Positions 1 to 64,000 of a stretch of DNA of 64,000 nt are shown here, in pieces. The notes under the pieces were generated by a model, which was not told the DNA's origin, did not search any database, and worked only from the letters and a program-made list of their open reading frames with translations. The stretch is from assembly GCF_000282315.2 (NCBI RefSeq), contig NZ_AKJN02000006.1, positions 806,001 to 870,000 on the forward strand, given 5' to 3'. The stretch's first letter is position 1. Each line of letters begins with the position of its first letter. The position numbers were made by a program, and so were the translations under genes. Source of the DNA: Pseudomonas sp. GM41(2012) (GTDB lineage Bacteria > Pseudomonadota > Gammaproteobacteria > Pseudomonadales > Pseudomonadaceae).

Positions 1-2
1 TC

Positions 3-467
3 GAAAATCCAGACGAATCGCCAGTTTTTTCGCTGCCTTCACTGCCCACACAAGCACGCAATTGGACAATTATCCTTAGCGGCCTGATTGCTTCTACCGG
101 CCTGCTCCTGGTGCTCTTCGCCCGCAAAAAAACCTCTGATCCGCAATGGCACGTCTTTCGCTCCGTTCCTGGGTCGTTAATCACGCTGGAAAGCCCGTGC
201 TTAACGTGCGGTAGCTATATTCTCCACGCTAAAAAAGAAGCTTCAACCACGCCTTCATCCGGCTTGTGGGTGATCGAAATAGCGTTGAACACACCCAGCC
301 GTCATCGCGCCACAAATGCCATTAAGCAACTGGAATTACCGGTAGCGCGTAAAGAAAACAACTTTGTCGTCATCGGCCCGTATAGACAAAAACAAGACGC
401 AGCTCGAGTCGTGAAAGAGTTGAGTGAGAGTCATGGCGTTCGAGGATGGATGATGGCAGGAAATTGA
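3..467 (+). CDS. SPOR-domain protein, C-terminal part (5' end outside window)
   Basis: The reading frame is open from the first bases of the window, so the N-terminus lies upstream. The visible part is a short polar stretch, one hydrophobic segment (WTIILSGLIASTGLLLVLFA), then a soluble C-terminal domain. That domain ends in a pattern typical of SPOR peptidoglycan-binding repeats (FVVIGPYRQKQDAARVVKEL). A single-pass inner-membrane protein with a periplasmic SPOR domain is the best reading. SPOR domains bind denuded glycan strands at division septa. The domain also holds a CLTCG motif, unusual for SPOR, so a divergent or secretion-related relative is possible. A GTG at 111 is an internal codon rather than the true start. 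Confidence 0.6.
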   Translation, partial: ENPDESPVFSLPSLPTQARNWTIILSGLIASTGLLLVLFARKKTSDPQWHVFRSVPGSLITLESPCLTCGSYILHAKKEASTTPSSGLWVIEIALNTPSRHRATNAIKQLELPVARKENNFVVIGPYRQKQDAARVVKELSESHGVRGWMMAGN

Positions 468-538
468 CATAGTCCGATTTAGCGCTGGGCCGACCTCGTA
501 CAACCCGCCACATTTTTCATGCCACAAGAGAATATTTC

Positions 539-829
539 ATGATCGCAAAAGAATTCAGAGCCGAACACGCTCTGAAGAAATTCCTGGACGCCAACTTATG
601 GCTCCAGCTTGAACTCAGCGAGTTGAACTACAGCCTCGCTGAAAGTTGCGGGCTGTCGCCCCAAGAATATCGCCAGAAATTCCTGCAAGAAGCATTTGAA
701 ACAGAAGCAGACGCTCATGACTGCGATTGTTGGGACTTCACTCTCCAATGGGTAGCCAACACTAATGAAGAGCTTGAGTTGATGCGTGAAGAACGCATGA
801 AAGAGATTTATGAGTTTCTGGACGATTAG
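539..829 (+). CDS. Small conserved-looking hypothetical protein (96 aa)
   Basis: The ATG is preceded by a weak purine-rich site (AAGAGAA) about 8 bases upstream. The product is acidic, predicted mostly helical and soluble, with no signal peptide or membrane segment. It contains a CDCWDF cluster near residue 60. The family is not recognised. It lies 71 bp after the SPOR-domain gene on the same strand and may be co-transcribed with it. Base composition is slightly more AT-rich than the hmf genes that follow. Confidence 0.55.
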   Translation: MIAKEFRAEHALKKFLDANLWLQLELSELNYSLAESCGLSPQEYRQKFLQEAFETEADAHDCDCWDFTLQWVANTNEELELMREERMKEIYEFLDD

Positions 830-932
830 TCCACTCTATAACTTTCGTAGCCTATACACGCCTCCAATGCTGTAGATAAACGACTAACTTCACCGACGGG
901 AGTATTGCCCAATACCCCGCCCTTCTCTCGAT

Positions 933-1787
933 TCAAACCGTCGGATAACAATCCACTACTCGCCGATACTGGCTGGGTGAAGCTCCGATGTGCTGACGGA
1001 AAAACCGTGTGAAATGACCTTGCTCGGAGAACCCGAGGTTCTCCGACAACAGGCCCAATGTTCCACTGCGCTCACGCTCAAGCCAGGCAAAAGCCCGGCG
1101 CATGCGCGCGTCGTTAAGCAGCAGGGTCGGCGTCATGCCGGTATCTTTCTTGAACAGCGCAAAAAAGTGCGCCCGCGACAGACCACAAGCCCGTGCGGCG
1201 TTGTCGATCGGGTTCGGATCATCGAGGTGCTCAAGCAACCAGGCGGTGCCACGGCGCACGCGTGCGTCCCGGAACTCACCTGAGTTCGGCGCACCCAGTA
1301 GCGACAAATGCCGCCAGCTGGAAAAGTCCTCGATCAGCTCGATCAGGAAATCAAACAGCATGAATTCCATGCGCTCTTTCGGAACAATCCCGCAGCCATG
1401 CGCTTCGGCAACCAGGATGTCAGCCAAGGTGCGATTACGACTCGACAGCTCGATGCACGACTGGGCAAAAAAGTCCGGCCGACCGCTGAGCGCCAGCGAC
1501 TGCTGGGCAGTGGCCAGCCAGGCGGGCTCGATGTAGAGCGCCAGGATCAGGGTGGCACCGGCATCCGGCTGCGGATCGTAGAAATGCGGCTCCCAGGCGT
1601 TGACCAGCACCGCCGTGCGATCGCTGAGCGGTACCCGCCGACCGTTAACGTTGAAGTAAGTGTCTTCGCCAGACACTTTGACCAGCACATGGCATTCGGA
1701 ATGGGTGTGGGTGACCAGCGAACGATCCATATTCAACAAGGCGACCCGTCCAAACCTGCCGTGGAAAACCCGTTGGGCAATGGACAT
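933..1787 (-). CDS. AraC-family transcriptional regulator, probable controller of the furoate cluster
   Basis: The protein has about 284 residues. The N-terminal half is an AraC-type cupin sensor (THTHSECHVLVKVSGED, near residues 27-45). The C-terminal third has two helix-turn-helix motifs (AARACGLSRAHFFALFKKDTG and LGFSEQGHFTRFFRQHIGASP) ending in the usual P-x-x-Y-R. I place the start at the ATG at 1787 because GGAGAAA sits 7 bases upstream; an in-frame ATG at 1841 lacks this. It is the last gene of the minus-strand group, downstream of xdhC, so it probably senses furoate or a CoA ester and controls hmfABCDE. Described hmf/psf clusters more often carry LysR-type regulators, so the effector assignment is inference. 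Confidence 0.8.
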   Translation of the reverse strand: MSIAQRVFHGRFGRVALLNMDRSLVTHTHSECHVLVKVSGEDTYFNVNGRRVPLSDRTAVLVNAWEPHFYDPQPDAGATLILALYIEPAWLATAQQSLALSGRPDFFAQSCIELSSRNRTLADILVAEAHGCGIVPKERMEFMLFDFLIELIEDFSSWRHLSLLGAPNSGEFRDARVRRGTAWLLEHLDDPNPIDNAARACGLSRAHFFALFKKDTGMTPTLLLNDARMRRAFAWLERERSGTLGLLSENLGFSEQGHFTRFFRQHIGASPSQYRRVVDCYPTV

Positions 1788-1965
1788 CAGATTTCTCCGC
1801 TCGCATGAAGCGATATCGTTATCGACCTCAATGCATATCATCGGGGCGTCTATCTATTTCTCAACACCGGCGATCGCTCTATGGTTCAGCAAACCACTAT
1901 CGCGCGCGAATGACCGAGCGTCTACCTCGACTTTCGCAGCCCCCACACTCGTCGGAAAAACCGTC

Positions 1966-2937
1966 TTACAAGGCATGACGCTCTTTGCCGTGATACACGC
2001 GCAGGATATCGGCCACCACCGCCAGGGCGATTTCCGCCGGGGCTTTGCTGCCCAGGTCGAGGCCGATGGGCATGTGCAAACGGGCAATCTGTTCATCCGT
2101 GAGACCACCGATGCGCTTGAGCCGCTCGGCGCGTTTGTCCGAGGTTGCCAGGGACCCCATGGCGCCGATGTAAAACGCCGGCGTGTGCACCGCTTCCATC
2201 AGTGCCAGATCGTCGATTCGCGGATCGTGAGTCAGCGCCACTACCGCGGTCGCCGCGTGGCAACCTCCGGCGGCAATGAACATTGAGGGCAGCACACGTT
2301 GCATCTCCACGCCTTCAAGATGTACATGCAGCATCTCTTCCCGGGGGTCGCAGGCGATAACTTCGCAGCCGATGGCTCGGGCGAAACTGGCGCAAACTTC
2401 AGCGACCGGCGAGAGCCCTGCCAGAATCAGGCGTAACGCCGGGCCAACGCTGATGCGCACCCTTTCGTCGTCGACTTGTACCCGTTCGCTGCCGTGGCCC
2501 GCGTCCGGATCCAGGCGCAAGGCACCGCTGCTCAGCTCGATATGGCGCTGCAGACGTCGCTGACCGAGTAACGCCGCTTGCAGACTCTCCAGGTGTGCGA
2601 TCCATTCAAGGCTGGCAGCGCGGTGTTCGACCAGCACTATCAGCACGCCACCACAGGGCAACCTCAGGCGGTGGCGTTGCTCGACGCTGTCGCCATAACT
2701 GACGATCTGTGCCGGTTCGCGTAATTCGCCGCGCGCCAGACTTTCGAGAAACTCCTCTTCGACGCAGCCACCCGACAGCGAGCCGACGTGTTCGCCCGAG
2801 CCGTTGGTCACCAGCATCGCACCCGGCGCACGCGGCGCCGAGCCATAGGTGGAGAGCACCGTGCACAGCCACTGTGCCTGCCCAGCGCGAGCCCATTGCA
2901 GTGCCTGGTCGATCACCTGAACATCGAGATGACGCAT
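1966..2937 (-). CDS. XdhC/CoxI-family molybdenum cofactor maturation protein
   Basis: The protein (323 aa) has the XdhC layout: an N-terminal domain (STYGSAPRAPGAMLVTNGSG and GSLSGGCVEEEF) and a C-terminal Rossmann-like domain (VVALTHDPRIDDLALMEA, YIGAMGS). XdhC proteins bind and sulfurate the molybdenum cofactor and hand it to xanthine-oxidase-family enzymes. Its client here should be HmfABC, encoded a few kilobases away on the same strand. It is separated from that operon by a plus-strand hydrolase gene, so it has its own promoter in the 90-bp divergent interval before 3028. The AraC gene follows downstream on the same strand. Confidence 0.88.
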   Translation of the reverse strand: MRHLDVQVIDQALQWARAGQAQWLCTVLSTYGSAPRAPGAMLVTNGSGEHVGSLSGGCVEEEFLESLARGELREPAQIVSYGDSVEQRHRLRLPCGGVLIVLVEHRAASLEWIAHLESLQAALLGQRRLQRHIELSSGALRLDPDAGHGSERVQVDDERVRISVGPALRLILAGLSPVAEVCASFARAIGCEVIACDPREEMLHVHLEGVEMQRVLPSMFIAAGGCHAATAVVALTHDPRIDDLALMEAVHTPAFYIGAMGSLATSDKRAERLKRIGGLTDEQIARLHMPIGLDLGSKAPAEIALAVVADILRVYHGKERHAL

Positions 2938-2972
2938 GTTTTCTGTACCTCAAGCAAAGCGTGGTGCTGCAT

Positions 2973-2998
2973 GCAGGGTTACGTTTACGGTAACCTGC
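2973..2998. promoter_or_regulatory. Imperfect inverted repeat between divergent xdhC-like and hydrolase genes
   Basis: The two arms GCAGGGTTAC and GTAACCTGC pair over nine positions with one mismatch around a short centre. The repeat lies in the 90-bp interval between divergent genes starting at 2937 and 3028. Position and symmetry suit an operator read in both directions. Which regulator binds is unknown; the AraC protein encoded at 933-1787 is one candidate. Confidence 0.35.
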
Positions 2999-3027
2999 GA
3001 GCAACCTTGTTCAATCGTTGATTCAAC

Positions 3028-3813
3028 ATGTCGCCACAACAATTTTTGCAACTTGGGCCGCTGCGCCTGGAATATCGCCAAATCCCTGCGGCTGACCCAT
3101 CGCGACCGACGCTTGTGCTGCTGCACGAAGGCCTCGGAAGCGCCGATCAATGGAAAGACTTTCCCCAGCGCCTGGCCCAGGCCAGCGGTTACGGTGTAGT
3201 CACTTACAGCCGTCAGGGTTATGGGCAATCGAGCCCGGTAACCCTGCCGCGTCCGCTGAACTACCTGAGCAGCGACGGGCCTCGTGAACTGCGGCAACTG
3301 CTCGATGCCTTGCAACTGCCGCAAGTGGTCTTGCTCGGTCACAGTGACGGCGCATCCATCGTCCTGGCCTATGCCGCCGCCAACGATCCGCGCGTGTTGG
3401 GCAGCATTGCATTGGCGCCTCACGTGATTGTCGAGACCGAAAGCCTCGATGGCATTCGCCATACCACTGAGGCTTGGCATCAGGGCGAATTGCGCGAACG
3501 CCTGGCGCGCCACCATGGGAGCAATGTCGACGGTGCTTTTCACGGCTGGAGCGACAGTTGGTTGCACCCGGACTTTTCCCTGGACGATCTCGAAACGCAG
3601 TTGGCTTATATCGAAAAACCGCTGCTGGTCATCCAGGGTCGCGAAGACCACTACGCGACGCCCGAGCAACTGGTGGTCATCCAGCGGCAGGTGCCTGGAC
3701 CCTGCCGATGTGTGTTACTGGATAACTGTCGGCACTTTCCCCAGACCGAAGCGCCCGAGCAGACCTTGCAGCTGATCTGCGAATTCCTGGAGCACCTCCC
3801 CGCCTTTATTTGA
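3028..3813 (+). CDS. Alpha/beta-hydrolase
   Basis: This 261-residue protein shows the alpha/beta-hydrolase fold. It has an oxyanion-loop region (LLHEGLGSADQW, about residues 32-43), a nucleophile elbow GHSDG near residue 108, an acid in VIQGREDHY near residue 205, and the catalytic histidine in NCRHFPQTE near residue 234. No signal peptide is present, so it is cytoplasmic. It is divergent from xdhC and its 3' end overlaps the MFS gene by 8 bp. In the furoate context it could hydrolyse a lactone or thioester intermediate formed after furoyl-CoA hydroxylation. That role is inferred from location only. Confidence 0.8.
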   Translation: MSPQQFLQLGPLRLEYRQIPAADPSRPTLVLLHEGLGSADQWKDFPQRLAQASGYGVVTYSRQGYGQSSPVTLPRPLNYLSSDGPRELRQLLDALQLPQVVLLGHSDGASIVLAYAAANDPRVLGSIALAPHVIVETESLDGIRHTTEAWHQGELRERLARHHGSNVDGAFHGWSDSWLHPDFSLDDLETQLAYIEKPLLVIQGREDHYATPEQLVVIQRQVPGPCRCVLLDNCRHFPQTEAPEQTLQLICEFLEHLPAFI

Positions 3814-5158
3814 AATTGCCTTGGGTTTCTGGAATCACCACACTGCCAATCAGGTAGATCACAGACAGACCGACGGCAAAAAACGCCAGTACCATGGGGA
3901 TCTGCGCGGGGCTGCTGCTGACCAGAGACACAAAGGTCGGCATGGTTCCGCCGAGGGCGAAACCGATGTTCCAGGACAATCCGGTGCCGCTGGCTCGCAG
4001 CTCGGTGGCAAAGCGTTCGTTGAGGAAGATCAGGATAGGCGCGATGATCGCCCCGCCCATGAAGCCTATGCCCATGCAATACAGCGCAGTGCGGGTCAGC
4101 GAACCCGGTTCGGCGACCCCAAGGAACATCATGGGCAGGCCCACCAGGTTGATCACACCCAGCAGCATGAAGGTCTTCTTGCGACCGATCAGGTCACTCA
4201 GGTAACCGAAGGCCAGTGCTCCGACAATGGTTGCCACCGACCCATACATGAGCAGCTGCGAAGTCTGGGTATGAGGCACTTTGGCGACCACGTTGAGCAA
4301 TGTCGGCAGATAACCGCAGGCCAGGTAATACGTGGCACCGCCGCCGAAGGTAATGAGCAGATTGACCAGCATCACGGCGCGGTACTCACGACCGAACAGA
4401 CGCTTGAGTGGCGACACGACCACGACCGTCGGCCCCTTGTTTTTACGCGCTTGTTGCAGTTGCTGCCAGACCGGGGTTTCTTCCAGGTAACGGAACATCA
4501 CCAGCCCAAAAAAGGTGCTGAGCAGACCGCAGAAGAACATGCAGCGCCAGCCCCAGACATCAAATTCACCTCCGGGAAAGATCTGCGACAACACCAGATA
4601 AGTGGCTGACGCCAACAACGCGCCCATGCCGGCACCGGCGCCACCGATCAACCCGGACATCAAGCCGCGATAGCGCGGCGAGATGGATTCGGTGCCGATG
4701 GTGTGAGTGGAAGCGACGATGCCGCCAACGAAAATGCCCTGAATCACCCGCAATACCAAAAACAGTATCGGGGCCAACACCCCGACCTGGTGAATGGTTG
4801 GCAACACGCCAAACAGTGCCGTGGAAATACCGACGCCGACCATCGATACCATCAGCGCACGCTTGCGACCGTGTTTGTCGGCATACGCGCCAAAGATCGC
4901 CGAGCCCAGTGGACGCACCAGCAAGGCCACGGCGAACGAGGCGTACACGGCGGCCAGCGACAGTGTCGGGGTGTCCGAGGGGAAGAACAGGCGGCCAATG
5001 ATCGGCGCCACATAGAGCAGAATGAACAGGTCAAACAAATCCAGCGCCCAGCCGAATGTCGAGGCAAATGCCGCGAGCAAAGCCTTACCCGGTGGAATCT
5101 GCGGTGTATCGATAGCGGCGCTGGTGGGTGATGCAGTTATTGTTGTTGTCGTAGTCAT
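3806..5158 (-). CDS. MFS transporter, probable furoate/aromatic-acid:H+ symporter
   Basis: The protein has about 450 residues and twelve predicted membrane spans of the metabolite:H+ symporter type. It shows the loop 2-3 signature GAYADKHGRKRAL and a second copy, GYLSDLIGRKKTF, in the C-terminal half. The start is placed at the ATG at 5158 because GAGG lies 6-9 bases upstream; the in-frame codon at 5185 has no such site. It is the last gene of the hmfABCDE operon, after a 101-bp gap. Known hmf clusters also include an MFS uptake gene (hmfT), so furoate import is the likely role. Confidence 0.8.
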   Translation of the reverse strand: MTTTTTITASPTSAAIDTPQIPPGKALLAAFASTFGWALDLFDLFILLYVAPIIGRLFFPSDTPTLSLAAVYASFAVALLVRPLGSAIFGAYADKHGRKRALMVSMVGVGISTALFGVLPTIHQVGVLAPILFLVLRVIQGIFVGGIVASTHTIGTESISPRYRGLMSGLIGGAGAGMGALLASATYLVLSQIFPGGEFDVWGWRCMFFCGLLSTFFGLVMFRYLEETPVWQQLQQARKNKGPTVVVVSPLKRLFGREYRAVMLVNLLITFGGGATYYLACGYLPTLLNVVAKVPHTQTSQLLMYGSVATIVGALAFGYLSDLIGRKKTFMLLGVINLVGLPMMFLGVAEPGSLTRTALYCMGIGFMGGAIIAPILIFLNERFATELRASGTGLSWNIGFALGGTMPTFVSLVSSSPAQIPMVLAFFAVGLSVIYLIGSVVIPETQGNFK

Positions 5159-5259
5159 GGTTGCCTCACACAAGCGGTGAATCAAAAGGAGCGGCAGGCC
5201 CTGCTCCGTAAGGCGTACGCCGTTACCAACATACTCCCGGGCCTGTTCGCCGGTACGAT

Positions 5260-6063
5260 TTACTCGCCGATAAACACGGCTTCACGCTTGCTGTGAAACG
5301 CTTCGACGCCTTCCTTGAAGTCCTTGGAACTGCGCAGACGGCTATAGCAGTGACCTTCCATTTCGATCGCGACGGTCAGCGGCGCATCTTCGTTGTCGTT
5401 GATCAGTTTTTTCGCCGTGCGCTGAGCCAGCGGCGAGAATCGCCGCAGTTCATCGACCAATGCATCGACGGTGCTTTCCAGTTCGGCATCCGGCACGACC
5501 TCGGTAGCGATACCCCAGGCATAGGCCTGGTCGCCGGTGATGCGTTTGGCGCGCATCACCATGTGCTTGGTGCGGGTGATGCCGATGATTTTCTGCAAGC
5601 GCGCGGAGCCACCCGAGCCCGGGATCTGACCCAGGTTCTGCTCAGGCAAGGCGTAGCGAGTGGTTTGCGAAGCAATACGGAAATCGCAGGCCAGGGACAG
5701 TTCGAAACCGACGCCGAAGGTGTAACCACGGTTGGCGACGATCACCGGTTTTTCGCAACGTGCCGGTGCCGCGACGTTCCAGGCCAGCTTCGAAACGTGC
5801 TCGGGCGAGGCTTCGAGGAAACCCTTGATGTCGCCGCCGCTGGAGAAGTGTTCACCCACCGAGCGCAGCACGATGACGCGCACGTCTTTGTGTGCATCGA
5901 GGGCTTCGAAGACCAGGCGCAATTGATCGCGCTGCCCCATGGAAATGACGTTCAATGGCGCCCGGTTGAGGATGATGTCGGCGCGCTCGCGGGACACATC
6001 GACTTCAACCTGGAAGCCATCGAACTGAGTGTCGAGAAATTGCTGGATCGCTTGTTGTTGCAT
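5260..6063 (-). CDS. hmfE: Crotonase-family hydrolase, probable 2-oxoglutaroyl-CoA hydrolase (HmfE)
   Basis: The protein is a 267-residue crotonase. The oxyanion-hole loop FSSGGDIKGF lies near residue 73 and the second glycine loop is GVGFELSLACDF. Both glutamates matching the enoyl-CoA hydratase catalytic pair are kept, in GFEL and in LPEQNLGQIPGSGG. A GAGG ribosome site stands about 10 bases before the ATG. It follows the CoA-ligase gene by 19 bp. In Cupriavidus basilensis HMF14 and Pseudomonas furoate clusters, HmfE releases 2-oxoglutarate from the CoA ester made by HmfABC. The symbol rests on gene order plus family; an ordinary enoyl-CoA hydratase cannot be excluded by eye. Confidence 0.75.
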   Translation of the reverse strand: MQQQAIQQFLDTQFDGFQVEVDVSRERADIILNRAPLNVISMGQRDQLRLVFEALDAHKDVRVIVLRSVGEHFSSGGDIKGFLEASPEHVSKLAWNVAAPARCEKPVIVANRGYTFGVGFELSLACDFRIASQTTRYALPEQNLGQIPGSGGSARLQKIIGITRTKHMVMRAKRITGDQAYAWGIATEVVPDAELESTVDALVDELRRFSPLAQRTAKKLINDNEDAPLTVAIEMEGHCYSRLRSSKDFKEGVEAFHSKREAVFIGE

Positions 6064-6082
6064 GAGAGTGTCCTCTGGATGA

Positions 6083-7621
6083 TTAGCTGATGGCCTTCAA
6101 GGCCTGTTCCTGGAATTGGGCGAGCAGCACGCGCCGCAGCACCTTGCCCACTGGAGACTTGGGAATCTGATCGATGAACTGGTAACGCCGTGGCCGCTTG
6201 AATTTGGCCAGGCCCGAAGCGATGCAATGGGCATCGAGGTCTCCTTCCGAGACCTCGGCGCGCGGCTTGATAAACGCGGCAATGATCTTGCCCCACTGCT
6301 CGTCGGGCAGACCGACCACCACCACTTCTTCCACTGCCGGGTGCAGAGAGAGCATGTTTTCGATTTCCGCCGGGCTGACGTTTTCGCCGCCGGTGATGAT
6401 CAAGTCATCGACACGCCCCGTGACGAACAGATCGCCCTCCAGATCGAAGTAGCCGATGTCACCGGTGAAATACCATCCGTCACGTAATGCCTTGGCGGTC
6501 GCTTCGGGGCGGTTCAGGTAGCCTTCGAACGCCTCGTCACTCGCCAGGTCGGCGATGATCTGGCCCTCCTCCAATGGGTTGACCTGCACATCCGCCGTTT
6601 CAGCATCGATCGGCACCACGCGCACGCGCTGGTTCATTGCACTGCGCCCTGACGAACCGGGTTTGCGGTTGGCTTGCTGGTCGATGGTGAAGGTGTAGAT
6701 CTCCGAGCTGCCGTAATGATTGACGAACAATTGCGGCTGGAACGCCTGCTCGACACGACGCATCAAGCCGTCGCTCATCGGCGCACCGGCAAAGCCGATT
6801 TTCTCCACACTGGCAACTCGCTCGCGAGCAAAGGCCGGGTGTTCGATGAGCATGTGGTAGAGCGTCGGCACCAGGTAAAGGTTGCTGACTTTTTCCCGCT
6901 CGATGGCCTGCAGCGTGGCTTCCACGTCGAACTTCGGCACACAGACGAAATGTCCGTCAATCAGCGCCATGGACAGCAACGAACGCACGCCCATGGTGTG
7001 GTAAAGCGGCATGACACCCAGCGTGCACTCGCTCTGGCGGTAGAGGTTTTGCGCCACGTGGGCAACCGCCGCGGCGCGTTCGCAACGGTGCCGACGGGGC
7101 ACGCCCTTGGGCTTGCTGGTGGTTCCGGAGGTGTAAAGCAGCAGTGAATAGTCTTCGGCGTCGGCCTGCAAAATGATGCCGGAGGGGGTCTGCGAACACA
7201 GTTCCTCGAAACTCAGGTCGGTGTTGGCGGCACGAAGTCCGGCGGCGATCCGAGGCAGCCTTGTGGCGGCGCTGCAACCGGCCACGGCGGTCACGGTAGC
7301 GTCGTCGTAAGCCACTGCCCGGATTTGCGCATCTTCGATGCAGTAACCCAGTTCATCGGCCGTCGAACGCCAGTTCAAAGGGGTCATGACGATGCCCGTA
7401 AACTGACAGGCCCAATGCAAGGTTGCCATCTGCCAGCGGTTTTGCATTGCTACCAGCAGTCGATCACCGCGTTGCAGCCCAAGGCATTGCATGCCCCAAG
7501 CGGCGCTCTGGATATCGACGAACCAGTCTTCATAGGTTTTCTTCAACGCACCGTCACTGACCGCCACGGCGTGCGGCCGGCGTTCAACAGCAGCGAGGAA
7601 ACTGCGTCCGAGATCGAACAT
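6083..7621 (-). CDS. hmfD: Acyl-CoA ligase (AMP-forming), probable 2-furoyl-CoA synthetase (HmfD)
   Basis: The protein has about 512 residues and the complete ANL-family motif set. These are the phosphate loop YTSGTTSKPKG, the A5-like YGSSE, the hinge GWYFTGDIGYFDLEGDLF, GRVDDLIITGGENVSP, and the catalytic lysine in IPKSPVGKVLRR near the C-terminus. A longer open frame runs to 7990, but that part overlaps hmfC. I use the ATG at 7621, five bases after the hmfC stop codon. It should activate 2-furoate with ATP and CoA, the first step of the pathway. Substrate is inferred from the neighbouring furoyl-CoA dehydrogenase genes. Confidence 0.8.
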   Translation of the reverse strand: MFDLGRSFLAAVERRPHAVAVSDGALKKTYEDWFVDIQSAAWGMQCLGLQRGDRLLVAMQNRWQMATLHWACQFTGIVMTPLNWRSTADELGYCIEDAQIRAVAYDDATVTAVAGCSAATRLPRIAAGLRAANTDLSFEELCSQTPSGIILQADAEDYSLLLYTSGTTSKPKGVPRRHRCERAAAVAHVAQNLYRQSECTLGVMPLYHTMGVRSLLSMALIDGHFVCVPKFDVEATLQAIEREKVSNLYLVPTLYHMLIEHPAFARERVASVEKIGFAGAPMSDGLMRRVEQAFQPQLFVNHYGSSEIYTFTIDQQANRKPGSSGRSAMNQRVRVVPIDAETADVQVNPLEEGQIIADLASDEAFEGYLNRPEATAKALRDGWYFTGDIGYFDLEGDLFVTGRVDDLIITGGENVSPAEIENMLSLHPAVEEVVVVGLPDEQWGKIIAAFIKPRAEVSEGDLDAHCIASGLAKFKRPRRYQFIDQIPKSPVGKVLRRVLLAQFQEQALKAIS

Positions 7622-7626
7622 TATTG

Positions 7627-8127
7627 TTATACCCCTTTGTTCGTTTGGCGCTGGGCAGCGACTTCGAGCACGGCCTGGACGATGCCGGTGTAGCCCGTGC
7701 AGCGACATAGATGCCCCGAAAGCATGTCGCGTACCTGGGTCTCGTCCGGGTTGGGTACCCGTTCCAGGAAATCCACGCAGGACATGAGAATGCCCGCAGT
7801 GCAAAAGCCGCACTGCAAGGCGTGATGACGGCGAAAGGCTTGTTGCAGGTCGCTCAGAGTGTCGTCGTCGGCCAGGGACTCGACGGTCTCGATACGCCGC
7901 TCGTGTCCCTGTACTGCGAGCATCAGGCAGGAACGCATGGCGACTCCGTCCACCAGCACCGTGCAGGCACCGCAGACACCGTGTTCGCATCCGACATGGA
8001 CACCGGTGGCACCGAGGTCGTGGCGCAGGAAGTCGCAGAGTTGGGTCCGCGGTTCGGCTAGCGCTTCGCGGGAGCGGCCATTGAGTTCCAGGCGAATCGG
8101 AAAGGTTTGGTCGGCAGTTACACGCAT
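7627..8127 (-). CDS. hmfC: Molybdenum hydroxylase small [2Fe-2S] subunit (HmfC)
   Basis: This 166-residue protein has the two iron-sulfur domains of xanthine-oxidase small subunits. The plant-ferredoxin-type centre is seen in CEHGVCGACTVLVDG with a later RSC. The helical centre is seen in CGFCTAGI and CRCTGYTGI. It passes electrons from the molybdenum subunit (HmfA) to the FAD subunit (HmfB). It starts two bases after the hmfB stop and GGAGTC lies just upstream. All eight expected cysteines are present, so the subunit appears functional. Confidence 0.88.
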   Translation of the reverse strand: MRVTADQTFPIRLELNGRSREALAEPRTQLCDFLRHDLGATGVHVGCEHGVCGACTVLVDGVAMRSCLMLAVQGHERRIETVESLADDDTLSDLQQAFRRHHALQCGFCTAGILMSCVDFLERVPNPDETQVRDMLSGHLCRCTGYTGIVQAVLEVAAQRQTNKGV

Positions 8128-8129
8128 GT

Positions 8130-8936
8130 TCAGACTCCTTCGATCAGCTGATGACCCAGCTCGCGAATCAGTTGGCGGCGATAGGCAGCGCTGGCCTGCA
8201 CGTCGTCTTGAGCGTCGAGCGACCAGGCGGTTTGATTGAGCGCGTCCGGCAGCGCCGCACCACGTGGCAGGCTGCGACGTTGCGGACGGTCGGCGACCCC
8301 GCCGATGCCGAGTTCGACCTGGTCCGCGCCGATGGCCGCGGCCAGGGAGACAATGGCAAAGTCGCCGTGGCGCATGGCGATTTCGCGGAAGCGATAGGTG
8401 ATGCCTTCGCGCTTGAGCGGAAAACGCACCTCGACGACCAGTTCATCGGCACGCTTGTCGGTGGTGAGAATGCCTTGGAAGAAGTCGGCAGCCTTGACGA
8501 TGCGCTTGCCTTTTTTCGACTCGAGAACGATCTCGCCGCCCAGCGTCACCAGGCACAGCGGCAACTCGGCGCTGGGGTCGGCGTGAGCCACCGAACCGCA
8601 GACGGTGCCGCGATTGCGCGTCTGGAAGTGACCGATCCAGGGCATCGCCAGTGCCAACAGAGGAACCTCGTCCATCAGGGTCGAACGCGCCAGCAGCTGC
8701 GCCTGGCGTACCCCAGCGCCTACCGCCAGGCAATCCTTGCGCAGTTCGATATAGGTCAGCTCAGCCACATGATTGATATCGATCAGCAACTTGGGTTGAG
8801 CCAGGCGCATGTTCAGCACCGCCATCAGCGACTGGCCACCGGCAATGATGCGAGCGTCCTGGCCGTACTCGGCGAGCAACTCAACCACCTGACGACGGGT
8901 GTCAGCCCGAACGTAATCGAAAGCAGCCGGTTTCAT
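8130..8936 (-). CDS. hmfB: Molybdenum hydroxylase FAD-binding medium subunit (HmfB)
   Basis: The protein has 268 residues when started at the ATG at 8936, which overlaps the hmfA stop as ATGA; an upstream in-frame codon at 8990 would lie inside hmfA. It has the CoxM/HcrB layout: FDYVRADT at the start, then the FAD pyrophosphate loops AGGQSLMAVLNMRLAQP and TRNRGTVCGSVAHADPSAELP, then a CO-dehydrogenase-flavoprotein C-terminal domain. It moves electrons from the iron-sulfur subunit to the final acceptor. Tight overlap on both sides supports fixed subunit stoichiometry in one transcript. Confidence 0.87.
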   Translation of the reverse strand: MKPAAFDYVRADTRRQVVELLAEYGQDARIIAGGQSLMAVLNMRLAQPKLLIDINHVAELTYIELRKDCLAVGAGVRQAQLLARSTLMDEVPLLALAMPWIGHFQTRNRGTVCGSVAHADPSAELPLCLVTLGGEIVLESKKGKRIVKAADFFQGILTTDKRADELVVEVRFPLKREGITYRFREIAMRHGDFAIVSLAAAIGADQVELGIGGVADRPQRRSLPRGAALPDALNQTAWSLDAQDDVQASAAYRRQLIRELGHQLIEGV

Positions 8937-11932
8937 TGCGCACCTCCCTTGCCAAACAGCGCGCCAAGCGAGGCCCGCAGTCGCGCCCACCAGCCGGTGG
9001 AGATGGCTTGGCCGCTGACCCGTTGCGACAGGCGAGTAAAGATTTGTCCGATGATCACTTTCGAGGCCCCTTGCAACATTCGGCCGCCGACCGCAGCGAC
9101 TTTGCCGCTGACCGCCACCTGGTATTGGTATTCCAGACGTGTGTGGCCATTTTCCAGTTGGACGAAACGAACCTTGGCCTGACCCTGGGCCGAACCCATC
9201 GAGCTGCTGCCGGAACCGGACAGACGCAATGAATGCGGCGGGTCCAGATCACTCAGGGCAACCTTGGCCTCGAAGCGCGCACGGATCATGCCGACGCCGA
9301 CGGTGACGTCTGCGCGGTAACGGTTTTCGCCTTCAAGCACGAGGTCGTGGCAACCGGGAATGATTGCCGCCAGCGTCTGCGGGTCGAGCAAGGTATCGAA
9401 GACCTGTTGCGGCGCAGCAGGAATCACCACCGAGTCGTTGGCCCGCAGTGCCGGTCCACCGGCAGCTGCCGCGTCCAGGTTTTCATCGGGCTCCATACCG
9501 GCGGGCCGTGGCGGCTCGTCGATCCCGATGAGCGTGCGTACTTTCGATGGCGTCAGTGGCAGACGGATGTCCGAGCGGCCAAGGGCGTCGGCCACCGCGT
9601 TGGCGATGCACACCGGCGTGCTCATATTGTTGCCCTCGCCCACACCCTTGGCGCCCAGTGGGGTGAATGGCGATGGCGTTTCCATGTGCAGGATCACCGG
9701 TTCGATCACTTCCGGTGCGGTCGGCACCAGATAATCGGCGAAGGTCCCGGAGAGGAAACTGCCGTCCTCGCCATAGGCGAACTCTTCCATCAGCGCCGCG
9801 CCGAGGCCTTGGGTGAAGCCACCACGAATCTGGCCATCGACCAGCGCCGGGTTGAGCAGGCGGCCGGCGTCATGGCAGGTGACGTAGCGATCAATGTGGA
9901 TCTCGCCGGTCATGCGGTCGATTTCCAGACCACAGATGTCGAAGACAAAGCCGTAGCACAGCGAGCTGTTGACCTGATCCTGGTCGTCCGGGGCCACCAA
10001 TTGCGGCGGGCTCCAGAAGGCGGTTTCGCGCAGTCCGCCACTTTCACCTTCCGGCAGCAAGCCCGGCGACCAGTGGGTCGCACCAGCAATCCGATGGAAT
10101 GGCGCCACCGCCCCGCCATTGACCACAAAAATCTTGCCACCGGCGAAACGAATATCTTCGGGACTGGCCTGCAATTGCTCGGCGGCAATCGCGGCGAGGC
10201 GATCGCGGATCTTCAGCGCGGCCTTATAGACGGCACCGGCCACAGCGCCCGCGAAGCGGCTGGAATAGTTGCCAGAGGCAATCGACCAGGCGTCCTTCTG
10301 GGTATCCAGCTCGACGTTGACCACGATGGATTCCAGCGCGACGCCTAGCACTTCGGCGACGACCTGAGCGACGGTGGTTTGATGGCCCTGCCCTTGCGGC
10401 GCCGAGGACACGTGCACACTGACGTCACCCAACGGGCCGACGTTGATGGTGGCGGTTGCGACAGCGCCGTTTTTCGGACCGGCCTTGCGCCGCTCTTCGG
10501 GCGTCATCGCGGTGGTGATGTAACCCATGTTGGAAATCGAAGGCTCGATGACAGCGGCATAGCCAATGCCATAGATCCGGCCTTCGGCACGGGCCTGATC
10601 ACGACGTTTGAGCAACTCGTCGAGTCCACCGTCAGCCGCCGCCAAGGCAATGCCTGCCTGGTAATTGCCGGAATCGAGCAACGCACCGGCGGCCGCGCGA
10701 TAAGGGAAGGCATCGGCCGGCACCAGGTTGCGGCGGATCACGTCCAACGGATCAAGGTTCAATTGCACGGCAATGTGTTGCAGCAGCCGCTCCAGGGCGA
10801 AATACACCTGCGGGCCACCGAAACCACGGTTCAGGCCGGATGGGGTTTTGTTGGTCAGCACCACTCGGTTGCGCACTTGCAAATTGCGGATCGCGTAGGC
10901 GCCCGTCAGGTTGCCGTGCATGCGGTAGAACGTCGCCGGTTCAGGCGCTCTCAGGTAGGCACCACAATCGTCGATCTGGTCATAACGCAAAGCGGTGATG
11001 CGGCCATCCGCTTCCACCGCCGCTTCAATTTCGGTCACCCGATTGGTCGCCGAAGAAGCCCCCTGCAAATGTTCCAGACGGTCCTCGACCCACTTTACCG
11101 GTGCGCCGACCTTGCGTGACGCCAGGCCCATCATCACCACGTAAGGGAAAACCCCTTGCTTGATGCCAAAGCTGCCGCCGGAATCTTTCGGTGTGCGCAA
11201 ACGCAAGCGGTTGCCGGGCACATTCAGTGCACGGGCCATGACCGTGTGCAACGCGTAGGGACCCTGGAAATTGGCCAACACGTCATAAATGCCGGTGGCG
11301 CGCTCGTACTGAGCCAGCACCACATAGCATTCAATGGGTGTGCAGGAACTGCGCGGAAACTTCACTTTGAGCGAGACCTTGTGCGGCGCCTGCTCGAAAG
11401 CCTGCTCCGGCTCGCCATAACGAAAGCGCCGTTCGTTGACCACGTTGCTGCCGACGGCTTCGTGCAGGATCGGCGCCTGTTCGGCGGTGGCCAGTTCGGG
11501 GTCGATGATCGGGGGCAGCGGCACGTATTCAACGCGCACACCTTCGATGGCGTCCTCGGCCAGATAGCGGCTCTCGGCGATCACCACGGCCACAGGCTCT
11601 CCGACGTAACGCACCTTGTCGACGGCGACGCACCAGTGCTCCATGGGCTGCCGCACCCCCACCGGGAACGGTAGCGCCCAGCGTTTGACGTCTTCGCCGA
11701 CCAGTACGCCGTGCACGCCTTTCATCAGCAGCGCTTTGGAAAAGTCCACCGAGGTGATCCGCGCATGAGCGTGGGGTGAACGGATGATCGCCGCGTGTAG
11801 CGTACCCGGCGGGATCGCAGCGTCATCGGCATAGCAGCCAAGGCCGCGCAACAATGCGGCGTCCTCGACACGGGTCTGACGGGCGCCGATGTGGCCGGTC
11901 TGGCTTTCGGTAGCAGGTTGGAAACTAGTCAT
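8933..11932 (-). CDS. hmfA: Molybdenum hydroxylase large subunit fused to a CoxG/SRPBCC domain, probable 2-furoyl-CoA dehydrogenase (HmfA)
   Basis: The 999-residue protein begins with an aldehyde-oxidase a/b-hammerhead region (GCYADDAAIPPGTLHAAIIR) followed by the molybdopterin-binding domain. The catalytic glutamate is in GAKGVGEGNNMS, around residue 760. The active-site loop that reads AYR(C/G) in CO dehydrogenases is here GLNRGFGGPQ. From about residue 833 a second domain begins (SVVIPAAPQQVFDTLLDPQT, then IIPGCHDL). This is a complete CoxG/SRPBCC domain with a basic tail. Free-standing CoxG proteins help recruit or mature CoxL enzymes at the membrane, so the fusion may anchor or load the enzyme. 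It is first in the operon. Confidence 0.85.
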   Translation of the reverse strand: MTSFQPATESQTGHIGARQTRVEDAALLRGLGCYADDAAIPPGTLHAAIIRSPHAHARITSVDFSKALLMKGVHGVLVGEDVKRWALPFPVGVRQPMEHWCVAVDKVRYVGEPVAVVIAESRYLAEDAIEGVRVEYVPLPPIIDPELATAEQAPILHEAVGSNVVNERRFRYGEPEQAFEQAPHKVSLKVKFPRSSCTPIECYVVLAQYERATGIYDVLANFQGPYALHTVMARALNVPGNRLRLRTPKDSGGSFGIKQGVFPYVVMMGLASRKVGAPVKWVEDRLEHLQGASSATNRVTEIEAAVEADGRITALRYDQIDDCGAYLRAPEPATFYRMHGNLTGAYAIRNLQVRNRVVLTNKTPSGLNRGFGGPQVYFALERLLQHIAVQLNLDPLDVIRRNLVPADAFPYRAAAGALLDSGNYQAGIALAAADGGLDELLKRRDQARAEGRIYGIGYAAVIEPSISNMGYITTAMTPEERRKAGPKNGAVATATINVGPLGDVSVHVSSAPQGQGHQTTVAQVVAEVLGVALESIVVNVELDTQKDAWSIASGNYSSRFAGAVAGAVYKAALKIRDRLAAIAAEQLQASPEDIRFAGGKIFVVNGGAVAPFHRIAGATHWSPGLLPEGESGGLRETAFWSPPQLVAPDDQDQVNSSLCYGFVFDICGLEIDRMTGEIHIDRYVTCHDAGRLLNPALVDGQIRGGFTQGLGAALMEEFAYGEDGSFLSGTFADYLVPTAPEVIEPVILHMETPSPFTPLGAKGVGEGNNMSTPVCIANAVADALGRSDIRLPLTPSKVRTLIGIDEPPRPAGMEPDENLDAAAAGGPALRANDSVVIPAAPQQVFDTLLDPQTLAAIIPGCHDLVLEGENRYRADVTVGVGMIRARFEAKVALSDLDPPHSLRLSGSGSSSMGSAQGQAKVRFVQLENGHTRLEYQYQVAVSGKVAAVGGRMLQGASKVIIGQIFTRLSQRVSGQAISTGWWARLRASLGALFGKGGAQ

Positions 11933-11988
11933 TTTTCGCGGCTCTTGTTGTTTTGCAGCGCGATAGCGTTAGAGCCGAGTGTGTGAGA

Positions 11989-12007
11989 AAGGCGCATGGA
12001 GCGCCTT
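11989..12007 (-). terminator. Possible terminator of the GGDEF/EAL gene
   Basis: AAGGCGC and GCGCCTT form a perfect 7-bp stem with a five-base loop. Read on the minus strand the stem is followed by TTTCT. It lies about 60 bp after the stop of the minus-strand gene ending at 12065 and 57 bp before hmfA starts, where a terminator would separate the two units. The T-run is short, so this is tentative. Confidence 0.4.
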
Positions 12008-12064
12008 GCCTGGGGAGAGGGAGTTCTGCGCTGGGGTCTGAAAATTTGCCTTAGCGTCTGATTT

Positions 12065-14305
12065 TCAGGTCTGGGACCCGACACAATTGCCGGTCAGGGA
12101 GAGGGAAACAGGATGGCTCAGGAACGCTTCGATTTCTGCAAAGGGCATCGGTTTGGCAAAGTAATACCCCTGAAAAATATCGCAGCGACTGACCTCCAGA
12201 AAATCCACCTGGGCAGCCGTTTCCACGCCTTCGGCGACCACCGTCAGGCTGAGGTGATGGGCCATGGAAATGATGCCTTGGGTGATCGCTGCATCGTGAT
12301 GGTCGGTGGCGATTTCCTGGATGAACGAGCGGTCAATCTTGATCTTGTCGATGGGCAAACGCTTGAGATAGCTGAGGCTGGAAAAACCGGTGCCGAAATC
12401 ATCGAGAGCAATGCGCACCCCCAACGCCTTGAGCCGGTGCAACGTGTCGATCGCCTGTTCAGCGTTATGCAGCAGAAGCGACTCGGTGATCTCCAGCTCC
12501 AACTGCTCACCCAGCAGACCATGTTTGTCCAGGGTAGCCTGGATACACTGGACGAAATGGCCACGCTGAAAATGCATCGGCGAAATATTCACGGCCATTG
12601 AGATGCCGGTGATGCCCTGCTCGCCTAGCTGGCGCAACTGCGCGCAAGCCGTATCAAGAACCCAAAGGCTTAGCGGGATGATCTGACCACTGTCCTCTGC
12701 CACTGGCACAAACACCGCCGGAGAGATGAATCCTTTTTCCGGATGCTCCCAGCGCAGCAACGCTTCGATCCCGACCACCCGCCCCGTGCGCGCGTCTATC
12801 TGCGGTTGATAATGCAGCTGTAACGATTGAGTTTCGATAGCCTTTTGCAGGTCATTGCGCAGGCTCGCGTGCTCACAAACGCGCTGATTAAGATCGCTGG
12901 TGTACCACTGAAAGTTGTTGCGCCCTTGCTGCTTGGCTTTGTACATGGCCATGTCAGCCTGCTGGATCAGCTGCATCGGCTGCTCGATGTGACCATCGCT
13001 CAGGGTGATGCCGATACTGGCACTCACGTGCAAGTCAATGCCCTGGACACAGTAGGGTCTGGCAATGCTGGCCATCAAGCGCTCGGCCACCGGTACAACG
13101 TCCTCATCACGAAGCAGGTCCGGCAATAGCACGATAAATTCGTCACCGCCCATGCGCACGATGGTATCCCCGGGACGAACCTGCTGGGTCATACGCTGCG
13201 CCACCTCGATCAGCACCTGATCGCCGAAGTAGTGCCCGGTCGAATCGTTGATGGATTTGAATCCATCCAGATCTATGCACATCACCGCCAGACGACGCTT
13301 ACGCCGACGACTGATGTGACAATCCAGAACAAGCCGGTCTTCAAGCGAGACACGGTTGAGCAAACCGGTCAGACGGTCATGGCTGGCGTTGAAGCTCAAT
13401 TGGCGCTCGAAATGCTTTTGCTCGCTGATGTCCCGGGCAATGCCAAATACCCCGACGATCTCTCCGTTGACCATGATCGGCAGGTTAGAGATGTCCATGG
13501 TCAACAGCTTTTCACTCTCGTCGCGAACCCGCGCCTCGAAGCGCTGAGGCTCTCCGGCGCGGGCTGCGGAAAAATGCTGACTGACCCGTTGCAGGTCTTC
13601 TTCAAGCACCAGATGGGAAAAGTGATGACCAATGAAATCGGTTGCGGTGTGCGGTTTCAGCTTCAGGCCTGCTGGATTCACACTCTGGATGTTGCCGCCT
13701 AGATCGAGAGCGAACACAGGGTGGGGGTTGTAGGTGAACAACGAACGAAAACGTTGCTCGCTTTCCTCCAGACGTTGGCCGTCACGCTCATGGCGGATCG
13801 CGATGACTGCCAGTTGTGCTGCGCAGGCCAGCCGTTGAATCTGCGCCTCGTCCGGCGCATGGGCGCGGTTCTGGTACAGGGCAAATGTGCCCAACACGTT
13901 TCCTTGATGGGAGAGCAACGGCACCGACCAGCAGGAACGCAGGTTATGCCCCAGCGCCAGGCTGCGGAAACGCTCCCAGTTCGGATCCCGGGCGATGTCT
14001 TCGGTGACCACCAGTTCGCGCCGGAACGCTGCGGTGCCGCAGGTTCCTTCGTGTGGACCAATGGCCATGCCATGAATCGCCTCGCTGTATTCCACCGGCA
14101 GGCTGGGCGCCGCGCCGCTCAGCAAGCGTTTGCCCTCGGCATCTGTGAGCAGGATAGAGCAGAAGGTTTCGGGGGCCTGATCGTCAAGCATCTGGCAGAT
14201 GGCGCTGAGTATTTCGCTCAGATGATGGTCGGTCGCGATCATGCCGAGAATGTCACGTTGAGACTCGGGGAGTGCCTTGCTGTGAAAGCTGGGACGAGTA
14301 TTCAC
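12065..14305 (-). CDS. c-di-GMP signalling protein with GAF, PAS, GGDEF and EAL domains
   Basis: The protein has about 746 residues. GAF spans roughly 20-170 (GMAIGPHEGTCGTAAF), PAS 185-300 (YNPHPVFALDLGGN), GGDEF 315-480 and EAL 490-746. The GGDEF motif is intact, with an inhibitory-site RPGD five residues before it. The EAL domain keeps EALLRWEHP, ITESLLL, LDDFGTGFSSL and KIDRSFI. Both diguanylate cyclase and phosphodiesterase activity are therefore possible. I start at GTG 14305, preceded by AGGA; the open frame continues to 14566 but the added part resembles nothing. A 79-bp stretch of this gene (13170-13248) is copied at 16262-16340. Confidence 0.85.
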   Translation of the reverse strand: MNTRPSFHSKALPESQRDILGMIATDHHLSEILSAICQMLDDQAPETFCSILLTDAEGKRLLSGAAPSLPVEYSEAIHGMAIGPHEGTCGTAAFRRELVVTEDIARDPNWERFRSLALGHNLRSCWSVPLLSHQGNVLGTFALYQNRAHAPDEAQIQRLACAAQLAVIAIRHERDGQRLEESEQRFRSLFTYNPHPVFALDLGGNIQSVNPAGLKLKPHTATDFIGHHFSHLVLEEDLQRVSQHFSAARAGEPQRFEARVRDESEKLLTMDISNLPIMVNGEIVGVFGIARDISEQKHFERQLSFNASHDRLTGLLNRVSLEDRLVLDCHISRRRKRRLAVMCIDLDGFKSINDSTGHYFGDQVLIEVAQRMTQQVRPGDTIVRMGGDEFIVLLPDLLRDEDVVPVAERLMASIARPYCVQGIDLHVSASIGITLSDGHIEQPMQLIQQADMAMYKAKQQGRNNFQWYTSDLNQRVCEHASLRNDLQKAIETQSLQLHYQPQIDARTGRVVGIEALLRWEHPEKGFISPAVFVPVAEDSGQIIPLSLWVLDTACAQLRQLGEQGITGISMAVNISPMHFQRGHFVQCIQATLDKHGLLGEQLELEITESLLLHNAEQAIDTLHRLKALGVRIALDDFGTGFSSLSYLKRLPIDKIKIDRSFIQEIATDHHDAAITQGIISMAHHLSLTVVAEGVETAAQVDFLEVSRCDIFQGYYFAKPMPFAEIEAFLSHPVSLSLTGNCVGSQT

Positions 14306-15154
14306 GGTGATTCCTGAAGACTCTCGAGGTCGTCCGGTCTTCAGAGAGCCTGAAAAAGTGGGCGGCCGATCACTGTCCGCTAGTGCGTCGGACGCGCACT
14401 CTATAGAGCACTGACTAACCAAAAAAAGGCTCAGATCCAACATAAAAAACAGTATCAGATGGCCGCCGTTTGCCTGACTTCGCTTTCTCGACTCGCGGCA
14501 ATTTCTCGACCAATTCTCCACCTCCTGTACAGCATCGCGTTCGCTGTACTGGAAATTCAAACCCACATGGTTGACACCGACCGCCCGCAGGCTTTCGAGA
14601 AACTACAGGATCACGTTGTGCCCGACGCACAAATCCAAGTGACTCGGGCACGGGTGAATGGTTGGGGTGTACGGCCGTTTCGATGTTCTGCTGAGCCGCA
14701 CAGTTCGCAGGCTGCTGCCCGGTTTCCATGAACTTGGACCGATGAACATTTCCATGCCAATAGCCTTCGGACGTGCCGCAGAACATAGTAACGGCCTGCC
14801 TATGAACATATGACATGGCCCACTTGTATAGGCGAAGTCTTCGGTGAGCCCCTCCCTGGGTATTACTTCTCGGGTTCCCGATCGCGGAATGGTCGGGTTA
14901 GCACCATCCCGGGGGCATTGGCTCGCGATTAGATCCCCATCATTCGCCAGCAAGACAGCGCGGCGAAAGGGTTTCAGGTCCTGCGAGCGCAACCATCGCT
15001 ACTGGGATGCTGAGATTGCTACGTCCAAGGAACCCTTGAAGTGGCAGCGAACAGCCAACTGGGCCTCCGACCAACTACGAACGAGGGGGGCTGCCGAGAA
15101 CGAGATGTGCGGGCGTAGAGATCTATTGATAGGTGCAGGCTCCCTCGGAAGCTC
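14306..15154. other. Non-coding or scrambled stretch upstream of the GGDEF/EAL gene
   Basis: No convincing gene was found. Several short open frames cross on both strands, but none shows a recognisable domain or a good ribosome site. The interval contains copy A of a 42-bp repeat (14920-14961). The first 100-150 bp should hold the promoter of the minus-strand GGDEF/EAL gene. The rest looks like joined debris, matching the fragments that follow. Confidence 0.5.
14920..14961 (+). repeat. 42-bp direct repeat, copy A
   Basis: This segment, beginning GGCTCGCGATTAG and ending CAAGACAGCGC, recurs without mismatch at 16221-16262. Sequence on either side of the two copies differs. Copy B directly joins a duplicated piece of the GGDEF gene, so the repeat marks a rearrangement point. 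Source unknown. Confidence 0.85.
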
Positions 15155-15505
15155 AGTCGCGGAGAACTGCTCGACGCTTTCGCGTTTTACCAATTCAATG
15201 CCGGCGAGATCACTGTGAGCGTTAAAGCGGGCCGCCATAACGTCTATTGGGGTGAGTCGCTTTTTAATGCTACCAACGGCATTGCCTACTCCCAGGGCCC
15301 CATGGACCTGGCAAAAGCGCAGGCCAACCCTGGTACTGAGGCCAAGGAGCTCTATCTGCCGCTGTCACAAATCTCGACCCAGATAGACCTCAACAGCAAC
15401 CTTGCATTGCAGGCTCAGTATTATCTGGATTGGGAAGCGTCCCGCTACGCGGAGGGTGGCACCTACCTGGCAGCCAGTGATTATCTGCTCAACGGCCCTG
15501 GGTGA
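15155..15505 (+). pseudogene. DUF1302 outer-membrane protein fragment
   Basis: The frame reads S-R-G-E-L-L-D-A-F then KAGRHNVYWGESLFNATNGI and LYLPLSQISTQIDLNSNLAL. This is the pattern of DUF1302-family porin-like proteins, which are normally about 500-600 residues long. Only about 117 residues remain, from the middle of the family. No start codon with a ribosome site precedes it and a stop follows at 15503-15505. Unrelated sequence lies on both sides. It is a gene remnant within the rearranged zone, not a working porin. Confidence 0.7.
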
Positions 15506-15812
15506 AATCTTTATAGATGCGGTAACCACGAATGGGAACGAAGTCGACAGTCCTTTGGCGAGAGGCAGTTGTGGGAAGCGGGTGCGGATCACGGGCGGGG
15601 CGGCAGAAGATCCTATAAGTGAAGTGGCTGCTTTGTCGAATCCACCCCTTCTGGATCCCGACACCCGAAAGCAAAACGGCATCCCGCCCCTGCTCACGGC
15701 GATACTGGACATCACGTTCAAGAATGACTGCCACAACGTGGGGGCGATCTATTGAGACACCGGGCGAAATCGGCTTCGTACCAGGTGATTGGCAGTTCGA
15801 TAGTCAGATCAT
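15506..15812. other. Interval of unknown origin in the rearranged zone
   Basis: Open frames exist on both strands, for example 15489-15734 on the minus strand, but none could be assigned and none has a convincing start. I see no repeat or insertion-sequence end here. It is probably another fragment of foreign or decayed coding sequence. Confidence 0.35.
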
Positions 15813-16220
15813 TCAAGCAGCGCCTCGACGTACTCTACGTGGCAAGCGAGGACGCAGCGGATTGGCACCCAATTTGACACGATGATCAAGTTCGTTCAGA
15901 ACTTCGCGAGCCTGATAGGCATCCATCTCGATAAGCTGCTCGAACATCTGCAAACCTTCAAGCTTTGTTCCTTCCGTTCGGTGGAGCGTGATTGCAAGGT
16001 CCATGATTTCTCTTCCTGCAAAGACGAGCGCAGATCCCACATTTGTAAGACGGTCTCGCCACAGCTGAATAAGTTGAGTAGCAATTCGAGCCACAAGAAC
16101 CGCATGGCGAGGAAGTAGGTCTCCCAAACGCTCAACAACGTACGGTTCACTGGGCGGAGGTGCATGCTCTATGTTGTCACTGATCGCCTGTAGAAGTCGC
16201 AGGGTGTGCGGTTCTGGCGA
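15813..16220 (-). pseudogene. Hypothetical protein fragment lacking its N-terminus
   Basis: The minus-strand frame is open from the edge of the 42-bp repeat (about 16220) to a TGA at 15813-15815. The roughly 135 residues look like real protein, for example PEPHTLRLLQAISDN, PPPSEPYVVERLGDLLPRH and FAGREIMDLAITLH. It is predicted helical and soluble. No ATG with a ribosome site is found; a TTG lies at 16127. The frame appears to have been cut by the rearrangement that joined the 42-bp repeat at 16221. The family is not recognised. Confidence 0.5.
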
Positions 16221-16262
16221 GGCTCGCGATTAGATCCCCATCATTCGCCAGCAAGACAGCGC
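16221..16262 (+). repeat. 42-bp direct repeat, copy B
   Basis: Identical to 14920-14961 over 42 bp. Its last base abuts the GGDEF gene copy that starts at 16262, and its first base abuts the truncated hypothetical frame on the left. The two copies are 1.3 kb apart in the same orientation. Confidence 0.85.
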
Positions 16263-16340
16263 CGGGACGAACCTGCTGGGTCATACGCTTCGCCACCTCG
16301 ATCAGCACCTGATCGCCGAAGTAGTGCCCGGTCGAATCGT
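16262..16340 (-). pseudogene. 79-bp copy of an internal piece of the GGDEF/EAL gene
   Basis: Bases 16262-16340 match 13170-13248 at 78 of 79 positions; the single difference is in ATACGCT(G/T)CG. The orientation is the same as in the intact gene. The encoded piece covers the GGDEF-domain segment from STGHYFGDQVLIEVA to QQVRPG. It is too short to function. The copy joins directly to the 42-bp repeat on one side and to an MFS transporter remnant on the other. Confidence 0.85.
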
Positions 16341-17250
16341 AGCGGCATTGGCACTCGGGGCCTTGCAAGTCGTGGTGCAGCAACTGAACTTTGCCCAATT
16401 CAGCGATTCCCCCCTGCTGGAGGGGCTTACCGCATGCGGCCTATTGTTGCTCGGCGTATTCGTATGGCAGCAGTGGAATCATCCGCGACCGTTGTTGCGT
16501 TTTCACGGATTGAAAGAGGCGACCTTTCGCACCGGCTTGATGCTGTATGCACTTTATTATTTTATCAACAACGCCCTCGGGTACCTGATCTCCCGATTCC
16601 TGCAAGGAGGGCTTGGATATCCCGTGGAAAATGCGGGACACCTGGTGGGTATGACGTCCCTCGCATCTCTCGGCGGAGCCCTGATCTATTTCCGTTACGC
16701 CGGTCTTGTCAGCCACAAGAAATGGATCTTCGTCCCAGGTTTTCTGCTTACCGCTTTTATCGGCGGATGGATGGCAAGCATGCCGCCGTATGCCAGTACT
16801 TCCTGGCTATTGCTGCCTCTGACCCTGCGCGGTCTGCTGCTGATGTTTGTTGCCTTGCCGGTGGCCAATATCGCCTTTCAGAGCTTCGCAATGGAGCTGT
16901 ACCCCCACAGCTATCGCATCAAAAATATCGTCAAGCAAATGGCCTACTCGTTTTCGACAGCCACGATCATCGTCTTCGAACAACATCGCGTGGCTATTCA
17001 TCAGACCAACCTGTCGACAAATGTCAGCGCCAACAATCCAGTATTTGGTCACGCGATGGAGAAGTTGACCCATCACTTCGAGCAGGCGGGCCAAAGTCTA
17101 TCGGCTGCCCATGATTTGGCGCTTTCGCAGATCTTGAAGCTGGTTGCCGACCAATCTATCTTCATGAGTTATCTCGATGGGTTTCAGTTCATAGCGATCC
17201 TGTCGACAGGGGCCGCGATATTTGCACTGTGGCAACGCCGGATTGACTGA
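16341..17250 (+). pseudogene. C-terminal half of an MFS drug-efflux-type transporter
   Basis: About 300 residues with seven or so hydrophobic segments remain (for example ACGLLLLGVFVWQQ, GYLISRFLQGG, GALIYFRYAGL). The pattern resembles the distal half of a 14-span DHA2-like pump. The normal length would be near 500 residues, and the N-terminal half is missing. The frame can be opened at a GTG at 16324, but that codon lies inside the GGDEF copy, so the junction is artificial. It ends with a normal stop at 17250. A truncated, probably inactive gene. Confidence 0.7.
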
Positions 17251-17619
17251 TGCACCTCTCCCCCAACCCACACTTCTGGCGGATTGCTGCAATCAGTGAA
17301 CAGCCACCTTGGTGGCAAGCGACCGCAAGACCTACTTATCGATGCGCCAATATGCGTTGTGGAAGCGGCCGTGGATGAGGGGCCGGCGTCATCCACGGCT
17401 AATCAACCTTTCTTGCCGAGCCCGAACATCGGACCCCATGCCGCTTTACATCACCGTGCCGGCCCGTTTCGGCGCAAACCTGAGCATCACACGCATATCA
17501 TGGAGTGCCCCCGCAGGCTTGCAAGTGTAGTTTCATATCAAGCAAGCCTCTGATCGCGAGCTTTCAACTCCGGGCCCTGGAGGTTAACGTATCGCACCGT
17601 TTTCGTGGAGCGCCTGCCT
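17251..17619. other. Gap with a perfect 11-bp inverted repeat
   Basis: No gene was identified. GCCGTGGATGA (17368-17378) and TCATCCACGGC (17389-17399) form a perfect hairpin with a ten-base loop but no T-run. This could be a weak terminator for the MFS remnant or a protein-binding site. The last 50-100 bp should contain the promoter of the large gene at 17620. Confidence 0.45.
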
Positions 17620-20600
17620 ATGCCGTACCTCAATCTAGACCGACGCTTCGTCCAACGGAGGAAATACGACCAGGAGGAGTTACTGCGGTCAGACCTCAAC
17701 GGTCGTAAATTGTCATGGGGTGAGGTTCTGGCAAGCCGTTATGCGATTATCGTCGCGCCGGCTAACTTCGGGAAAACCACTGAACTCAAAGAGCAGGCAA
17801 AGAGTGAACGCGCGGCGGGGAAATACGCGGTGTTTATCGAACTGCGCAAAGTGCTTGACCGGGGTGCCTTTGAGGACTCACTGATCCCGTCTGAGGTCGA
17901 TGCCTTCGAGGCCTGGCAGCAGGTTCCTGATGCGCCAGTCACCCTGTTCATCGATTCCTTGGATGAGGCTTCGCCCAAGCAGCGGGCCGACCTGCATCAT
18001 GCCCTGAAGAAGGTCCTCAAGGCGGTTCAATGGCCAAACAGTAACACCCAGTGGATCATCTCTACACGCCCGGCCGTACTCTCTCAGGATGTTTTGAGCC
18101 AGCTCTCAGAGATTCTGGATGTTCCCCTTGAGGTCACCTCCAAGGAGGAGGCCGACTTGGGAGGGCTGTTTGATGATGAAGCGAACAAGGCCATAACCAC
18201 CCGTCTAAGCAGCAGCCAGGCCGCCTTGTCCATTTTCTCCCTTGCTTCGCTAACCTCAACCCAAGCCAAAACCTACCTACAGCGTGTACAAGGGGTTGAT
18301 GATGCAGCCACACTCCTCGAGGTAGCCCACAACAAGGGCCTGCCTGGGTTCACGAAGAGCCCTGGCGGACTTGCGATCCTTGCCCACCTCGATCTGGCAA
18401 ACCGCCAACCAGAGTGTCTAACGGACGTCTACAAGGGGGTGGTCCAGGCTGTCGAACTCCAACAAGGACGCGACGATCGCCTTTCAACTGCTGGCACTCC
18501 CTCTGCACAGGTGGCGGTTGTAAGCAGAATTGCGGCAGCCTCAATGGTTTGTCAGCGGATAAACATCGAGATGCCCTCGGAACAGTTCGGCGTGGATGAC
18601 GCTGTGCTTTCCGCGCGACTGATTGCGGGTACCCAACTCTCCGAGTCGGGCTTGCAGCAATTGCTGACATCGCAACTATTCATTGATGCTGGCCACCACC
18701 AGGTCAAGCTCTACCCTGAGGAACTTGTTCCATTTCTTGCCGCGCAACATTTCGCCTCGCGGGTTCAATCACCCGAAGATGCCAAACGCCTGGTCGATGC
18801 GTTTTCCTGGGACGCCCCTACTGGTGAGCGTGGCGTACAGCGTCGGCTGCTGCCGATTTTGGGTTGGCTGGCGACGTTGAGCGCCTACTGCCGGGCAGAA
18901 CTTTTGCCGCGCGACCCGCAAGTGGTCGCCTTTTTTGGTGACTTACGTAACCGGGACATCCCTATGGCTGATGCCCACGAGGCGATCAGGCGAAGTATTC
19001 AACTCGTGGCCACACAAGGGGATCGCCTTGGGCGCAAACATTACGATCTCACACCCGAAAACTACTGGCAGGTTGGCGCAGACTGCAACCTGCCATTGAT
19101 CAGCGAGCTGTTCGAGCAATATGGTTCAAATCATCGCGCCCGAAGTGCGCTGATCAATATTGCGACCTACAGCCAATCAGACATTCTGCGCCAGCAGGTG
19201 CTGAAGGCGTGTCAGTGTGACCTCGCCCTGCTCATGAAACAACGACAGGGCCTCGACCTGTATTACCTGCTGGACCTTGGCGTCAACGAGGACCTTCAAG
19301 GCATCGCAACCGCGCTGATGGAGGAAACTGATCTACATGAAAGCCTGATCTCCGCCTCGATTATCCGCCTGGCCTGGTCGCACCTGACGGTGGCCCAGAT
19401 CGTTACCTTGGTCGAACGACAGTTTGACCGGGGTCAAGGAGCTTACCGCCTGACCTCCACTATCACTGGTCCGGTTCTCGACGCTGCGGATGATCAGCAG
19501 GCCTATAAGCTGGCGCGTTCGCTGGTAATTCGCTTGGTCCGGGACCGTCATCTGCCCGACGCCCGAAAGAAAGTCTATTCGGACTTCTCCGATCGTAGGA
19601 TCAGTTTTGTGATCGATGTACTGGCCTCGCTTATCACTCGTTTAGGGATCCGCTATGAAGCCCGCGTAGTTCTCCTTTGCCTCATCATCCGTCGTTTTTT
19701 CCGCGAATGCTTTTATGGTTCGAGTGATTTTTCAGCTCTGCGCACAGCGCTTGGCCAGAACCCGGCGGTACGCTTGGAACTCCTTCGGAAAATCCTACAG
19801 CTAACAGTCCCAAATGCTGAATTGCTCATGCAAGCAATTTTTGGCTTTGGCTTTATCTGTGAACCCACCTTGGAGGACGCCACGACGCTCATGTCAGACC
19901 CGCTGCGGTCCGCGATTCTGAAATCTCAAGCTAACACCACGGCTGGCAAAAAGCCCCGGCCGACGGCCAAGGAAATTCGACAGAGTCGCTTGACCATGGA
20001 CGCCACATCACTGGCAACCCTGCACAAAGAGATTGAGCTGATCCGTGACGGCTCTGGACGTCAGACAATTGCCTGGTTGGTTAGCTGGCTTTTGCAGGCA
20101 AACACGTCGTCCCGCTACAGCGACGTTAGCATCGAGCCCGTGGCGGCGGTCGCTGGCGCTGACCTGGCAACCGCATTCAAGGCCGGGCTGTCCACGCTTT
20201 GGCGCGATCAACTGCCAATGTTTAAGGAGGATGAACCAAGGTCTACGTACCACATCACCGTGGCTGGCTTGCTGGGCCTATGCCAAGAGCTTCGCGACGG
20301 CACCGATTTGCCGACCTTGTCGGGGAGCCAGGTAGGACAGGCCATTCAATACGCTTGCTTTGAAATCAACGGATTTCCTAAATGGTTCTGGCCATTGGTC
20401 GACGCACACCAGGCTGTGGCGATTGTCGAGTTACAGCAGCTGATCGCGCGCGCGGATCGGGGGCCAACCTCCTTCGAACACGCAGAAGAGTTGCTTGTTG
20501 AATTAAAAAACGCACCGGAGAGCATTCAGACAGCGTTGGCGCCGGCGGCCTGGTCCTTTCTTCTTAAACAGCCACGGTGCAGAAATCACACGACCGAGTC

Positions 20601-21843
20601 GCTCCTCAATCTGGTAAGCAATGTTCCTGGCACAACAACTCAAGACGTGATTGAGGCGCAGGCGTCGAGCCGACTTCAGGCGACATTCAGCACGGCCATG
20701 CTTACTGAATCAGGCGAGAGCGTCATTCAGCCCGCTCTACTGGAAACAGTGGCACAAAGTGTCATGTGGGGGGCTTTCTGGCTTACTACCCATCCAGATT
20801 CCTTCAAATCCCATCTTGAGCGGTGGCTGGTTGACGCCCGTCCCCAAGCACAGAGTTTTGTTTTCGAACTGGCGGCCTACCTCGGAAAGGACTATGGGTC
20901 GAAAGTGATCGGGCTCGCCAAACAGAGTGACGACGGGGTTGACACACTGGCCGCCCTTTATAGATGGACCTTCGGTATCGTCCGACCTGAGAACGACATC
21001 GAGCATCCTGAAGGAAGTGTGTATACGCCAGGTAATCGGGATGCTGCCGAGCAACTGCGTGATGCGCTCATACCCGCCATTGCTGCAGCAGGGTCGACAA
21101 GAGCCTATGAAGCCCTTGAGGCAATTCGCAAGGTTGCGGGCGACGAGCAAGTACAGTACCTGAGCAGTGTTTTATTCGACATGCAGGAAGCACGCTTCAG
21201 TCGTTCGCCAGTATTGCAACGGGATTTTGACAAGTTCGATGACGACTTCAGGCAGCCAGTCGCCGGCACACTTTCGCTGGCGCTGGCGGTCCAGGAAGAC
21301 CTTCTGGCCGTGAAGTACAGCATTGAAAAAGGTGAGTTCAGTCTTCGTCGGTTCTTCAGCGCCGTGAACTTTTCTCGCATCAGTACCGACAAGGAAGGCC
21401 TCGCGTTGGAAGCCGATTTTCAGGCCTTGCTTGGGAGTGAAATGAATCACCTCGCGGGGGCTCGTTATACCGTCACTCGGGAGTCCGAGACAGCAGAGGC
21501 CACGCGACGGGATGTGCTTTGTCGGAAAGGTTCAGACTACGCCTCCATCGAACTCAAGATGTCCATGCGCTGGACCGTGCCCCAGTATTTGGAAGCACTC
21601 GAGCACCAGTTGGTGGGGCAGTACATGCGCAACCGCAATGCAACGACAGGCTTCCTAGTCATTGTGCTGCAGGAGAAAGATCGAAAATGGCATTACCCTA
21701 CAGGTTCCGATCGAATGACATTCAGTGAGCTCATTAAATTGCTTCAGACCCGGGCTCTTGAATTAGAAGGGCAGGATCGCAGGCGATTTATTCGAGTGAT
21801 CGGGATCGACGCGACACCGCCGAGAAGCTTTCGGGACGCCTGA
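17620..21843 (+). CDS. Giant STAND/NACHT-like ATPase with C-terminal PD-(D/E)xK nuclease motif, candidate defence protein
   Basis: The start is the ATG at 17620, with GGAG nine bases upstream; the frame also opens at a GTG at 17605. The protein has 1407 residues. Near residue 46 is a P-loop, APANFGKTTEL, with the first glycine of the usual motif replaced. Near residue 107 is a NACHT-style Walker B, VTLFIDSLDEAS, then a sensor-like WIISTRPA. About 1000 residues of helical, repeat-like sequence follow. Near the end, D1298, E1311 and K1313 form a D-x12-E-x-K nuclease motif (YASIELKM), followed by a QLVGQY helix. The order ATPase-repeats-nuclease suggests a single-protein anti-phage sensor. It stands alone among mobile-element genes. 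Confidence 0.7.
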   Translation: MPYLNLDRRFVQRRKYDQEELLRSDLNGRKLSWGEVLASRYAIIVAPANFGKTTELKEQAKSERAAGKYAVFIELRKVLDRGAFEDSLIPSEVDAFEAWQQVPDAPVTLFIDSLDEASPKQRADLHHALKKVLKAVQWPNSNTQWIISTRPAVLSQDVLSQLSEILDVPLEVTSKEEADLGGLFDDEANKAITTRLSSSQAALSIFSLASLTSTQAKTYLQRVQGVDDAATLLEVAHNKGLPGFTKSPGGLAILAHLDLANRQPECLTDVYKGVVQAVELQQGRDDRLSTAGTPSAQVAVVSRIAAASMVCQRINIEMPSEQFGVDDAVLSARLIAGTQLSESGLQQLLTSQLFIDAGHHQVKLYPEELVPFLAAQHFASRVQSPEDAKRLVDAFSWDAPTGERGVQRRLLPILGWLATLSAYCRAELLPRDPQVVAFFGDLRNRDIPMADAHEAIRRSIQLVATQGDRLGRKHYDLTPENYWQVGADCNLPLISELFEQYGSNHRARSALINIATYSQSDILRQQVLKACQCDLALLMKQRQGLDLYYLLDLGVNEDLQGIATALMEETDLHESLISASIIRLAWSHLTVAQIVTLVERQFDRGQGAYRLTSTITGPVLDAADDQQAYKLARSLVIRLVRDRHLPDARKKVYSDFSDRRISFVIDVLASLITRLGIRYEARVVLLCLIIRRFFRECFYGSSDFSALRTALGQNPAVRLELLRKILQLTVPNAELLMQAIFGFGFICEPTLEDATTLMSDPLRSAILKSQANTTAGKKPRPTAKEIRQSRLTMDATSLATLHKEIELIRDGSGRQTIAWLVSWLLQANTSSRYSDVSIEPVAAVAGADLATAFKAGLSTLWRDQLPMFKEDEPRSTYHITVAGLLGLCQELRDGTDLPTLSGSQVGQAIQYACFEINGFPKWFWPLVDAHQAVAIVELQQLIARADRGPTSFEHAEELLVELKNAPESIQTALAPAAWSFLLKQPRCRNHTTESLLNLVSNVPGTTTQDVIEAQASSRLQATFSTAMLTESGESVIQPALLETVAQSVMWGAFWLTTHPDSFKSHLERWLVDARPQAQSFVFELAAYLGKDYGSKVIGLAKQSDDGVDTLAALYRWTFGIVRPENDIEHPEGSVYTPGNRDAAEQLRDALIPAIAAAGSTRAYEALEAIRKVAGDEQVQYLSSVLFDMQEARFSRSPVLQRDFDKFDDDFRQPVAGTLSLALAVQEDLLAVKYSIEKGEFSLRRFFSAVNFSRISTDKEGLALEADFQALLGSEMNHLAGARYTVTRESETAEATRRDVLCRKGSDYASIELKMSMRWTVPQYLEALEHQLVGQYMRNRNATTGFLVIVLQEKDRKWHYPTGSDRMTFSELIKLLQTRALELEGQDRRRFIRVIGIDATPPRSFRDA

Positions 21844-22031
21844 GGATCCAGAGGGCCGGCCCGGTATCGTGGCCGCCACTCAAATGGTCGGCCGATCTCC
21901 TATGCGTGCAGTCTTCCTTCGCCCATGAAGGGTTCATCGACACGCCATCCTTCGATGATTTCGCCAGCGAGCGGCAGCTCACCCCGGAGAATTGGCATGG
22001 CCCTCAAGGTCGTGGATTACTGGAAAGATCG

Positions 22032-22056
22032 TAAGCGTCCGGCTACCGGACGCTTA
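22032..22056 (+). terminator. Hairpin after the large ATPase gene
   Basis: TAAGCGTCCGG, loop CTA and CCGGACGCTTA form a perfect 11-bp stem. A short T-rich run (TTTTC) follows six bases later. It lies 189 bp after the stop of the STAND ATPase gene and is the first strong hairpin downstream, so it could end that transcript. The delayed, weak T-run keeps confidence moderate. Confidence 0.5.
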
Positions 22057-22081
22057 TGCAGTTTTCACACAGCGACGTGTT

Positions 22082-22158
22082 GGAAGTAAATATCCAAAAC
22101 CGGAAGGAGCTACACGGTTTTGGATATTTACATGCCAGAAATTTCGATATTTACTTCC
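22082..22158. repeat. Nested perfect inverted repeats (17-bp and 13-bp arms)
   Basis: The inner pair is 22086-22102 (GTAAATATCCAAAACCG) with its exact complement at 22115-22131, spacer 12 bp. The outer pair is 22082-22094 (GGAAGTAAATATC) with its exact complement at 22146-22158. The left arms overlap, so the same 9 bp can pair with either right arm. The AT-rich core differs from the GC-rich surroundings. This could be a recombination or transposon-end site, or a two-state RNA structure. Confidence 0.8.
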
Positions 22159-22183
22159 GGGTAGTTGAAAGGCCAGAAACGAC

Positions 22184-22206
22184 GAATCCCGCTTTAGGCG
22201 GGATTC
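22184..22206 (+). terminator. Terminator-like hairpin
   Basis: GAATCCCGC, a five-base loop and GCGGGATTC form a perfect 9-bp stem, followed by TCAG rather than a T-run. It stands 26 bp after the nested inverted repeats. Strength as a terminator is doubtful; it may be part of the same structured region. Confidence 0.35.
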
Positions 22207-22591
22207 TCAGCCGTCGATTGCATGCGTTCGACGGGGCAGGACGCTGTTACCTGGCACTGGGCCATCTGACTTTCATCAGAAGAGGGGTGCGATCCGAAGA
22301 TCCCTGTAACCACCCTGTGGTTCACGCCTAGGCGCAGATGAACAATAGTCAATCCATAATCGCTGTGTCAATCCTGCTGTCACCACCTAGATTCACCCCC
22401 GATCATCCCTCAGCCCCCGGTTCCGAGGGCTCTTAGCCGCAGAACTGGCTCTTCGCCGGATCGCTACGAAGCGGAAAACGGGCTGCGGCGATCATGGCTT
22501 GATCCAGTCGGTGCGGCTCAACTGGCATAATCCGTATGCCTATCCAATAAGGAATGAGGCCGTTAAGGCAATTCAGTCGCTCATGGACTGA

Positions 22592-22617
22592 AGCTGAACC
22601 TCAGGTTCAGTTCAGCT
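22592..22617 (-). terminator. TGAAC-rich hairpin downstream of tnpT
   Basis: Two nested palindromes overlap: AGCTGAAC / GTTCAGCT (22592-22599 and 22610-22617), and CTGAACCT / AGGTTCAG (22594-22601 and 22603-22610). They lie 65 bp beyond the stop codon of the minus-strand tnpT-like gene. They may end that transcript or be bound by a protein; no T-run is seen. Confidence 0.35.
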
Positions 22618-22681
22618 GATTGCTGCATCGGGATCGCAGGCTGCAAGCCGGAGTGTGGAATGGCCGCTGATGGCTGTGGAT

Positions 22682-23548
22682 TCAATCGGTCGATACTACG
22701 GATTTTCGGGATTTGGGCTTACGCTTGACGGCGGGAACCTGACGCACCTTCGTCAATTGTTGTTCTAGGGCTTCGGCGCGGGCCTGCTGTGCCGCAGTCA
22801 ATTGCCTAGATTGACTGAGCTCGTTTTGAGTCGACTCCAGCCGCCGTTGTAACTGCTCGACCTGCCGCCCGGTGGCTTTGAGTTGGATCATCATCGCTTT
22901 GCCCTCCTCCCTAGCGTGATCGACCTCGCGGTAAGCGCGATTTTCGACGCCACGGACGTAGCTTTCCTGGGCGATGCGCTCCTGCTCCATCTTTAGCCGC
23001 AGCGCCTGCATTTCCTGCTGGAGTGTCTGACTTTGTTGCTGAGCCTCGCCGCGCTCGCGCAACAGGTCTTCACGCTGTTGCTGCAGGTCCTCGATCTGAG
23101 TCTGACGCTGCGCCAGCAACAACTCGAGGTCAGCCAGTCGCGTCTCGACGGTTAGGCGTCCCGCCACTGCCTCCACCGTTTGCTGCCGAAACTGCGCCGC
23201 ATCCTGACGCGCCTGCTCCTCGACGGCAGCGACCCGCTCACGCTCTGCGGCGACTACCTGTCGTTGTTTGTCCAATGCCTGTTCGGCGACACCTTGCGCG
23301 AGAAGGATTGCCTGTTGCCACACCGCAACAAAAGCTTGTGACACCTCGTTCGGTAATGCCGGCAAGCGGATCTCGCCACTCAGGCGTTCGGCCAAGCGTG
23401 CCCACCACTGATCGAGCAGGCCACCGACCCGCGCCGGACTGCCGCGCCCCAGTTCCAGGCGGACACGTTCCACCGTTGGCCGTTCCCCACGGGCCAACAC
23501 CGCATCCGCGGCGGCAAACACGTCGTTTTCCGGCACCCCTACTGCCAT
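22682..23548 (-). CDS. tnpT: TnpT-like cointegrate-resolution accessory protein (KfrA-type N-domain, coiled coil)
   Basis: The protein has 288 residues. The first 60 or so form a KfrA-like DNA-binding domain (NDVFAAADAVLARGERPTVE, then RVRLELGRGSPARVGGLLD). The rest is a long coiled coil rich in Q, E, R and L, ending in a basic tail (KRKPKSRK). It is divergent from a tyrosine recombinase gene with a 78-bp interval holding palindromes. This matches tnpT-rst-tnpS of Tn4651/Tn4652, where TnpT stimulates TnpS-mediated cointegrate resolution at rst. A plasmid KfrA-like protein is the alternative, but the arrangement favours TnpT. Confidence 0.75.
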   Translation of the reverse strand: MAVGVPENDVFAAADAVLARGERPTVERVRLELGRGSPARVGGLLDQWWARLAERLSGEIRLPALPNEVSQAFVAVWQQAILLAQGVAEQALDKQRQVVAAERERVAAVEEQARQDAAQFRQQTVEAVAGRLTVETRLADLELLLAQRQTQIEDLQQQREDLLRERGEAQQQSQTLQQEMQALRLKMEQERIAQESYVRGVENRAYREVDHAREEGKAMMIQLKATGRQVEQLQRRLESTQNELSQSRQLTAAQQARAEALEQQLTKVRQVPAVKRKPKSRKSVVSTD

Positions 23549-23626
23549 GCCTCATCTCCGGCTATATTGGGTCTGATAATTAAAGATTATCCGACGTTAT
23601 TTTTTGAATAATGGAATTATCATACG
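23549..23626. other. Candidate rst recombination site between tnpT and tnpS
   Basis: The AT-rich 78-bp interval contains GATAAT-N5-ATTATC (23575-23591), a perfect dyad of the size expected for a tyrosine-recombinase core. A second dyad, ATAAT-GGA-ATTAT, is at 23608-23620. The TnpS start codon follows six bases later. In Tn4651-type elements the resolution site and both promoters lie in exactly this position. Confidence 0.6.
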
Positions 23627-24715
23627 TTGAACGTACTAAATATTACAGATCAATTTCCCTTGGTCGACGAAACCCCACTGGACCTGCTTGTTCTCGCCGA
23701 AAACTCCCAGCACGCTGCGGCGGCGTTTATCGCCGCCGGCACCGCGGCCAACACCGTGCGCAGCTATCGCAGCGCCCTCGCCTACTGGTCGGCCTGGCTG
23801 CAACTGCGTTACGGCCAAGTACTCGGCGATGCGCCACTCCCCGTCACCGTGGCCGTGCAGTTCGTCCTCGATCATTTGGCCCGGCCGTTGGCCAACGGCG
23901 ACTGGGCGCACCTGTTGCCGCCGCCAATCGACGCGGCGCTGGTCACCGCCCGGGTCAAGACCCGGTTGGGCCCGCTGGCGTTCAACACGGTCAGCCACCG
24001 TCTGGCGGTGCTCGGCAAATGGCACCGGCTCAACGAGTGGGACAGCCCGACCGAAGCAACGGCACTCAAGACCCTGCTGCGCGACGCGCGCAAAGCCCAG
24101 TCGCGCCAAGGCCTCTCAGTGCGCAAGAAAAGCGCGATCGTGCTCGAGCCGCTGCAGGCGCTGCTCGCCACCTGCGACGATGGCGTACGCGGGATTCGCG
24201 ACCGCGCCCTGCTGCTGCTGGCCTGGAGCGGTGGCGGTCGCCGGCGCTCGGAAGTGGTCGGCCTGCAAGTCGGTGATGTGCGCCAACTGGATGCCGACAC
24301 CTGGCTGTACGCCCTGGGGGCGACCAAGACCGACACCGGCGGCGTGCGTCGGGAGAAGCCACTGCGCGGCCCGGCTGCGCAAGCACTCACCGCGTGGCTG
24401 GACGCAGCGCCTGCCGAATCCGGCCCGCTGTTTCGTCGGCTGTATAAAGGCAACAAGGTCGGGGCCACGGCCTTGTCGAGCGACCAGGTGGCGCGCATTA
24501 TCCAGCGCCGCGCACAGCTCGCGGGGCTGGACGGTGATTGGGCCGCGCACAGCTTGAGATCCGGCTTTGTCACCGAAGCCGGCCGTCAGGGCGTGCCGCT
24601 GGGCGACGTCATGGCCATGACCGAGCACCGCAGCGTGACCACGGTGATGGGCTACTTCCAGGCGGGCACCCTGCTGCACAGCCGAGTCACAGACCTCCTC
24701 AGCCCGAAAACCTGA
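23627..24715 (+). CDS. tnpS: TnpS-like tyrosine recombinase (cointegrate resolvase)
   Basis: The protein has about 362 residues from the TTG at 23627; another TTG at 23660 is possible and the start is uncertain. An N-terminal SAM-like core-binding domain (TVRSYRSALAYWSAWLQ) precedes the catalytic domain. The arginine is in WSGGGRRRSEVVGL. The second box is HSLRSGFVTEAG, the histidine is in TEHRS, and the tyrosine nucleophile is in VMGYFQAG. All catalytic residues are present. The divergent tnpT-like gene and the palindromic interval identify a Tn4651-type resolution module. No Tn3-family transposase gene is found nearby. Confidence 0.78.
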   Translation: MNVLNITDQFPLVDETPLDLLVLAENSQHAAAAFIAAGTAANTVRSYRSALAYWSAWLQLRYGQVLGDAPLPVTVAVQFVLDHLARPLANGDWAHLLPPPIDAALVTARVKTRLGPLAFNTVSHRLAVLGKWHRLNEWDSPTEATALKTLLRDARKAQSRQGLSVRKKSAIVLEPLQALLATCDDGVRGIRDRALLLLAWSGGGRRRSEVVGLQVGDVRQLDADTWLYALGATKTDTGGVRREKPLRGPAAQALTAWLDAAPAESGPLFRRLYKGNKVGATALSSDQVARIIQRRAQLAGLDGDWAAHSLRSGFVTEAGRQGVPLGDVMAMTEHRSVTTVMGYFQAGTLLHSRVTDLLSPKT

Positions 24716-24846
24716 CCAAGCACACAAAAACGCACTTGGGATGAAATGATCAGCCGGATCGGCAAGCGCACTGAGGGCAATGCCGCCTGCACTCTAGTAT
24801 GGCTAGTGAGGCCGGTCGCTCGGCGAGGCGGCGGCTTCTGGACACG

Positions 24847-25122
24847 TCATGGCGTTTCGGCAAGCTCCGCCCTGATCCTTTCCAGGATCTCATCGAGGCT
24901 CTCGCCCGACTGGAGAATATAGCCTTCGATGAGGATGCTCAGCGGATGAACATCCATTGCCTGAGCGATGGCCGTGAGCTTGTTCACGGTCACCGCCCTG
25001 ATCCCCCTTTCCAGGGAGCTGATGTAGGTTCGGCTGCTGATCGCACCAAAGTCCTCCTGGGTAAAGCCCCTTCTTAGTCGAGCGTTTTTCAGCGCCTGCC
25101 CGAGAGCATTGTTAAGTTCCAT
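24847..25122 (-). CDS. XRE-family helix-turn-helix repressor
   Basis: The protein has 91 residues from the ATG at 25122, with AGG nine bases upstream; a TTG at 25137 is in frame. The Cro/C1-type motif occupies about residues 5-55 (LGQALKNARLRRGFTQEDFG, SRTYISSLERGIRAVTVNKL). A short helical tail follows. It is divergent from the gene at 25213. A 9-bp inverted repeat overlapping that gene's predicted promoter (25158-25190) is a likely operator, so the protein probably represses its neighbour and itself. It lies between the resolution module and the tns operon and could also control transposition. Confidence 0.8.
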   Translation of the reverse strand: MELNNALGQALKNARLRRGFTQEDFGAISSRTYISSLERGIRAVTVNKLTAIAQAMDVHPLSILIEGYILQSGESLDEILERIRAELAETP

Positions 25123-25156
25123 TTGCGCAACCTGCAAAAGGAACGATCAGGCGACA

Positions 25157-25190
25157 TTGAACACTAAAGGACTACAATCTATAGTGTTCA
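25157..25190 (+). promoter_or_regulatory. Sigma-70 promoter overlapped by a 9-bp inverted repeat
   Basis: TTGAAC (25157-25162) and TATAGT (25180-25185) are separated by 17 bp and point to the gene at 25213. TGAACACTA (25158-25166) and TAGTGTTCA (25182-25190) form a perfect inverted repeat covering both boxes. This is a classic arrangement for repression, most likely by the divergent XRE protein. Confidence 0.6.
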
Positions 25191-25212
25191 TTTTATGCAA
25201 GGGGTGGTCTGA

Positions 25213-25629
25213 ATGTTTATGACTCATCCAGGCGCTGAGCTACACAGCAGGCTGCAATTCGGAGATGGAACTAAACAATGGGCGATCATCGAACAGCAGT
25301 TATCGATACCTTGGCTCTACGTTTGCATCACACAAACTGACCACTGCTACGACTATCGGCGGATGTTGTTGGTCTCGTGCGTTGAACATTTTGCGAAACT
25401 GCTCGAGGACCTACCCCAGAACGCGAGCGTGACGGGGGTTATGAGCGTTCTGCCCAATCGCGATGGTATGGGTCTTTGGTCGATGGTTCAGGTAGACCGC
25501 ATCGATGCCCACGCCAAAGACGGCATGCCCGTGGCGACCGTCACGCTCGCCAACGGTGACGCGTATGAAGAAGTCGGGGGCGCCAACCTCCTCGGGGCCA
25601 ACTGCAATCCGCTGTACCGGGCTAGCTGA
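25213..25629 (+). CDS. Hypothetical protein beside the tns operon (138 aa)
   Basis: This soluble protein has no signal peptide or membrane segment and no recognised motif. The C-terminal part looks like a small beta-rich domain (DAHAKDGMPVATVTLANGDA). Its start is supported by AAGGGG upstream and by the promoter at 25157-25185. It ends 8 bp before the stop of the convergent tniQ-like gene, so it lies just inside the left border of the transposition operon. Its link to the XRE protein suggests a regulated accessory factor. A toxin-antitoxin role with the XRE protein is possible but nothing in the sequence proves it. Confidence 0.6.
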   Translation: MFMTHPGAELHSRLQFGDGTKQWAIIEQQLSIPWLYVCITQTDHCYDYRRMLLVSCVEHFAKLLEDLPQNASVTGVMSVLPNRDGMGLWSMVQVDRIDAHAKDGMPVATVTLANGDAYEEVGGANLLGANCNPLYRAS

Positions 25630-25636
25630 AAGCCGG

Positions 25637-27088
25637 TCAACCCGCAGCAACAAACGGCGACGGACGCCCTACCTTGATGTGATCACCATACCAAAAGCGT
25701 AGAAAGGTCGCTGGCTCGGGTACGTAGCACCAGAACTCAACGGTCTCATGCGCGCGAAAGTTGCTCTGGTCGCTGACGCGCAACCTCATGCCGCATCGCT
25801 TGTCCGTACAGCGGGACAGCAACGCGGGGCAAGCGTGCCAGCAGGTCAGATCGGAACTCAACCGAGAACCAGCACCAATGACGCTGATGGCTTCCGCACC
25901 CAACACTAGTGAGGTGCTGCCCGACAGCTCAACGGAAAAACGATCCAAATCTCGATTGCAGGCCGTGCACATAACTTCGATGCCGGCCCAAATTGCGTAG
26001 AAGTGCGTTATCCAGAGTGCCATGATCTGACGAGGCGTGGACGGACGGTCATGCCAGTTCGGCGCAACAAGATTGATTCCGTCCCCCTCTGCGAATCGAT
26101 AGCGCAACGCGGCACACCATGCCAAAAAGGCCGCGGAAACCACACAGGCGCATTGGCAATCGAGGCCATGTCGACTCCGCGCAGAAAGGCTCGACAGATA
26201 CCTGTAGCAGCCCGCATGTGGCCTCACGTAGGCGTTGTACAGGTAACGCCGGACGTATCGGTACAACAGAAAGACTTGCCGGGCACTGAAGTCAAAACCA
26301 GCGGCCTCTTGGGCGCTGTAAGTCGCCCGGGTCATTTCGTATCGGGGAATCGGAATCAGGTTGATGGCATTGGGGGCGGGAAACCCTCCCACGGCGGCAA
26401 CTGCTGAATTGAGTCCGATGTTGATCAGCCGCTCTTCTTCGTCGATGTTTCCGCCTTTCGCCTTGTTCGCATGGAGCGAAGAAATTGCATAGTTGACCAA
26501 GGGGTCCTGCATCGCTCCCGCCGCATCGAGCCATGCTTCTATCCTCGCGCCCAACTCCGCATACTTACGCTTCTGGTCAGGGGTGGCACAAATCAAGCGA
26601 ACGGATCCAGCGGAGTCAAACAAAAAGTGACTGCAACGCATCTTGCTGCTGAAGCCGGCCGGCGCATGGGTGACAACCAGTCCACGTACGATGGCGTTGC
26701 TGCAGTGTGAGCAAGGCTCAAGCAGTTCGTTATGCCAAGGACACCGTTTTATGATCTGGAGAAAAAAGAAGACCGAGTGATACCCGACGGCCACACATTT
26801 TGCGCAATGCCGGATGCATACCGTGGACATCCGCGGACTGCACTCCACCAGGTTGTCGATAAAGGCTCGTCTGATTGCAGGATATGGCAGGGACAGCGCC
26901 GCCGCCAGTTTCGTGTCGTCAACATCACAGGCCCTCCAATACTGGGAGGGATAGCTTGGCTGTTGGGTGCGGAACAGCTCGCTGAGTAATTGCAGGGGCG
27001 ATGCAAGGTTCAACGCGCTCGCTTTAAGGAGAATCCCCCAAGACGACTCAAAAGGAATATGGTTGAATCGCCCATACGTGAGCTTCAT
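25637..27088 (-). CDS. tniQ: TniQ/TnsD-like target-selection protein
   Basis: The protein has 483 residues. The TniQ zinc-binding pattern is visible near residues 95-129: HCAKCVAVGYHSVFFF, then RCPWHNELLEPCSHC. Proposed ligands are C95, C98, C116, H119, C126 and C129. A further HACPALLSRC-x-D-x-x-C stretch near the C-terminus resembles a second zinc site. TniQ/TnsD proteins bind an attachment site or partner and recruit the TnsC ATPase. The gene starts one base after the tnsC stop codon. Length fits the TnsD class, which recognises a fixed chromosomal target, better than short CRISPR-associated TniQ. Confidence 0.78.
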   Translation of the reverse strand: MKLTYGRFNHIPFESSWGILLKASALNLASPLQLLSELFRTQQPSYPSQYWRACDVDDTKLAAALSLPYPAIRRAFIDNLVECSPRMSTVCIRHCAKCVAVGYHSVFFFLQIIKRCPWHNELLEPCSHCSNAIVRGLVVTHAPAGFSSKMRCSHFLFDSAGSVRLICATPDQKRKYAELGARIEAWLDAAGAMQDPLVNYAISSLHANKAKGGNIDEEERLINIGLNSAVAAVGGFPAPNAINLIPIPRYEMTRATYSAQEAAGFDFSARQVFLLYRYVRRYLYNAYVRPHAGCYRYLSSLSARSRHGLDCQCACVVSAAFLAWCAALRYRFAEGDGINLVAPNWHDRPSTPRQIMALWITHFYAIWAGIEVMCTACNRDLDRFSVELSGSTSLVLGAEAISVIGAGSRLSSDLTCWHACPALLSRCTDKRCGMRLRVSDQSNFRAHETVEFWCYVPEPATFLRFWYGDHIKVGRPSPFVAAG

Positions 27089-28060
27089 CTACTGGTTGCT
27101 TGGAGCTTGTTGCATGAAGGACACGAACTCAGCAATCAGGCTGGAATCCACGGCCTCCTTGACGATCCCCTCAGTGAGCTTGAACACTGAGCAGTCCATG
27201 TGGCGGGACCTGATCAAGATACGTTCGATCACGCGGAACATGTGTTCCATGGGTAACACGCCGGGACCACTCTCCCCTGCCACGCTCATCAGCCCAGACC
27301 AGATCAGCTTATTGTATTGAGCAAGGCGAAAACTTGCCGCGAAGGCTTCGGGCAAGAAGAATTCGGTGTAACTGCAGCCAGAGTCCAGCGGAAACTCTTT
27401 ATTTGCATCATACTCATTGAGCATGGATTCGAAATCGGCTTCGGACATGCAACCGTTGAACCGAATCGGCTCACACAAAAACCGGGCAACCAAGTTGGTG
27501 GCTCCCAAACCAAAGAAAAAATGTCGTCTTTGGAGTATTTCTTCCTGGCCAAACCCCAGCGTCGTCATGCTGATGCCGTGCATTTCCAAACGGTTATGAA
27601 TCACCAGCAGTTCATTCCAACTGTCTGTCGACAGCAACTGGTTTTCGTCAATAATAATTACGAAATGACCACCGCCCCGGGACTCCACCTCGGCACGCAC
27701 ATGGACAATAAATTTCTCCATTAAGGCGCTGTACGATTCTTTTTGGTTTTTGAACAGGCCTACCTCAACGACCAAGTCCCGGATCAGCTTGGCGGATTTG
27801 TTCCCGTCTGCGGTGTGATACAGAAAGTACTTCTTGGGGAATTCGGCCGCCAGCAGATCCCTAACGATTCTGGCACACCGGGTTTTACCCATTCTCGGCT
27901 TCGCGTACAAAAAAGTGCCCGTATGCCTCGAAAAGACCCGCTCGCGAAAAATCGAGTATACTTTGGCGATCATCGGAGTAATCAACGTATAGAGAGTGCT
28001 TACAACCGGATGACTCTCTAGGTAAAGCTCCCGATCAAAACCATTGTTGGTAGTATTCAT
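27089..28060 (-). CDS. tnsC: TnsC/TniB-like AAA+ ATPase
   Basis: The protein has 323 residues and one AAA+ domain. Walker A is AKPRMGKT at residues 53-60 and Walker B is FVIIIDENQ with D139-E140, resembling the DEAQ-type box of TnsC/TniB. The first glycine of the P-loop is replaced by alanine. TnsC regulators form filaments on DNA and pass target information from TniQ/TnsD to the transposase. The gene overlaps the tnsB stop by four bases (ATGA) and is followed without a gap by tniQ. Confidence 0.8.
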   Translation of the reverse strand: MNTTNNGFDRELYLESHPVVSTLYTLITPMIAKVYSIFRERVFSRHTGTFLYAKPRMGKTRCARIVRDLLAAEFPKKYFLYHTADGNKSAKLIRDLVVEVGLFKNQKESYSALMEKFIVHVRAEVESRGGGHFVIIIDENQLLSTDSWNELLVIHNRLEMHGISMTTLGFGQEEILQRRHFFFGLGATNLVARFLCEPIRFNGCMSEADFESMLNEYDANKEFPLDSGCSYTEFFLPEAFAASFRLAQYNKLIWSGLMSVAGESGPGVLPMEHMFRVIERILIRSRHMDCSVFKLTEGIVKEAVDSSLIAEFVSFMQQAPSNQ

Positions 28061-30066
28061 TCCTTAAACCTCCTCTGCTTGAGCAATGCGTTCAGATCAG
28101 GAACCTTTTTGCCAATGATCAATGCGTCCGAGAACTCCAACGGTTTTCCCTCGATAGCCGGCACAGGGGCGGGGCGGGGTTCGGCAACTACCAACGGCAC
28201 TCCCCCTTCAGTCGCTACCCGTTTTGCCTCGGTTACCACATCGGCCGAAATAACAACGGACTTCTTGCTCTTTGAAGCACTTAGGAAAGCCAGGTAAACC
28301 AGAACCGGGTCTTGCTCGAGGCTGACCTGCAGCGTCCTGTCCGCCATTTTTGAGTTGATGGCTTTACGGGTTCGCATGTCGTGCTTGGTATCAGCCCATT
28401 TCCCTACCGCAACCAGGTTGCCAAGCAAAAAGCCTTCCATTGTGAATGCCGTTACGAACCTCAAGTCGTTCTCATCAATATGGAGGATAATTTTTTTCCC
28501 AATCATGGGCCATGCGTCGTACAAGTAGTTGGAGGTGTAATGAACCCTCAAAAACTGAACATACGGATGGCGTCCGTTTTTTGTGTTACCGCGAACAGTG
28601 ACGATTTTCTTCAGTTGCAATATCGTAACTCCTCTGTCACTAGCGTCAGGTAGTGTTCTTACCAAGAAATGATGCCGGTTCTGCTCCAGCTTTTGCCGGA
28701 TAAAATCCAATGGCGACAGAAAGAACAACCCTTCACTGATCCTCGCATTGTGCTGCGTGATCTCAACGTCAAGAAGGTGCAGCAGGTGTTCCGCAAGTAC
28801 TGGAGCCTGTGTGGCATACTCTTCGCAATTATCTGCACGCCCGTTGTTCGGGCCGTGTCCGGTTGTGCTTAAAAGCCGGCAGAACACATTGTTGGAGAGC
28901 AGGCCAAACAAGTGCTCTACATATGGTCGCCTTTCAAAGTGCCCTGGAGGGCCGAGTGTCCAAAAATAGCCCAACTCCTTTCTGGCGGCATTCGTCACTT
29001 TTTCAGACAGATGCGCCAACGCCCCATCAAACTTTACGACTGTAAACAAGGCACCTTTACATTCTTGAATGACTTCATTTGGTAATCCGCTACCTTCGGG
29101 ATATATAAGTCCTTCAATAACTGGCTCTGGCCTGGACTGTCCCACTATCGAATAGCGCATGACATCAATCACGTCGGTGGCAGAGACCTCACTTCTGAGA
29201 ACGCACTTGTAAGCCAAGACAGCTTCGGATGCGCAATCTAACATGAGAACAACCCATATCCGGCTAATTCTCTTGGCGACGTAGGTACCGTTTGGAGCCT
29301 TCATCAGCACCGAGGAATGGCTGTCAAATTTGTACCCATCGATCTCAACGGCATCGAAGGGCTCGGTATAGACCAACCCGGGCCTCGGCCCTTTTCCGAC
29401 TGCCATGTGGGCCTTCGCCTCGCGCTCGCCCTCGTTGCGCACCACGCGACTGAAGTTACCTTCCCGAACATTTTTGATGTGTTCGTATACTGAGCGCTGC
29501 CCCAACCATTTGGTATTAAATGGCCACTCAGGTTCTTGAATATCGAACTCTTCGAGTAGGGAAAGGAAAAATCTATGCAGCGTCTTTGGTTTGATTGCGT
29601 ATTCGTTTTCAGACTCATGATCCACATGCGAAAGAATTTTCCGGTTGAACCGCTTTTCCAGTTCCGGATATTTGGCAAATACCATGCCCAATGCACCTGC
29701 ATGACCGCCTTGCGCTTCCGAAAGTTTTGGGGCCACCGATTTGGTTCTGCCGTAGTTTTTTATGTGCAAGTACGGCAATAACGCGCGACAGCCCCACCAC
29801 ATGCCATCCGGCGCCGACTGCAGACAGCGTGCGGCATAGTAGTTTAGGCACTGCCTGTTTATGCCCGTTGCGGCGACGATGTCCTTAATGGGCACTCCCT
29901 CGCAGTAGAGTTTCATAGCTAGAGACTTTAACTGAAAATCCTCTAACTCAACTTCCGTCAGCCCAACCAGCTCTGGCTTTTGCCAGTCATGAAAGGTTCC
30001 AAACGCTATCGCCCTTTTGCTTAAGGATCCGACCCAGTTGTTAGCCTCAACGTCTTTATTGGTCAT
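28057..30066 (-). CDS. tnsB: TnsB/TniA-like DDE transposase
   Basis: The protein has about 669 residues when started at the ATG at 30066, which overlaps the tnsA-like stop codon as ATGA. N-terminal helix-turn-helix DNA-binding sequence (GVPIKDIVAATGINRQCLN, about 57-75) precedes an RNase-H-like integrase core. Candidate catalytic acids are D243 (AVEIDGYKFD), D347 (VVKFDGALAH) and E384 (PYVEHLFGLL). A Mu-type beta-barrel region and a C-terminal tail for ATPase contact follow. It should cut and join the 3' ends of the element. All three acids appear present, so it looks active. Confidence 0.82.
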   Translation of the reverse strand: MTNKDVEANNWVGSLSKRAIAFGTFHDWQKPELVGLTEVELEDFQLKSLAMKLYCEGVPIKDIVAATGINRQCLNYYAARCLQSAPDGMWWGCRALLPYLHIKNYGRTKSVAPKLSEAQGGHAGALGMVFAKYPELEKRFNRKILSHVDHESENEYAIKPKTLHRFFLSLLEEFDIQEPEWPFNTKWLGQRSVYEHIKNVREGNFSRVVRNEGEREAKAHMAVGKGPRPGLVYTEPFDAVEIDGYKFDSHSSVLMKAPNGTYVAKRISRIWVVLMLDCASEAVLAYKCVLRSEVSATDVIDVMRYSIVGQSRPEPVIEGLIYPEGSGLPNEVIQECKGALFTVVKFDGALAHLSEKVTNAARKELGYFWTLGPPGHFERRPYVEHLFGLLSNNVFCRLLSTTGHGPNNGRADNCEEYATQAPVLAEHLLHLLDVEITQHNARISEGLFFLSPLDFIRQKLEQNRHHFLVRTLPDASDRGVTILQLKKIVTVRGNTKNGRHPYVQFLRVHYTSNYLYDAWPMIGKKIILHIDENDLRFVTAFTMEGFLLGNLVAVGKWADTKHDMRTRKAINSKMADRTLQVSLEQDPVLVYLAFLSASKSKKSVVISADVVTEAKRVATEGGVPLVVAEPRPAPVPAIEGKPLEFSDALIIGKKVPDLNALLKQRRFKE

Positions 30067-30680
30067 GTCCGGCACTTCCATTGGGTATAGCGACCAAATG
30101 AAGGCTCTTTCGTTAGATCAATCTCTATAAGTCCGGCAATGAAATGGCGGATCAAGACTCCGCATATTATGGGTGGGGCGATAAGCGGGGCGTTTCTAAG
30201 CACAGCCTGAACATCTCCAGCTCCCAGTGATACTTCAATTGCACGCACGGCATTTGAAGCTGCCGTACATGCAGATCCCCTGATCGCCGCTGCATATGCC
30301 ATCGCTTTCATGGCCTTGATAGCCAAAGGTGCCTTTGCCAGAAGCTGACTCCGTGAAATACGAATGGTGCATCTCTCTTCGCTGCCTGAAGGTTCGTCTA
30401 GATCCGAAAAAACCACTTCAGACACACTTCCTGATTGTTTTTTCACCAGAAAATCGAAGCCATCCCCGCCTTCAGACTGGCTAAATTCTACTACGTCTAA
30501 ATCAATCTCTAGGAACACCACCCAGTAAATTAGAGCGCTGTCAGACGGCAGTACTAAATCTCTATTCAGCTTGACGCTATACACGTACCAAAGGTTGCTA
30601 CTTCCATGTCCGCGCGCTCGCGCTTCCTGCAGAATCCTTCTTCTGTGCTCTTGCTTGAGAGAATGTTTGCCCGCGCTCAT
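30063..30680 (-). CDS. TnsA-like protein with degenerate nuclease site
   Basis: The protein has 205 residues and is first in the tns operon, in the tnsA position. The core reads YWVVFLEIDLDVVEFSQSE, then GFDFLV, then VSEVVFSD. TnsA endonucleases usually have a glutamate about eight residues before the LE-x-D step, an aspartate in the DFLV strand, and a lysine in EVK. Here only the aspartate is clear: the glutamate position holds leucine and EVK reads EVV. It may therefore be a structural partner of TnsB without 5'-end cleavage. The family call is by shape, order and short motifs, so it needs profile confirmation. Confidence 0.55.
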   Translation of the reverse strand: MSAGKHSLKQEHRRRILQEARARGHGSSNLWYVYSVKLNRDLVLPSDSALIYWVVFLEIDLDVVEFSQSEGGDGFDFLVKKQSGSVSEVVFSDLDEPSGSEERCTIRISRSQLLAKAPLAIKAMKAMAYAAAIRGSACTAASNAVRAIEVSLGAGDVQAVLRNAPLIAPPIICGVLIRHFIAGLIEIDLTKEPSFGRYTQWKCRT

Positions 30681-31333
30681 ACACCCGCCTCCCGGCTGTC
30701 CACGCTTTAATCTAACGTGTAATTTTCCTATCGATATATCAATTTATAATATGAAAGCCTCAACTAATTTCCGAACAGCCCAAGCATTAAAGTCAGTGCG
30801 AGTTACGCATAAAAGTTGCCAAGCTAATATTTTGCTTGCTGGTTATGCGTACGTGATGAGTATCGTCTAATGCAAATCAATCGTGACAAGCACAATATGC
30901 GTACGTGTAATGCATTAATGTCGCCACCATATTTAAAATGGTGTTGACCTGACACTTGCACGTACCAAGCTAAAGCAAATGGCCAAAACAAGCGATTTGG
31001 GCACACGAAGCGTTTTCGACGGGTGAACGCTTGAGTTATATGACATTCCAAAGCTGTTCCGCCATCTGCGTGTAACGGCGCGAGGAGGTATGAGCGTAAT
31101 GCTTGTCCAAGCCAAGTTGGTTTCGCTTCTGCTATAGCGTTACCGCAGCTTCGAAAAAAAATTTGTTCCGGCGTCCTCTTGGAAAAATAATCAGTTCTCA
31201 AGATTGAACTAATTGTTTTTCCCAATGCATCGTGCGCTGGTTAGAAACAGTGTCATCTCTTTGTATTTATTGGTAATCTTATGTAAGGAAATGTCAATAA
31301 TTTACTTCTGAGCACTATCAATTCCCTCAGCCC
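30681..31333. other. Candidate right end of the Tn7-like element (653 bp without a gene)
   Basis: The stretch is AT-rich with no gene. It holds a spaced set of related motifs: GTTACGCATAA near 30802, two inverted copies of the CACGTACGCATA type (TATGCGTACGTG at 30844-30855 and 30896-30907), and TTGCACGTACC near 30956. CCAAGCTAA also occurs twice (30818, 30965). Spacing is about 44-61 bp. In Tn7 a series of TnsB sites lies just outside tnsA, so these are candidate transposase sites. The exact end and target duplication could not be fixed. Confidence 0.5.
30844..30907. repeat. Two direct copies of a 12-bp motif beside tnsA
   Basis: TATGCGTACGTG occurs at 30844-30855 and at 30896-30907, 52 bp apart. 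An inverted relative is at 30802. The copies sit 160-230 bp upstream of the tnsA-like start codon, where both the operon promoter and the transposon end are expected. Confidence 0.65.
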
Positions 31334-31858
31334 TCATTCTCCCGTCAGCCTCTCAAACAGCTGCGAATGTTCGGGAAATTGCTCGCCAAGCTTTTGCCGA
31401 CTACCCAACTCCATATCTGCAAAATCAAACCCAGGTGAAACCGCTTCACTGATCAAACCGTATCCCGCCAATCCATTTGTAAGCTGCGAAGCTTTCCAAA
31501 CGCCACCCGGTACCTGTAGCTGCAGACATTGGCCGGCGATTATATCGCTGCCCATCACAACCGTTTTTAATGTGCCGTCCGGGAAAATCAGGCTGTACTG
31601 AATTGCATCTCCCACATGGTAGTAATGAACGATGTCCGATGGGTTCAGATGAAAATGACCTATCGGCGAATCCTTGGTCAGCAAGTAGTAAATGGATGTC
31701 ATCAGGTAGCGCCGGCCCCCAGCGGTCTCAACCATCGTGTGGTGATCGGTTTGAAAGGTTCTGCGGTAGAAACCGCCTTCCATGTGGGGTTCCAGGTTCA
31801 GTGCTGCGATTACAGCCTCAGCGCTGGGAATGTGTTTATCAAAGGTGTTGGTAGTCAT
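31334..31858 (-). CDS. DUF985/cupin_5-family protein
   Basis: The protein has 174 residues with the DUF985 cupin pattern: PHMEGGFYRRTFQ near residue 25, TSIYYLLT, HFHLNPSDIVHYYHVGDA, VPGGVWKAS and EAVSPGFDFADMELG. Histidines in the central strands could bind a metal or sugar-like ligand, but the reaction of this family is not settled. GGAGGG lies 11 bases before the ATG. Its 3' end faces the Tn7-like element, the geometry that glmS has with Tn7, so it might be the element's attachment gene. The upstream 160 bp are AT-rich with a TAGCTCT / AGAGCTA hairpin. Confidence 0.82.
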   Translation of the reverse strand: MTTNTFDKHIPSAEAVIAALNLEPHMEGGFYRRTFQTDHHTMVETAGGRRYLMTSIYYLLTKDSPIGHFHLNPSDIVHYYHVGDAIQYSLIFPDGTLKTVVMGSDIIAGQCLQLQVPGGVWKASQLTNGLAGYGLISEAVSPGFDFADMELGSRQKLGEQFPEHSQLFERLTGE

Positions 31859-32022
31859 GTTGATTGAGCCCTCCAGCCTTTGAAATAACGCGCTATCAAT
31901 GTGTTATTTCTATTGTATCTATGCAGTAAATTAATAATAACTATGCTAAATAGCTCTTTAGTAGAGCTAGCTAATAGAGCTTGAGCATACGAGTACTAAC
32001 TACCCTCGCCCGCTATTGTTGT

Positions 32023-32547
32023 TCACACTGCACTTGTGTTTGCGACCCGAGCAGTGCGGATAAACAAGGCGCGCACTTTCTCCCAGAAATTTCCCCCTAA
32101 TACGAAAAAGCTGCCGATCAGCATGAGGTCACCCAGCGCTTGAGCTTGCCAGAGGTTGGGTCTGAGCCCTGGCCAAATGCTGTCGATGTAGGGTTCAAGA
32201 AAGGAGGAAATCAGCGGCACAAAGAACATAACGATGCCAATTCTGTGACGCCATGGGCCCACTTCGACTTCCGTGCTAGGGGCCAGTAAGGACACATATC
32301 CGAACAGGGTGCGTTTTAACTGTTGGAATCCGGCTTTGCCCATCACCGCAATAACGATGATCAACAGGACTTTGTTGCTGATGAACAGCACGCCGGTCAG
32401 TGCCGCGATCCTTGATCCAGGTACATCGACGGCCGCGGCGATAGGCACCAACAGCCAGGAGCCCAGCATCAAGCAGATAATTGCTATTCCCAACTTAAAG
32501 CGCCAGCTGGCTGAATGGGGTTCAACGACACCGTCGGTGTTATTCAT
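32023..32547 (-). CDS. Small membrane protein resembling a transporter suffix domain
   Basis: The protein has 174 residues with four predicted membrane segments (LGIAIICLMLGSWLLVPIAA, GVLFISNKVLLIIVIAVMG, IGIVMFFVPLISSFLEP and DLMLIGSFFVLGG). It resembles proteins labelled transporter suffix domain-containing in Pseudomonas. No transport motif or charged pore residue stands out. It is divergent from the efflux operon at 32666 across a 118-bp interval and may share its control. Function unknown. Confidence 0.65.
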   Translation of the reverse strand: MNNTDGVVEPHSASWRFKLGIAIICLMLGSWLLVPIAAAVDVPGSRIAALTGVLFISNKVLLIIVIAVMGKAGFQQLKRTLFGYVSLLAPSTEVEVGPWRHRIGIVMFFVPLISSFLEPYIDSIWPGLRPNLWQAQALGDLMLIGSFFVLGGNFWEKVRALFIRTARVANTSAV

Positions 32548-32665
32548 AATCGTCGTACCTTTTTAACAGATGACAATAGATTTGATGGCGCTTAAAAAGC
32601 GTAGCAGTCATGTGCCCATTTGGACGGCTATGCTCCAGTGATCTTTGTTGGTCGGGACATGCGTA

Positions 32666-34219
32666 ATGCATCCAGGTAAAACCCTGCTGAAGTGGCCAGG
32701 CCGACTCGTGCTGCTTGGCGTACTCGGCCTCAATGGCTGCGTACGACTTGGGCCGGACTTCCAGCCGCCCGGCGAAGAATGGGTCAAACACTGGAGCACC
32801 CCTGCCCTCGAGCAATCCAGCCAGCGGAGCCTGAATCCGGACCTTCGTCAGTGGTGGCAAATCTTTGCCGATCCGGTCCTCGATCATTTGATTGCCGAGT
32901 CGGATGCACGCAACTCCAGCCTCAAAATCGCCGGCCTGCGCGTCATGGAAGCCCGCGCCCAACTCGGTATTGCTCAAAGTGGTCTTTACCCGCAACTGCA
33001 GCAAGCCAGTGTCGACAGTCTTTACTTCAACCGCAGGCAATCCGGCGGGACCAACCCGCAAGACAGTCATTTCTGGCAACACAGCGTGGGGTTCGATGTG
33101 GGTTGGGAGCTGGACTTCTGGGGCCGCTTCAGTCGCGCTATCGAGTCGTCCGATGCCAGCTACTTCGCCGCCCAGGCCAACTATGAAGACGTACTCGTAC
33201 TGCTGCGTGCGCAAGTGGCCGATACCTATTTCTCGCTGCGCACCACCGAAGCCCGTTTGCGTGTCGCCCAGGAAAACGCCAAACAGCAAAAACGCAACTT
33301 CGAGATCACCGAAAAGCTCTTCAACAGTGGCCAAACTGCCGAACTCGACCTGCAACAAGCCAGAACCCAGTACCTGGGCACGTTGAGCACCATCCCCAAC
33401 TTCGAAGACCAGTTGCAACGAACCCGCAATGCGTTGGCGGTGTTGATTGGCCAGCCGCCCGGCGCGATGCCGCAACTGGTCGAGTACGTGGGATTGATCC
33501 CGCTGGTCGACCGTGCCGTGTTGCAAGATGTACCGGCCAATCTGCTCCTGCGTCGGCCCGACGTGCGCGCCGCCGAGCTAAATGTCGCGGCCCAGTCAGC
33601 GCTGATCGGTGTGGCCGAGAGTGATTTCTATCCGTCGTTGACCTTGCTGGGCAGCATCGTCTGGTCAACCGACACGCTCAGTGGCACGCCCCGGAATCTG
33701 GATTTGATTGGCGGTCCCAGTCTGCGCTGGAATCTGTTCGATCACGGCCAGATCAGCAACAACGTGCGCGTGCAGGATGCGCGGTTGCAGCAGCTGATCG
33801 AGGCCTACCGCGACAAGGTTCGCCAGGCGGCACGCGAGGCAGACGATGCGGCCTTTGGCCTGATCAAATCCCTGGAGCGCGAAGGCATCCTGCGTGAGGC
33901 CGAAGTGGCCGCCAAACGCTCGCTGGTGCTGGCCAGCGCGCAGTATCGCGAAGGTTATTCGGACTTCCAGCGGGTGCTGGATGCGCAGCGTGCCTTGCTC
34001 GAACAACAGGACAATTATCTGGTCGCCCGCAGCAATGCCGTCAGTAATGTCATTGCCTTGTACAAAGCCGTGGGCGGTGGTTGGTACAGCGCCCAGCCGA
34101 GGGTTGATCCGACCACCCGCCAACAGATGGAAAAACGCACCGACTGGGGCGATCTGCTGAAAGAACCCGCCACTGCACAGCCTGCCATTCCAATGTCTTA
34201 CAAGGTAAAAGACCAATGA
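32666..34219 (+). CDS. Outer-membrane efflux lipoprotein (NodT/TolC family)
   Basis: The protein has about 517 residues. A lipoprotein signal ends in LLGVLGLNGC, giving an acylated cysteine near residue 25, followed by VRLGPDFQPP as in OprM-type proteins. Two OEP repeats make up the body, including WELDFWGRFSRAIE and RRPDVRAAELNVAAQSALIG. I use the ATG at 32666; codons upstream at 32645 are in frame and no strong ribosome site decides. It is the first gene of a tripartite efflux operon with an HlyD-type adaptor and a DUF2955 membrane protein. Confidence 0.87.
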   Translation: MHPGKTLLKWPGRLVLLGVLGLNGCVRLGPDFQPPGEEWVKHWSTPALEQSSQRSLNPDLRQWWQIFADPVLDHLIAESDARNSSLKIAGLRVMEARAQLGIAQSGLYPQLQQASVDSLYFNRRQSGGTNPQDSHFWQHSVGFDVGWELDFWGRFSRAIESSDASYFAAQANYEDVLVLLRAQVADTYFSLRTTEARLRVAQENAKQQKRNFEITEKLFNSGQTAELDLQQARTQYLGTLSTIPNFEDQLQRTRNALAVLIGQPPGAMPQLVEYVGLIPLVDRAVLQDVPANLLLRRPDVRAAELNVAAQSALIGVAESDFYPSLTLLGSIVWSTDTLSGTPRNLDLIGGPSLRWNLFDHGQISNNVRVQDARLQQLIEAYRDKVRQAAREADDAAFGLIKSLEREGILREAEVAAKRSLVLASAQYREGYSDFQRVLDAQRALLEQQDNYLVARSNAVSNVIALYKAVGGGWYSAQPRVDPTTRQQMEKRTDWGDLLKEPATAQPAIPMSYKVKDQ

Positions 34220-35361
34220 GTGAAACCGCCCCTTCCTCGTCCGAGCCCCCAGTCGCCCAAGCGCCAGCACCAGCAACGGCTGCCGACCCGGCGAAAAAAG
34301 GCATCAAGTGGGTGCTGTTACTGATCCTCCTGAGCCTGACCTGGTACCTGTTGGCGGATCGTTTCACACCCTATACACAACAGGCCCGGGTGGGTGCCTT
34401 TGTGATTCCGGTTGCCTCTGAAGTGGCAGGCCGCGTGACCCGGGTGAACGTGCGCAATAACCAGGACGTCAAGGCCGGCGAAATCCTTTTCGAGGTGGAC
34501 CCTCAGCCGTACCAGATTGCCGTCGACCGTGCACGTGCCGACCTTGAATCGACCCGTCGACAGATCGGCGCAAGCACCGCCGGCATTGCCTCGGCCCAAG
34601 CCAATCTGCGCGCAGCCCAGGCCAATGAACTCAAGGCGCGCCAGGACAATCAGCGTCTTGAGGGTTTGTATCGCGAAGACCCCGGCACCATTTCCGTACG
34701 ACTGCTCGAAGTGTCTCGCGCCAACCGCGAACAGGCGGTCAGCCAAGTAGCGGCTGCCCGCGCCGAAGTGCAGCGCGCGCGTGAGCAGGAAGGTGGCAGC
34801 GAGGAAGACAACGCCTTGCTGCGCAGCGCCGCCACGGCATTGTCCAAAGCCGAACTGGATCTGTCCAACACGCAGATTCGCGCTCGCTCGGCCGGACTGA
34901 TTACGGATCTGCGTACTGACGCCGGGCAATTCGCCGCTGCCGGTAGCCCGGTCATGACCCTGATCGCCATTCATGATGTGTGGATCAGTGCGGACATGAC
35001 TGAGAACAACCTCGGTCTGGTGAAGCTCGACACACCGGTTTCGATTGTTCTGGATGCTCTGCCGGGCGAGGTCTTCGAGGGGCGCGTGCGCAGCGTCGGT
35101 TATGGCGTCAGCGTGGGGCAGACACCCGCGCCGGGCACCTTGCCCAGCGTGCAGAACAGCCGCGACTGGTTGCGTCCGGCCCAGCGTTTCCCGGTCATTA
35201 TCGAGTTCTCGCCAGACTCGTTGAACACGTTGCGTGACAGTCGGGGGATCCGTGCCGGTGGGCAGGCCGAAGTCATGGCCTTCCCCACCGAGGGCAATCC
35301 GCTGAACCCGCTCGGCCGCGTGTTTGTGGGGTTCATGAGCTGGCTGAGCTATGCCTATTAA
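34216..35361 (+). CDS. HlyD-family membrane fusion protein (EmrA/AaeA type)
   Basis: The protein has 381 residues. One N-terminal membrane span (WVLLLILLSLTWYLLADRF) is followed by a lipoyl half-motif (VASEVAGRVTRVNVRNNQDV), a long coiled-coil hairpin (about 95-200), the returning lipoyl half (IRARSAGLITDLRTDAGQFA) and a beta-barrel region. It links the inner-membrane pump to the outer-membrane channel in the periplasm. The start overlaps the stop of the preceding gene (ATGA), and its own end overlaps the DUF2955 gene. Confidence 0.9.
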   Translation: MSETAPSSSEPPVAQAPAPATAADPAKKGIKWVLLLILLSLTWYLLADRFTPYTQQARVGAFVIPVASEVAGRVTRVNVRNNQDVKAGEILFEVDPQPYQIAVDRARADLESTRRQIGASTAGIASAQANLRAAQANELKARQDNQRLEGLYREDPGTISVRLLEVSRANREQAVSQVAAARAEVQRAREQEGGSEEDNALLRSAATALSKAELDLSNTQIRARSAGLITDLRTDAGQFAAAGSPVMTLIAIHDVWISADMTENNLGLVKLDTPVSIVLDALPGEVFEGRVRSVGYGVSVGQTPAPGTLPSVQNSRDWLRPAQRFPVIIEFSPDSLNTLRDSRGIRAGGQAEVMAFPTEGNPLNPLGRVFVGFMSWLSYAY

Positions 35362-36391
35362 GAGCATGTCTACTCGGCGCACGCCGCGGGATCAACGCGC
35401 GCTGCGCCTGGCCACCGGTACAGCGTTGTGCCTCACCGCCAGTTTCGGCCTGGGCTTGCCGATTCCCTTTCTGGCGCCGGTGCTTTGCCTGCTGTTGCTG
35501 GCTTCTGTCAATCGCCCGCTGCCGTTCAAGGCCGGACTGGTTCTCGCACTGGCTGCCATGTTGACCACCGGCATCGGCCTGCTATTGATCCCGGTCCTGC
35601 GTTATTACCCGGTCAGCGGCGTGCTATTGATCAGCGTCGGTCTGTTCCTGGCCTTCCGCTTTGGCCTGCGCGGCGGCAACACCTTGATCATGACCTTCCT
35701 GGTGATTGGCCTGACCATGATCTCCTCGGCGGGTATCGCCGAATTCGATCTGGCGGCGATGGTCATCGGCGCACTGGTCAAGGGTTTGCTGCTCGCCGTT
35801 GTTGTCGTGGCGTTCAGTCATGGGTTATTCCCGGATCCACCCAACGCCCCTTCTCCGCCGCCTGCCCCACCTCTGCCGGCAGAAGAAGTCAGTCGGGTTG
35901 CGCTACGAGCAACCCTGATCGTGTTGCCGGCACTCCTACTGGCGCTGATCGACCCGGCCGGTTATTTGCCCATCATCTTGAAGGCCGTCAGCCTGGGTCA
36001 GCAAAGCTCCACGACAAACGCCCGCATCGCCGGTCGCGAACTGCTCGGCTCGACGTTACTCGCAGGTCTGTTGGCGATCCTCTTCTGGAGCGCCCTCAGT
36101 CTGTTTGTACATCTGTGGATGTTCTTTCTGTGGATGTTGCTGTTCGGCCTGGTGCTGGCGCGCAAGCTGTATGCCCTGAGCCCGACGAGGTTTACCCCGG
36201 GGTTTTGGCTCAATACCCTGATCACGCTGATCATCCTGTTGGGTCAGTCGGTACAGGACAGCGCAGCAGGCAAGGACGTTTACACAGCGTTCGCCATTCG
36301 CATGGGCTTGTTCATCCTCGTGACGCTGTATGCCTGGCTGATGGTTCATTTGCTCGAACAACGGCAGGAAAACGCTCAAGGATTAACCTGA
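35351..36391 (+). CDS. DUF2955 inner-membrane protein of the efflux operon
   Basis: The protein has 346 residues with about ten hydrophobic segments in two blocks separated by a proline-rich loop (PPNAPSPPPAPPLPAEE). This resembles half of an FUSC/AaeB-type aromatic-acid exporter, and DUF2955 proteins typically accompany HlyD adaptors. It probably acts as the pump, with an unknown substrate, possibly aromatic acids. The ATG at 35351 overlaps the adaptor gene by 11 bp; an ATG at 35366 is an alternative start. Its stop overlaps the convergent glycine-zipper gene. Confidence 0.78.
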   Translation: MPIKSMSTRRTPRDQRALRLATGTALCLTASFGLGLPIPFLAPVLCLLLLASVNRPLPFKAGLVLALAAMLTTGIGLLLIPVLRYYPVSGVLLISVGLFLAFRFGLRGGNTLIMTFLVIGLTMISSAGIAEFDLAAMVIGALVKGLLLAVVVVAFSHGLFPDPPNAPSPPPAPPLPAEEVSRVALRATLIVLPALLLALIDPAGYLPIILKAVSLGQQSSTTNARIAGRELLGSTLLAGLLAILFWSALSLFVHLWMFFLWMLLFGLVLARKLYALSPTRFTPGFWLNTLITLIILLGQSVQDSAAGKDVYTAFAIRMGLFILVTLYAWLMVHLLEQRQENAQGLT

Positions 36392-36831
36392 TACCCCTTC
36401 CCTTGCAGGCAACTGGTATAGGCCGTTGAACTGGTCGCAGCACTGGTTTTCTCTTGCGCCCGGCGTTCCTGACGCTGACGCGAACCTCCGACGACCGCTC
36501 CTGCGGCGGCGGTTTCCTTGGCGCGATTCTGACGATAGTCCTGCTTCACGTCATCGTCGACACGATCATAAAACTCGTCGTGCTGACGTCCACGCACCTG
36601 GGCCCCCGCAGCCCCTGCGGCAGCGCCCGCTGCGGCCCCCTTCAGTCTTCCACCGGAAGGAGGCGGTGCAGTCGAGGAACTCTGACTGGCTGCGATGTTG
36701 TGGCATTCGGTCATGTCCGCCTGGGTTTGTTGTGAACTCTGCCCTTTCATCGGCACGACCGTTTCGGCCCATCCCTGGGTCCAGGAAAGCGACAGTGCGA
36801 TGCACAGGCTAATGAATGACAACCTTTTCAT
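36376..36831 (-). CDS. Secreted glycine-zipper protein
   Basis: The protein has 151 residues. A signal peptide (KRLSFISLCIALSLSW, cut after GWA) leads to a cysteine-bearing region (MTECHNIAASQ). A glycine/alanine zipper (LKGAAAGAAAGAAGAQ) and a YMGG-like second half (AAAGAVVGGSRQRQERR) follow, ending in a second cysteine (TSCLQGKGY). The ATG at 36831 has GGAGG seven bases upstream. Such proteins sit in the periplasm or outer membrane and often belong to envelope-stress responses. It overlaps the end of the DUF2955 gene by 16 bp on the opposite strand. Confidence 0.75.
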   Translation of the reverse strand: MKRLSFISLCIALSLSWTQGWAETVVPMKGQSSQQTQADMTECHNIAASQSSSTAPPPSGGRLKGAAAGAAAGAAGAQVRGRQHDEFYDRVDDDVKQDYRQNRAKETAAAGAVVGGSRQRQERRAQEKTSAATSSTAYTSCLQGKGYQVNP

Positions 36832-37059
36832 GATGACCTCCGACAGGGCCCGGCACTCTGCAAGCACACTGGGTCGGTAGACAGACAGCTCAATACGTCA
36901 CACCTTGTGATCCTGAGCGTGGTTCAGCATAAAAGATTGTAGATCACCCCTTCTCAACCGCCCCCCTTCCCTATTCGTGGCCCGCATCGCGGAACTATTT
37001 TTCGCGCCAGCACACGCCATGACCTAACCTGAATGGTTAAAGCCGCTGGAGGCATGCCT

Positions 37060-39447
37060 ATGCGTCCTGCATTGAAATTACTCATTTTCGTTGTGTTTGC
37101 GCTAATGGGGGCGAACATCGGCGAGCTGTCGGCGGATGAACTACCCAACACGTCGAGCAACAGTGAGACCAGCGCTAGCGCTACGGTGTCAAAAAGCGAT
37201 CTCGAAGCACTGCAATTAAGACTGGATAACCTTAAACAGCAAGTATCACTGACCAGTAACTACACCCAGTTGATAGGCTTTCAGGACAACGTTCAGTTGC
37301 TCTTCAGTGATGTGGACAAGTTGGCGGCTGTGTTACTTCCCGAGCAAGCGCAATTACAAGCACAAATCAGTGTGCTCGGGACGACGTCCGCTACCAGCGC
37401 CGCCATGGAAAAGTCCGATCTCGTGAAACAGAGGTCTTATCTCACTGAACAAAAAGACAAGGTGGATGACGATCTCAACATACTGTTGGCCATCAAAGAA
37501 GGCGCGACTAACCTCATCACCCAGATTGCCGCCATTCGGCGCACTCAACTGGAAACCGAACTGGCCCAGCGCACCGCCAGCTTCCTCAACCCCCGGTTCT
37601 GGTTGCCGCTGTTCTCTCCACTGGAGGAGGATAAAAACCGTCTGAGGTTTTTGATTGACCAGTCTAACAATGTCATCCAGTCCGTCTGGCAACCCGACCG
37701 GCGTGCCGCGACCGTCACGTTGTTATTGCTGGCCCTGGCCTTCTGGACGCCGGGGCGAAGACTGGCTGAACGTGGTTTGACATGGATCTGCATCCATCGA
37801 GTACCGGAAGGTCGCCTGCGCAGAAGTTCATTGGCGATAGCGACGGTAGTTGCCACGATGTTGAGCGCAGGTTGTGTAATACAGCTCATCTCCGCGGCGA
37901 CTACCCGCCTTCAACCATTGCCGCAGCCACTGGAAGGTTACTTCGACGATGTCGAGAAAGTCGCTTACGCCTGCGCCCTGATTATCGGTCTGAGTCGGGC
38001 CCTGTTGTCTAAACGCAATCCCTCATGGCGGTTGCCTGGCATCGCCGATGAAGTAGCACTTGCAATAAACCCTTTTCCGGCGCTGCTGGCCGGATCAATG
38101 CTGATACTCATCTCGCTGGTACAAGTCACCAATGCGACGGGTATGAGTACGCAAGTGGTTCTCTTCAGCCGGGGCGTCGTGTCATTGGTCGTCATCATGA
38201 TTATTGGTGCGCTATTGCTACGCGTCAGTAGAACCCGTCGAGCGATGGTTATTGCCGGGGAACACCCTGAGTCAGGGACTACGCTGGCGGGGGTGATTTA
38301 TACCGGCGTGAGTATCGCCGTGTTGATCTCGATTTTTGGTCTGCTGATCGGTTACATCTCCCTGGCCCGATTTATCACTTACGAAATTGTCTGGCTCTAT
38401 ATCGTTGTTGCCAGCTTCTATTTGCTGATGCAGTTGTTCAGGGACTTGTGTGATTACCTGTTTTCGCCAAAGCACCCAAGCGGCAAAACGATCAAACAGC
38501 TGCTGGGTATCGGTGACGTACGACTGGAACAAATCGAGGTTGTTGTGTCGGGTATTGGCAGAGCGGCCTTACTGCTAATTGCCGTGATTACAACGTTTGT
38601 GGGGGGGATTGGAGCGACCTTTGGCCAACTGACTGACAGGGTTTCAGCGATCCTCGGCGGCGATGGCCTGCGCAAGCTGAATATCATTCCGGGCAATCTG
38701 TTGAATGCGGTCCTCGCGCTGTTGATCGGTATTTACCTGATTCGATCGCTGCGCAGATGGCTGGATAACGAATTCCTGCCGAAAACCGATATGGACCCCG
38801 GCATGGGGGCGTCGCTGAGCACCCTGTTCAGTAATATCGGGTACGTACTGGTCATTCTGCTGGCGTTGTCCTCATTGGGCATCAAATGGACCAATCTGGC
38901 CTGGATCGTCAGTGCGTTGTCGGTGGGTATCGGCTTCGGCTTGCAGGAGATCGTCAAGAACTTCGTGTCCGGGTTAATCCTGCTCACCGAGCGTCCGGTC
39001 AAGGTCGGCGACCTGATCAGCATCAGCGGGGTCGAAGGCGATATCCGGCGAATCAATGTCAGGGCCACCGAGATACAGCTCAGTGACCGCTCGATCGTGA
39101 TCGTGCCCAACTCCCAGCTTATCTCCCAGAACCTGCGCAATGTGACCATGGGCGGCAGCGCCCAAGGGGTGGCGACACTCGAGCTGGTGTTCCCCCTGGA
39201 TATCGACCCCGAACAAGTCAAAACCCTGCTGTACACCGCCTATCACGAGCATGAAACCATCCTCGACAAACCCTCCCCCGTTGTTCGCTTCAGCAATCTG
39301 AGCCCTGAAGGCATCACCCTGACCATCACCGGCTATGTCAGCAGCCCAAGGATTGTCAGTACGACCAAGAGCGATCTGCTCTTTGAAATCCTCAAGCGAT
39401 TGGGGGCGGCCGGCATTGAATTAGCCAAGCCTGTTCCTCCTGCGTAA
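37060..39447 (+). CDS. Large MscS-type mechanosensitive channel (DUF3772 N-terminus)
   Basis: The protein has about 795 residues. A signal peptide (ALKLLIFVVFALMGANIGE) is followed by a periplasmic, partly coiled-coil domain of DUF3772 type, about ten membrane segments, then the MscS core: TM3 pore region (LAWIVSALSVGIGFGLQE, FVSGLILLTERPVKVGDLI) and cytoplasmic beta and C-terminal domains. I use the ATG at 37060, eight bases after GGAGG; ATGs at 37033 and 37054 fit the site less well. It should open on membrane tension during osmotic downshock. It stands as a single-gene unit. Confidence 0.88.
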   Translation: MRPALKLLIFVVFALMGANIGELSADELPNTSSNSETSASATVSKSDLEALQLRLDNLKQQVSLTSNYTQLIGFQDNVQLLFSDVDKLAAVLLPEQAQLQAQISVLGTTSATSAAMEKSDLVKQRSYLTEQKDKVDDDLNILLAIKEGATNLITQIAAIRRTQLETELAQRTASFLNPRFWLPLFSPLEEDKNRLRFLIDQSNNVIQSVWQPDRRAATVTLLLLALAFWTPGRRLAERGLTWICIHRVPEGRLRRSSLAIATVVATMLSAGCVIQLISAATTRLQPLPQPLEGYFDDVEKVAYACALIIGLSRALLSKRNPSWRLPGIADEVALAINPFPALLAGSMLILISLVQVTNATGMSTQVVLFSRGVVSLVVIMIIGALLLRVSRTRRAMVIAGEHPESGTTLAGVIYTGVSIAVLISIFGLLIGYISLARFITYEIVWLYIVVASFYLLMQLFRDLCDYLFSPKHPSGKTIKQLLGIGDVRLEQIEVVVSGIGRAALLLIAVITTFVGGIGATFGQLTDRVSAILGGDGLRKLNIIPGNLLNAVLALLIGIYLIRSLRRWLDNEFLPKTDMDPGMGASLSTLFSNIGYVLVILLALSSLGIKWTNLAWIVSALSVGIGFGLQEIVKNFVSGLILLTERPVKVGDLISISGVEGDIRRINVRATEIQLSDRSIVIVPNSQLISQNLRNVTMGGSAQGVATLELVFPLDIDPEQVKTLLYTAYHEHETILDKPSPVVRFSNLSPEGITLTITGYVSSPRIVSTTKSDLLFEILKRLGAAGIELAKPVPPA

Positions 39448-39553
39448 TACCCATCAATAGCCTGCCTGTCGCCTGAATATGCTCGTGATCACACGGGAGC
39501 GTTGTGAATTTGTGCGCCTCCGAGTGATACGTTTATTTTCACAGCATTGCATT

Positions 39554-39572
39554 ATGAAATAAAACATGTCAT
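39554..39572. promoter_or_regulatory. Inverted repeat upstream of the amino-acid ABC operon
   Basis: ATGAAAT-N5-ATGTCAT forms a near-perfect dyad with one mismatch, about 90 bp before the binding-protein start. It lies in an AT-rich promoter-like stretch. The RpiR-type regulator at the end of the same operon is a possible binder. Confidence 0.35.
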
Positions 39573-39661
39573 TTATAGCCACACAAAATCATCAGGACTG
39601 ATCCACCGCGCCAGATCGGATGGCCTGTACCACCCCAACGCCCCTCCAAGGAGTCAACAAT

Positions 39662-40438
39662 ATGAACAAGACAGAACTTCTAGGTGCTCTGGCACTGTGC
39701 GCCGCAAGCTTGCTGGCACACGCCGACGAAGACAGCCTGCGAATCGGTATCGAAGCCGCCTACCCGCCCTTCTCTTTCAAGACGCCGGAGGGCAACGTCA
39801 GTGGTTTCGATTACGACATCGGCAACGCCCTGTGCGAAGAAATGAAGGTCAAATGCGAGTGGGTCATCCAGGAATTCGACGGCATGATCCCATCGCTGAA
39901 AGTGCGCAAGATCGATGCCGTGCTGTCGTCGATGTCGATCACTGAAGACCGTATGAAGTCGGTCGACTTCAGCAAAAAGTACTACCACACGCCCGGCAAG
40001 TTCGCGATGAAGGCCGGCAACGTGATCAACGACCCGCTGGTTGATCTCAAGGGCAAGAAAGTCGGGGTGCAACGCTCATCGACCTACGACCGTTTTGCTA
40101 CCGAGCAGCTTGAAAAAGCCGGGGTCCAGGTGGTGCGCTACGGCTCACAAAATGAAGCCTTCCTCGATCTGGCGTCAGGTCGACTGGACGCGACGCTCGC
40201 CGACATCGTCAACACCGACGAGAGCTTCATCAAAACGCCGGCGGGTAAAGGCTTCGCGCTGGTGGGACCGGACATCAGCGACCCGAAATATTTCGGCCGA
40301 GGCGCCGGGATTGCGGTGCGCAAAGGCGACAGCGTGAACGTTGCACGTCTGAGTACAGCGATCGACGCCATTCGCGCCAACGGCAAGTACCAGCAAGTGA
40401 TGGCCAAGTACTTCGCGTTCGATATCTACGGCGAATAA
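39662..40438 (+). CDS. Periplasmic cationic-amino-acid-type binding protein (AotJ/ArgT-like)
   Basis: The protein has 258 residues with a signal peptide (NKTELLGALALCAASLLAHA). The mature protein opens with LRIGIEAAYPPFSFKTPEGN and contains VSGFDYDIGNALCEEMKVKC, EFDGMIPSLKVRKIDAVLSSM and VGVQRSSTYDRFATEQ, typical of the lysine/arginine/ornithine binding-protein family. AAGGAG precedes the ATG at 39662. It begins an operon with the order binding protein, two permeases, aspartoacylase-like protein and ATPase, as in aotJQMOP of P. aeruginosa. The exact ligand is unknown and may be an acylated amino acid. Confidence 0.87.
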   Translation: MNKTELLGALALCAASLLAHADEDSLRIGIEAAYPPFSFKTPEGNVSGFDYDIGNALCEEMKVKCEWVIQEFDGMIPSLKVRKIDAVLSSMSITEDRMKSVDFSKKYYHTPGKFAMKAGNVINDPLVDLKGKKVGVQRSSTYDRFATEQLEKAGVQVVRYGSQNEAFLDLASGRLDATLADIVNTDESFIKTPAGKGFALVGPDISDPKYFGRGAGIAVRKGDSVNVARLSTAIDAIRANGKYQQVMAKYFAFDIYGE

Positions 40439-40458
40439 GCCTTACCTGAAACCCTGTG

Positions 40459-40483
40459 GCGCCCGCCTCTTGCGGGCGCTTTT
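40459..40483 (+). terminator. Hairpin with T-run between binding-protein and permease genes
   Basis: GCGCCCGC and GCGGGCGC form a perfect 8-bp stem with a five-base loop, followed by TTTT. It stands 21 bp after the binding-protein stop. Partial termination here would make more binding protein than membrane parts, a common design in ABC operons. Confidence 0.7.
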
Positions 40484-40529
40484 GGGCTTGTCTCGCGCGC
40501 CTTTTGGCGCTCGTTTGAGGACCTTCATC

Positions 40530-41219
40530 ATGCTTCACGGCTACGGATCGAGCATTCTCGATGGCGCCTGGCTGACCATTAACCTGGCCTTGACCTCCAT
40601 GAGCATGGCGATTGCTTTGGGTCTGATCGGCGCGGCCTTTCGGTTGTCGCCGCTCAAATGGCTGGCAATGCTGGGCGAAGGGTATACCACCCTGATTCGC
40701 GGTATTCCTGACCTGGTGTTGATCCTGCTGATCTTCTACGGCGGGCAGGATCTGGTGAACCGCATCGCCCTGGCACTCGGTTACACCCACTACATCGACA
40801 TCAACCCCTTTATCGCCGGCGTCTGCACCATGGGCTTCATTTTTGGCGCCTATCTGTCGGAAACCTTTCGCGGCGCGTTCATGGCGATTCCTAAAGGTCA
40901 GGGTGAAGCCGGCGTGGCGTATGGCATGAGTGGCGGCCAGGTGTTCTGGCGGATTCTGGTGCCGCAGATGATTCGGTTCGCCATCCCCGGGTTCACCAAC
41001 AACTGGCTCGTGCTGACCAAATCCACCGCACTGATTTCGGTGATCGGCTTGCAGGACATGATGTTCAAAGCCAAGAACGCAGCGGACGCCACCCATGAGC
41101 CGTTTACGTTTTTCCTCGCGGTGGCGGCGCTTTATCTGATGCTGACCAGCGTGTCATTGCTGGTGCTGCGTTACCTGGAAAAACACTACTCGGTCGGCAT
41201 CAAAGCCGCCGAATTGTGA
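40530..41219 (+). CDS. Amino-acid ABC transporter permease (HisQ/AotQ-like)
   Basis: The protein has 229 residues with five predicted membrane segments. The EAA-type ATPase contact loop appears as EAGVAYGMSGGQVFWRILVP. The ATG at 40530 is chosen because GAGGA lies upstream; an upstream in-frame codon at 40470 lies within the terminator-adjacent leader. It pairs with the permease at 41234 to form the membrane channel. It is 14 bp from that gene. Confidence 0.87.
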   Translation: MLHGYGSSILDGAWLTINLALTSMSMAIALGLIGAAFRLSPLKWLAMLGEGYTTLIRGIPDLVLILLIFYGGQDLVNRIALALGYTHYIDINPFIAGVCTMGFIFGAYLSETFRGAFMAIPKGQGEAGVAYGMSGGQVFWRILVPQMIRFAIPGFTNNWLVLTKSTALISVIGLQDMMFKAKNAADATHEPFTFFLAVAALYLMLTSVSLLVLRYLEKHYSVGIKAAEL

Positions 41220-41233
41220 TTGGGAGCAACCCC

Positions 41234-41932
41234 ATGATTCTCGACTACAACCTGATCTGGGAAAACCTGCCGCTGTATTTCAATGGCGCCTTGTTGACCC
41301 TCAAAGTCCTGCTGATTTCCTTGGCCTTCGGTCTGGTGCTGGCGATTCCGTTGGCACTGATGCGGGTGTCCCGATCGCCCCTGATCAACGTCCCTGCGTG
41401 GCTCTACACCTACGTGATTCGCGGCACGCCGATGCTGGTGCAATTGTTCCTGATCTATTACGGCCTGGCGCAGTTCGCAGCGGTACGTGAAAGCGCGCTC
41501 TGGCCGTACCTGTCCAGCGCAACCTTTTGTGCCTGCCTGGCCTTTGCAATCAACACCAGTGCCTATAGCGCGGAACTGCTGGCCGGCAGTTTGAAGGCCA
41601 CGGCCCACGGCGAGATCGAAGCCGCCAAGGCCATGGGCATGTCGCGCTTCACTTTGTACCGCCGCATTCTGCTGCCCTCGGCCTTGCGCCGGGCGCTACC
41701 GCAGTACAGCAACGAAGTGCTGATGATGCTGCAAACCACCAGCCTGGCATCGATTGTCACGCTGGTGGACATCACCGGGGCTGCGCGTACGGTCAGTGCG
41801 CGGTTCTATCTGCCGTTCGAGGCGTTCATCACGGCCGGCCTCATCTACCTGGCCCTGACCTTCATCCTGGTTCGCCTGTTCAAGCTGGCCGAGCGTCGCT
41901 GGCTGGCGTACCTGGCACCGCGCAAGCACTAA
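41234..41932 (+). CDS. Amino-acid ABC transporter permease (HisM/AotM-like)
   Basis: The protein has 232 residues and about five membrane spans. The ATPase contact loop is EAAKAMGMSRFTLYRRILLP. YVIRGTPMLVQLFLIYYGLA is the conserved segment of polar amino-acid permeases. GGGAG precedes the ATG at 41234. It ends 9 bp before the aspartoacylase-like gene, which has its own AAGGAG. Confidence 0.88.
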   Translation: MILDYNLIWENLPLYFNGALLTLKVLLISLAFGLVLAIPLALMRVSRSPLINVPAWLYTYVIRGTPMLVQLFLIYYGLAQFAAVRESALWPYLSSATFCACLAFAINTSAYSAELLAGSLKATAHGEIEAAKAMGMSRFTLYRRILLPSALRRALPQYSNEVLMMLQTTSLASIVTLVDITGAARTVSARFYLPFEAFITAGLIYLALTFILVRLFKLAERRWLAYLAPRKH

Positions 41933-41941
41933 GGAGCTGTT

Positions 41942-43054
41942 ATGGAGCACATTGAATACCTGCTGCCGTGGAGTGCTTCGGGCACTGAACGACGCCTGTC
42001 ACTGTTTCGTTTTGGCAGCGGGCCGCGCAAGGCCTACATTCAGGCGTCCCTGCACGCCGACGAGTTGCCGGGGATGCGCGTGGCGGTTGAACTCAAACGA
42101 CGTCTGCGGGTACTGGAAGAACAAGGTCGCCTGAACGGCGTGATCGAGTTAGTGCCGATGGCCAATCCGATTGGCATCGCGCAGATGTTCCAGGCCACCC
42201 ATCAGGGGCGCTTCGAGTTTTCCAGCGGGAAGAATTTCAATCGGGATTTCCCGGAGCTAACCGAAGCCGTGGCGGCGCTGGTGAAAGACCACCTGGGCGA
42301 CAATGCCGACGTCAACACTGCACAGATCCGTCGGGCCATGGCCGATGTCCTCGCCGACATGCCACCACCGATGTCGGAACTCGATGGCTTGCGCCGCCTG
42401 TTGCTGCAACATGCCTGTAACGCCGATGTGGTGCTGGACCTGCACTGCGATTTCGAGTCGATCATGCTGCTTTACGCCATGCCGCAAAACTGGCCGCGAT
42501 TGCGTTCGTTGGCCGCTCGACTCGGTGCCGGCGCAGCATTGCTGGCCGAGGGTGCGGGCGGCAGTGCCTTCGATGAAGCCTGTGCGATCCCTTGGTTGCG
42601 CTTGGCTGAGCTGTTTCCTGAAGCCGATATTCCGCTGGCCTGCGTGGCCACCACCATCGAGTTGCGCGGCATGGCCGACACCGAACGCGAACAATGTGTC
42701 GATAGCGCCGAGGCCATTCTGGGCTATCTCGCCGAGCAAGGCCTGATCAGCGGTGACTGGCCAGCAGCGCCACCGACCTGTTGTGAAGCGACGCCATTCG
42801 CCGGCGCGCAGTACGCCTATGCGCCGCACCCGGGGGTGGTGAGTTTTCTGCAACCGCTGGGTGCCCGGGTCAGGGTCGGCGATCCGCTGTTCGAAGTGCT
42901 GGATCCGCTGACCGATCGCCACAGTATCGTGCGCGCCAGCACCGACGGCACCCTCTATGCCCGAGAACGCCTGCGCTTTGCCCAGCCCGGTTTGTGGCTG
43001 GCCAAAGTCGCCGGCACCCGTCTTATTCGCCAGGGTCGCTTGCTCAGCGACTGA
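41942..43054 (+). CDS. Succinylglutamate desuccinylase/aspartoacylase-family protein (AotO-like)
   Basis: The protein has 370 residues of the zinc carboxypeptidase-like AstE/ASPA family. The H-x-x-E metal pair appears in ASLHADELPGMRVAVE near residue 37, the third ligand in VVLDLHCDFE, and the substrate-binding NFNRDFPE upstream of it. It should hydrolyse an N-acyl amino acid or related amide. The same family member (aotO) lies inside the aotJQMOP transport operon of P. aeruginosa with no firm role. Placement between permease and ATPase genes suggests the imported ligand is an acylated amino acid deacylated on entry, which is inference. Confidence 0.82.
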   Translation: MEHIEYLLPWSASGTERRLSLFRFGSGPRKAYIQASLHADELPGMRVAVELKRRLRVLEEQGRLNGVIELVPMANPIGIAQMFQATHQGRFEFSSGKNFNRDFPELTEAVAALVKDHLGDNADVNTAQIRRAMADVLADMPPPMSELDGLRRLLLQHACNADVVLDLHCDFESIMLLYAMPQNWPRLRSLAARLGAGAALLAEGAGGSAFDEACAIPWLRLAELFPEADIPLACVATTIELRGMADTEREQCVDSAEAILGYLAEQGLISGDWPAAPPTCCEATPFAGAQYAYAPHPGVVSFLQPLGARVRVGDPLFEVLDPLTDRHSIVRASTDGTLYARERLRFAQPGLWLAKVAGTRLIRQGRLLSD

Positions 43055-43072
43055 CTCCAGAGAGTGAACAGC

Positions 43073-43837
43073 ATGTACAAACTTGAAATCCAGAACCTGC
43101 ACAAAAGCTACGGCAGCCACGAAGTGCTCAAGGGCGTGTCCCTGGAGGCGAAGGCCGGTGATGTGATCAGCCTCATTGGCTCCAGCGGCTCGGGCAAAAG
43201 CACCTTCTTGCGCTGCATCAACCTGCTGGAGCAGCCCAACGCCGGCAACATCGTGCTCAACGGCGAACAATTGAAACTGGTAACCAACAAACTCGGCGGG
43301 CTCAAGGCCGCCGAACCCAAGCAGCTACAACGCATGCGTTCGCGGCTGTCGATGGTGTTTCAGCACTTCAACCTGTGGTCGCACATGAGCGCCCTTGAAA
43401 ACGTCATGGAAGCCCCGGTGCATGTGCTTGGCATGGGCAAGAAAGAGGCCCGGGAAAAGGCCGAGCACTATCTGAACAAAGTCGGCGTGGCGCACCGCAT
43501 GGACGCCTGGCCAGCCCATATGTCCGGCGGCGAGCAGCAGCGTGTGGCGATTGCCCGCGCGTTGGCCATGGAGCCGGAAGTGATGTTGTTCGATGAGCCG
43601 ACCTCGGCACTCGATCCCGAACTGGTCGGCGAAGTGCTCAAAGTCATGCAGGACCTCGCCCTCGAAGGTCGCACCATGGTGGTCGTGACCCACGAAATGG
43701 GCTTTGCCCGCGAGGTTTCCAATCAACTGGTGTTCCTGCACAAGGGGCAAGTCGAAGAACGTGGCGACCCGCGCGAAGTGCTGGTCAACCCGCAGTCCGA
43801 ACGCCTCCAGCAGTTTCTTGCCGGGAGCTTGAAGTAA
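43073..43837 (+). CDS. Amino-acid ABC transporter ATPase (HisP/AotP-like)
   Basis: The protein has 254 residues. Walker A is GSSGSGKST, the signature is MSGGEQQRVAIARALA, Walker B is VMLFDEPTSALDPE and the H-loop is VVVTHEMGFA. The insertion after Walker A is typical of the HisP branch. The ATG at 43073 is preceded by GAGAG; a GTG at 43064 is in frame. It powers the transporter formed by the two upstream permeases. Confidence 0.9.
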   Translation: MYKLEIQNLHKSYGSHEVLKGVSLEAKAGDVISLIGSSGSGKSTFLRCINLLEQPNAGNIVLNGEQLKLVTNKLGGLKAAEPKQLQRMRSRLSMVFQHFNLWSHMSALENVMEAPVHVLGMGKKEAREKAEHYLNKVGVAHRMDAWPAHMSGGEQQRVAIARALAMEPEVMLFDEPTSALDPELVGEVLKVMQDLALEGRTMVVVTHEMGFAREVSNQLVFLHKGQVEERGDPREVLVNPQSERLQQFLAGSLK

Positions 43838-43952
43838 TCCGCCCAGCTTAATTGACTGGCATTACCGACTCTTGGCAGCGCTGCACACCGAGGGTCGGCT
43901 TCGGATACACTCCCGCGAGCTTTATCAACCTTCAGGAAATGTTGAGCCGGAT

Positions 43953-44873
43953 ATGCCGACCCCATCGAACAACACCACGGTCTATGCCGCACCGGTTATG
44001 CGCAAACTGGCGGAGATCGTTGGCGATTTGCAGCCATCCCTGCGCAAGGTGGCGGACTTTATCCTGCGTCACCCGCTGAGGGCCGCGACGCTGACCATCG
44101 AGGAAATGGCCCACGAAACATCCACCTCGCCAGCCGCGGTCAACCGCTTGGCCAAGGCCCTGAACCTGGGCGGCTACACCGGCATGAAAGCCGAACTCGT
44201 GGCGACGTTGCAGCAGATGGTGTCGCCGGTCGACAAACTGCGCAACGAACTGGCACATCGTCCTGGCGGCGCGTTTGGCCTGCATGAGCAAATCCAGAGC
44301 GCCAGCAGCAACCTCGCGACGGCCGCGACCAACAACCATGCAGACACCTTTGAAGCGTTCGTGACCCGCCTGACCCAGGCTCGCAAAATCTACATCCTGG
44401 GTTTTGGAAACAGCGTGTACTTCGCCGGCCTCGCTGCCTCGACGCTGATGCCCTTCTGCGCCGACGCCACCGCCATTAGCATGGAGGGCGGCAACGAAAA
44501 CGCCGCTTACCGTCTGGCCGCGATTACCGATCAGGATGTGTTGCTGGCGATCTCCCTGCCGCGCTATTCCCTCGACACCCTGCAACTCGCCCGTTTCGCC
44601 AATGAGCGGGGAGCCTCGGTGCTGGCAATCACCGATTCACCCGCCTCGCCGCTCACCAGCATTGCCGAACACGTGTTGTTTGCTCCCGCCGACCATCCGG
44701 TATTGACCAGTTCCAACATCGCGGTGCTCGCCTTGATCGAAGGCCTGGTGGCGGGCGTGATGGCGCGCAATAAAGAGGCCGTGAAACTGGCGACCGAACT
44801 GACCGAAAGCGTGATGGCTTACCTGCACATGCCGGGTAACAGCAAATCGGCGAAAGCCACAAAGCCGCGCTGA
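43953..44873 (+). CDS. MurR/RpiR-family transcriptional regulator
   Basis: The protein has 306 residues from the ATG at 43953. The N-terminal HTH_6 domain shows LRKVADFILRHPLRAATLTI and STSPAAVNRLAKALNLGGYT. A C-terminal SIS domain follows (IYILGFGNSVYFAGLAAST). SIS domains usually sense phosphosugars or small metabolites. It lies 115 bp after the ATPase gene in the same direction and takes the place argR has in the aot operon of P. aeruginosa. It likely controls this operon, perhaps at the dyad at 39554-39572. Confidence 0.83.
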   Translation: MPTPSNNTTVYAAPVMRKLAEIVGDLQPSLRKVADFILRHPLRAATLTIEEMAHETSTSPAAVNRLAKALNLGGYTGMKAELVATLQQMVSPVDKLRNELAHRPGGAFGLHEQIQSASSNLATAATNNHADTFEAFVTRLTQARKIYILGFGNSVYFAGLAASTLMPFCADATAISMEGGNENAAYRLAAITDQDVLLAISLPRYSLDTLQLARFANERGASVLAITDSPASPLTSIAEHVLFAPADHPVLTSSNIAVLALIEGLVAGVMARNKEAVKLATELTESVMAYLHMPGNSKSAKATKPR

Positions 44874-44885
44874 CGTAACCCCGAC

Positions 44886-45809
44886 TTACCCGCGACCCGT
44901 TGCGCCACAGGGTTTGCGGGCGAGCGTCTGACTGGGAAGTTCGTTGAACAACGCGCGATAACTGCTGGAAAATCGCCCTAAATGCCAGAACGACCAGTGC
45001 ATCGCCACTTCGGCAACGGTGGTGTCCATCGCTGTGCGACTGAGCAATTCGCGGCGTGCGCTGTTGAGTCGACGCAAGCGCAGCCAATGGGTCGGGGTCA
45101 TCCCGGTATAAGCCTTGAACGCATGCTGCAACTGACGCAGTGAAACCCCGGAGACCTGCGAAAGCTCCAGCAGGTTCAGGGTGTCTTCCGGGGCATCAGC
45201 AGCCCACTCACCGATGCGTTTCATCACTGCACGCTCTTCGGCGCGGCGCTGTAAACCGCCGCGATCAAGGCAAACACACGCGTTGTCGAGGATGTACAGG
45301 CAGTCTTCGAGCAACTGCTGAGTCAACGCCTCCTTGCTCGGTGGATCGAGGGTTTGCGCCAGTCGGGTCAACGTCCCGCTGAGCCAGCGACTGAACAATG
45401 CGTTCTGTCCCGAGTTCAGCGGCGCCATGAACAGGCCTTCGAGCCTGGCCACGTTCAAACCGTGACGCTGCACAAACTCCGGACCGAACACCACGGCGAT
45501 TTCCTGATAGTTCTCCGGGGTGATCCAGATGTTGCGGCTTTCGCCATTCAACACGTACAGCGCGTTGTCGCTGCGATCGAAACAGAACGCCAGCGAACCT
45601 TCGGGCGCGCTGAAATTCTGCTCGACGCGGGTGTTCATCTGTTCCTCGTAAATCTCCACGCCTTGCAGGTCCAGATAGCGCACGCGCCCGGCGAAATGCC
45701 CCGGTGACATTTGCTGGTAATGCTGCACCCAACCCGGTGTGGCGCGGATTTGCTCGGCGACATCGGCGGTGTCGAACGCTTGGACTTGCAGGGGATTGCA
45801 CGTTGTCAT
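44886..45809 (-). CDS. AraC-family regulator of the amine/polyamine operon
   Basis: The protein has 307 residues with a long N-terminal sensor domain of unknown ligand. The two C-terminal helix-turn-helix motifs are LLELSQVSGVSLRQLQHAFK and VAEVAMHWSFWHLGRFSSSY, as in EutR-like members. AAGGT precedes the ATG. It is divergent from the glutamine-synthetase-like gene, and the interval holds TGGTGC direct repeats suitable for AraC binding. It is probably the activator of that operon. Confidence 0.82.
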   Translation of the reverse strand: MTTCNPLQVQAFDTADVAEQIRATPGWVQHYQQMSPGHFAGRVRYLDLQGVEIYEEQMNTRVEQNFSAPEGSLAFCFDRSDNALYVLNGESRNIWITPENYQEIAVVFGPEFVQRHGLNVARLEGLFMAPLNSGQNALFSRWLSGTLTRLAQTLDPPSKEALTQQLLEDCLYILDNACVCLDRGGLQRRAEERAVMKRIGEWAADAPEDTLNLLELSQVSGVSLRQLQHAFKAYTGMTPTHWLRLRRLNSARRELLSRTAMDTTVAEVAMHWSFWHLGRFSSSYRALFNELPSQTLARKPCGATGRG

Positions 45810-45819
45810 GGGTGACCTT

Positions 45820-45846
45820 ACGCACTCGTTTGGTGCGTTTTGGTGC
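45820..45846. promoter_or_regulatory. TGGTGC direct repeat and dyad in the divergent promoter
   Basis: TGGTGC occurs at 45831-45836 and 45841-45846, one helical turn apart. ACGCAC (45820-45825) and GTGCGT (45833-45838) also form a dyad. Direct repeats of this spacing suit the two helix-turn-helix motifs of the adjacent AraC-family protein. Confidence 0.45.
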
Positions 45847-45970
45847 TGCTGAAAGTGGATAGATGGAACGTCAAGGCTCGCCCAAGATAGTCGTCAACGC
45901 GCCACAGGGGAAGTGTGTGATGGATGAAACCAGCCTCCCCGGCGTTAATAAAACCAATAACGAGGTCTTT

Positions 45971-47329
45971 ATGAATGTCCCTTTCGATCAGCTGCTCACG
46001 TGGCTGAAAGATCACAAGATTACCGAAGTCGAGTGTGTGGTCAGCGACTTGACCGGCATCGCACGCGGCAAAATTGCACCCACCAACAAGTTCCTGCATG
46101 AGCGAGGCATGCGCCTGCCGGAAAGTGTGCTTTTGCAAACGGTAACCGGGGACTTTGTCGACGACGACATCTACTACGACCTGCTCGACCCGGCCGACAT
46201 CGACATGGTGTGCAAGCCCGTCTCCGACGCGGTGTACGTGATCCCATGGGCCATCGAGCCCACTGCCATCGTGATTCACGACACCTTCGACAAGTTCGGC
46301 AACCCGATCGAGCTGTCACCGCGCAACGTGCTGAAAAAAGTCCTGCAGCTGTACACCGACAAAGGCTGGCGGCCGATTGTCGCGCCGGAAATGGAGTTCT
46401 ACCTGACCCAGCGCTGCGAAGACCCGGACTTGCCGCTCAAGGCGCCGCTGGGTCGTTCGGGCCGTGCGGAAAGTGGTCGTCAGTCATTTTCCATCGACGC
46501 CGCCAACGAATTCGATCCGCTGTTTGAAGACGTGTACGACTGGTGTGAACTTCAGGGGCTGGACCTCGATACCCTGATCCACGAAGACGGCCCGGCGCAG
46601 ATGGAAATCAACTTCCGTCATGGCGACGCACTGGATCTGGCCGACCAGATCACCGTATTCAAGCGCACCCTGCGCGAAGCGGCGCTCAAGCACAACGTCA
46701 CCGCGACCTTCATGGCCAAACCGATTGGCGATGAGCCCGGCAGCGCCATGCATATCCACCAGAGCGTGGTGGACATCGCCACCGGCCAGCCGATCTTTGC
46801 CGATGCCGACGGAAAAATGAGCGAGCTGTTCCTGCACCACATCGGCGGCCTGCAAAAGTACATCCCCAAAGTGCTGCCGATGTTCGCGCCGAACGTCAAT
46901 TCGTTCCGCCGCTTCCTGCCGGACACGTCGGCACCGGTGAACGTCGAATGGGGCGAAGAAAACCGTACCGTTGGCCTGCGTGTGCCGACCTCCACGCCGG
47001 ACGCGATGCGCGTGGAAAACCGTTTGCCGGGCGCCGACGCCAACCCTTATCTGGCGATCGCTGCGAGTCTGTTGTGTGGGTATTTGGGGATGGTCGAGCG
47101 CATCGAACCGAGCGCTGCGGTGCAAGGTCGTGCCTATGAGCGCCGCAATCTGCGCCTGCCGATCACCATCGAAGACGCTCTGACGCAAATGGAAGAGTGC
47201 GACACCGTTTCGCGTTATCTGGGCAGCAAATTCGTTCGCGGTTATGTGGCGGTGAAGCGAGCGGAACACGAGAACTTCAAACGGGTGATCAGCTCGTGGG
47301 AGCGAGAGTTCCTGCTGCTTAGCGTCTGA
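45971..47329 (+). CDS. Glutamine synthetase-family ligase, probable gamma-glutamylpolyamine synthetase
   Basis: The protein has 452 residues from the ATG at 45971, with GAGG upstream; in-frame ATGs at 45863 and 45920 would give unusual extensions. The GS fold is clear: VECVVSDLTGIARGKIAP, VAPEMEFYLTQR, EDGPAQMEINFRHGD, AMHIHQSVVD, NSFRRFLPDTSAPVNVEWGE and ENRLPGADANPYLAIAAS. It belongs to the PuuA/Spu-type branch that joins glutamate to amines rather than to the biosynthetic GlnA. Next to a PotF-like binding protein and a PuuB-like oxidase, it probably starts gamma-glutamylated putrescine or amine breakdown. Confidence 0.85.
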   Translation: MNVPFDQLLTWLKDHKITEVECVVSDLTGIARGKIAPTNKFLHERGMRLPESVLLQTVTGDFVDDDIYYDLLDPADIDMVCKPVSDAVYVIPWAIEPTAIVIHDTFDKFGNPIELSPRNVLKKVLQLYTDKGWRPIVAPEMEFYLTQRCEDPDLPLKAPLGRSGRAESGRQSFSIDAANEFDPLFEDVYDWCELQGLDLDTLIHEDGPAQMEINFRHGDALDLADQITVFKRTLREAALKHNVTATFMAKPIGDEPGSAMHIHQSVVDIATGQPIFADADGKMSELFLHHIGGLQKYIPKVLPMFAPNVNSFRRFLPDTSAPVNVEWGEENRTVGLRVPTSTPDAMRVENRLPGADANPYLAIAASLLCGYLGMVERIEPSAAVQGRAYERRNLRLPITIEDALTQMEECDTVSRYLGSKFVRGYVAVKRAEHENFKRVISSWEREFLLLSV

Positions 47330-47352
47330 GATCTGCGCTGCCTGTGAGGGCC

Positions 47353-49880
<2,528 letters not shown>

Positions 49881-49900
49881 AAATCAACGTTGCTGACCCA

Positions 49901-50003
49901 CCGCTATCGCGGGCAAGCCCGCTCCCACAAGGATCATCGTCGTTCACACATGTTGTGATCGGTGAAGATCATGTGGGAGCGGGCTTGCCCGCGATTAACG
50001 ATG
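49901..50003. repeat. REP pair (REPIN) of the GTGGGAGCGGGC type
   Basis: An inverted copy (ATCGCGGGCAAGCCCGCTCC from 49905) and a direct copy (GTGGGAGCGGGCTTGCCCGC from 49974) flank about 45 bp of unique sequence. It lies between the puuB-like gene and pqiA. This subtype differs from the one at 47.4 kb, which reads GCGAGC in place of GCGGGC. Confidence 0.8.
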
Positions 50004-50105
50004 ACACGGTCTATCAGGCATTTGGCCTTTAGATTTGCTCAATCGCTAGGCGCTTCTATATTGAGGGAGTGCTCTGACTTCCTTGCGTCCTGGCGAGTGC
50101 AGCCT

Positions 50106-50702
50106 ATGGCTACGACTGACCCACTGATCATCTGCGAGCACTGCGACTGCGTGTATGAAAAAGTCACGCTCGCCAAACATCAAAAAACCCTCTGTACACG
50201 CTGTGGCGGTGTGCTTCAGCGCTATAACGGCCTGACGGTGGAACAACGTCTGGCGTTGACCTTCACCGCGTTGATGCTGTGGATTTTCGCCAACTTCTAT
50301 CCCGTCATGAGTATCAGCCTCAAAGGCCTTAAAAACAGCGCAACGCTCTGGGATTCGGTGCTGGCCCTGAGTCTGGGGCCGATCACTTTCATCGCCATGG
50401 TGGCGGCGATCTCAATGATCATCGCGCCGATTTTCCAGCTGGTGCTGCTTATCTGGGTCCTGAGCTTCGCCCTCGGCCACCAGCGCTCGCCCGGTTTCAA
50501 GTTCTGCATGCGCTGGCTGGAAACCCTCAGGCCCTGGAGCATGCTGGAGGTCTGTCTGCTGGGGGCGATGGTTGCGGTCATCAAACTCGCCGGATTGCTG
50601 GATGTGCTGCCCGGCATCGGCCTGTTTGCCCTGGCCATTCTCAGTCTGATGATGATCCGCATCGCCGGGCGCGACATCCGTGATCTATGGGACATCTTAT
50701 GA
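50106..50702 (+). CDS. pqiA: PqiA N-terminal-half protein
   Basis: The protein has 198 residues from the ATG at 50106. A rubredoxin-like zinc ribbon (CEHCDCVYE and CTRCGGVL) is followed by four membrane segments. E. coli PqiA is one protein with two such units; here the two units are separate overlapping genes (ATGA at 50699). Together with PqiB and PqiC it would form an MCE-type system moving lipids across the envelope. The REP pair lies upstream. Confidence 0.85.
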   Translation: MATTDPLIICEHCDCVYEKVTLAKHQKTLCTRCGGVLQRYNGLTVEQRLALTFTALMLWIFANFYPVMSISLKGLKNSATLWDSVLALSLGPITFIAMVAAISMIIAPIFQLVLLIWVLSFALGHQRSPGFKFCMRWLETLRPWSMLEVCLLGAMVAVIKLAGLLDVLPGIGLFALAILSLMMIRIAGRDIRDLWDIL

Positions 50703-51355
50703 ACAGGCCCCCGGTGGCGAGTGAGCTCAACCTGTGCCTGTGTCATAGCTGCGGCCTGGCCTGTGACATGACCGATGAACCTCACGAATGCACACGGTGC
50801 GGCGCACCGCTGCATCGGCGCAAAACCAACTCACTGGCCCGGACCTGGGCCTACATGTTCACTGCCCTGGCGTTTTACGTCCCGGCTAATCTGCTGCCAG
50901 TGATGAACACCAAGATGGTCGGCAACGGAGCCGATAGCACGATCATGAGCGGTGTAATTGAGTTCTGGCAGCACGGCGCCTGGGACATTGCCCTGATTAT
51001 TTTCATTGCCAGCATCGCGGTGCCGGGCATCAAGTTCGTCGCCCTGACGATGTTACTGGTGACCGTCCAGCGCGACAGCCAATGGGCGAGCAAGCAGCGG
51101 TCAACGCTGTACCGTTTCGTCGAGCTCATCGGTTACTGGTCGATGCTCGATGTGATCGTGGTCGCCCTGGTGGCCTCACTGGTGAAGTTTCAAGCCCTGG
51201 CCGATATTGAACCGCGCCCGGGCATTCTGTTTTTTGGCCTGGTGGTGGTGTTCACCATGCTGTCGGCAATGAGTTTCGACCCACGCCTGATCTGGGATAA
51301 AGAAGAGCGGGATAACCCAAACGAGGAGGTCATGGATGAAGTCGCAAATCACTGA
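50699..51355 (+). CDS. pqiA: PqiA C-terminal-half protein
   Basis: The protein has 218 residues. A second zinc ribbon (CLCHSCGLACD and CTRCGAPLHRR) precedes four membrane spans, including NLLPVMNTKMVGNG as in PqiA. It overlaps the upstream half by four bases and pqiB by 20 bases. Separate genes for the two halves are common in Pseudomonas; both are needed to match the E. coli protein. Confidence 0.85.
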   Translation: MNRPPVASELNLCLCHSCGLACDMTDEPHECTRCGAPLHRRKTNSLARTWAYMFTALAFYVPANLLPVMNTKMVGNGADSTIMSGVIEFWQHGAWDIALIIFIASIAVPGIKFVALTMLLVTVQRDSQWASKQRSTLYRFVELIGYWSMLDVIVVALVASLVKFQALADIEPRPGILFFGLVVVFTMLSAMSFDPRLIWDKEERDNPNEEVMDEVANH

Positions 51356-52991
51356 CGGGCCGCAAGCCCCCGGTCAGGCCCCGGTCAAGACCCGCCGCTT
51401 CAACGTTTCACTGGTGTGGATCGTGCCGATTGTCGCGGTGCTGGTGGGGATTTCCCTGGTCGTGCACACCATGATGCAGGAAGGTCCGACTATTACCGTC
51501 ACGTTCAAAACCGGTAGCGGCCTGACGGCCAACAAAACCGAAGTCAAATACCGCAACGTGGTGATCGGCCATGTCTCGGACGTGGAGCTGAACAACGATC
51601 AGAAGAGCGTCAACGCCACCATCAAACTGTCCAAGCAGGCGGAAAGTTTCACCCGCGAAGACTCGCAATTCTGGGTCGTGCGTCCGCGTATTGGCGCTGG
51701 CGGGGTGTCGGGGATCGATACCCTGCTGTCCGGGGACTACATTGGCGCCGACATCGGCCAGGCCAACGCGCGTGCAAAAAACTTTATCGGCCTGGAAAAC
51801 CCGCCACCGATTACCTATGGCGAGCCGGGCAAGCGCTTCACCCTGAACACCCAGGACCTCGGTTCGCTGGATATTGGCTCTCCGGTTTACTACCGCAAGA
51901 TTCCGGTGGGGCAAGTGGTGGCCTATGGCCTGGACGCCGACGGTAAAGGGGTCAACATCGAAGTGTTCATCCACTCGCCCAACGATGCCTACGTCACTGA
52001 AAATACCCGGTTCTGGAACGCCAGCGGAATCGACGTGAACGTCGGCGCCAACGGCTTTTCGCTGAAAACCGAATCGCTGTCATCGATCCTGGTGGGCGGC
52101 ATCGCCTTCCGCGCTCCGGATTACAGCCCCAATGATCAACCGGCTAAAGAAGACAAAGCCTTCGACCTGTTCGAAGACCAGCTAACCGCCCTCGCCCCGC
52201 CCAGCGGCAAGGGGCAATTCCTGACCTTGCGTTTCGATCAAGCCTTGCGCGGGCTCAAGGTCGGTGCGCCGGTGGAGTTCCTGGGCATGGAGTTCGGCAG
52301 AGTCGTGGCGGTCAATCTGGATTTCGACCCGAAAAAGCGCAGTTTCCCGGTCAATGTCGGGATCATGATCTACCCGCAACGACTCGGCCAGGCCCACACC
52401 AAAATGCTCGAGGTGTTGAAGCATGACCCCAACGACGAAGCCGCTGGCGTACGTTTGATGGGCAGCTTCATCGAAAACGGTCTGCGGGCCCAGGCCCGGA
52501 GCGGAAACCTGTTGACCGGTCAGCTCTACATTGCGCTCGACTTCTACCCCAAAGCAGACAAAGTCGTGTTCGACCCAACCGCCCGTCCAGTCTCTATCCC
52601 GACCATTCCGGGCAGCCTCGAGCAGTTGCAGGAAAAACTCGAGGGCATGGTCAACAAGATCAACCAGCTGCCCATCGAGCGCATTGCCGGCAACCTCGAC
52701 AGCAACCTCGTCGAACTGCGCAAAGGCCTGGCGCAATTCAACGCCAAGACCCTGCCCGGCGTGCAGACCACCCTGGCGGACGTCAGTAAAACCCTGCAAT
52801 CGGCCAGTTCGACCTTGGCCGAAGACTCGCCGCAACGCGAACAATTAGGTCAGACCCTGGACGAACTCGGGCGCATGTCGCGCTCCTTGCGTGAACTCTC
52901 GGATTACCTGGGACGGCATCCGGAATCGCTGATTCGCGGCCGCCCCGACAATGCCGCGCCGATGGACCTGCAGGGGCCACCACGCAAATGA
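51336..52991 (+). CDS. pqiB: PqiB, MCE-domain envelope protein
   Basis: The protein has 551 residues. One N-terminal membrane anchor (FNVSLVWIVPIVAVLVGISL) is followed by three MCE/MlaD modules, for example FKTGSGLTANKTEVKYRNV, NTQDLGSLDIGSPVYYRKIP and RFDQALRGLKVGAPVEFLG, and a long helical C-terminal region. MCE rings stack into a tube crossing the periplasm for lipid transfer. It sits in the order pqiA-pqiA-pqiB-pqiC. Confidence 0.92.
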   Translation: MKSQITDGPQAPGQAPVKTRRFNVSLVWIVPIVAVLVGISLVVHTMMQEGPTITVTFKTGSGLTANKTEVKYRNVVIGHVSDVELNNDQKSVNATIKLSKQAESFTREDSQFWVVRPRIGAGGVSGIDTLLSGDYIGADIGQANARAKNFIGLENPPPITYGEPGKRFTLNTQDLGSLDIGSPVYYRKIPVGQVVAYGLDADGKGVNIEVFIHSPNDAYVTENTRFWNASGIDVNVGANGFSLKTESLSSILVGGIAFRAPDYSPNDQPAKEDKAFDLFEDQLTALAPPSGKGQFLTLRFDQALRGLKVGAPVEFLGMEFGRVVAVNLDFDPKKRSFPVNVGIMIYPQRLGQAHTKMLEVLKHDPNDEAAGVRLMGSFIENGLRAQARSGNLLTGQLYIALDFYPKADKVVFDPTARPVSIPTIPGSLEQLQEKLEGMVNKINQLPIERIAGNLDSNLVELRKGLAQFNAKTLPGVQTTLADVSKTLQSASSTLAEDSPQREQLGQTLDELGRMSRSLRELSDYLGRHPESLIRGRPDNAAPMDLQGPPRK

Positions 52992-53008
52992 CCACAGGAG
53001 CATCACCC

Positions 53009-53569
53009 ATGGCTTTTTCGTTAAAGATCACCTTGGTCAGCGCATTGTTTTTGCTCACGGCTTGCCGCAGCGAGCCGATTCAATTCCACACCCTGACCCC
53101 GGCCCAACCGAGCGGCAACTCAAGGACCAGCACTGCGGATATCCAGATCGAGGCCCTCAGCGTCCCGCCCCAGGTCGACCGTCCGCAGATCGTTATTCGC
53201 CAGGGCACCAGCGGCCTGGCGATCCTCGAAACCCAATGGTGGGGGGCGAGCCTGTCGGATGAATTGCGCACGGCCCTGGTCGATCAACTGGTCAACAGCA
53301 ATCCCCAGCGCAGGGTGTCGGTGCGGCTGGACGTGCAACGCTTTGATTCGATCCCCGGCCAATACGCGCTGATTGACGTCAAATGGCGCCTGCGCAATCT
53401 TGGCGAACGCGATAACACGCTGGTCACTTGCCGCAGCACGTTGCAGACACCGTCAGGGCCTTCCATCGATGAACTGGTGATCGCCCAACAGAACAACGTC
53501 AAACGCCTGGCCGCGTTGATCAATCAGGCCGCTGCCGGTACATCAAGGGGTTGTCCGGCGGCGCAGTAA
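53009..53569 (+). CDS. pqiC: PqiC, outer-membrane lipoprotein
   Basis: The protein has 186 residues from the ATG at 53009, which has AGGAG eight bases upstream. The lipobox is LFLLTAC, giving an acylated cysteine near residue 19. The mature domain is ABC-transport-auxiliary type (EPIQFHTLTPAQ, QIVIRQGTSGLAILETQWWG). It anchors the PqiB tube at the outer membrane. Its last 50 bp overlap the 3' end of the convergent sensor-kinase gene. Confidence 0.87.
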   Translation: MAFSLKITLVSALFLLTACRSEPIQFHTLTPAQPSGNSRTSTADIQIEALSVPPQVDRPQIVIRQGTSGLAILETQWWGASLSDELRTALVDQLVNSNPQRRVSVRLDVQRFDSIPGQYALIDVKWRLRNLGERDNTLVTCRSTLQTPSGPSIDELVIAQQNNVKRLAALINQAAAGTSRGCPAAQ

Positions 53570-54848
53570 GCGCCGACCTCCCGTCAGTCAAGTCAACCGT
53601 GAAGCAACATCCGTTTGGCTGGCGGCTGGTGAGTTCCACTCGCCAATTCTGATGGGTGCAAATACGCTGGATCAACGAAAGGCCCAGGCCCAGCCCTTCG
53701 CCACGTTGCTCATCACCGCGCACGAACGGTTGAAACATTGCATGACGTTTTTCTTCCGCAATGCCTATGCCACTGTCTTCGACACTGAAACCGTGCTCGC
53801 GCAACGTCAGCCGAATGAAACCCTGATCGGTGTAGTGCCAGGCGTTACGCAACAAGTTACCCATGACCGATTGCAGGAACGTCAGGTTATGGCGATCCGT
53901 TGAAACGTGTTCGACGACGTAAATAAACTCGATGTCCTTTTCCCTGATCAGCGACCTCCAGACATCCACCAGCGCGTCGGCGATGTCCTTCAGGGTGGCA
54001 CTCGCACTTGAACCGCAATCCTCCCGCGCGCGCGCCAACATCAAAAACGTCTCGACCAATTGGCGCATTTCATGACTGGCACGGGCGATTCGCTGAACCT
54101 GCGCCATGGAACGGTGGTCCAGCGAGGGATTGCCGAGTAGCAGTTCACAGGAGCTGGCCAGCACCATCAACGGCGTACGCAGTTCGTGACTAACATCGCT
54201 GGTAAAGAGTTTTTCCCGTCCCAGTGCTGCGCGCAAACGGCCCAGCGTCTGATCGAAGGAAAGCGCCAGTTCACCCACTTCGTCCGTTGCATAATCGGGA
54301 TGTAGCGGTGGTGCCAGCTCCAGCAGTTGATCGCGATGCCGCACCTGACGCGCCAGACGAATCACAGGTGCGAGGACGCGCCGGGCCAGCAACCGGCCCA
54401 TCAAAATCGCCAGCAAGACACTCAAGAAAACCCCGACAACCACCACCAGGAACAGCACATGTTCCCGTCGTTCGAGGCTTCGTTGGTCGCGCAACAAAAC
54501 GTATTTTCGATCACCCACCAGGTTCACCATGGCGTAGTACTTCGACCCCCCGTAGAGAATCTCCTGAAACCCCGGGGGCAGCGCCTCCAGCACCGAGTTC
54601 AGGGCCATGGGGGCCTTGGCTCCCTGGGCGAAAAACAGTTCATCTTTCTCGGGTTGATGGGTCCAGTTATCGGGGTTGTCCATCAACAGGAGGCGGTGCA
54701 GCCCTCCTCCCAGGGTCGTGGCCGTGAGCCTTCGTTCCACCACATGGACAGTCGCCACAATGCCAAACGCAAAAATACCCGCGACCAGCGCGCTCATCAG
54801 GGCGAATACGATGACAATCCGTTTCGTCAGGCTTTGCTTTAAATCCAT
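53520..54848 (-). CDS. Sensor histidine kinase without an adjacent response regulator
   Basis: The protein has about 442 residues from the ATG at 54848. Two membrane spans (IVIVFALMSALVAGIFAFGI; VLFLVVVVGVFLSVLLAIL) bracket a periplasmic domain of about 95 residues. HAMP, then the H-box FTSDVSHELRTPLMVL, N-box VMGNLLRNAWHY and G-boxes VEDSGIGIAEE and GEGLGLGLSL follow. It is complete and probably active. Partners for such kinases are usually adjacent, but no regulator gene is seen in the window. The divergent neighbours are LPS-modification genes, so it may sense cationic peptides or metals. Confidence 0.87.
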   Translation of the reverse strand: MDLKQSLTKRIVIVFALMSALVAGIFAFGIVATVHVVERRLTATTLGGGLHRLLLMDNPDNWTHQPEKDELFFAQGAKAPMALNSVLEALPPGFQEILYGGSKYYAMVNLVGDRKYVLLRDQRSLERREHVLFLVVVVGVFLSVLLAILMGRLLARRVLAPVIRLARQVRHRDQLLELAPPLHPDYATDEVGELALSFDQTLGRLRAALGREKLFTSDVSHELRTPLMVLASSCELLLGNPSLDHRSMAQVQRIARASHEMRQLVETFLMLARAREDCGSSASATLKDIADALVDVWRSLIREKDIEFIYVVEHVSTDRHNLTFLQSVMGNLLRNAWHYTDQGFIRLTLREHGFSVEDSGIGIAEEKRHAMFQPFVRGDEQRGEGLGLGLSLIQRICTHQNWRVELTSRQPNGCCFTVDLTDGRSALTAPPDNPLMYRQRPD

Positions 54849-54986
54849 TCTGTTGCCGGGCTCCATTGTCGGGGTCTATTGCCGCAGAACCGGGGCTAAA
54901 ACCAACATCAGCCCACAGGCAAGGTACATAAGAGAAACGTTTGCAACAATGCACTAATAATTAACTGCGCAACCCTCTCGCAAAAC

Positions 54987-55003
54987 TTTCACATTTCTTT
55001 CAC
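54987..55003 (+). promoter_or_regulatory. TTTCAC direct repeat upstream of the Ais-like gene
   Basis: TTTCAC at 54987-54992 and at 54998-55003 are 11 bp apart start to start, one helical turn, as expected for an OmpR-family response regulator. A near-identical pair (TTTCAT/TTTCAC, same spacing) stands at 62744-62760 upstream of arnB. TTTTCAC-like half-sites resemble the ColR consensus known from P. putida. Confidence 0.5.
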
Positions 55004-55107
55004 TCCTCAGGCACCTGACACCTTTTAGTTTGTCGTCGATTGCATCTTGACAACAAAAATAGCCAATCAGCTTCAGCATCTGATTGGAAGAAGCGCATTG
55101 AAAGTTG

Positions 55108-55821
55108 ATGTTTATCGCGTACTCAGGGGTAAAAACATACGTGCCTAATTTACTATCGCGCAAGTTTCCGCAAAAACCAACGTGGCTATCGCGGCTGTTC
55201 GGGCTCACGGGGTTGATCGTGGTGTTGGTCATAATTGCCGGGGTAACCGGTTTTGCCTTCTGGCCAAGATCTCCGGTCAACGTGGTCACTGCCGGAGCCG
55301 CAACTAAAGCGGACCTGCTCCAGCGCTGGCAAGCCGGTGAGGTCGTCGCGCTGGTACGCCATACCGAGCGATGCGACCGATCCACGAACCCATGCCTGGG
55401 CCCGGCTGACGGCATCACCCAAGCCGGCAGCGTTGCGGCCGCGGCGGTGGGCCAGGGTTTCCTGCGCCTGGGGCTGTCGCAGACCGACGTCCTGAGTAGT
55501 CCGGTTACCCGTACAGTGCAAACCTCACACTATATGCTCGGCAAAGACGCGATGACTCAGGACTGGCTGTCGATCTGCGGCAAGACCCTGCGTAACGATG
55601 TGGTGGCGCACAAGGTGGCCCATCGCAATCTGGTGTTGGTCACTCACAGTGGTTGTATTCACGAATTTGAAGCGCAGACCGGTTTCAAACACGTGAAGAA
55701 AAGTGAATATGGCAGTTCGTTGTTCGTGAGCATTAGTGCGGATGGAAAACTTCAAGTGCTCGGGATCGTCAATGCCAATGACTGGGATTCGCTGTTGAGC
55801 GAAAAACAGGTGAACCCATAA
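55108..55821 (+). CDS. Ais/PmrG-like histidine phosphatase
   Basis: The protein has about 237 residues. One membrane span (LTGLIVVLVIIAGVTGFAFW) precedes a histidine-phosphatase domain with the phosphohistidine motif ALVRHTERCDR, the SSPVTRTVQTS box and the second histidine in VTHSGCIHEFE. The RHxERCDR form is typical of Ais/PmrG, which removes phosphate from LPS core heptose. GTG at 55141 is an alternative start. It is followed by arnT, in line with a role in cationic-peptide resistance. Confidence 0.8.
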   Translation: MFIAYSGVKTYVPNLLSRKFPQKPTWLSRLFGLTGLIVVLVIIAGVTGFAFWPRSPVNVVTAGAATKADLLQRWQAGEVVALVRHTERCDRSTNPCLGPADGITQAGSVAAAAVGQGFLRLGLSQTDVLSSPVTRTVQTSHYMLGKDAMTQDWLSICGKTLRNDVVAHKVAHRNLVLVTHSGCIHEFEAQTGFKHVKKSEYGSSLFVSISADGKLQVLGIVNANDWDSLLSEKQVNP

Positions 55822-56003
55822 TCCTGCGAGCGCAGTCGAATACAGTATTTGAGAATAAATCGCTTTAACTTAAAACATTCAAAACCCCCGTTGAGCCAAC
55901 TTCCAAGTTCAGGTCGCGGTTGCGTCATGACATTGAAGAAGTTGCACTCTTGCTGCATCGTGTCACGCGCCCGTTCATTTAAAAACTTTGACAAGGTTTA
56001 GTC

Positions 56004-57725
56004 ATGACACCCGATAACCTGCTTCCCCGTTCTGCTGGCCGTTTGTCCCGAGCAGACTCCTCAGCCCGGTCGATCGCCGAGCGCTGGATGGTTCCGGGAT
56101 TGCTGCTGGTCTTCCTGGTCTTTTATCTCCTGCCGCTGGTGACCCATGGTTTATGGACGCCTGATGAAACCCGTTATGGCCAGATCAGTCAGGAAATGCT
56201 GTTAAGCGGTAACTGGGTCGCTCCGCATTTCATGGGGATTCGTTATTTCGAGAAGCCGATTGCCGGTTACTGGATGATCGCCATCGGTCAGGCTGTATTT
56301 GGCGACACCCTGTTTGGGGTGCGTATCGCCTCGGCATTGAGCACCGGGCTGAGTATCTGGCTAACCTACCTGATTGCCCGTCGCCTCTGGAACGACCCGC
56401 GCAAAAGCTTCGCCTGCGCACTGCTGTACATGAGCTTCGGGTTGATCGCTGGTCAGGCCGGATACGCCAACCTCGATCCGCAATTCACGTTATGGGTCAA
56501 CCTGAGTCTGGTTGCGCTGTGGTTTGCCATCGATAGCCAGGTTTCACGCGCCCGACTCGGCGCTTGGGCGCTGTTGGGCGTTGCCTGCGGTATGGGTTTC
56601 ATGACCAAGGGTTTTCTTGCCTGGTTGTTGCCCGTGTTGATCGCCCTGCCCTGGATGCTCTGGCAACGACGCTTGGGTGAGTTGTTACGTTACGGGCCGC
56701 TGGCGGTCGTCGTGGCCGCTGTGGTCTGCCTGCCGTGGGTACTCGCGATCCACCATCAGGAACCGGACTTCTGGCGTTTTTTCTTCTGGAACGAACACAT
56801 TCGCCGTTTTGCTGCCGATGATGCGCAGCACGCTCGTCCCTGGTGGTTCTACGTGCCGCTAATGGTCGTGTCGAGCCTGCCTTGGGCCGCCTTGCTGCCA
56901 GTGACATTCGTCCAGGCCTGGCAGCACAAACGCCAGCCGGCGATCTGCTTTCTGTTGCTCTGGCTGCTATTGCCACTGGGGTTCTTCAGCCTGAGCAGCG
57001 GCAAGCTGCCGACCTATATCATGCCGTGCCTTTTACCCCTGGCGTTACTGATGGGCCATGCTCTGACCGAGTTGCTGAACAAGGCGCGCAGCCGGGCGAT
57101 TCGTATCAACGGTGTGATCAATGTCGTCATTGCGACCACAGCCCTGATCGTTCTGCTTTATCTGCAGACCACCAAAGAGCTCTACGAAAACACGGAAATG
57201 TTCAGCCTGTCGCTGGTGTTTTTCGTGCTGCTTGGCTGGATCATCGCTAACGCGTTGCAAGTCTTGCGTCCATTGATGTTCTGGGCCATGCCGGCCCTGG
57301 GCATCTGGCTGCTGGTCGCCTTGCTACCGGCGGCGATGCCCGGCCAGATCGTCGATAGCAAGATGCCCGATCAGTTCATTGCCGAGCACCTGGATGCCTT
57401 GAGCCAGACGACCTCGCTGCTGAGTAACGATTTGGGTGCGGCAGCGGCCTTGTCGTGGCGCCTGAAGCGGCCGCAGATCGCACTTTACAACACCGTCGGC
57501 GAGCTGAAGTACGGCCTCGAAGATCCTGCGATGGAATCGAGAAAAGTGACCATGGAGAATGTCGCTCAGTGGATGACCGAGGCCCGCAAAAAAGGCTCGG
57601 TCGGCGTGGTGATGCGGGTCAACAGTGTCCAGGAAGAACAAGAAGTCGAGTTGTTGCCCATCGATGGCAAGCGTTATGAGCGCGGTAACCTGCACATTCT
57701 GATCTTCGCGCAGCGCCAACCCTGA
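56004..57725 (+). CDS. arnT: ArnT-like lipid A glycosyltransferase
   Basis: The protein has 573 residues with about twelve membrane segments. The ArnT/PMT_2 first-loop motif is [16 protein letters not shown], with [11 protein letters not shown] after it, and [12 protein letters not shown] and [15 protein letters not shown] appear later. It would transfer 4-amino-4-deoxy-L-arabinose from undecaprenyl phosphate to lipid A at the periplasmic face of the inner membrane. AAGG precedes the ATG. It is separated by 5 kb from the arn operon that begins at 62968, so it could be an additional copy or a relative using another sugar donor. Confidence 0.82.
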
Positions 57726-57849
57726 CAAAATACCGGGCTCGCGAGTGACTGTCTCGGTCCCCGAGTCCACACGCCAAATGACAGGAATTAACGATTAAAT
57801 TGACGTTTTTTTCTCATTTCAGGCACTACATTCGCCGCGTCTCAAACAT

Positions 57850-57868
57850 GCAAATGATTCCTATTGAT
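57850..57868 (+). promoter_or_regulatory. Weak Fur-box-like sequence upstream of the iron ABC operon
   Basis: GCAAATGATTCCTATTGAT matches the 19-bp Fur consensus at about 10 positions, including the AATGAT left half. It lies 77 bp before the ferric-binding-protein start, where a Fur box is expected. The match is modest. Confidence 0.3.
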
Positions 57869-57944
57869 CTACACTCATCGACGACCTACCTCGTCGACGA
57901 TGTCGAATCTGCGCGCACTATTAAAAAACAGGAGCTGCCGACGC

Positions 57945-58958
57945 ATGAATGCCCATTTCCCCTCTTTCCTGAAAACCGCACTGCTGGCCACCGCTCTGCT
58001 GAGCGCCGGCCACGTGTATGCCGCGGATGCCGATGGCATCGTGGTCTACAACGCGCAGCACGAAAGCCTGACCAAATCCTGGATCGAGGGCTTTACCAAG
58101 GAAACCGGGATCAAGGTCACCGTTCGCAATGGTGACGACACCGAGATGGGCAATCAGATCGTGCAGGAAGGCGCTGCCTCCCCAGCCGATGTGTTCCTGA
58201 CCGAAAACTCCCCGGCCATGGTGCTGGTCGACAACGCGGGGCTGTTTGCGCCAGTTGCGCCGGCCACCCTGGAACAGGTCGGCAGTGCTTACCGCCCGGC
58301 CCATGGTAAATGGGTAGGGATCGCCGCGCGCTCCACGGTGTTTGTCTATAACCCGAGCAAACTGCCCGAAGCCGAGCTGCCCAAGTCGCTGATGGACCTC
58401 GCCGGCCCGAACTGGAAAGGTCGCTGGGGCGCTTCACCGGCCGGTGCCGACTTCCAGGCCATCGTCGCCGCCGTGCTGGAACTCAAAGGTGAAGCCGCCA
58501 CCCTGGAATGGCTGAAAGGGATGAAAACCAACTACACGGCCTATCGTGGCAACAGCGCCGTGCTCAAAGCCGTCAACGCCGGGCAGATCGACAGCGGCGT
58601 GATCTATCACTACTACAGCTTCGGCGACCAGGCCAAGACCGGCGAAAACAGCAAGAACACCGCCCTGCTCTACTTCAAGCACAAGGATCCGGGCGCGTTT
58701 GTCAGTGTCTCCGGTGGCGGCGTGCTGGCATCCAGCAAACACAAGGAACAAGCCCAGGCGTTCCTCAAATGGATCACCGGCAAAGATGGCCAGGCCATCC
58801 TCAAAACGGGTAAATCGTTCGAATACGCCGTGGGCAAGAACGCTGAATCCAATCCAAAACTGGTGCCTTTGCAGCAACTCGACGCGCCGACAGTCGATGC
58901 TTCAAAACTCGACAGTAAAAAAGCCGTGGAGCTGATGACTCAGGCGGGACTGCTCTAA
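57945..58958 (+). CDS. Ferric-iron periplasmic binding protein (FbpA/FutA-like)
   Basis: The protein has 337 residues from the ATG at 57945, with AGGAG nine bases upstream. Signal peptide AHFPSFLKTALLATALLSAG is followed by a mature start IVVYNAQHESLTKSWIEGF. The paired tyrosines that bind iron in this family appear in VIYHYYSFGDQ. GDDTEMGNQIVQEG and FLTENSPAM are further family blocks. It delivers Fe(III) to the permease encoded next. Confidence 0.85.
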   Translation: MNAHFPSFLKTALLATALLSAGHVYAADADGIVVYNAQHESLTKSWIEGFTKETGIKVTVRNGDDTEMGNQIVQEGAASPADVFLTENSPAMVLVDNAGLFAPVAPATLEQVGSAYRPAHGKWVGIAARSTVFVYNPSKLPEAELPKSLMDLAGPNWKGRWGASPAGADFQAIVAAVLELKGEAATLEWLKGMKTNYTAYRGNSAVLKAVNAGQIDSGVIYHYYSFGDQAKTGENSKNTALLYFKHKDPGAFVSVSGGGVLASSKHKEQAQAFLKWITGKDGQAILKTGKSFEYAVGKNAESNPKLVPLQQLDAPTVDASKLDSKKAVELMTQAGLL

Positions 58959-58961
58959 TTG

Positions 58962-60560
58962 ATGCCTGAAACCTTGCCAGCGGGTGTCGCCGAGGCGATA
59001 CCCGCGAATTTGCGACGACGATCCCGCGGCCTCTTCGCGGGACGTGGTGGCGCGTGGGTGATCAGTTTGTCGGTGCTGGTTTCGCTGCTGTCGCTGCTGC
59101 CGATTGCCTTCGTCATCGGCGTATCGTTTCAGACAGGCTGGGCGACCCTTGTGCCGCTGGTATTCCGGCCGCGGGTCGCTGAATTATTGATCAACACCGT
59201 TTTACTGGTGGTGATCACGATTCCGTTGTGCGTCACGCTAGGCCTGTGTCTGGCCTGGCTGACAGAGCGCACCAACCTGCCGGGGCGGCGCTGGTGGTCG
59301 TTGTTGGCAACCGCGCCGCTGGCGGTGCCGGCGTTCGTCCACAGTTATGCGTGGGTCAGTCTGGTCCCGCCGATTCACGGGCTGTTTGCCGGGGTTCTGG
59401 TCTCGGTCATCGCCTACTTCCCGTTCCTGTACTTGCCGATTGCTGCGACCCTGCGCAGGCTCGATCCGGCCATCGAAGACGTTGCCGAATCGCTGGGGCT
59501 CAAGCCTTGGGCGATCTTCTTCCGTGTGGTGCTGCCGCAATTGCGCTTGGCCATCTGCGGCGGCGCGTTACTGGTGGGCCTGCACCTGCTGGCCGAATAT
59601 GGCCTGTACGCGATGATCCGTTTCGACACCTTCACCACGGCCATCTTCGATCAGTTCAAATCCACCTTCAACGGCCCCGCCGCCCACATGCTGGCCAGCG
59701 TGCTCGCCCTGTGTTGCCTGGTGATGCTGACCGCAGAATCGGCCGCTCGCGGCACGGCGCGTTACGCCAGGGTCGGGTCGGGAAGCGCTCGCGAACAGCG
59801 GGTGGTGCGCCTTAAACCCGTAACCACCCTCCTCGCCCTAAGCGTACAGATTGCGACCTGCGCGCTGGCGCTGGGCGTGCCACTCGTGACGTTAGGTAAC
59901 TGGCTGATCGCCGGCGGTACGCAGGTCTGGCAGATGGACGAACTTCTGCCGGCGCTGGAACAGACGTTGCTGCTCGGCGTTGCGGGTGCCGCCCTGACCA
60001 CCTGCGCTGCCATCCCGATTGCCTGGCTGTCGATTCGCTCTCCGGGCCGGTTGCAACGAGTACTGGAAAGCTGCAACTACATCACCAGTTCGTTGCCCGG
60101 AATCGTCGTGGCCCTGGCATTGGTGACCGTCACCATCCATTTCGCCCGGCCGATTTACCAGACGACTGTCACGGTGTTGCTGGCGTACCTGCTGATGTTT
60201 TTGCCCCGCGCCCTGGTGAGTTTGCGCGCCGGTATCGCACAGGCGCCGGTGGAACTGGAAAACATGGCCCGCAGCCTCGGCCGCTCCCCTGCCCGGGCTT
60301 TGTGGCTGATCACCCTGCGTCTGGCCGCGCCCGGCGCTGCCGCAGGCGCCGCACTGGTGTTTCTGGCGATCACCAATGAGTTGACCGCCACCCTGCTGCT
60401 CGCCCCCAACGGCACACGCACCCTGGCCACCGGATTCTGGGCCATGACCAGCGAAATCGACTACGCCGCCGCTGCGCCCTACGCCTTGCTGATGATCCTG
60501 CTGTCGCTTCCGTTAACCGGACTTCTTTATCACCAATCCAAACGAACGGCTGGCCGATGA
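58962..60560 (+). CDS. Iron ABC transporter permease (FbpB-like, fused two-domain)
   Basis: The protein has 532 residues and about twelve membrane spans in two homologous halves. Each half has an ATPase-contact loop: [19 protein letters not shown] and [21 protein letters not shown] single protein with both halves is the norm for FbpB-type ferric transporters. The ATG at 58962 follows the binding-protein stop almost directly. Its end overlaps the ATPase gene (ATGA). Confidence 0.87.
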
Positions 60561-61627
60561 ACGCTCTTGAACTCCATTCCATTTCCAAGGCCTACGGCGC
60601 CCATCAAGCGCTGGAGAACATCAACCTGTCGGTGCCAACGGGCAGCCGAACGGTCATCGTCGGCCCGTCCGGCTCAGGGAAAACCACGCTGTTGCGGATG
60701 ATCGCCGGCTTCGAGTTCCCGGACACGGGCCGTCTTTCACTCAATGGCCAAACGCTCGTCGATGAGACACACGAGGTTCCGGCGCATCAGCGCCTGATTG
60801 GCTATGTTCCTCAGGACGGCGCCCTGTTCCCGCACATGACCGTGGCCGCGAACATCGGTTTCGGGCTTTCGATCAAGGGCGGCGCAAAACAGGAGCGAGT
60901 CGCGGAGTTGATGGACAGCGTGGCGCTGGATGCGAACATGGCCAACCGTTGGCCCCATGAGCTCTCCGGCGGCCAGCAACAACGTGTGGCGCTGGCGCGG
61001 GCGTTGGCGCAACAGCCGCGCTTGATGCTGCTGGACGAGCCGTTTTCGGCCCTCGACACCGGGCTTCGTGGCGCCATGCGCAAAATGGTCGCACGGCTGC
61101 TGAGCGACGCCGGCGTGACCACCATTCTGGTCACCCATGACCAGAGTGAAGCCTTGTCGTTTGCCGATCAGCTGGCGGTGATGCGCGACGGCCGGCTGGT
61201 GCAGTCGGGCCATCCGCTGGACCTTTACCGCTACCCCGAGGATGAACAAACCGCGCTGTTTCTGGGGGATGCCATCGTCATGCCCGCCAGAATCGAAGCC
61301 GGCTGGGCCCATTGCGATCTCGGTCGGATACCGGTGAACAACCACCGGGCCAACAAATCGGCGCAGATCATGCTGCGTCCCGAACAACTGCAACTCGTCA
61401 GCATTCAGCCCAGCCCGACCACGGCTGCCGGGTGTCGCGCCGTCGTGACCGAGCGGGATTTCAGTGGTAATTCCTGCACGTTGACGGTGGAACTGGAGGC
61501 TTTGGCGTCCGGGCAACAGCCTGGTCGATCATTAATGGTGCGCAGTTCGGGCCTGTACGCACCACCCGCCGGCAGTGCAGTTCACGTCTCGACAATCGGC
61601 CATGCCCACGTACTGAGCGAATCGTGA
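60557..61627 (+). CDS. Iron ABC transporter ATPase (FbpC-like)
   Basis: The protein has 356 residues. Walker A is GPSGSGKTT, the signature is [15 protein letters not shown], Walker B is [12 protein letters not shown] and the H-loop is [12 protein letters not shown]-terminal TOBE-like regulatory domain follows ([14 protein letters not shown]). It overlaps the permease gene by four bases and ends 10 bp from the convergent recombinase gene. Confidence 0.9.
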
Positions 61628-61637
61628 ACCCCGCCCA

Positions 61638-62576
61638 TCAAAGATCGAACCGGTCCACAGCCCGACGCCGCTCGTTGTCATCGCGCACATCGTAGTTGGC
61701 CGTGGTCTGGATGTTGCTGTGATGGGCGAGTTTCTGGGCGATCGACAAGTCGTACTCCTCAATCACTCGGGTTATGAACGAACGTCGAAAATCATGCGGC
61801 ATGATTTTCACCCCGACCTGCGCGCCCCGCTGTCGGGCGATGTAATAGATCGCATGTTTGGTGATGCGCTCGCGGGTGATGTGACTGCCGCGGCGGATGC
61901 GGTTGAACAGGAACGAATCGTCCGTTTCACCCTCCTTCAGTAACGAGCGCCGCAACTCCAGCCAGTCATTGAGTTTGGCGAACGCCCAGGCCGGTGCGTA
62001 CTTGATCAGTTGCTTGTTGCCCTTGGCGGTCACACGAAGGCTGCGCTCGGTGAAATCGACCTGGTTCAGGTCCAGGTTCACCGATTCCGATTTGCGCATG
62101 CCCGAGCCATACAAAATCCCGATAATCGCCGCATCCCTCAACCCTTGTGGCCGTGGATCGGCAGCGCAGACTGCCATCAATTCCTGGATCAGCGTGCGCC
62201 TGAGGTTGCGCCCCTGGGACAATCGCGTGCCGGCAATCCCCTTGACCGAGCGCATTTTCAGCAAGTGTTCCTGACTGATCAGGCTCATGCGCCACGCCTC
62301 GTTCATCACCCCGCGCACCGCGTTGACGTACAGCGAAGAGGTGTTCGGCGCGTAGCCGTCGGTGCGCAAGGTCGCCACCAGTGCGATGACATCTTCCGGT
62401 TGCAGGTTGTGCCAGGGAATCTCCTCGACGTTCATGTCTTCGAAGCCCAGCCGGTCAGCGGCGTCCTGCAACACATAACGCATGGTCAGTTGGCTGGAAG
62501 GCGCCAGACGTGCCAGGTACAGGGTCAGCGGATTGGTCTTTGAAGGGATTGAATCGGTAGCGGGTAAGTCAATCAA
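61638..62576 (-). CDS. Isolated tyrosine recombinase/integrase
   Basis: The protein has 312 residues. An N-terminal core-binding domain (TLYLARLAPSSQLTMRYVLQ) leads to a catalytic domain with the first arginine in YGSGMRKSESVNL, the second box HDFRRSFITRV, the histidine in LAHHSNIQTTANY and the tyrosine nucleophile at the end of the same motif. All active residues are present. There are no other phage or integron genes around it and no tRNA, so its substrate is unknown. It ends 10 bp from the iron ATPase gene. Confidence 0.82.
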   Translation of the reverse strand: MIDLPATDSIPSKTNPLTLYLARLAPSSQLTMRYVLQDAADRLGFEDMNVEEIPWHNLQPEDVIALVATLRTDGYAPNTSSLYVNAVRGVMNEAWRMSLISQEHLLKMRSVKGIAGTRLSQGRNLRRTLIQELMAVCAADPRPQGLRDAAIIGILYGSGMRKSESVNLDLNQVDFTERSLRVTAKGNKQLIKYAPAWAFAKLNDWLELRRSLLKEGETDDSFLFNRIRRGSHITRERITKHAIYYIARQRGAQVGVKIMPHDFRRSFITRVIEEYDLSIAQKLAHHSNIQTTANYDVRDDNERRRAVDRFDL

Positions 62577-62967
62577 ACGAAACGGCCTTAATGTGGAAAC
62601 AGTTCATTAAACAACTAAGGATTGAAACATCCTTCATGTAAAGCGGGCCATTTCTGTAGGACTTTCTACTAGAAATCTCGATGAACGGCACAAGCCTGAA
62701 CAGTGGCTGTATGACATACAGATAAACGATTCGCCGACCGGGTTTTCATGTTCCTTTCACAAAATCGGGAATAACCTCAATGAATCCGGAATGACCCTGC
62801 TTTTGGTCCCAACCTGCCGAGCATGGCAGCAAAAGTCAACTGATGTGCTTTCTCATGCATTTGAAGTAACTGACTGATGCAGCTTTTGTTTTATCGTCTA
62901 AGCTTGCACTGGATCCAATTTTTTTTTAGCCTCACAGGCTATTCGCTCTTCAGCCCCCGAGGTGTCC
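62577..62967. promoter_or_regulatory. 391-bp leader of the arn operon, with TTTCAT/TTTCAC direct repeat
   Basis: No gene is seen. The interval contains the promoters of the divergent recombinase gene and of arnB. TTTCAT (62744-62749) and TTTCAC (62755-62760) are 11 bp apart, like the pair at 54987-55003. An AT-rich stretch with a T9 run lies about 40 bp before arnB. Confidence 0.5.
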
Positions 62968-64000
62968 ATGAGTCAGGCTTTCCTCCCCTTCTCCCGCCCC
63001 AGTATCGGCGATGAAGAAATTGCCGCCGTAGAGCAAGTATTGCGCTCCGGCTGGATCACTACCGGGCCGAAAAACCAGGAACTGGAAGAGCAATTCGCCA
63101 ACTACGTGGGATGCCGTCATGCCGTGGCACTGTCCTCCGCCACCGGCGGGATGCACATCACGTTACTGGCATTGGGCATTGGTCCTGGCGACGAGGTCAT
63201 TACGCCGTCCCAGACGTGGGTATCCACCGCCAACATGATCTGCCTGCTGGGCGCGACACCGGTGTTCGTCGACGTTGATCGCGACACGCTGATGAGTGAC
63301 CTGGCAAGCATCGAAGCCGCGATCACGCCGCGCACCAAAGCCATCATTCCGGTGCACTACGCCGGCGCCGCGTTCGATCTCGATCCGCTTTATGCGTTGG
63401 CCGACAAACACGGCATCCCGGTCATCGAAGATGCCGCTCATGCAGCAGGCACCTTCTACAAAGGTCGGCATGTCGGCGCGAAAGGCACCGCGATCTTTTC
63501 CTTCCACGCGATCAAGAACATGACCTGCGCCGAGGGCGCCATGTTCGTCAGTGACGATGAGGCCCTGGCCAGTCGTGTGCGCATGCTCAAGTTTCACGGC
63601 CTTGGCGTCGACGCCTATGACCGCATGACGCACGGCCGCAAACCCCAGGCCCAGGTCATGGAGCCCGGCTTCAAGTACAACCTGGCCGACATCAACGCCG
63701 CCATCGCCCTGGTGCAGCTGGAGCGCCTGGACCAGATCAACGCCAAGCGTACGGAACTGGCCGGCGCCTACCTGCAACGCCTCGAAGGCTCAAAAGTGCA
63801 GCCATTGGCGATTCCGGCGTACCCGCAACAGCACGCCTGGCACCTGTTCATCCTGCGCATCGACACCGAGCGCTGCGGGCTGGACCGTGAAGCATTCATG
63901 AAGGCCCTGCAAGCACAGAACATCGGCACCGGCATTCACTTCATCGCCACGCACCTGCACACCTACTACCGCCAACGCTTCCCCAACATCTATCTGCCCA
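62968..64000 (+). CDS. arnB: ArnB-like UDP-4-keto-arabinose aminotransferase, 3' end outside window
   Basis: The frame runs open to the window edge (344 codons visible of about 380). GAGG precedes the ATG at 62968. The DegT/DnrJ/EryC1 fold is clear: [69 protein letters not shown] and the PLP lysine in [13 protein letters not shown]. The PFSRPS start and overall pattern fit ArnB, which makes UDP-4-amino-4-deoxy-arabinose for lipid A modification. It should be the first gene of an arn operon continuing to the right. Confidence 0.85.

Follow-up and report, generated by a model that had tools for sequence, protein, structure and literature searches.

A HyoA-like NACHT protein of Pseudomonas sp. 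GM41(2012) with a predicted C-terminal nuclease: a probable single-gene antiphage receptor

A single gene in a 64,000-nucleotide stretch of the Pseudomonas sp. GM41(2012) genome (contig NZ_AKJN02000006.1, positions 806,001 to 870,000; here called the window) probably encodes a one-protein antiphage receptor, a HyoA-like NACHT protein in which the ATPase comes first, a long middle sensor follows, and a nuclease effector stands last. This reading draws on the domain architecture, the predicted folds, an active site that is conserved, purifying selection, kinship with a family that bears the name antiphage, and the observation that some relatives have no nuclease but other likely effectors in its place. 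The preliminary description of this DNA had proposed a single-gene defence candidate. The STAND ATPase, the C-terminal PD-(D/E)xK domain, and the location in an accessory region were borne out. The kind is not undescribed: NCBIfam already has antiphage HyoA, a family homologous to the protein over its full length. What is new is that the C-terminal nuclease of the HyoA-type family looks like an exchangeable effector slot.

Table 1. Features of the HyoA-like gene and its right-hand neighbourhood in the window (residues numbered from the GTG start unless indicated)
Feature	Position	Strand	Evidence or remark
HyoA-like NACHT protein gene	17620..21843	+	NF058534 E 8.2e-145, 484 bits; alternative in-frame GTG start at 17605
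Walker A APANFGKTT, residues 51-59 of P0001	17755..17781	+	GKT in 35/35; first position G in 3/35
Walker B FIDSLDEA, residues 115-122	17947..17970	+	D117, D120, E121 in 35/35
R155, invariant arginine in STRP after Walker B	18067..18069	+	35/35
Most variable stretch, candidate sensor region, residues 471-800	19015..20004	+	29-39% identity to Ramlibacter relative
Predicted PD-(D/E)xK nuclease domain, residues 1241-1412	21325..21840	+	Predicted fold and conserved residues
Predicted catalytic D1303 (D1298 from ATG)	21511..21513	+	29/29
Predicted catalytic E1316-x-K1318 (E1311, K1313 from ATG)	21550..21558	+	29/29
Q1335 and Y1340 (QxxxxY)	21607..21624	+	29/29
KfrA_N-domain protein	22682..23548	-	Pfam PF11740 2e-20
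Tyrosine recombinase (site-specific integrase)	23627..24715	+	Pfam PF00589 3e-18
Four-gene transposition-like set	25637..30680	-	AAA_22 7.4e-11 for 27089-28060

The reading frame with its stop at 21843 on the forward strand encodes 1,412 residues from the GTG at 17605 or 1,407 residues from the in-frame ATG at 17620, which is preceded by GGAG at 17607 to 17610. Two numberings are therefore in use; the three predicted catalytic residues are D1303/E1316/K1318 when counted from the GTG and D1298/E1311/K1313 when counted from the ATG. Against the NCBIfam profile NF058534.1 (NACHT domain-containing antiphage protein HyoA), the protein scored 484.3 bits, below the equivalog cut-off of 1200 bits, with homology in two stretches (profile positions 1 to 711 and 841 to 1429 of 1430) that place the NACHT domain first and the nuclease last. 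We class it as a deeply branching relative of HyoA and not as a HyoA equivalog. It shares with the proteins above the cut-off the same domain order (NACHT, middle, C-terminal nuclease) and the same invariant residues, but it is 18 to 21% identical to the 16 HyoA-type proteins in alignment A1, sits on a separate deep tree branch, and has N at the fourth Walker A position, as do its two close relatives (only 2 were found elsewhere), whereas the other 32 of 35 proteins have G there, once K. DefensePredictor was considered as the origin of the HyoA name and rejected, with 0 occurrences of "Hyo" and "Eru" in the available part of its text.

Of the profile searches, NCBIfam returned the HyoA homology described above, and PADLOC returned no model for the protein. 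No family cut-off, including that of any known non-defence family, was reached in the Pfam and NCBIfam searches, and nothing decisive came from Pfam, PADLOC, PHROGs, or PDB sequence searches. Conservation was assessed in 35 full-length family proteins including the window protein, 29 with the nuclease domain and 6 without. The set does not include incomplete or split genes (for example, L023/L133, L024/L132, L028/L054, L029/L055, L097-L100, and L109), distant relatives, EruA-like ones among them (for example, L027, L030-L040, L072, L073, L075-L087, and L101-L108), repeat copies of one gene, or plasmid and phage-record matches. Among the incomplete or split genes, L132 is a remnant that has been joined in frame to other coding sequence, and L055 has its nuclease in a separate overlapping frame.

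The N-terminal domain is a predicted NACHT/STAND NTPase, with a Walker A GK[ST], an acidic Walker B, and a NACHT fold in the model. The motifs lie where the preliminary description had put them, and their key residues are invariant (Table 1), which goes beyond a chance occurrence; R155 is presumably a sensor-1-like residue. Although the N-terminal model is of low confidence (pLDDT 58.7), its best structural alignment was to NLRP3 (Z 12.9, 208 residues, rmsd 3.7), with further alignments to NLRC4, NOD2 (Z 12.4), and Avs4 (Z 10.9), and its top Foldseek match was NLRC4 (5.7e-8). The Pfam scan of the 1,407-residue protein itself gave no NACHT match, and Pfam NACHT was matched by 6 of the 19 members of alignment A1 at E ≤ 0.1 (best, 0.0006). 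The first glycine of the P-loop is indeed absent, as had been noted, but the suggestion of unusual ATP use did not hold: a non-glycine residue at this position is a family trait, and a peculiar P-loop was therefore rejected.

Avs (AVAST) proteins have an N-terminal effector, a STAND domain, and a C-terminal sensor. The window protein resembles them in its STAND ATPase, and Avs4 was among the structural matches of both the N- and C-terminal models; it differs in its C-terminal nuclease, and no PADLOC model matched. Its Walker A starts at residue 51, which leaves little room for an N-terminal effector, and membership in Avs was rejected on domain order. It is likewise similar to bNACHT25 and bNACHT32 (clade 6) in combining NACHT with a PD-(D/E)XK nuclease domain, but the order is opposite: in the part of the source available, these two proteins have the nuclease at the N terminus and the sensor at the C terminus, and bacterial NACHT proteins are described there with an N-terminal effector and a C-terminal sensor (PMC12169576).

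The C-terminal domain was modeled with higher confidence (pLDDT 75.5, pTM 0.77) than the other four models (35 to 52). It is a predicted PD-(D/E)xK nuclease, with an alpha-beta core and a D...ExK active site. D1298, E1311, and K1313, the residues singled out in the preliminary description, were correctly placed and, with four further residues, are invariant in all nuclease-bearing family proteins, the window protein included (29/29). The predicted restriction-endonuclease fold, whose absence would have told against the proposal, was found: among the matches listed, BamHI gave the best structural alignment (Z 8.8, 147 residues, rmsd 4.4). The 50 matches listed consist mostly of what we take to be restriction-endonuclease-type enzymes, and McrBC, Can2, Card1, and HamA entries were also present. 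A search of the nuclease alignment against Pfam and PDB sequence profiles found no significant relative and matched no known nuclease.

An alternative, which we consider unlikely, is that the domain cuts RNA (tRNA, for example) instead of DNA, with translational arrest as the output. Toxins of the CdiA-CT kind that cut tRNA are known, and the CdiA-CT toxin 4g6u (Z 8.6, 128 residues, rmsd 3.2) is on a par with BamHI in Z score. Septu genes replace the nuclease domain in one clade of the family, and one Septu system is reported, in the part of the source available, to cut tRNA-Tyr (PMC13096335). Many other structural matches listed are DNA enzymes, however, and a common fold reveals no substrate.

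The predicted nuclease is missing in 6 of the 35 full-length proteins. Four of these six group as a single clade that lies within the nuclease-bearing part of the tree (support, 1.00), and in all four the NACHT gene is followed by ptuA and then ptuB (PADLOC, 1026 to 1069 bits for PtuA and 409 to 428 bits for PtuB), with the NACHT and ptuA reading frames overlapping (4/4). One nuclease-less protein ends in a hydrophobic segment, likely a membrane helix (mean hydropathy, 2.84 over 19 residues; the C-terminal 120 residues of the remaining 34 proteins reach 1.23 at most). A HyoA-type gene was found at none of 16 more distant PtuA loci within the stretch examined, and a search of the literature available to us on PtuA with NACHT found no paper. 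The window gene, in contrast, has its own nuclease; neither PtuA nor PtuB was matched when its product and those of six right-hand neighbours were scanned with PADLOC (7 proteins), a scan that gave no convincing defence model for the neighbours, and G000 had no PtuA match at E ≤ 1e-40.

The coding sequence appears to be maintained. The orthologue in GM49 is 94% identical, and a dN/dS of 0.25 between the two indicates purifying selection. Of the 91 residue differences, 37 fall within residues 501 to 800; these are no evidence of positive selection, because synonymous changes are frequent there too. Outside the most variable stretch, identity to the Ramlibacter relative is 34 to 60%. That the gene is a degraded or nonfunctional passenger is thus very improbable: the surrounding accessory region is rearranged and contains duplicated fragments as well as a truncated transporter, but 1,407 codons are open, the conserved active-site residues are retained, and dN/dS is low.

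The preliminary description had placed the gene in a mobile region with transposition genes, which is right in outline: the KfrA_N protein, the tyrosine recombinase, and an AAA_22 ATPase lie at 22.7 to 30.7 kb. The stretch 22043 to 24237 has 85.7% DNA identity with L001 and also adjoins the orthologue in GM49. The integrase is 74.6% identical to one on p12939-PER, where the gene order after the integrase is similar. We take the four-gene set to resemble Tn7/Tn5053-type transposition genes; the product of 28057 to 30081 shares 31% identity with a plasmid protein whose annotation is Mu transposase C-terminal domain, two other members were assigned by gene order only, and PDB searches with the four proteins gave no matches. 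None of five relatives (G005, G110, G118, G141, and G143) provided a clean empty site. In these, the left flank is retained to about 14.5 to 14.8 kb, and matches to portions of the right flank start at about 32 kb. Where a single contig carries both flanks, they are far apart: about 0.5 Mb in G005, 0.36 Mb in G110, and 55 kb in G143.

DRT1a and Hachiman are known antiphage systems, and genes of both kinds adjoin relatives: L002 has DRT1a and a type I restriction subunit as neighbours, and L046 has HamA and HamB. Two settings are prophage-like, with L088 adjoining an ORF that we take to be integrase-like and L089 between presumed virion-type ORFs. When viral contigs were scanned, the family alignment as query gave 2 relatives, and two single proteins as queries gave none. 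A NACHT gene in two "Acinetobacter phage MD-2021a" records was set aside as evidence of phage carriage because the annotated stretch of one record looks bacterial. Using the same NACHT-nuclease logic, the protein could defend against plasmids or other mobile DNA, or guard its own element. The KfrA_N protein, integrase, and transposition-like genes nearby, the KfrA/integrase neighbour retained in GM49, and plasmid-borne relatives (48 of 72,556 records) are in keeping with this, but we hold it improbable, since the named family is antiphage and some relatives lie in prophage-like contigs or beside DRT1a or Hachiman genes.

A role in antiphage defence is therefore the reading that we prefer, a probable one judged from homology and the relatives' neighbourhoods. 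Kinship to animal immune sensors, the predicted tail nuclease, and the other likely weapons in relatives suggest that the protein most likely guards the cell against phages. In the mechanism that we propose, (i) the variable middle would bind a phage component; (ii) the NACHT domain would exchange nucleotide and may oligomerize; (iii) the clustered C-terminal PD-(D/E)xK domains would switch on and cut nucleic acid, DNA or RNA; and (iv) infection would be stopped or the infected cell killed.

For the family, there is about an even chance that HyoA-type NACHT proteins constitute a receptor class of inverted polarity with a swappable C-terminal slot, filled by a PD-(D/E)xK nuclease, by PtuAB in trans via an overlapping operon, by a membrane helix, or by a short motif that the next gene also carries. 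A single sensor chassis would then serve weapons unrelated to each other, with Septu acting as the effector arm of a receptor of the NLR type. An effector-last family with a Septu pair as a replacement departs from the bacterial NACHT layout as described in the part of the literature available to us. If this is true, sensing would be separable from killing, and the family would offer natural chimeras for asking how the NACHT switch activates an output; whether Septu can be commanded by an NLR-like sensor becomes a testable question.

The HyoA-like open reading frame begins at an ATG at 17620, preceded by a GGAG at 17607-17610, and extends to 21843 on the forward strand. The 1407-residue gene of the preliminary description is a genuine reading frame, and the nuclease triad proposed there lies at the positions given for it. 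Initiation at an alternative in-frame GTG (17605) would lengthen the protein (P0001) by five residues, and residues are counted from this GTG unless marked as from the ATG. P0001 is probably functional; the dN/dS ratio between its gene and the orthologue in Pseudomonas sp. GM49 is 0.25.

Sequence motifs of P0001
Motif	Residues (from GTG 17605)	Residues (from ATG 17620)
Walker A	51-59	
Walker B	115-122	
Nuclease triad	D1303, E1316, K1318	D1298, E1311, K1313

Searches of Pfam, PADLOC (a check named at the outset), and PHROGs with P0001 returned no significant match. Its sole NCBIfam match was NF058534.1 antiphage_HyoA (E 8.2e-145), an entry titled "NACHT domain-containing antiphage protein HyoA." Because the score was 484 bits against a curated cut-off of 1200, P0001 is homologous along the HyoA profile but falls under the equivalog line; it is a genuine example of a kind that already has a name and sits on a divergent branch of it. 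No publication describing HyoA as an anti-phage protein turned up in a literature search. At E <= 0.001 the HyoA model matched 37 of 298 genomes of the genus (9 above the cut-off), 20 of 369 of the class (5 above), and 37 of 398 of the phylum (7 above), in overlapping sets that each include the window's genome and with many of the matches being weak or partial. A search of 84,980 species, which reaches close relatives only, gave few of these: the GM49 orthologue (94%) and, in Ramlibacter alkalitolerans, a relative at 43%. A profile built from these three proteins gave only partial matches (<=156 bits) in 12 of 348 genomes besides the window's own.

Conservation was examined in an alignment of 35 full-length HyoA-type proteins, of which 29, P0001 included, carry the nuclease and 6 lack it. 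All 35 share G56-K57-T58, D117, D120, E121, and R155. The first P-loop glycine is indeed absent from P0001, as described previously, but this is not peculiar to it, glycine being present there in only 3 of the 35. The N-terminal model was weak (pLDDT 58.7); with it, Foldseek placed NLRC4 and NLRP3 first, and VIA-align ranked NLRP3 (Z 12.9), NLRC4, NOD2, Avs4 (10.9), and Avs5 (10.0) at the top. Conservation is lowest at residues 471-800, as expected of a sensor.

In the C-terminal domain, E1269, E1293, D1303, E1316, K1318, Q1335, and Y1340 are invariant in 29/29 nuclease-bearing proteins. The best of five models of residues 1220-1412, built with four sequences, reached pLDDT 75.5 and pTM 0.77 (the others, 35-52). 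It predicts a helix, three strands, a helix, and a strand; the third strand carries E1316-x-K1318, and D1303 lies immediately ahead of the second. VIA-align placed BamHI first (Z 8.8, 147 aligned, rmsd 4.4), level with a CdiA-CT toxin (8.6), OkrAI, and BglII; Can2, Card1, McrBC, EcoRV, and HamA were among those that came next, and the 50 rows also held three RNA polymerase chains. Foldseek matches were modest: at best a McrBC chain (E 9.6e-4), then Holliday-junction resolvases, with caspases further down. Since VIA-align cautions that models lacking a clear match often reach Z values of 7 to 8, the PD-(D/E)xK call draws jointly on the residue invariance and on the series of related enzymes. 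The predicted fold and the retention of the triad in 29/29 proteins favor the C-terminal nuclease first proposed.

A mechanism can be put forward by analogy with bNACHT25, for which PMC12169576 describes an N-terminal PD-(D/E)XK DNase required for defense; in P0001, by contrast, the predicted nuclease is C-terminal. A trigger would engage the variable middle, the NACHT would then oligomerize, and oligomerization would switch on the nuclease, which may damage nucleic acid of the phage or the cell.

The window corresponds to G000:C8:806001-870000. Its left flank is common to relatives up to about 14.5-14.8 kb, and parts of its right flank match from about 32 kb. The mobile region originally proposed was borne out in outline: the DNA between the flanks looks accessory, with an integrase/transposition-like order, but comparison with relatives found no empty site. 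In GM49, the counterpart of 17397-22043 is 94.8% identical and that of the KfrA/integrase stretch 85.7% identical, and the Pseudomonas aeruginosa plasmid p12939-PER has a similar order, an integrase followed by transposition-like genes. A divergent transposition-like set occupies 25637-30680; only its ATPase has a strong Pfam match, and PDB searches with its proteins found no relative. Fragments are duplicated at 13170-13248 and 16262-16340 (98.7%) and at 14920-14961 and 16221-16262 (100%), and a 5'-truncated EmrB-like transporter lies at 16324-17250; the duplications and truncation suggest that 13170-17250 is a rearranged left border. PADLOC found no known defense gene among six P0001 neighbors. 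With a threshold of E <= 1e-4, PADLOC models recognized 4 of ten hand-picked neighbor ORFs of relatives and left the other 6 unmatched. The Ramlibacter relative is followed by the gene of a DRT1a reverse transcriptase, and a type I restriction subunit is encoded close by, in what is likely a defense island (L002:9377-22841); another relative (L046) adjoins HamA/HamB.

The nuclease is absent from 6 of the 35 full-length proteins. Four, from one Pseudomonas clade (L049-L052), terminate immediately ahead of the domain, and their reading frames run into the following gene; with the starts listed for L050 and L051, the overlap is 14 bases. In 4/4 the following gene matches PADLOC PtuA (1026-1069 bits) and is itself followed by a match to PtuB (409-428 bits), an arrangement that constitutes a NACHT-Septu operon. 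PtuA was immediately downstream in 0/28 fetched nuclease-bearing loci. A control search of 348 Pseudomonas genomes with the L050 PtuA gave matches in 25 at E <= 1e-40, and the top four of these (55-100% identical) were exactly the four HyoA-linked PtuA. No HyoA-type ORF occurred in 16 stretches (about 11 kb each, 6.3 kb in one) around other PtuA (34-44% identical; 16 of the remaining 21 genomes), one being from G277, whose nuclease-bearing HyoA (L048), about 5 kb from a PtuA-like gene, falls just outside the fetched stretch. A literature search found no paper combining PtuA and NACHT.

In L089, on a prophage-like IMG/VR contig (6010-9936, between virion-type ORFs as read by eye), a C-terminal hydrophobic segment, a likely membrane helix, stands in place of the nuclease (mean hydropathy 2.84; the final 120 residues of each of the remaining 34 proteins reach at most 1.23). 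The sixth protein, L115:5273-9559, ends in a short motif resembling the start of the small ORF that comes next, in a manner reminiscent of amyloid-type signaling motifs. Separately, L055:5832-9826 holds an EruA-like 1200-residue ORF whose nuclease domain is encoded in another, overlapping frame, a frameshift or split effector gene.

In a midpoint-rooted FastTree tree of the shared core, the PtuAB clade sits inside the nuclease-bearing proteins (support 1.00), L089 branches elsewhere, also amid nuclease-bearing proteins, and the placement of L115 lacks resolution. Because the four PtuAB cases belong to one clade they count as one event, and these positions suggest that the nuclease was replaced two or three separate times; we infer that its presence is ancestral. 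This exchangeable C-terminal output, chiefly the NACHT-Septu operon of the relatives, is the part that deserves work.
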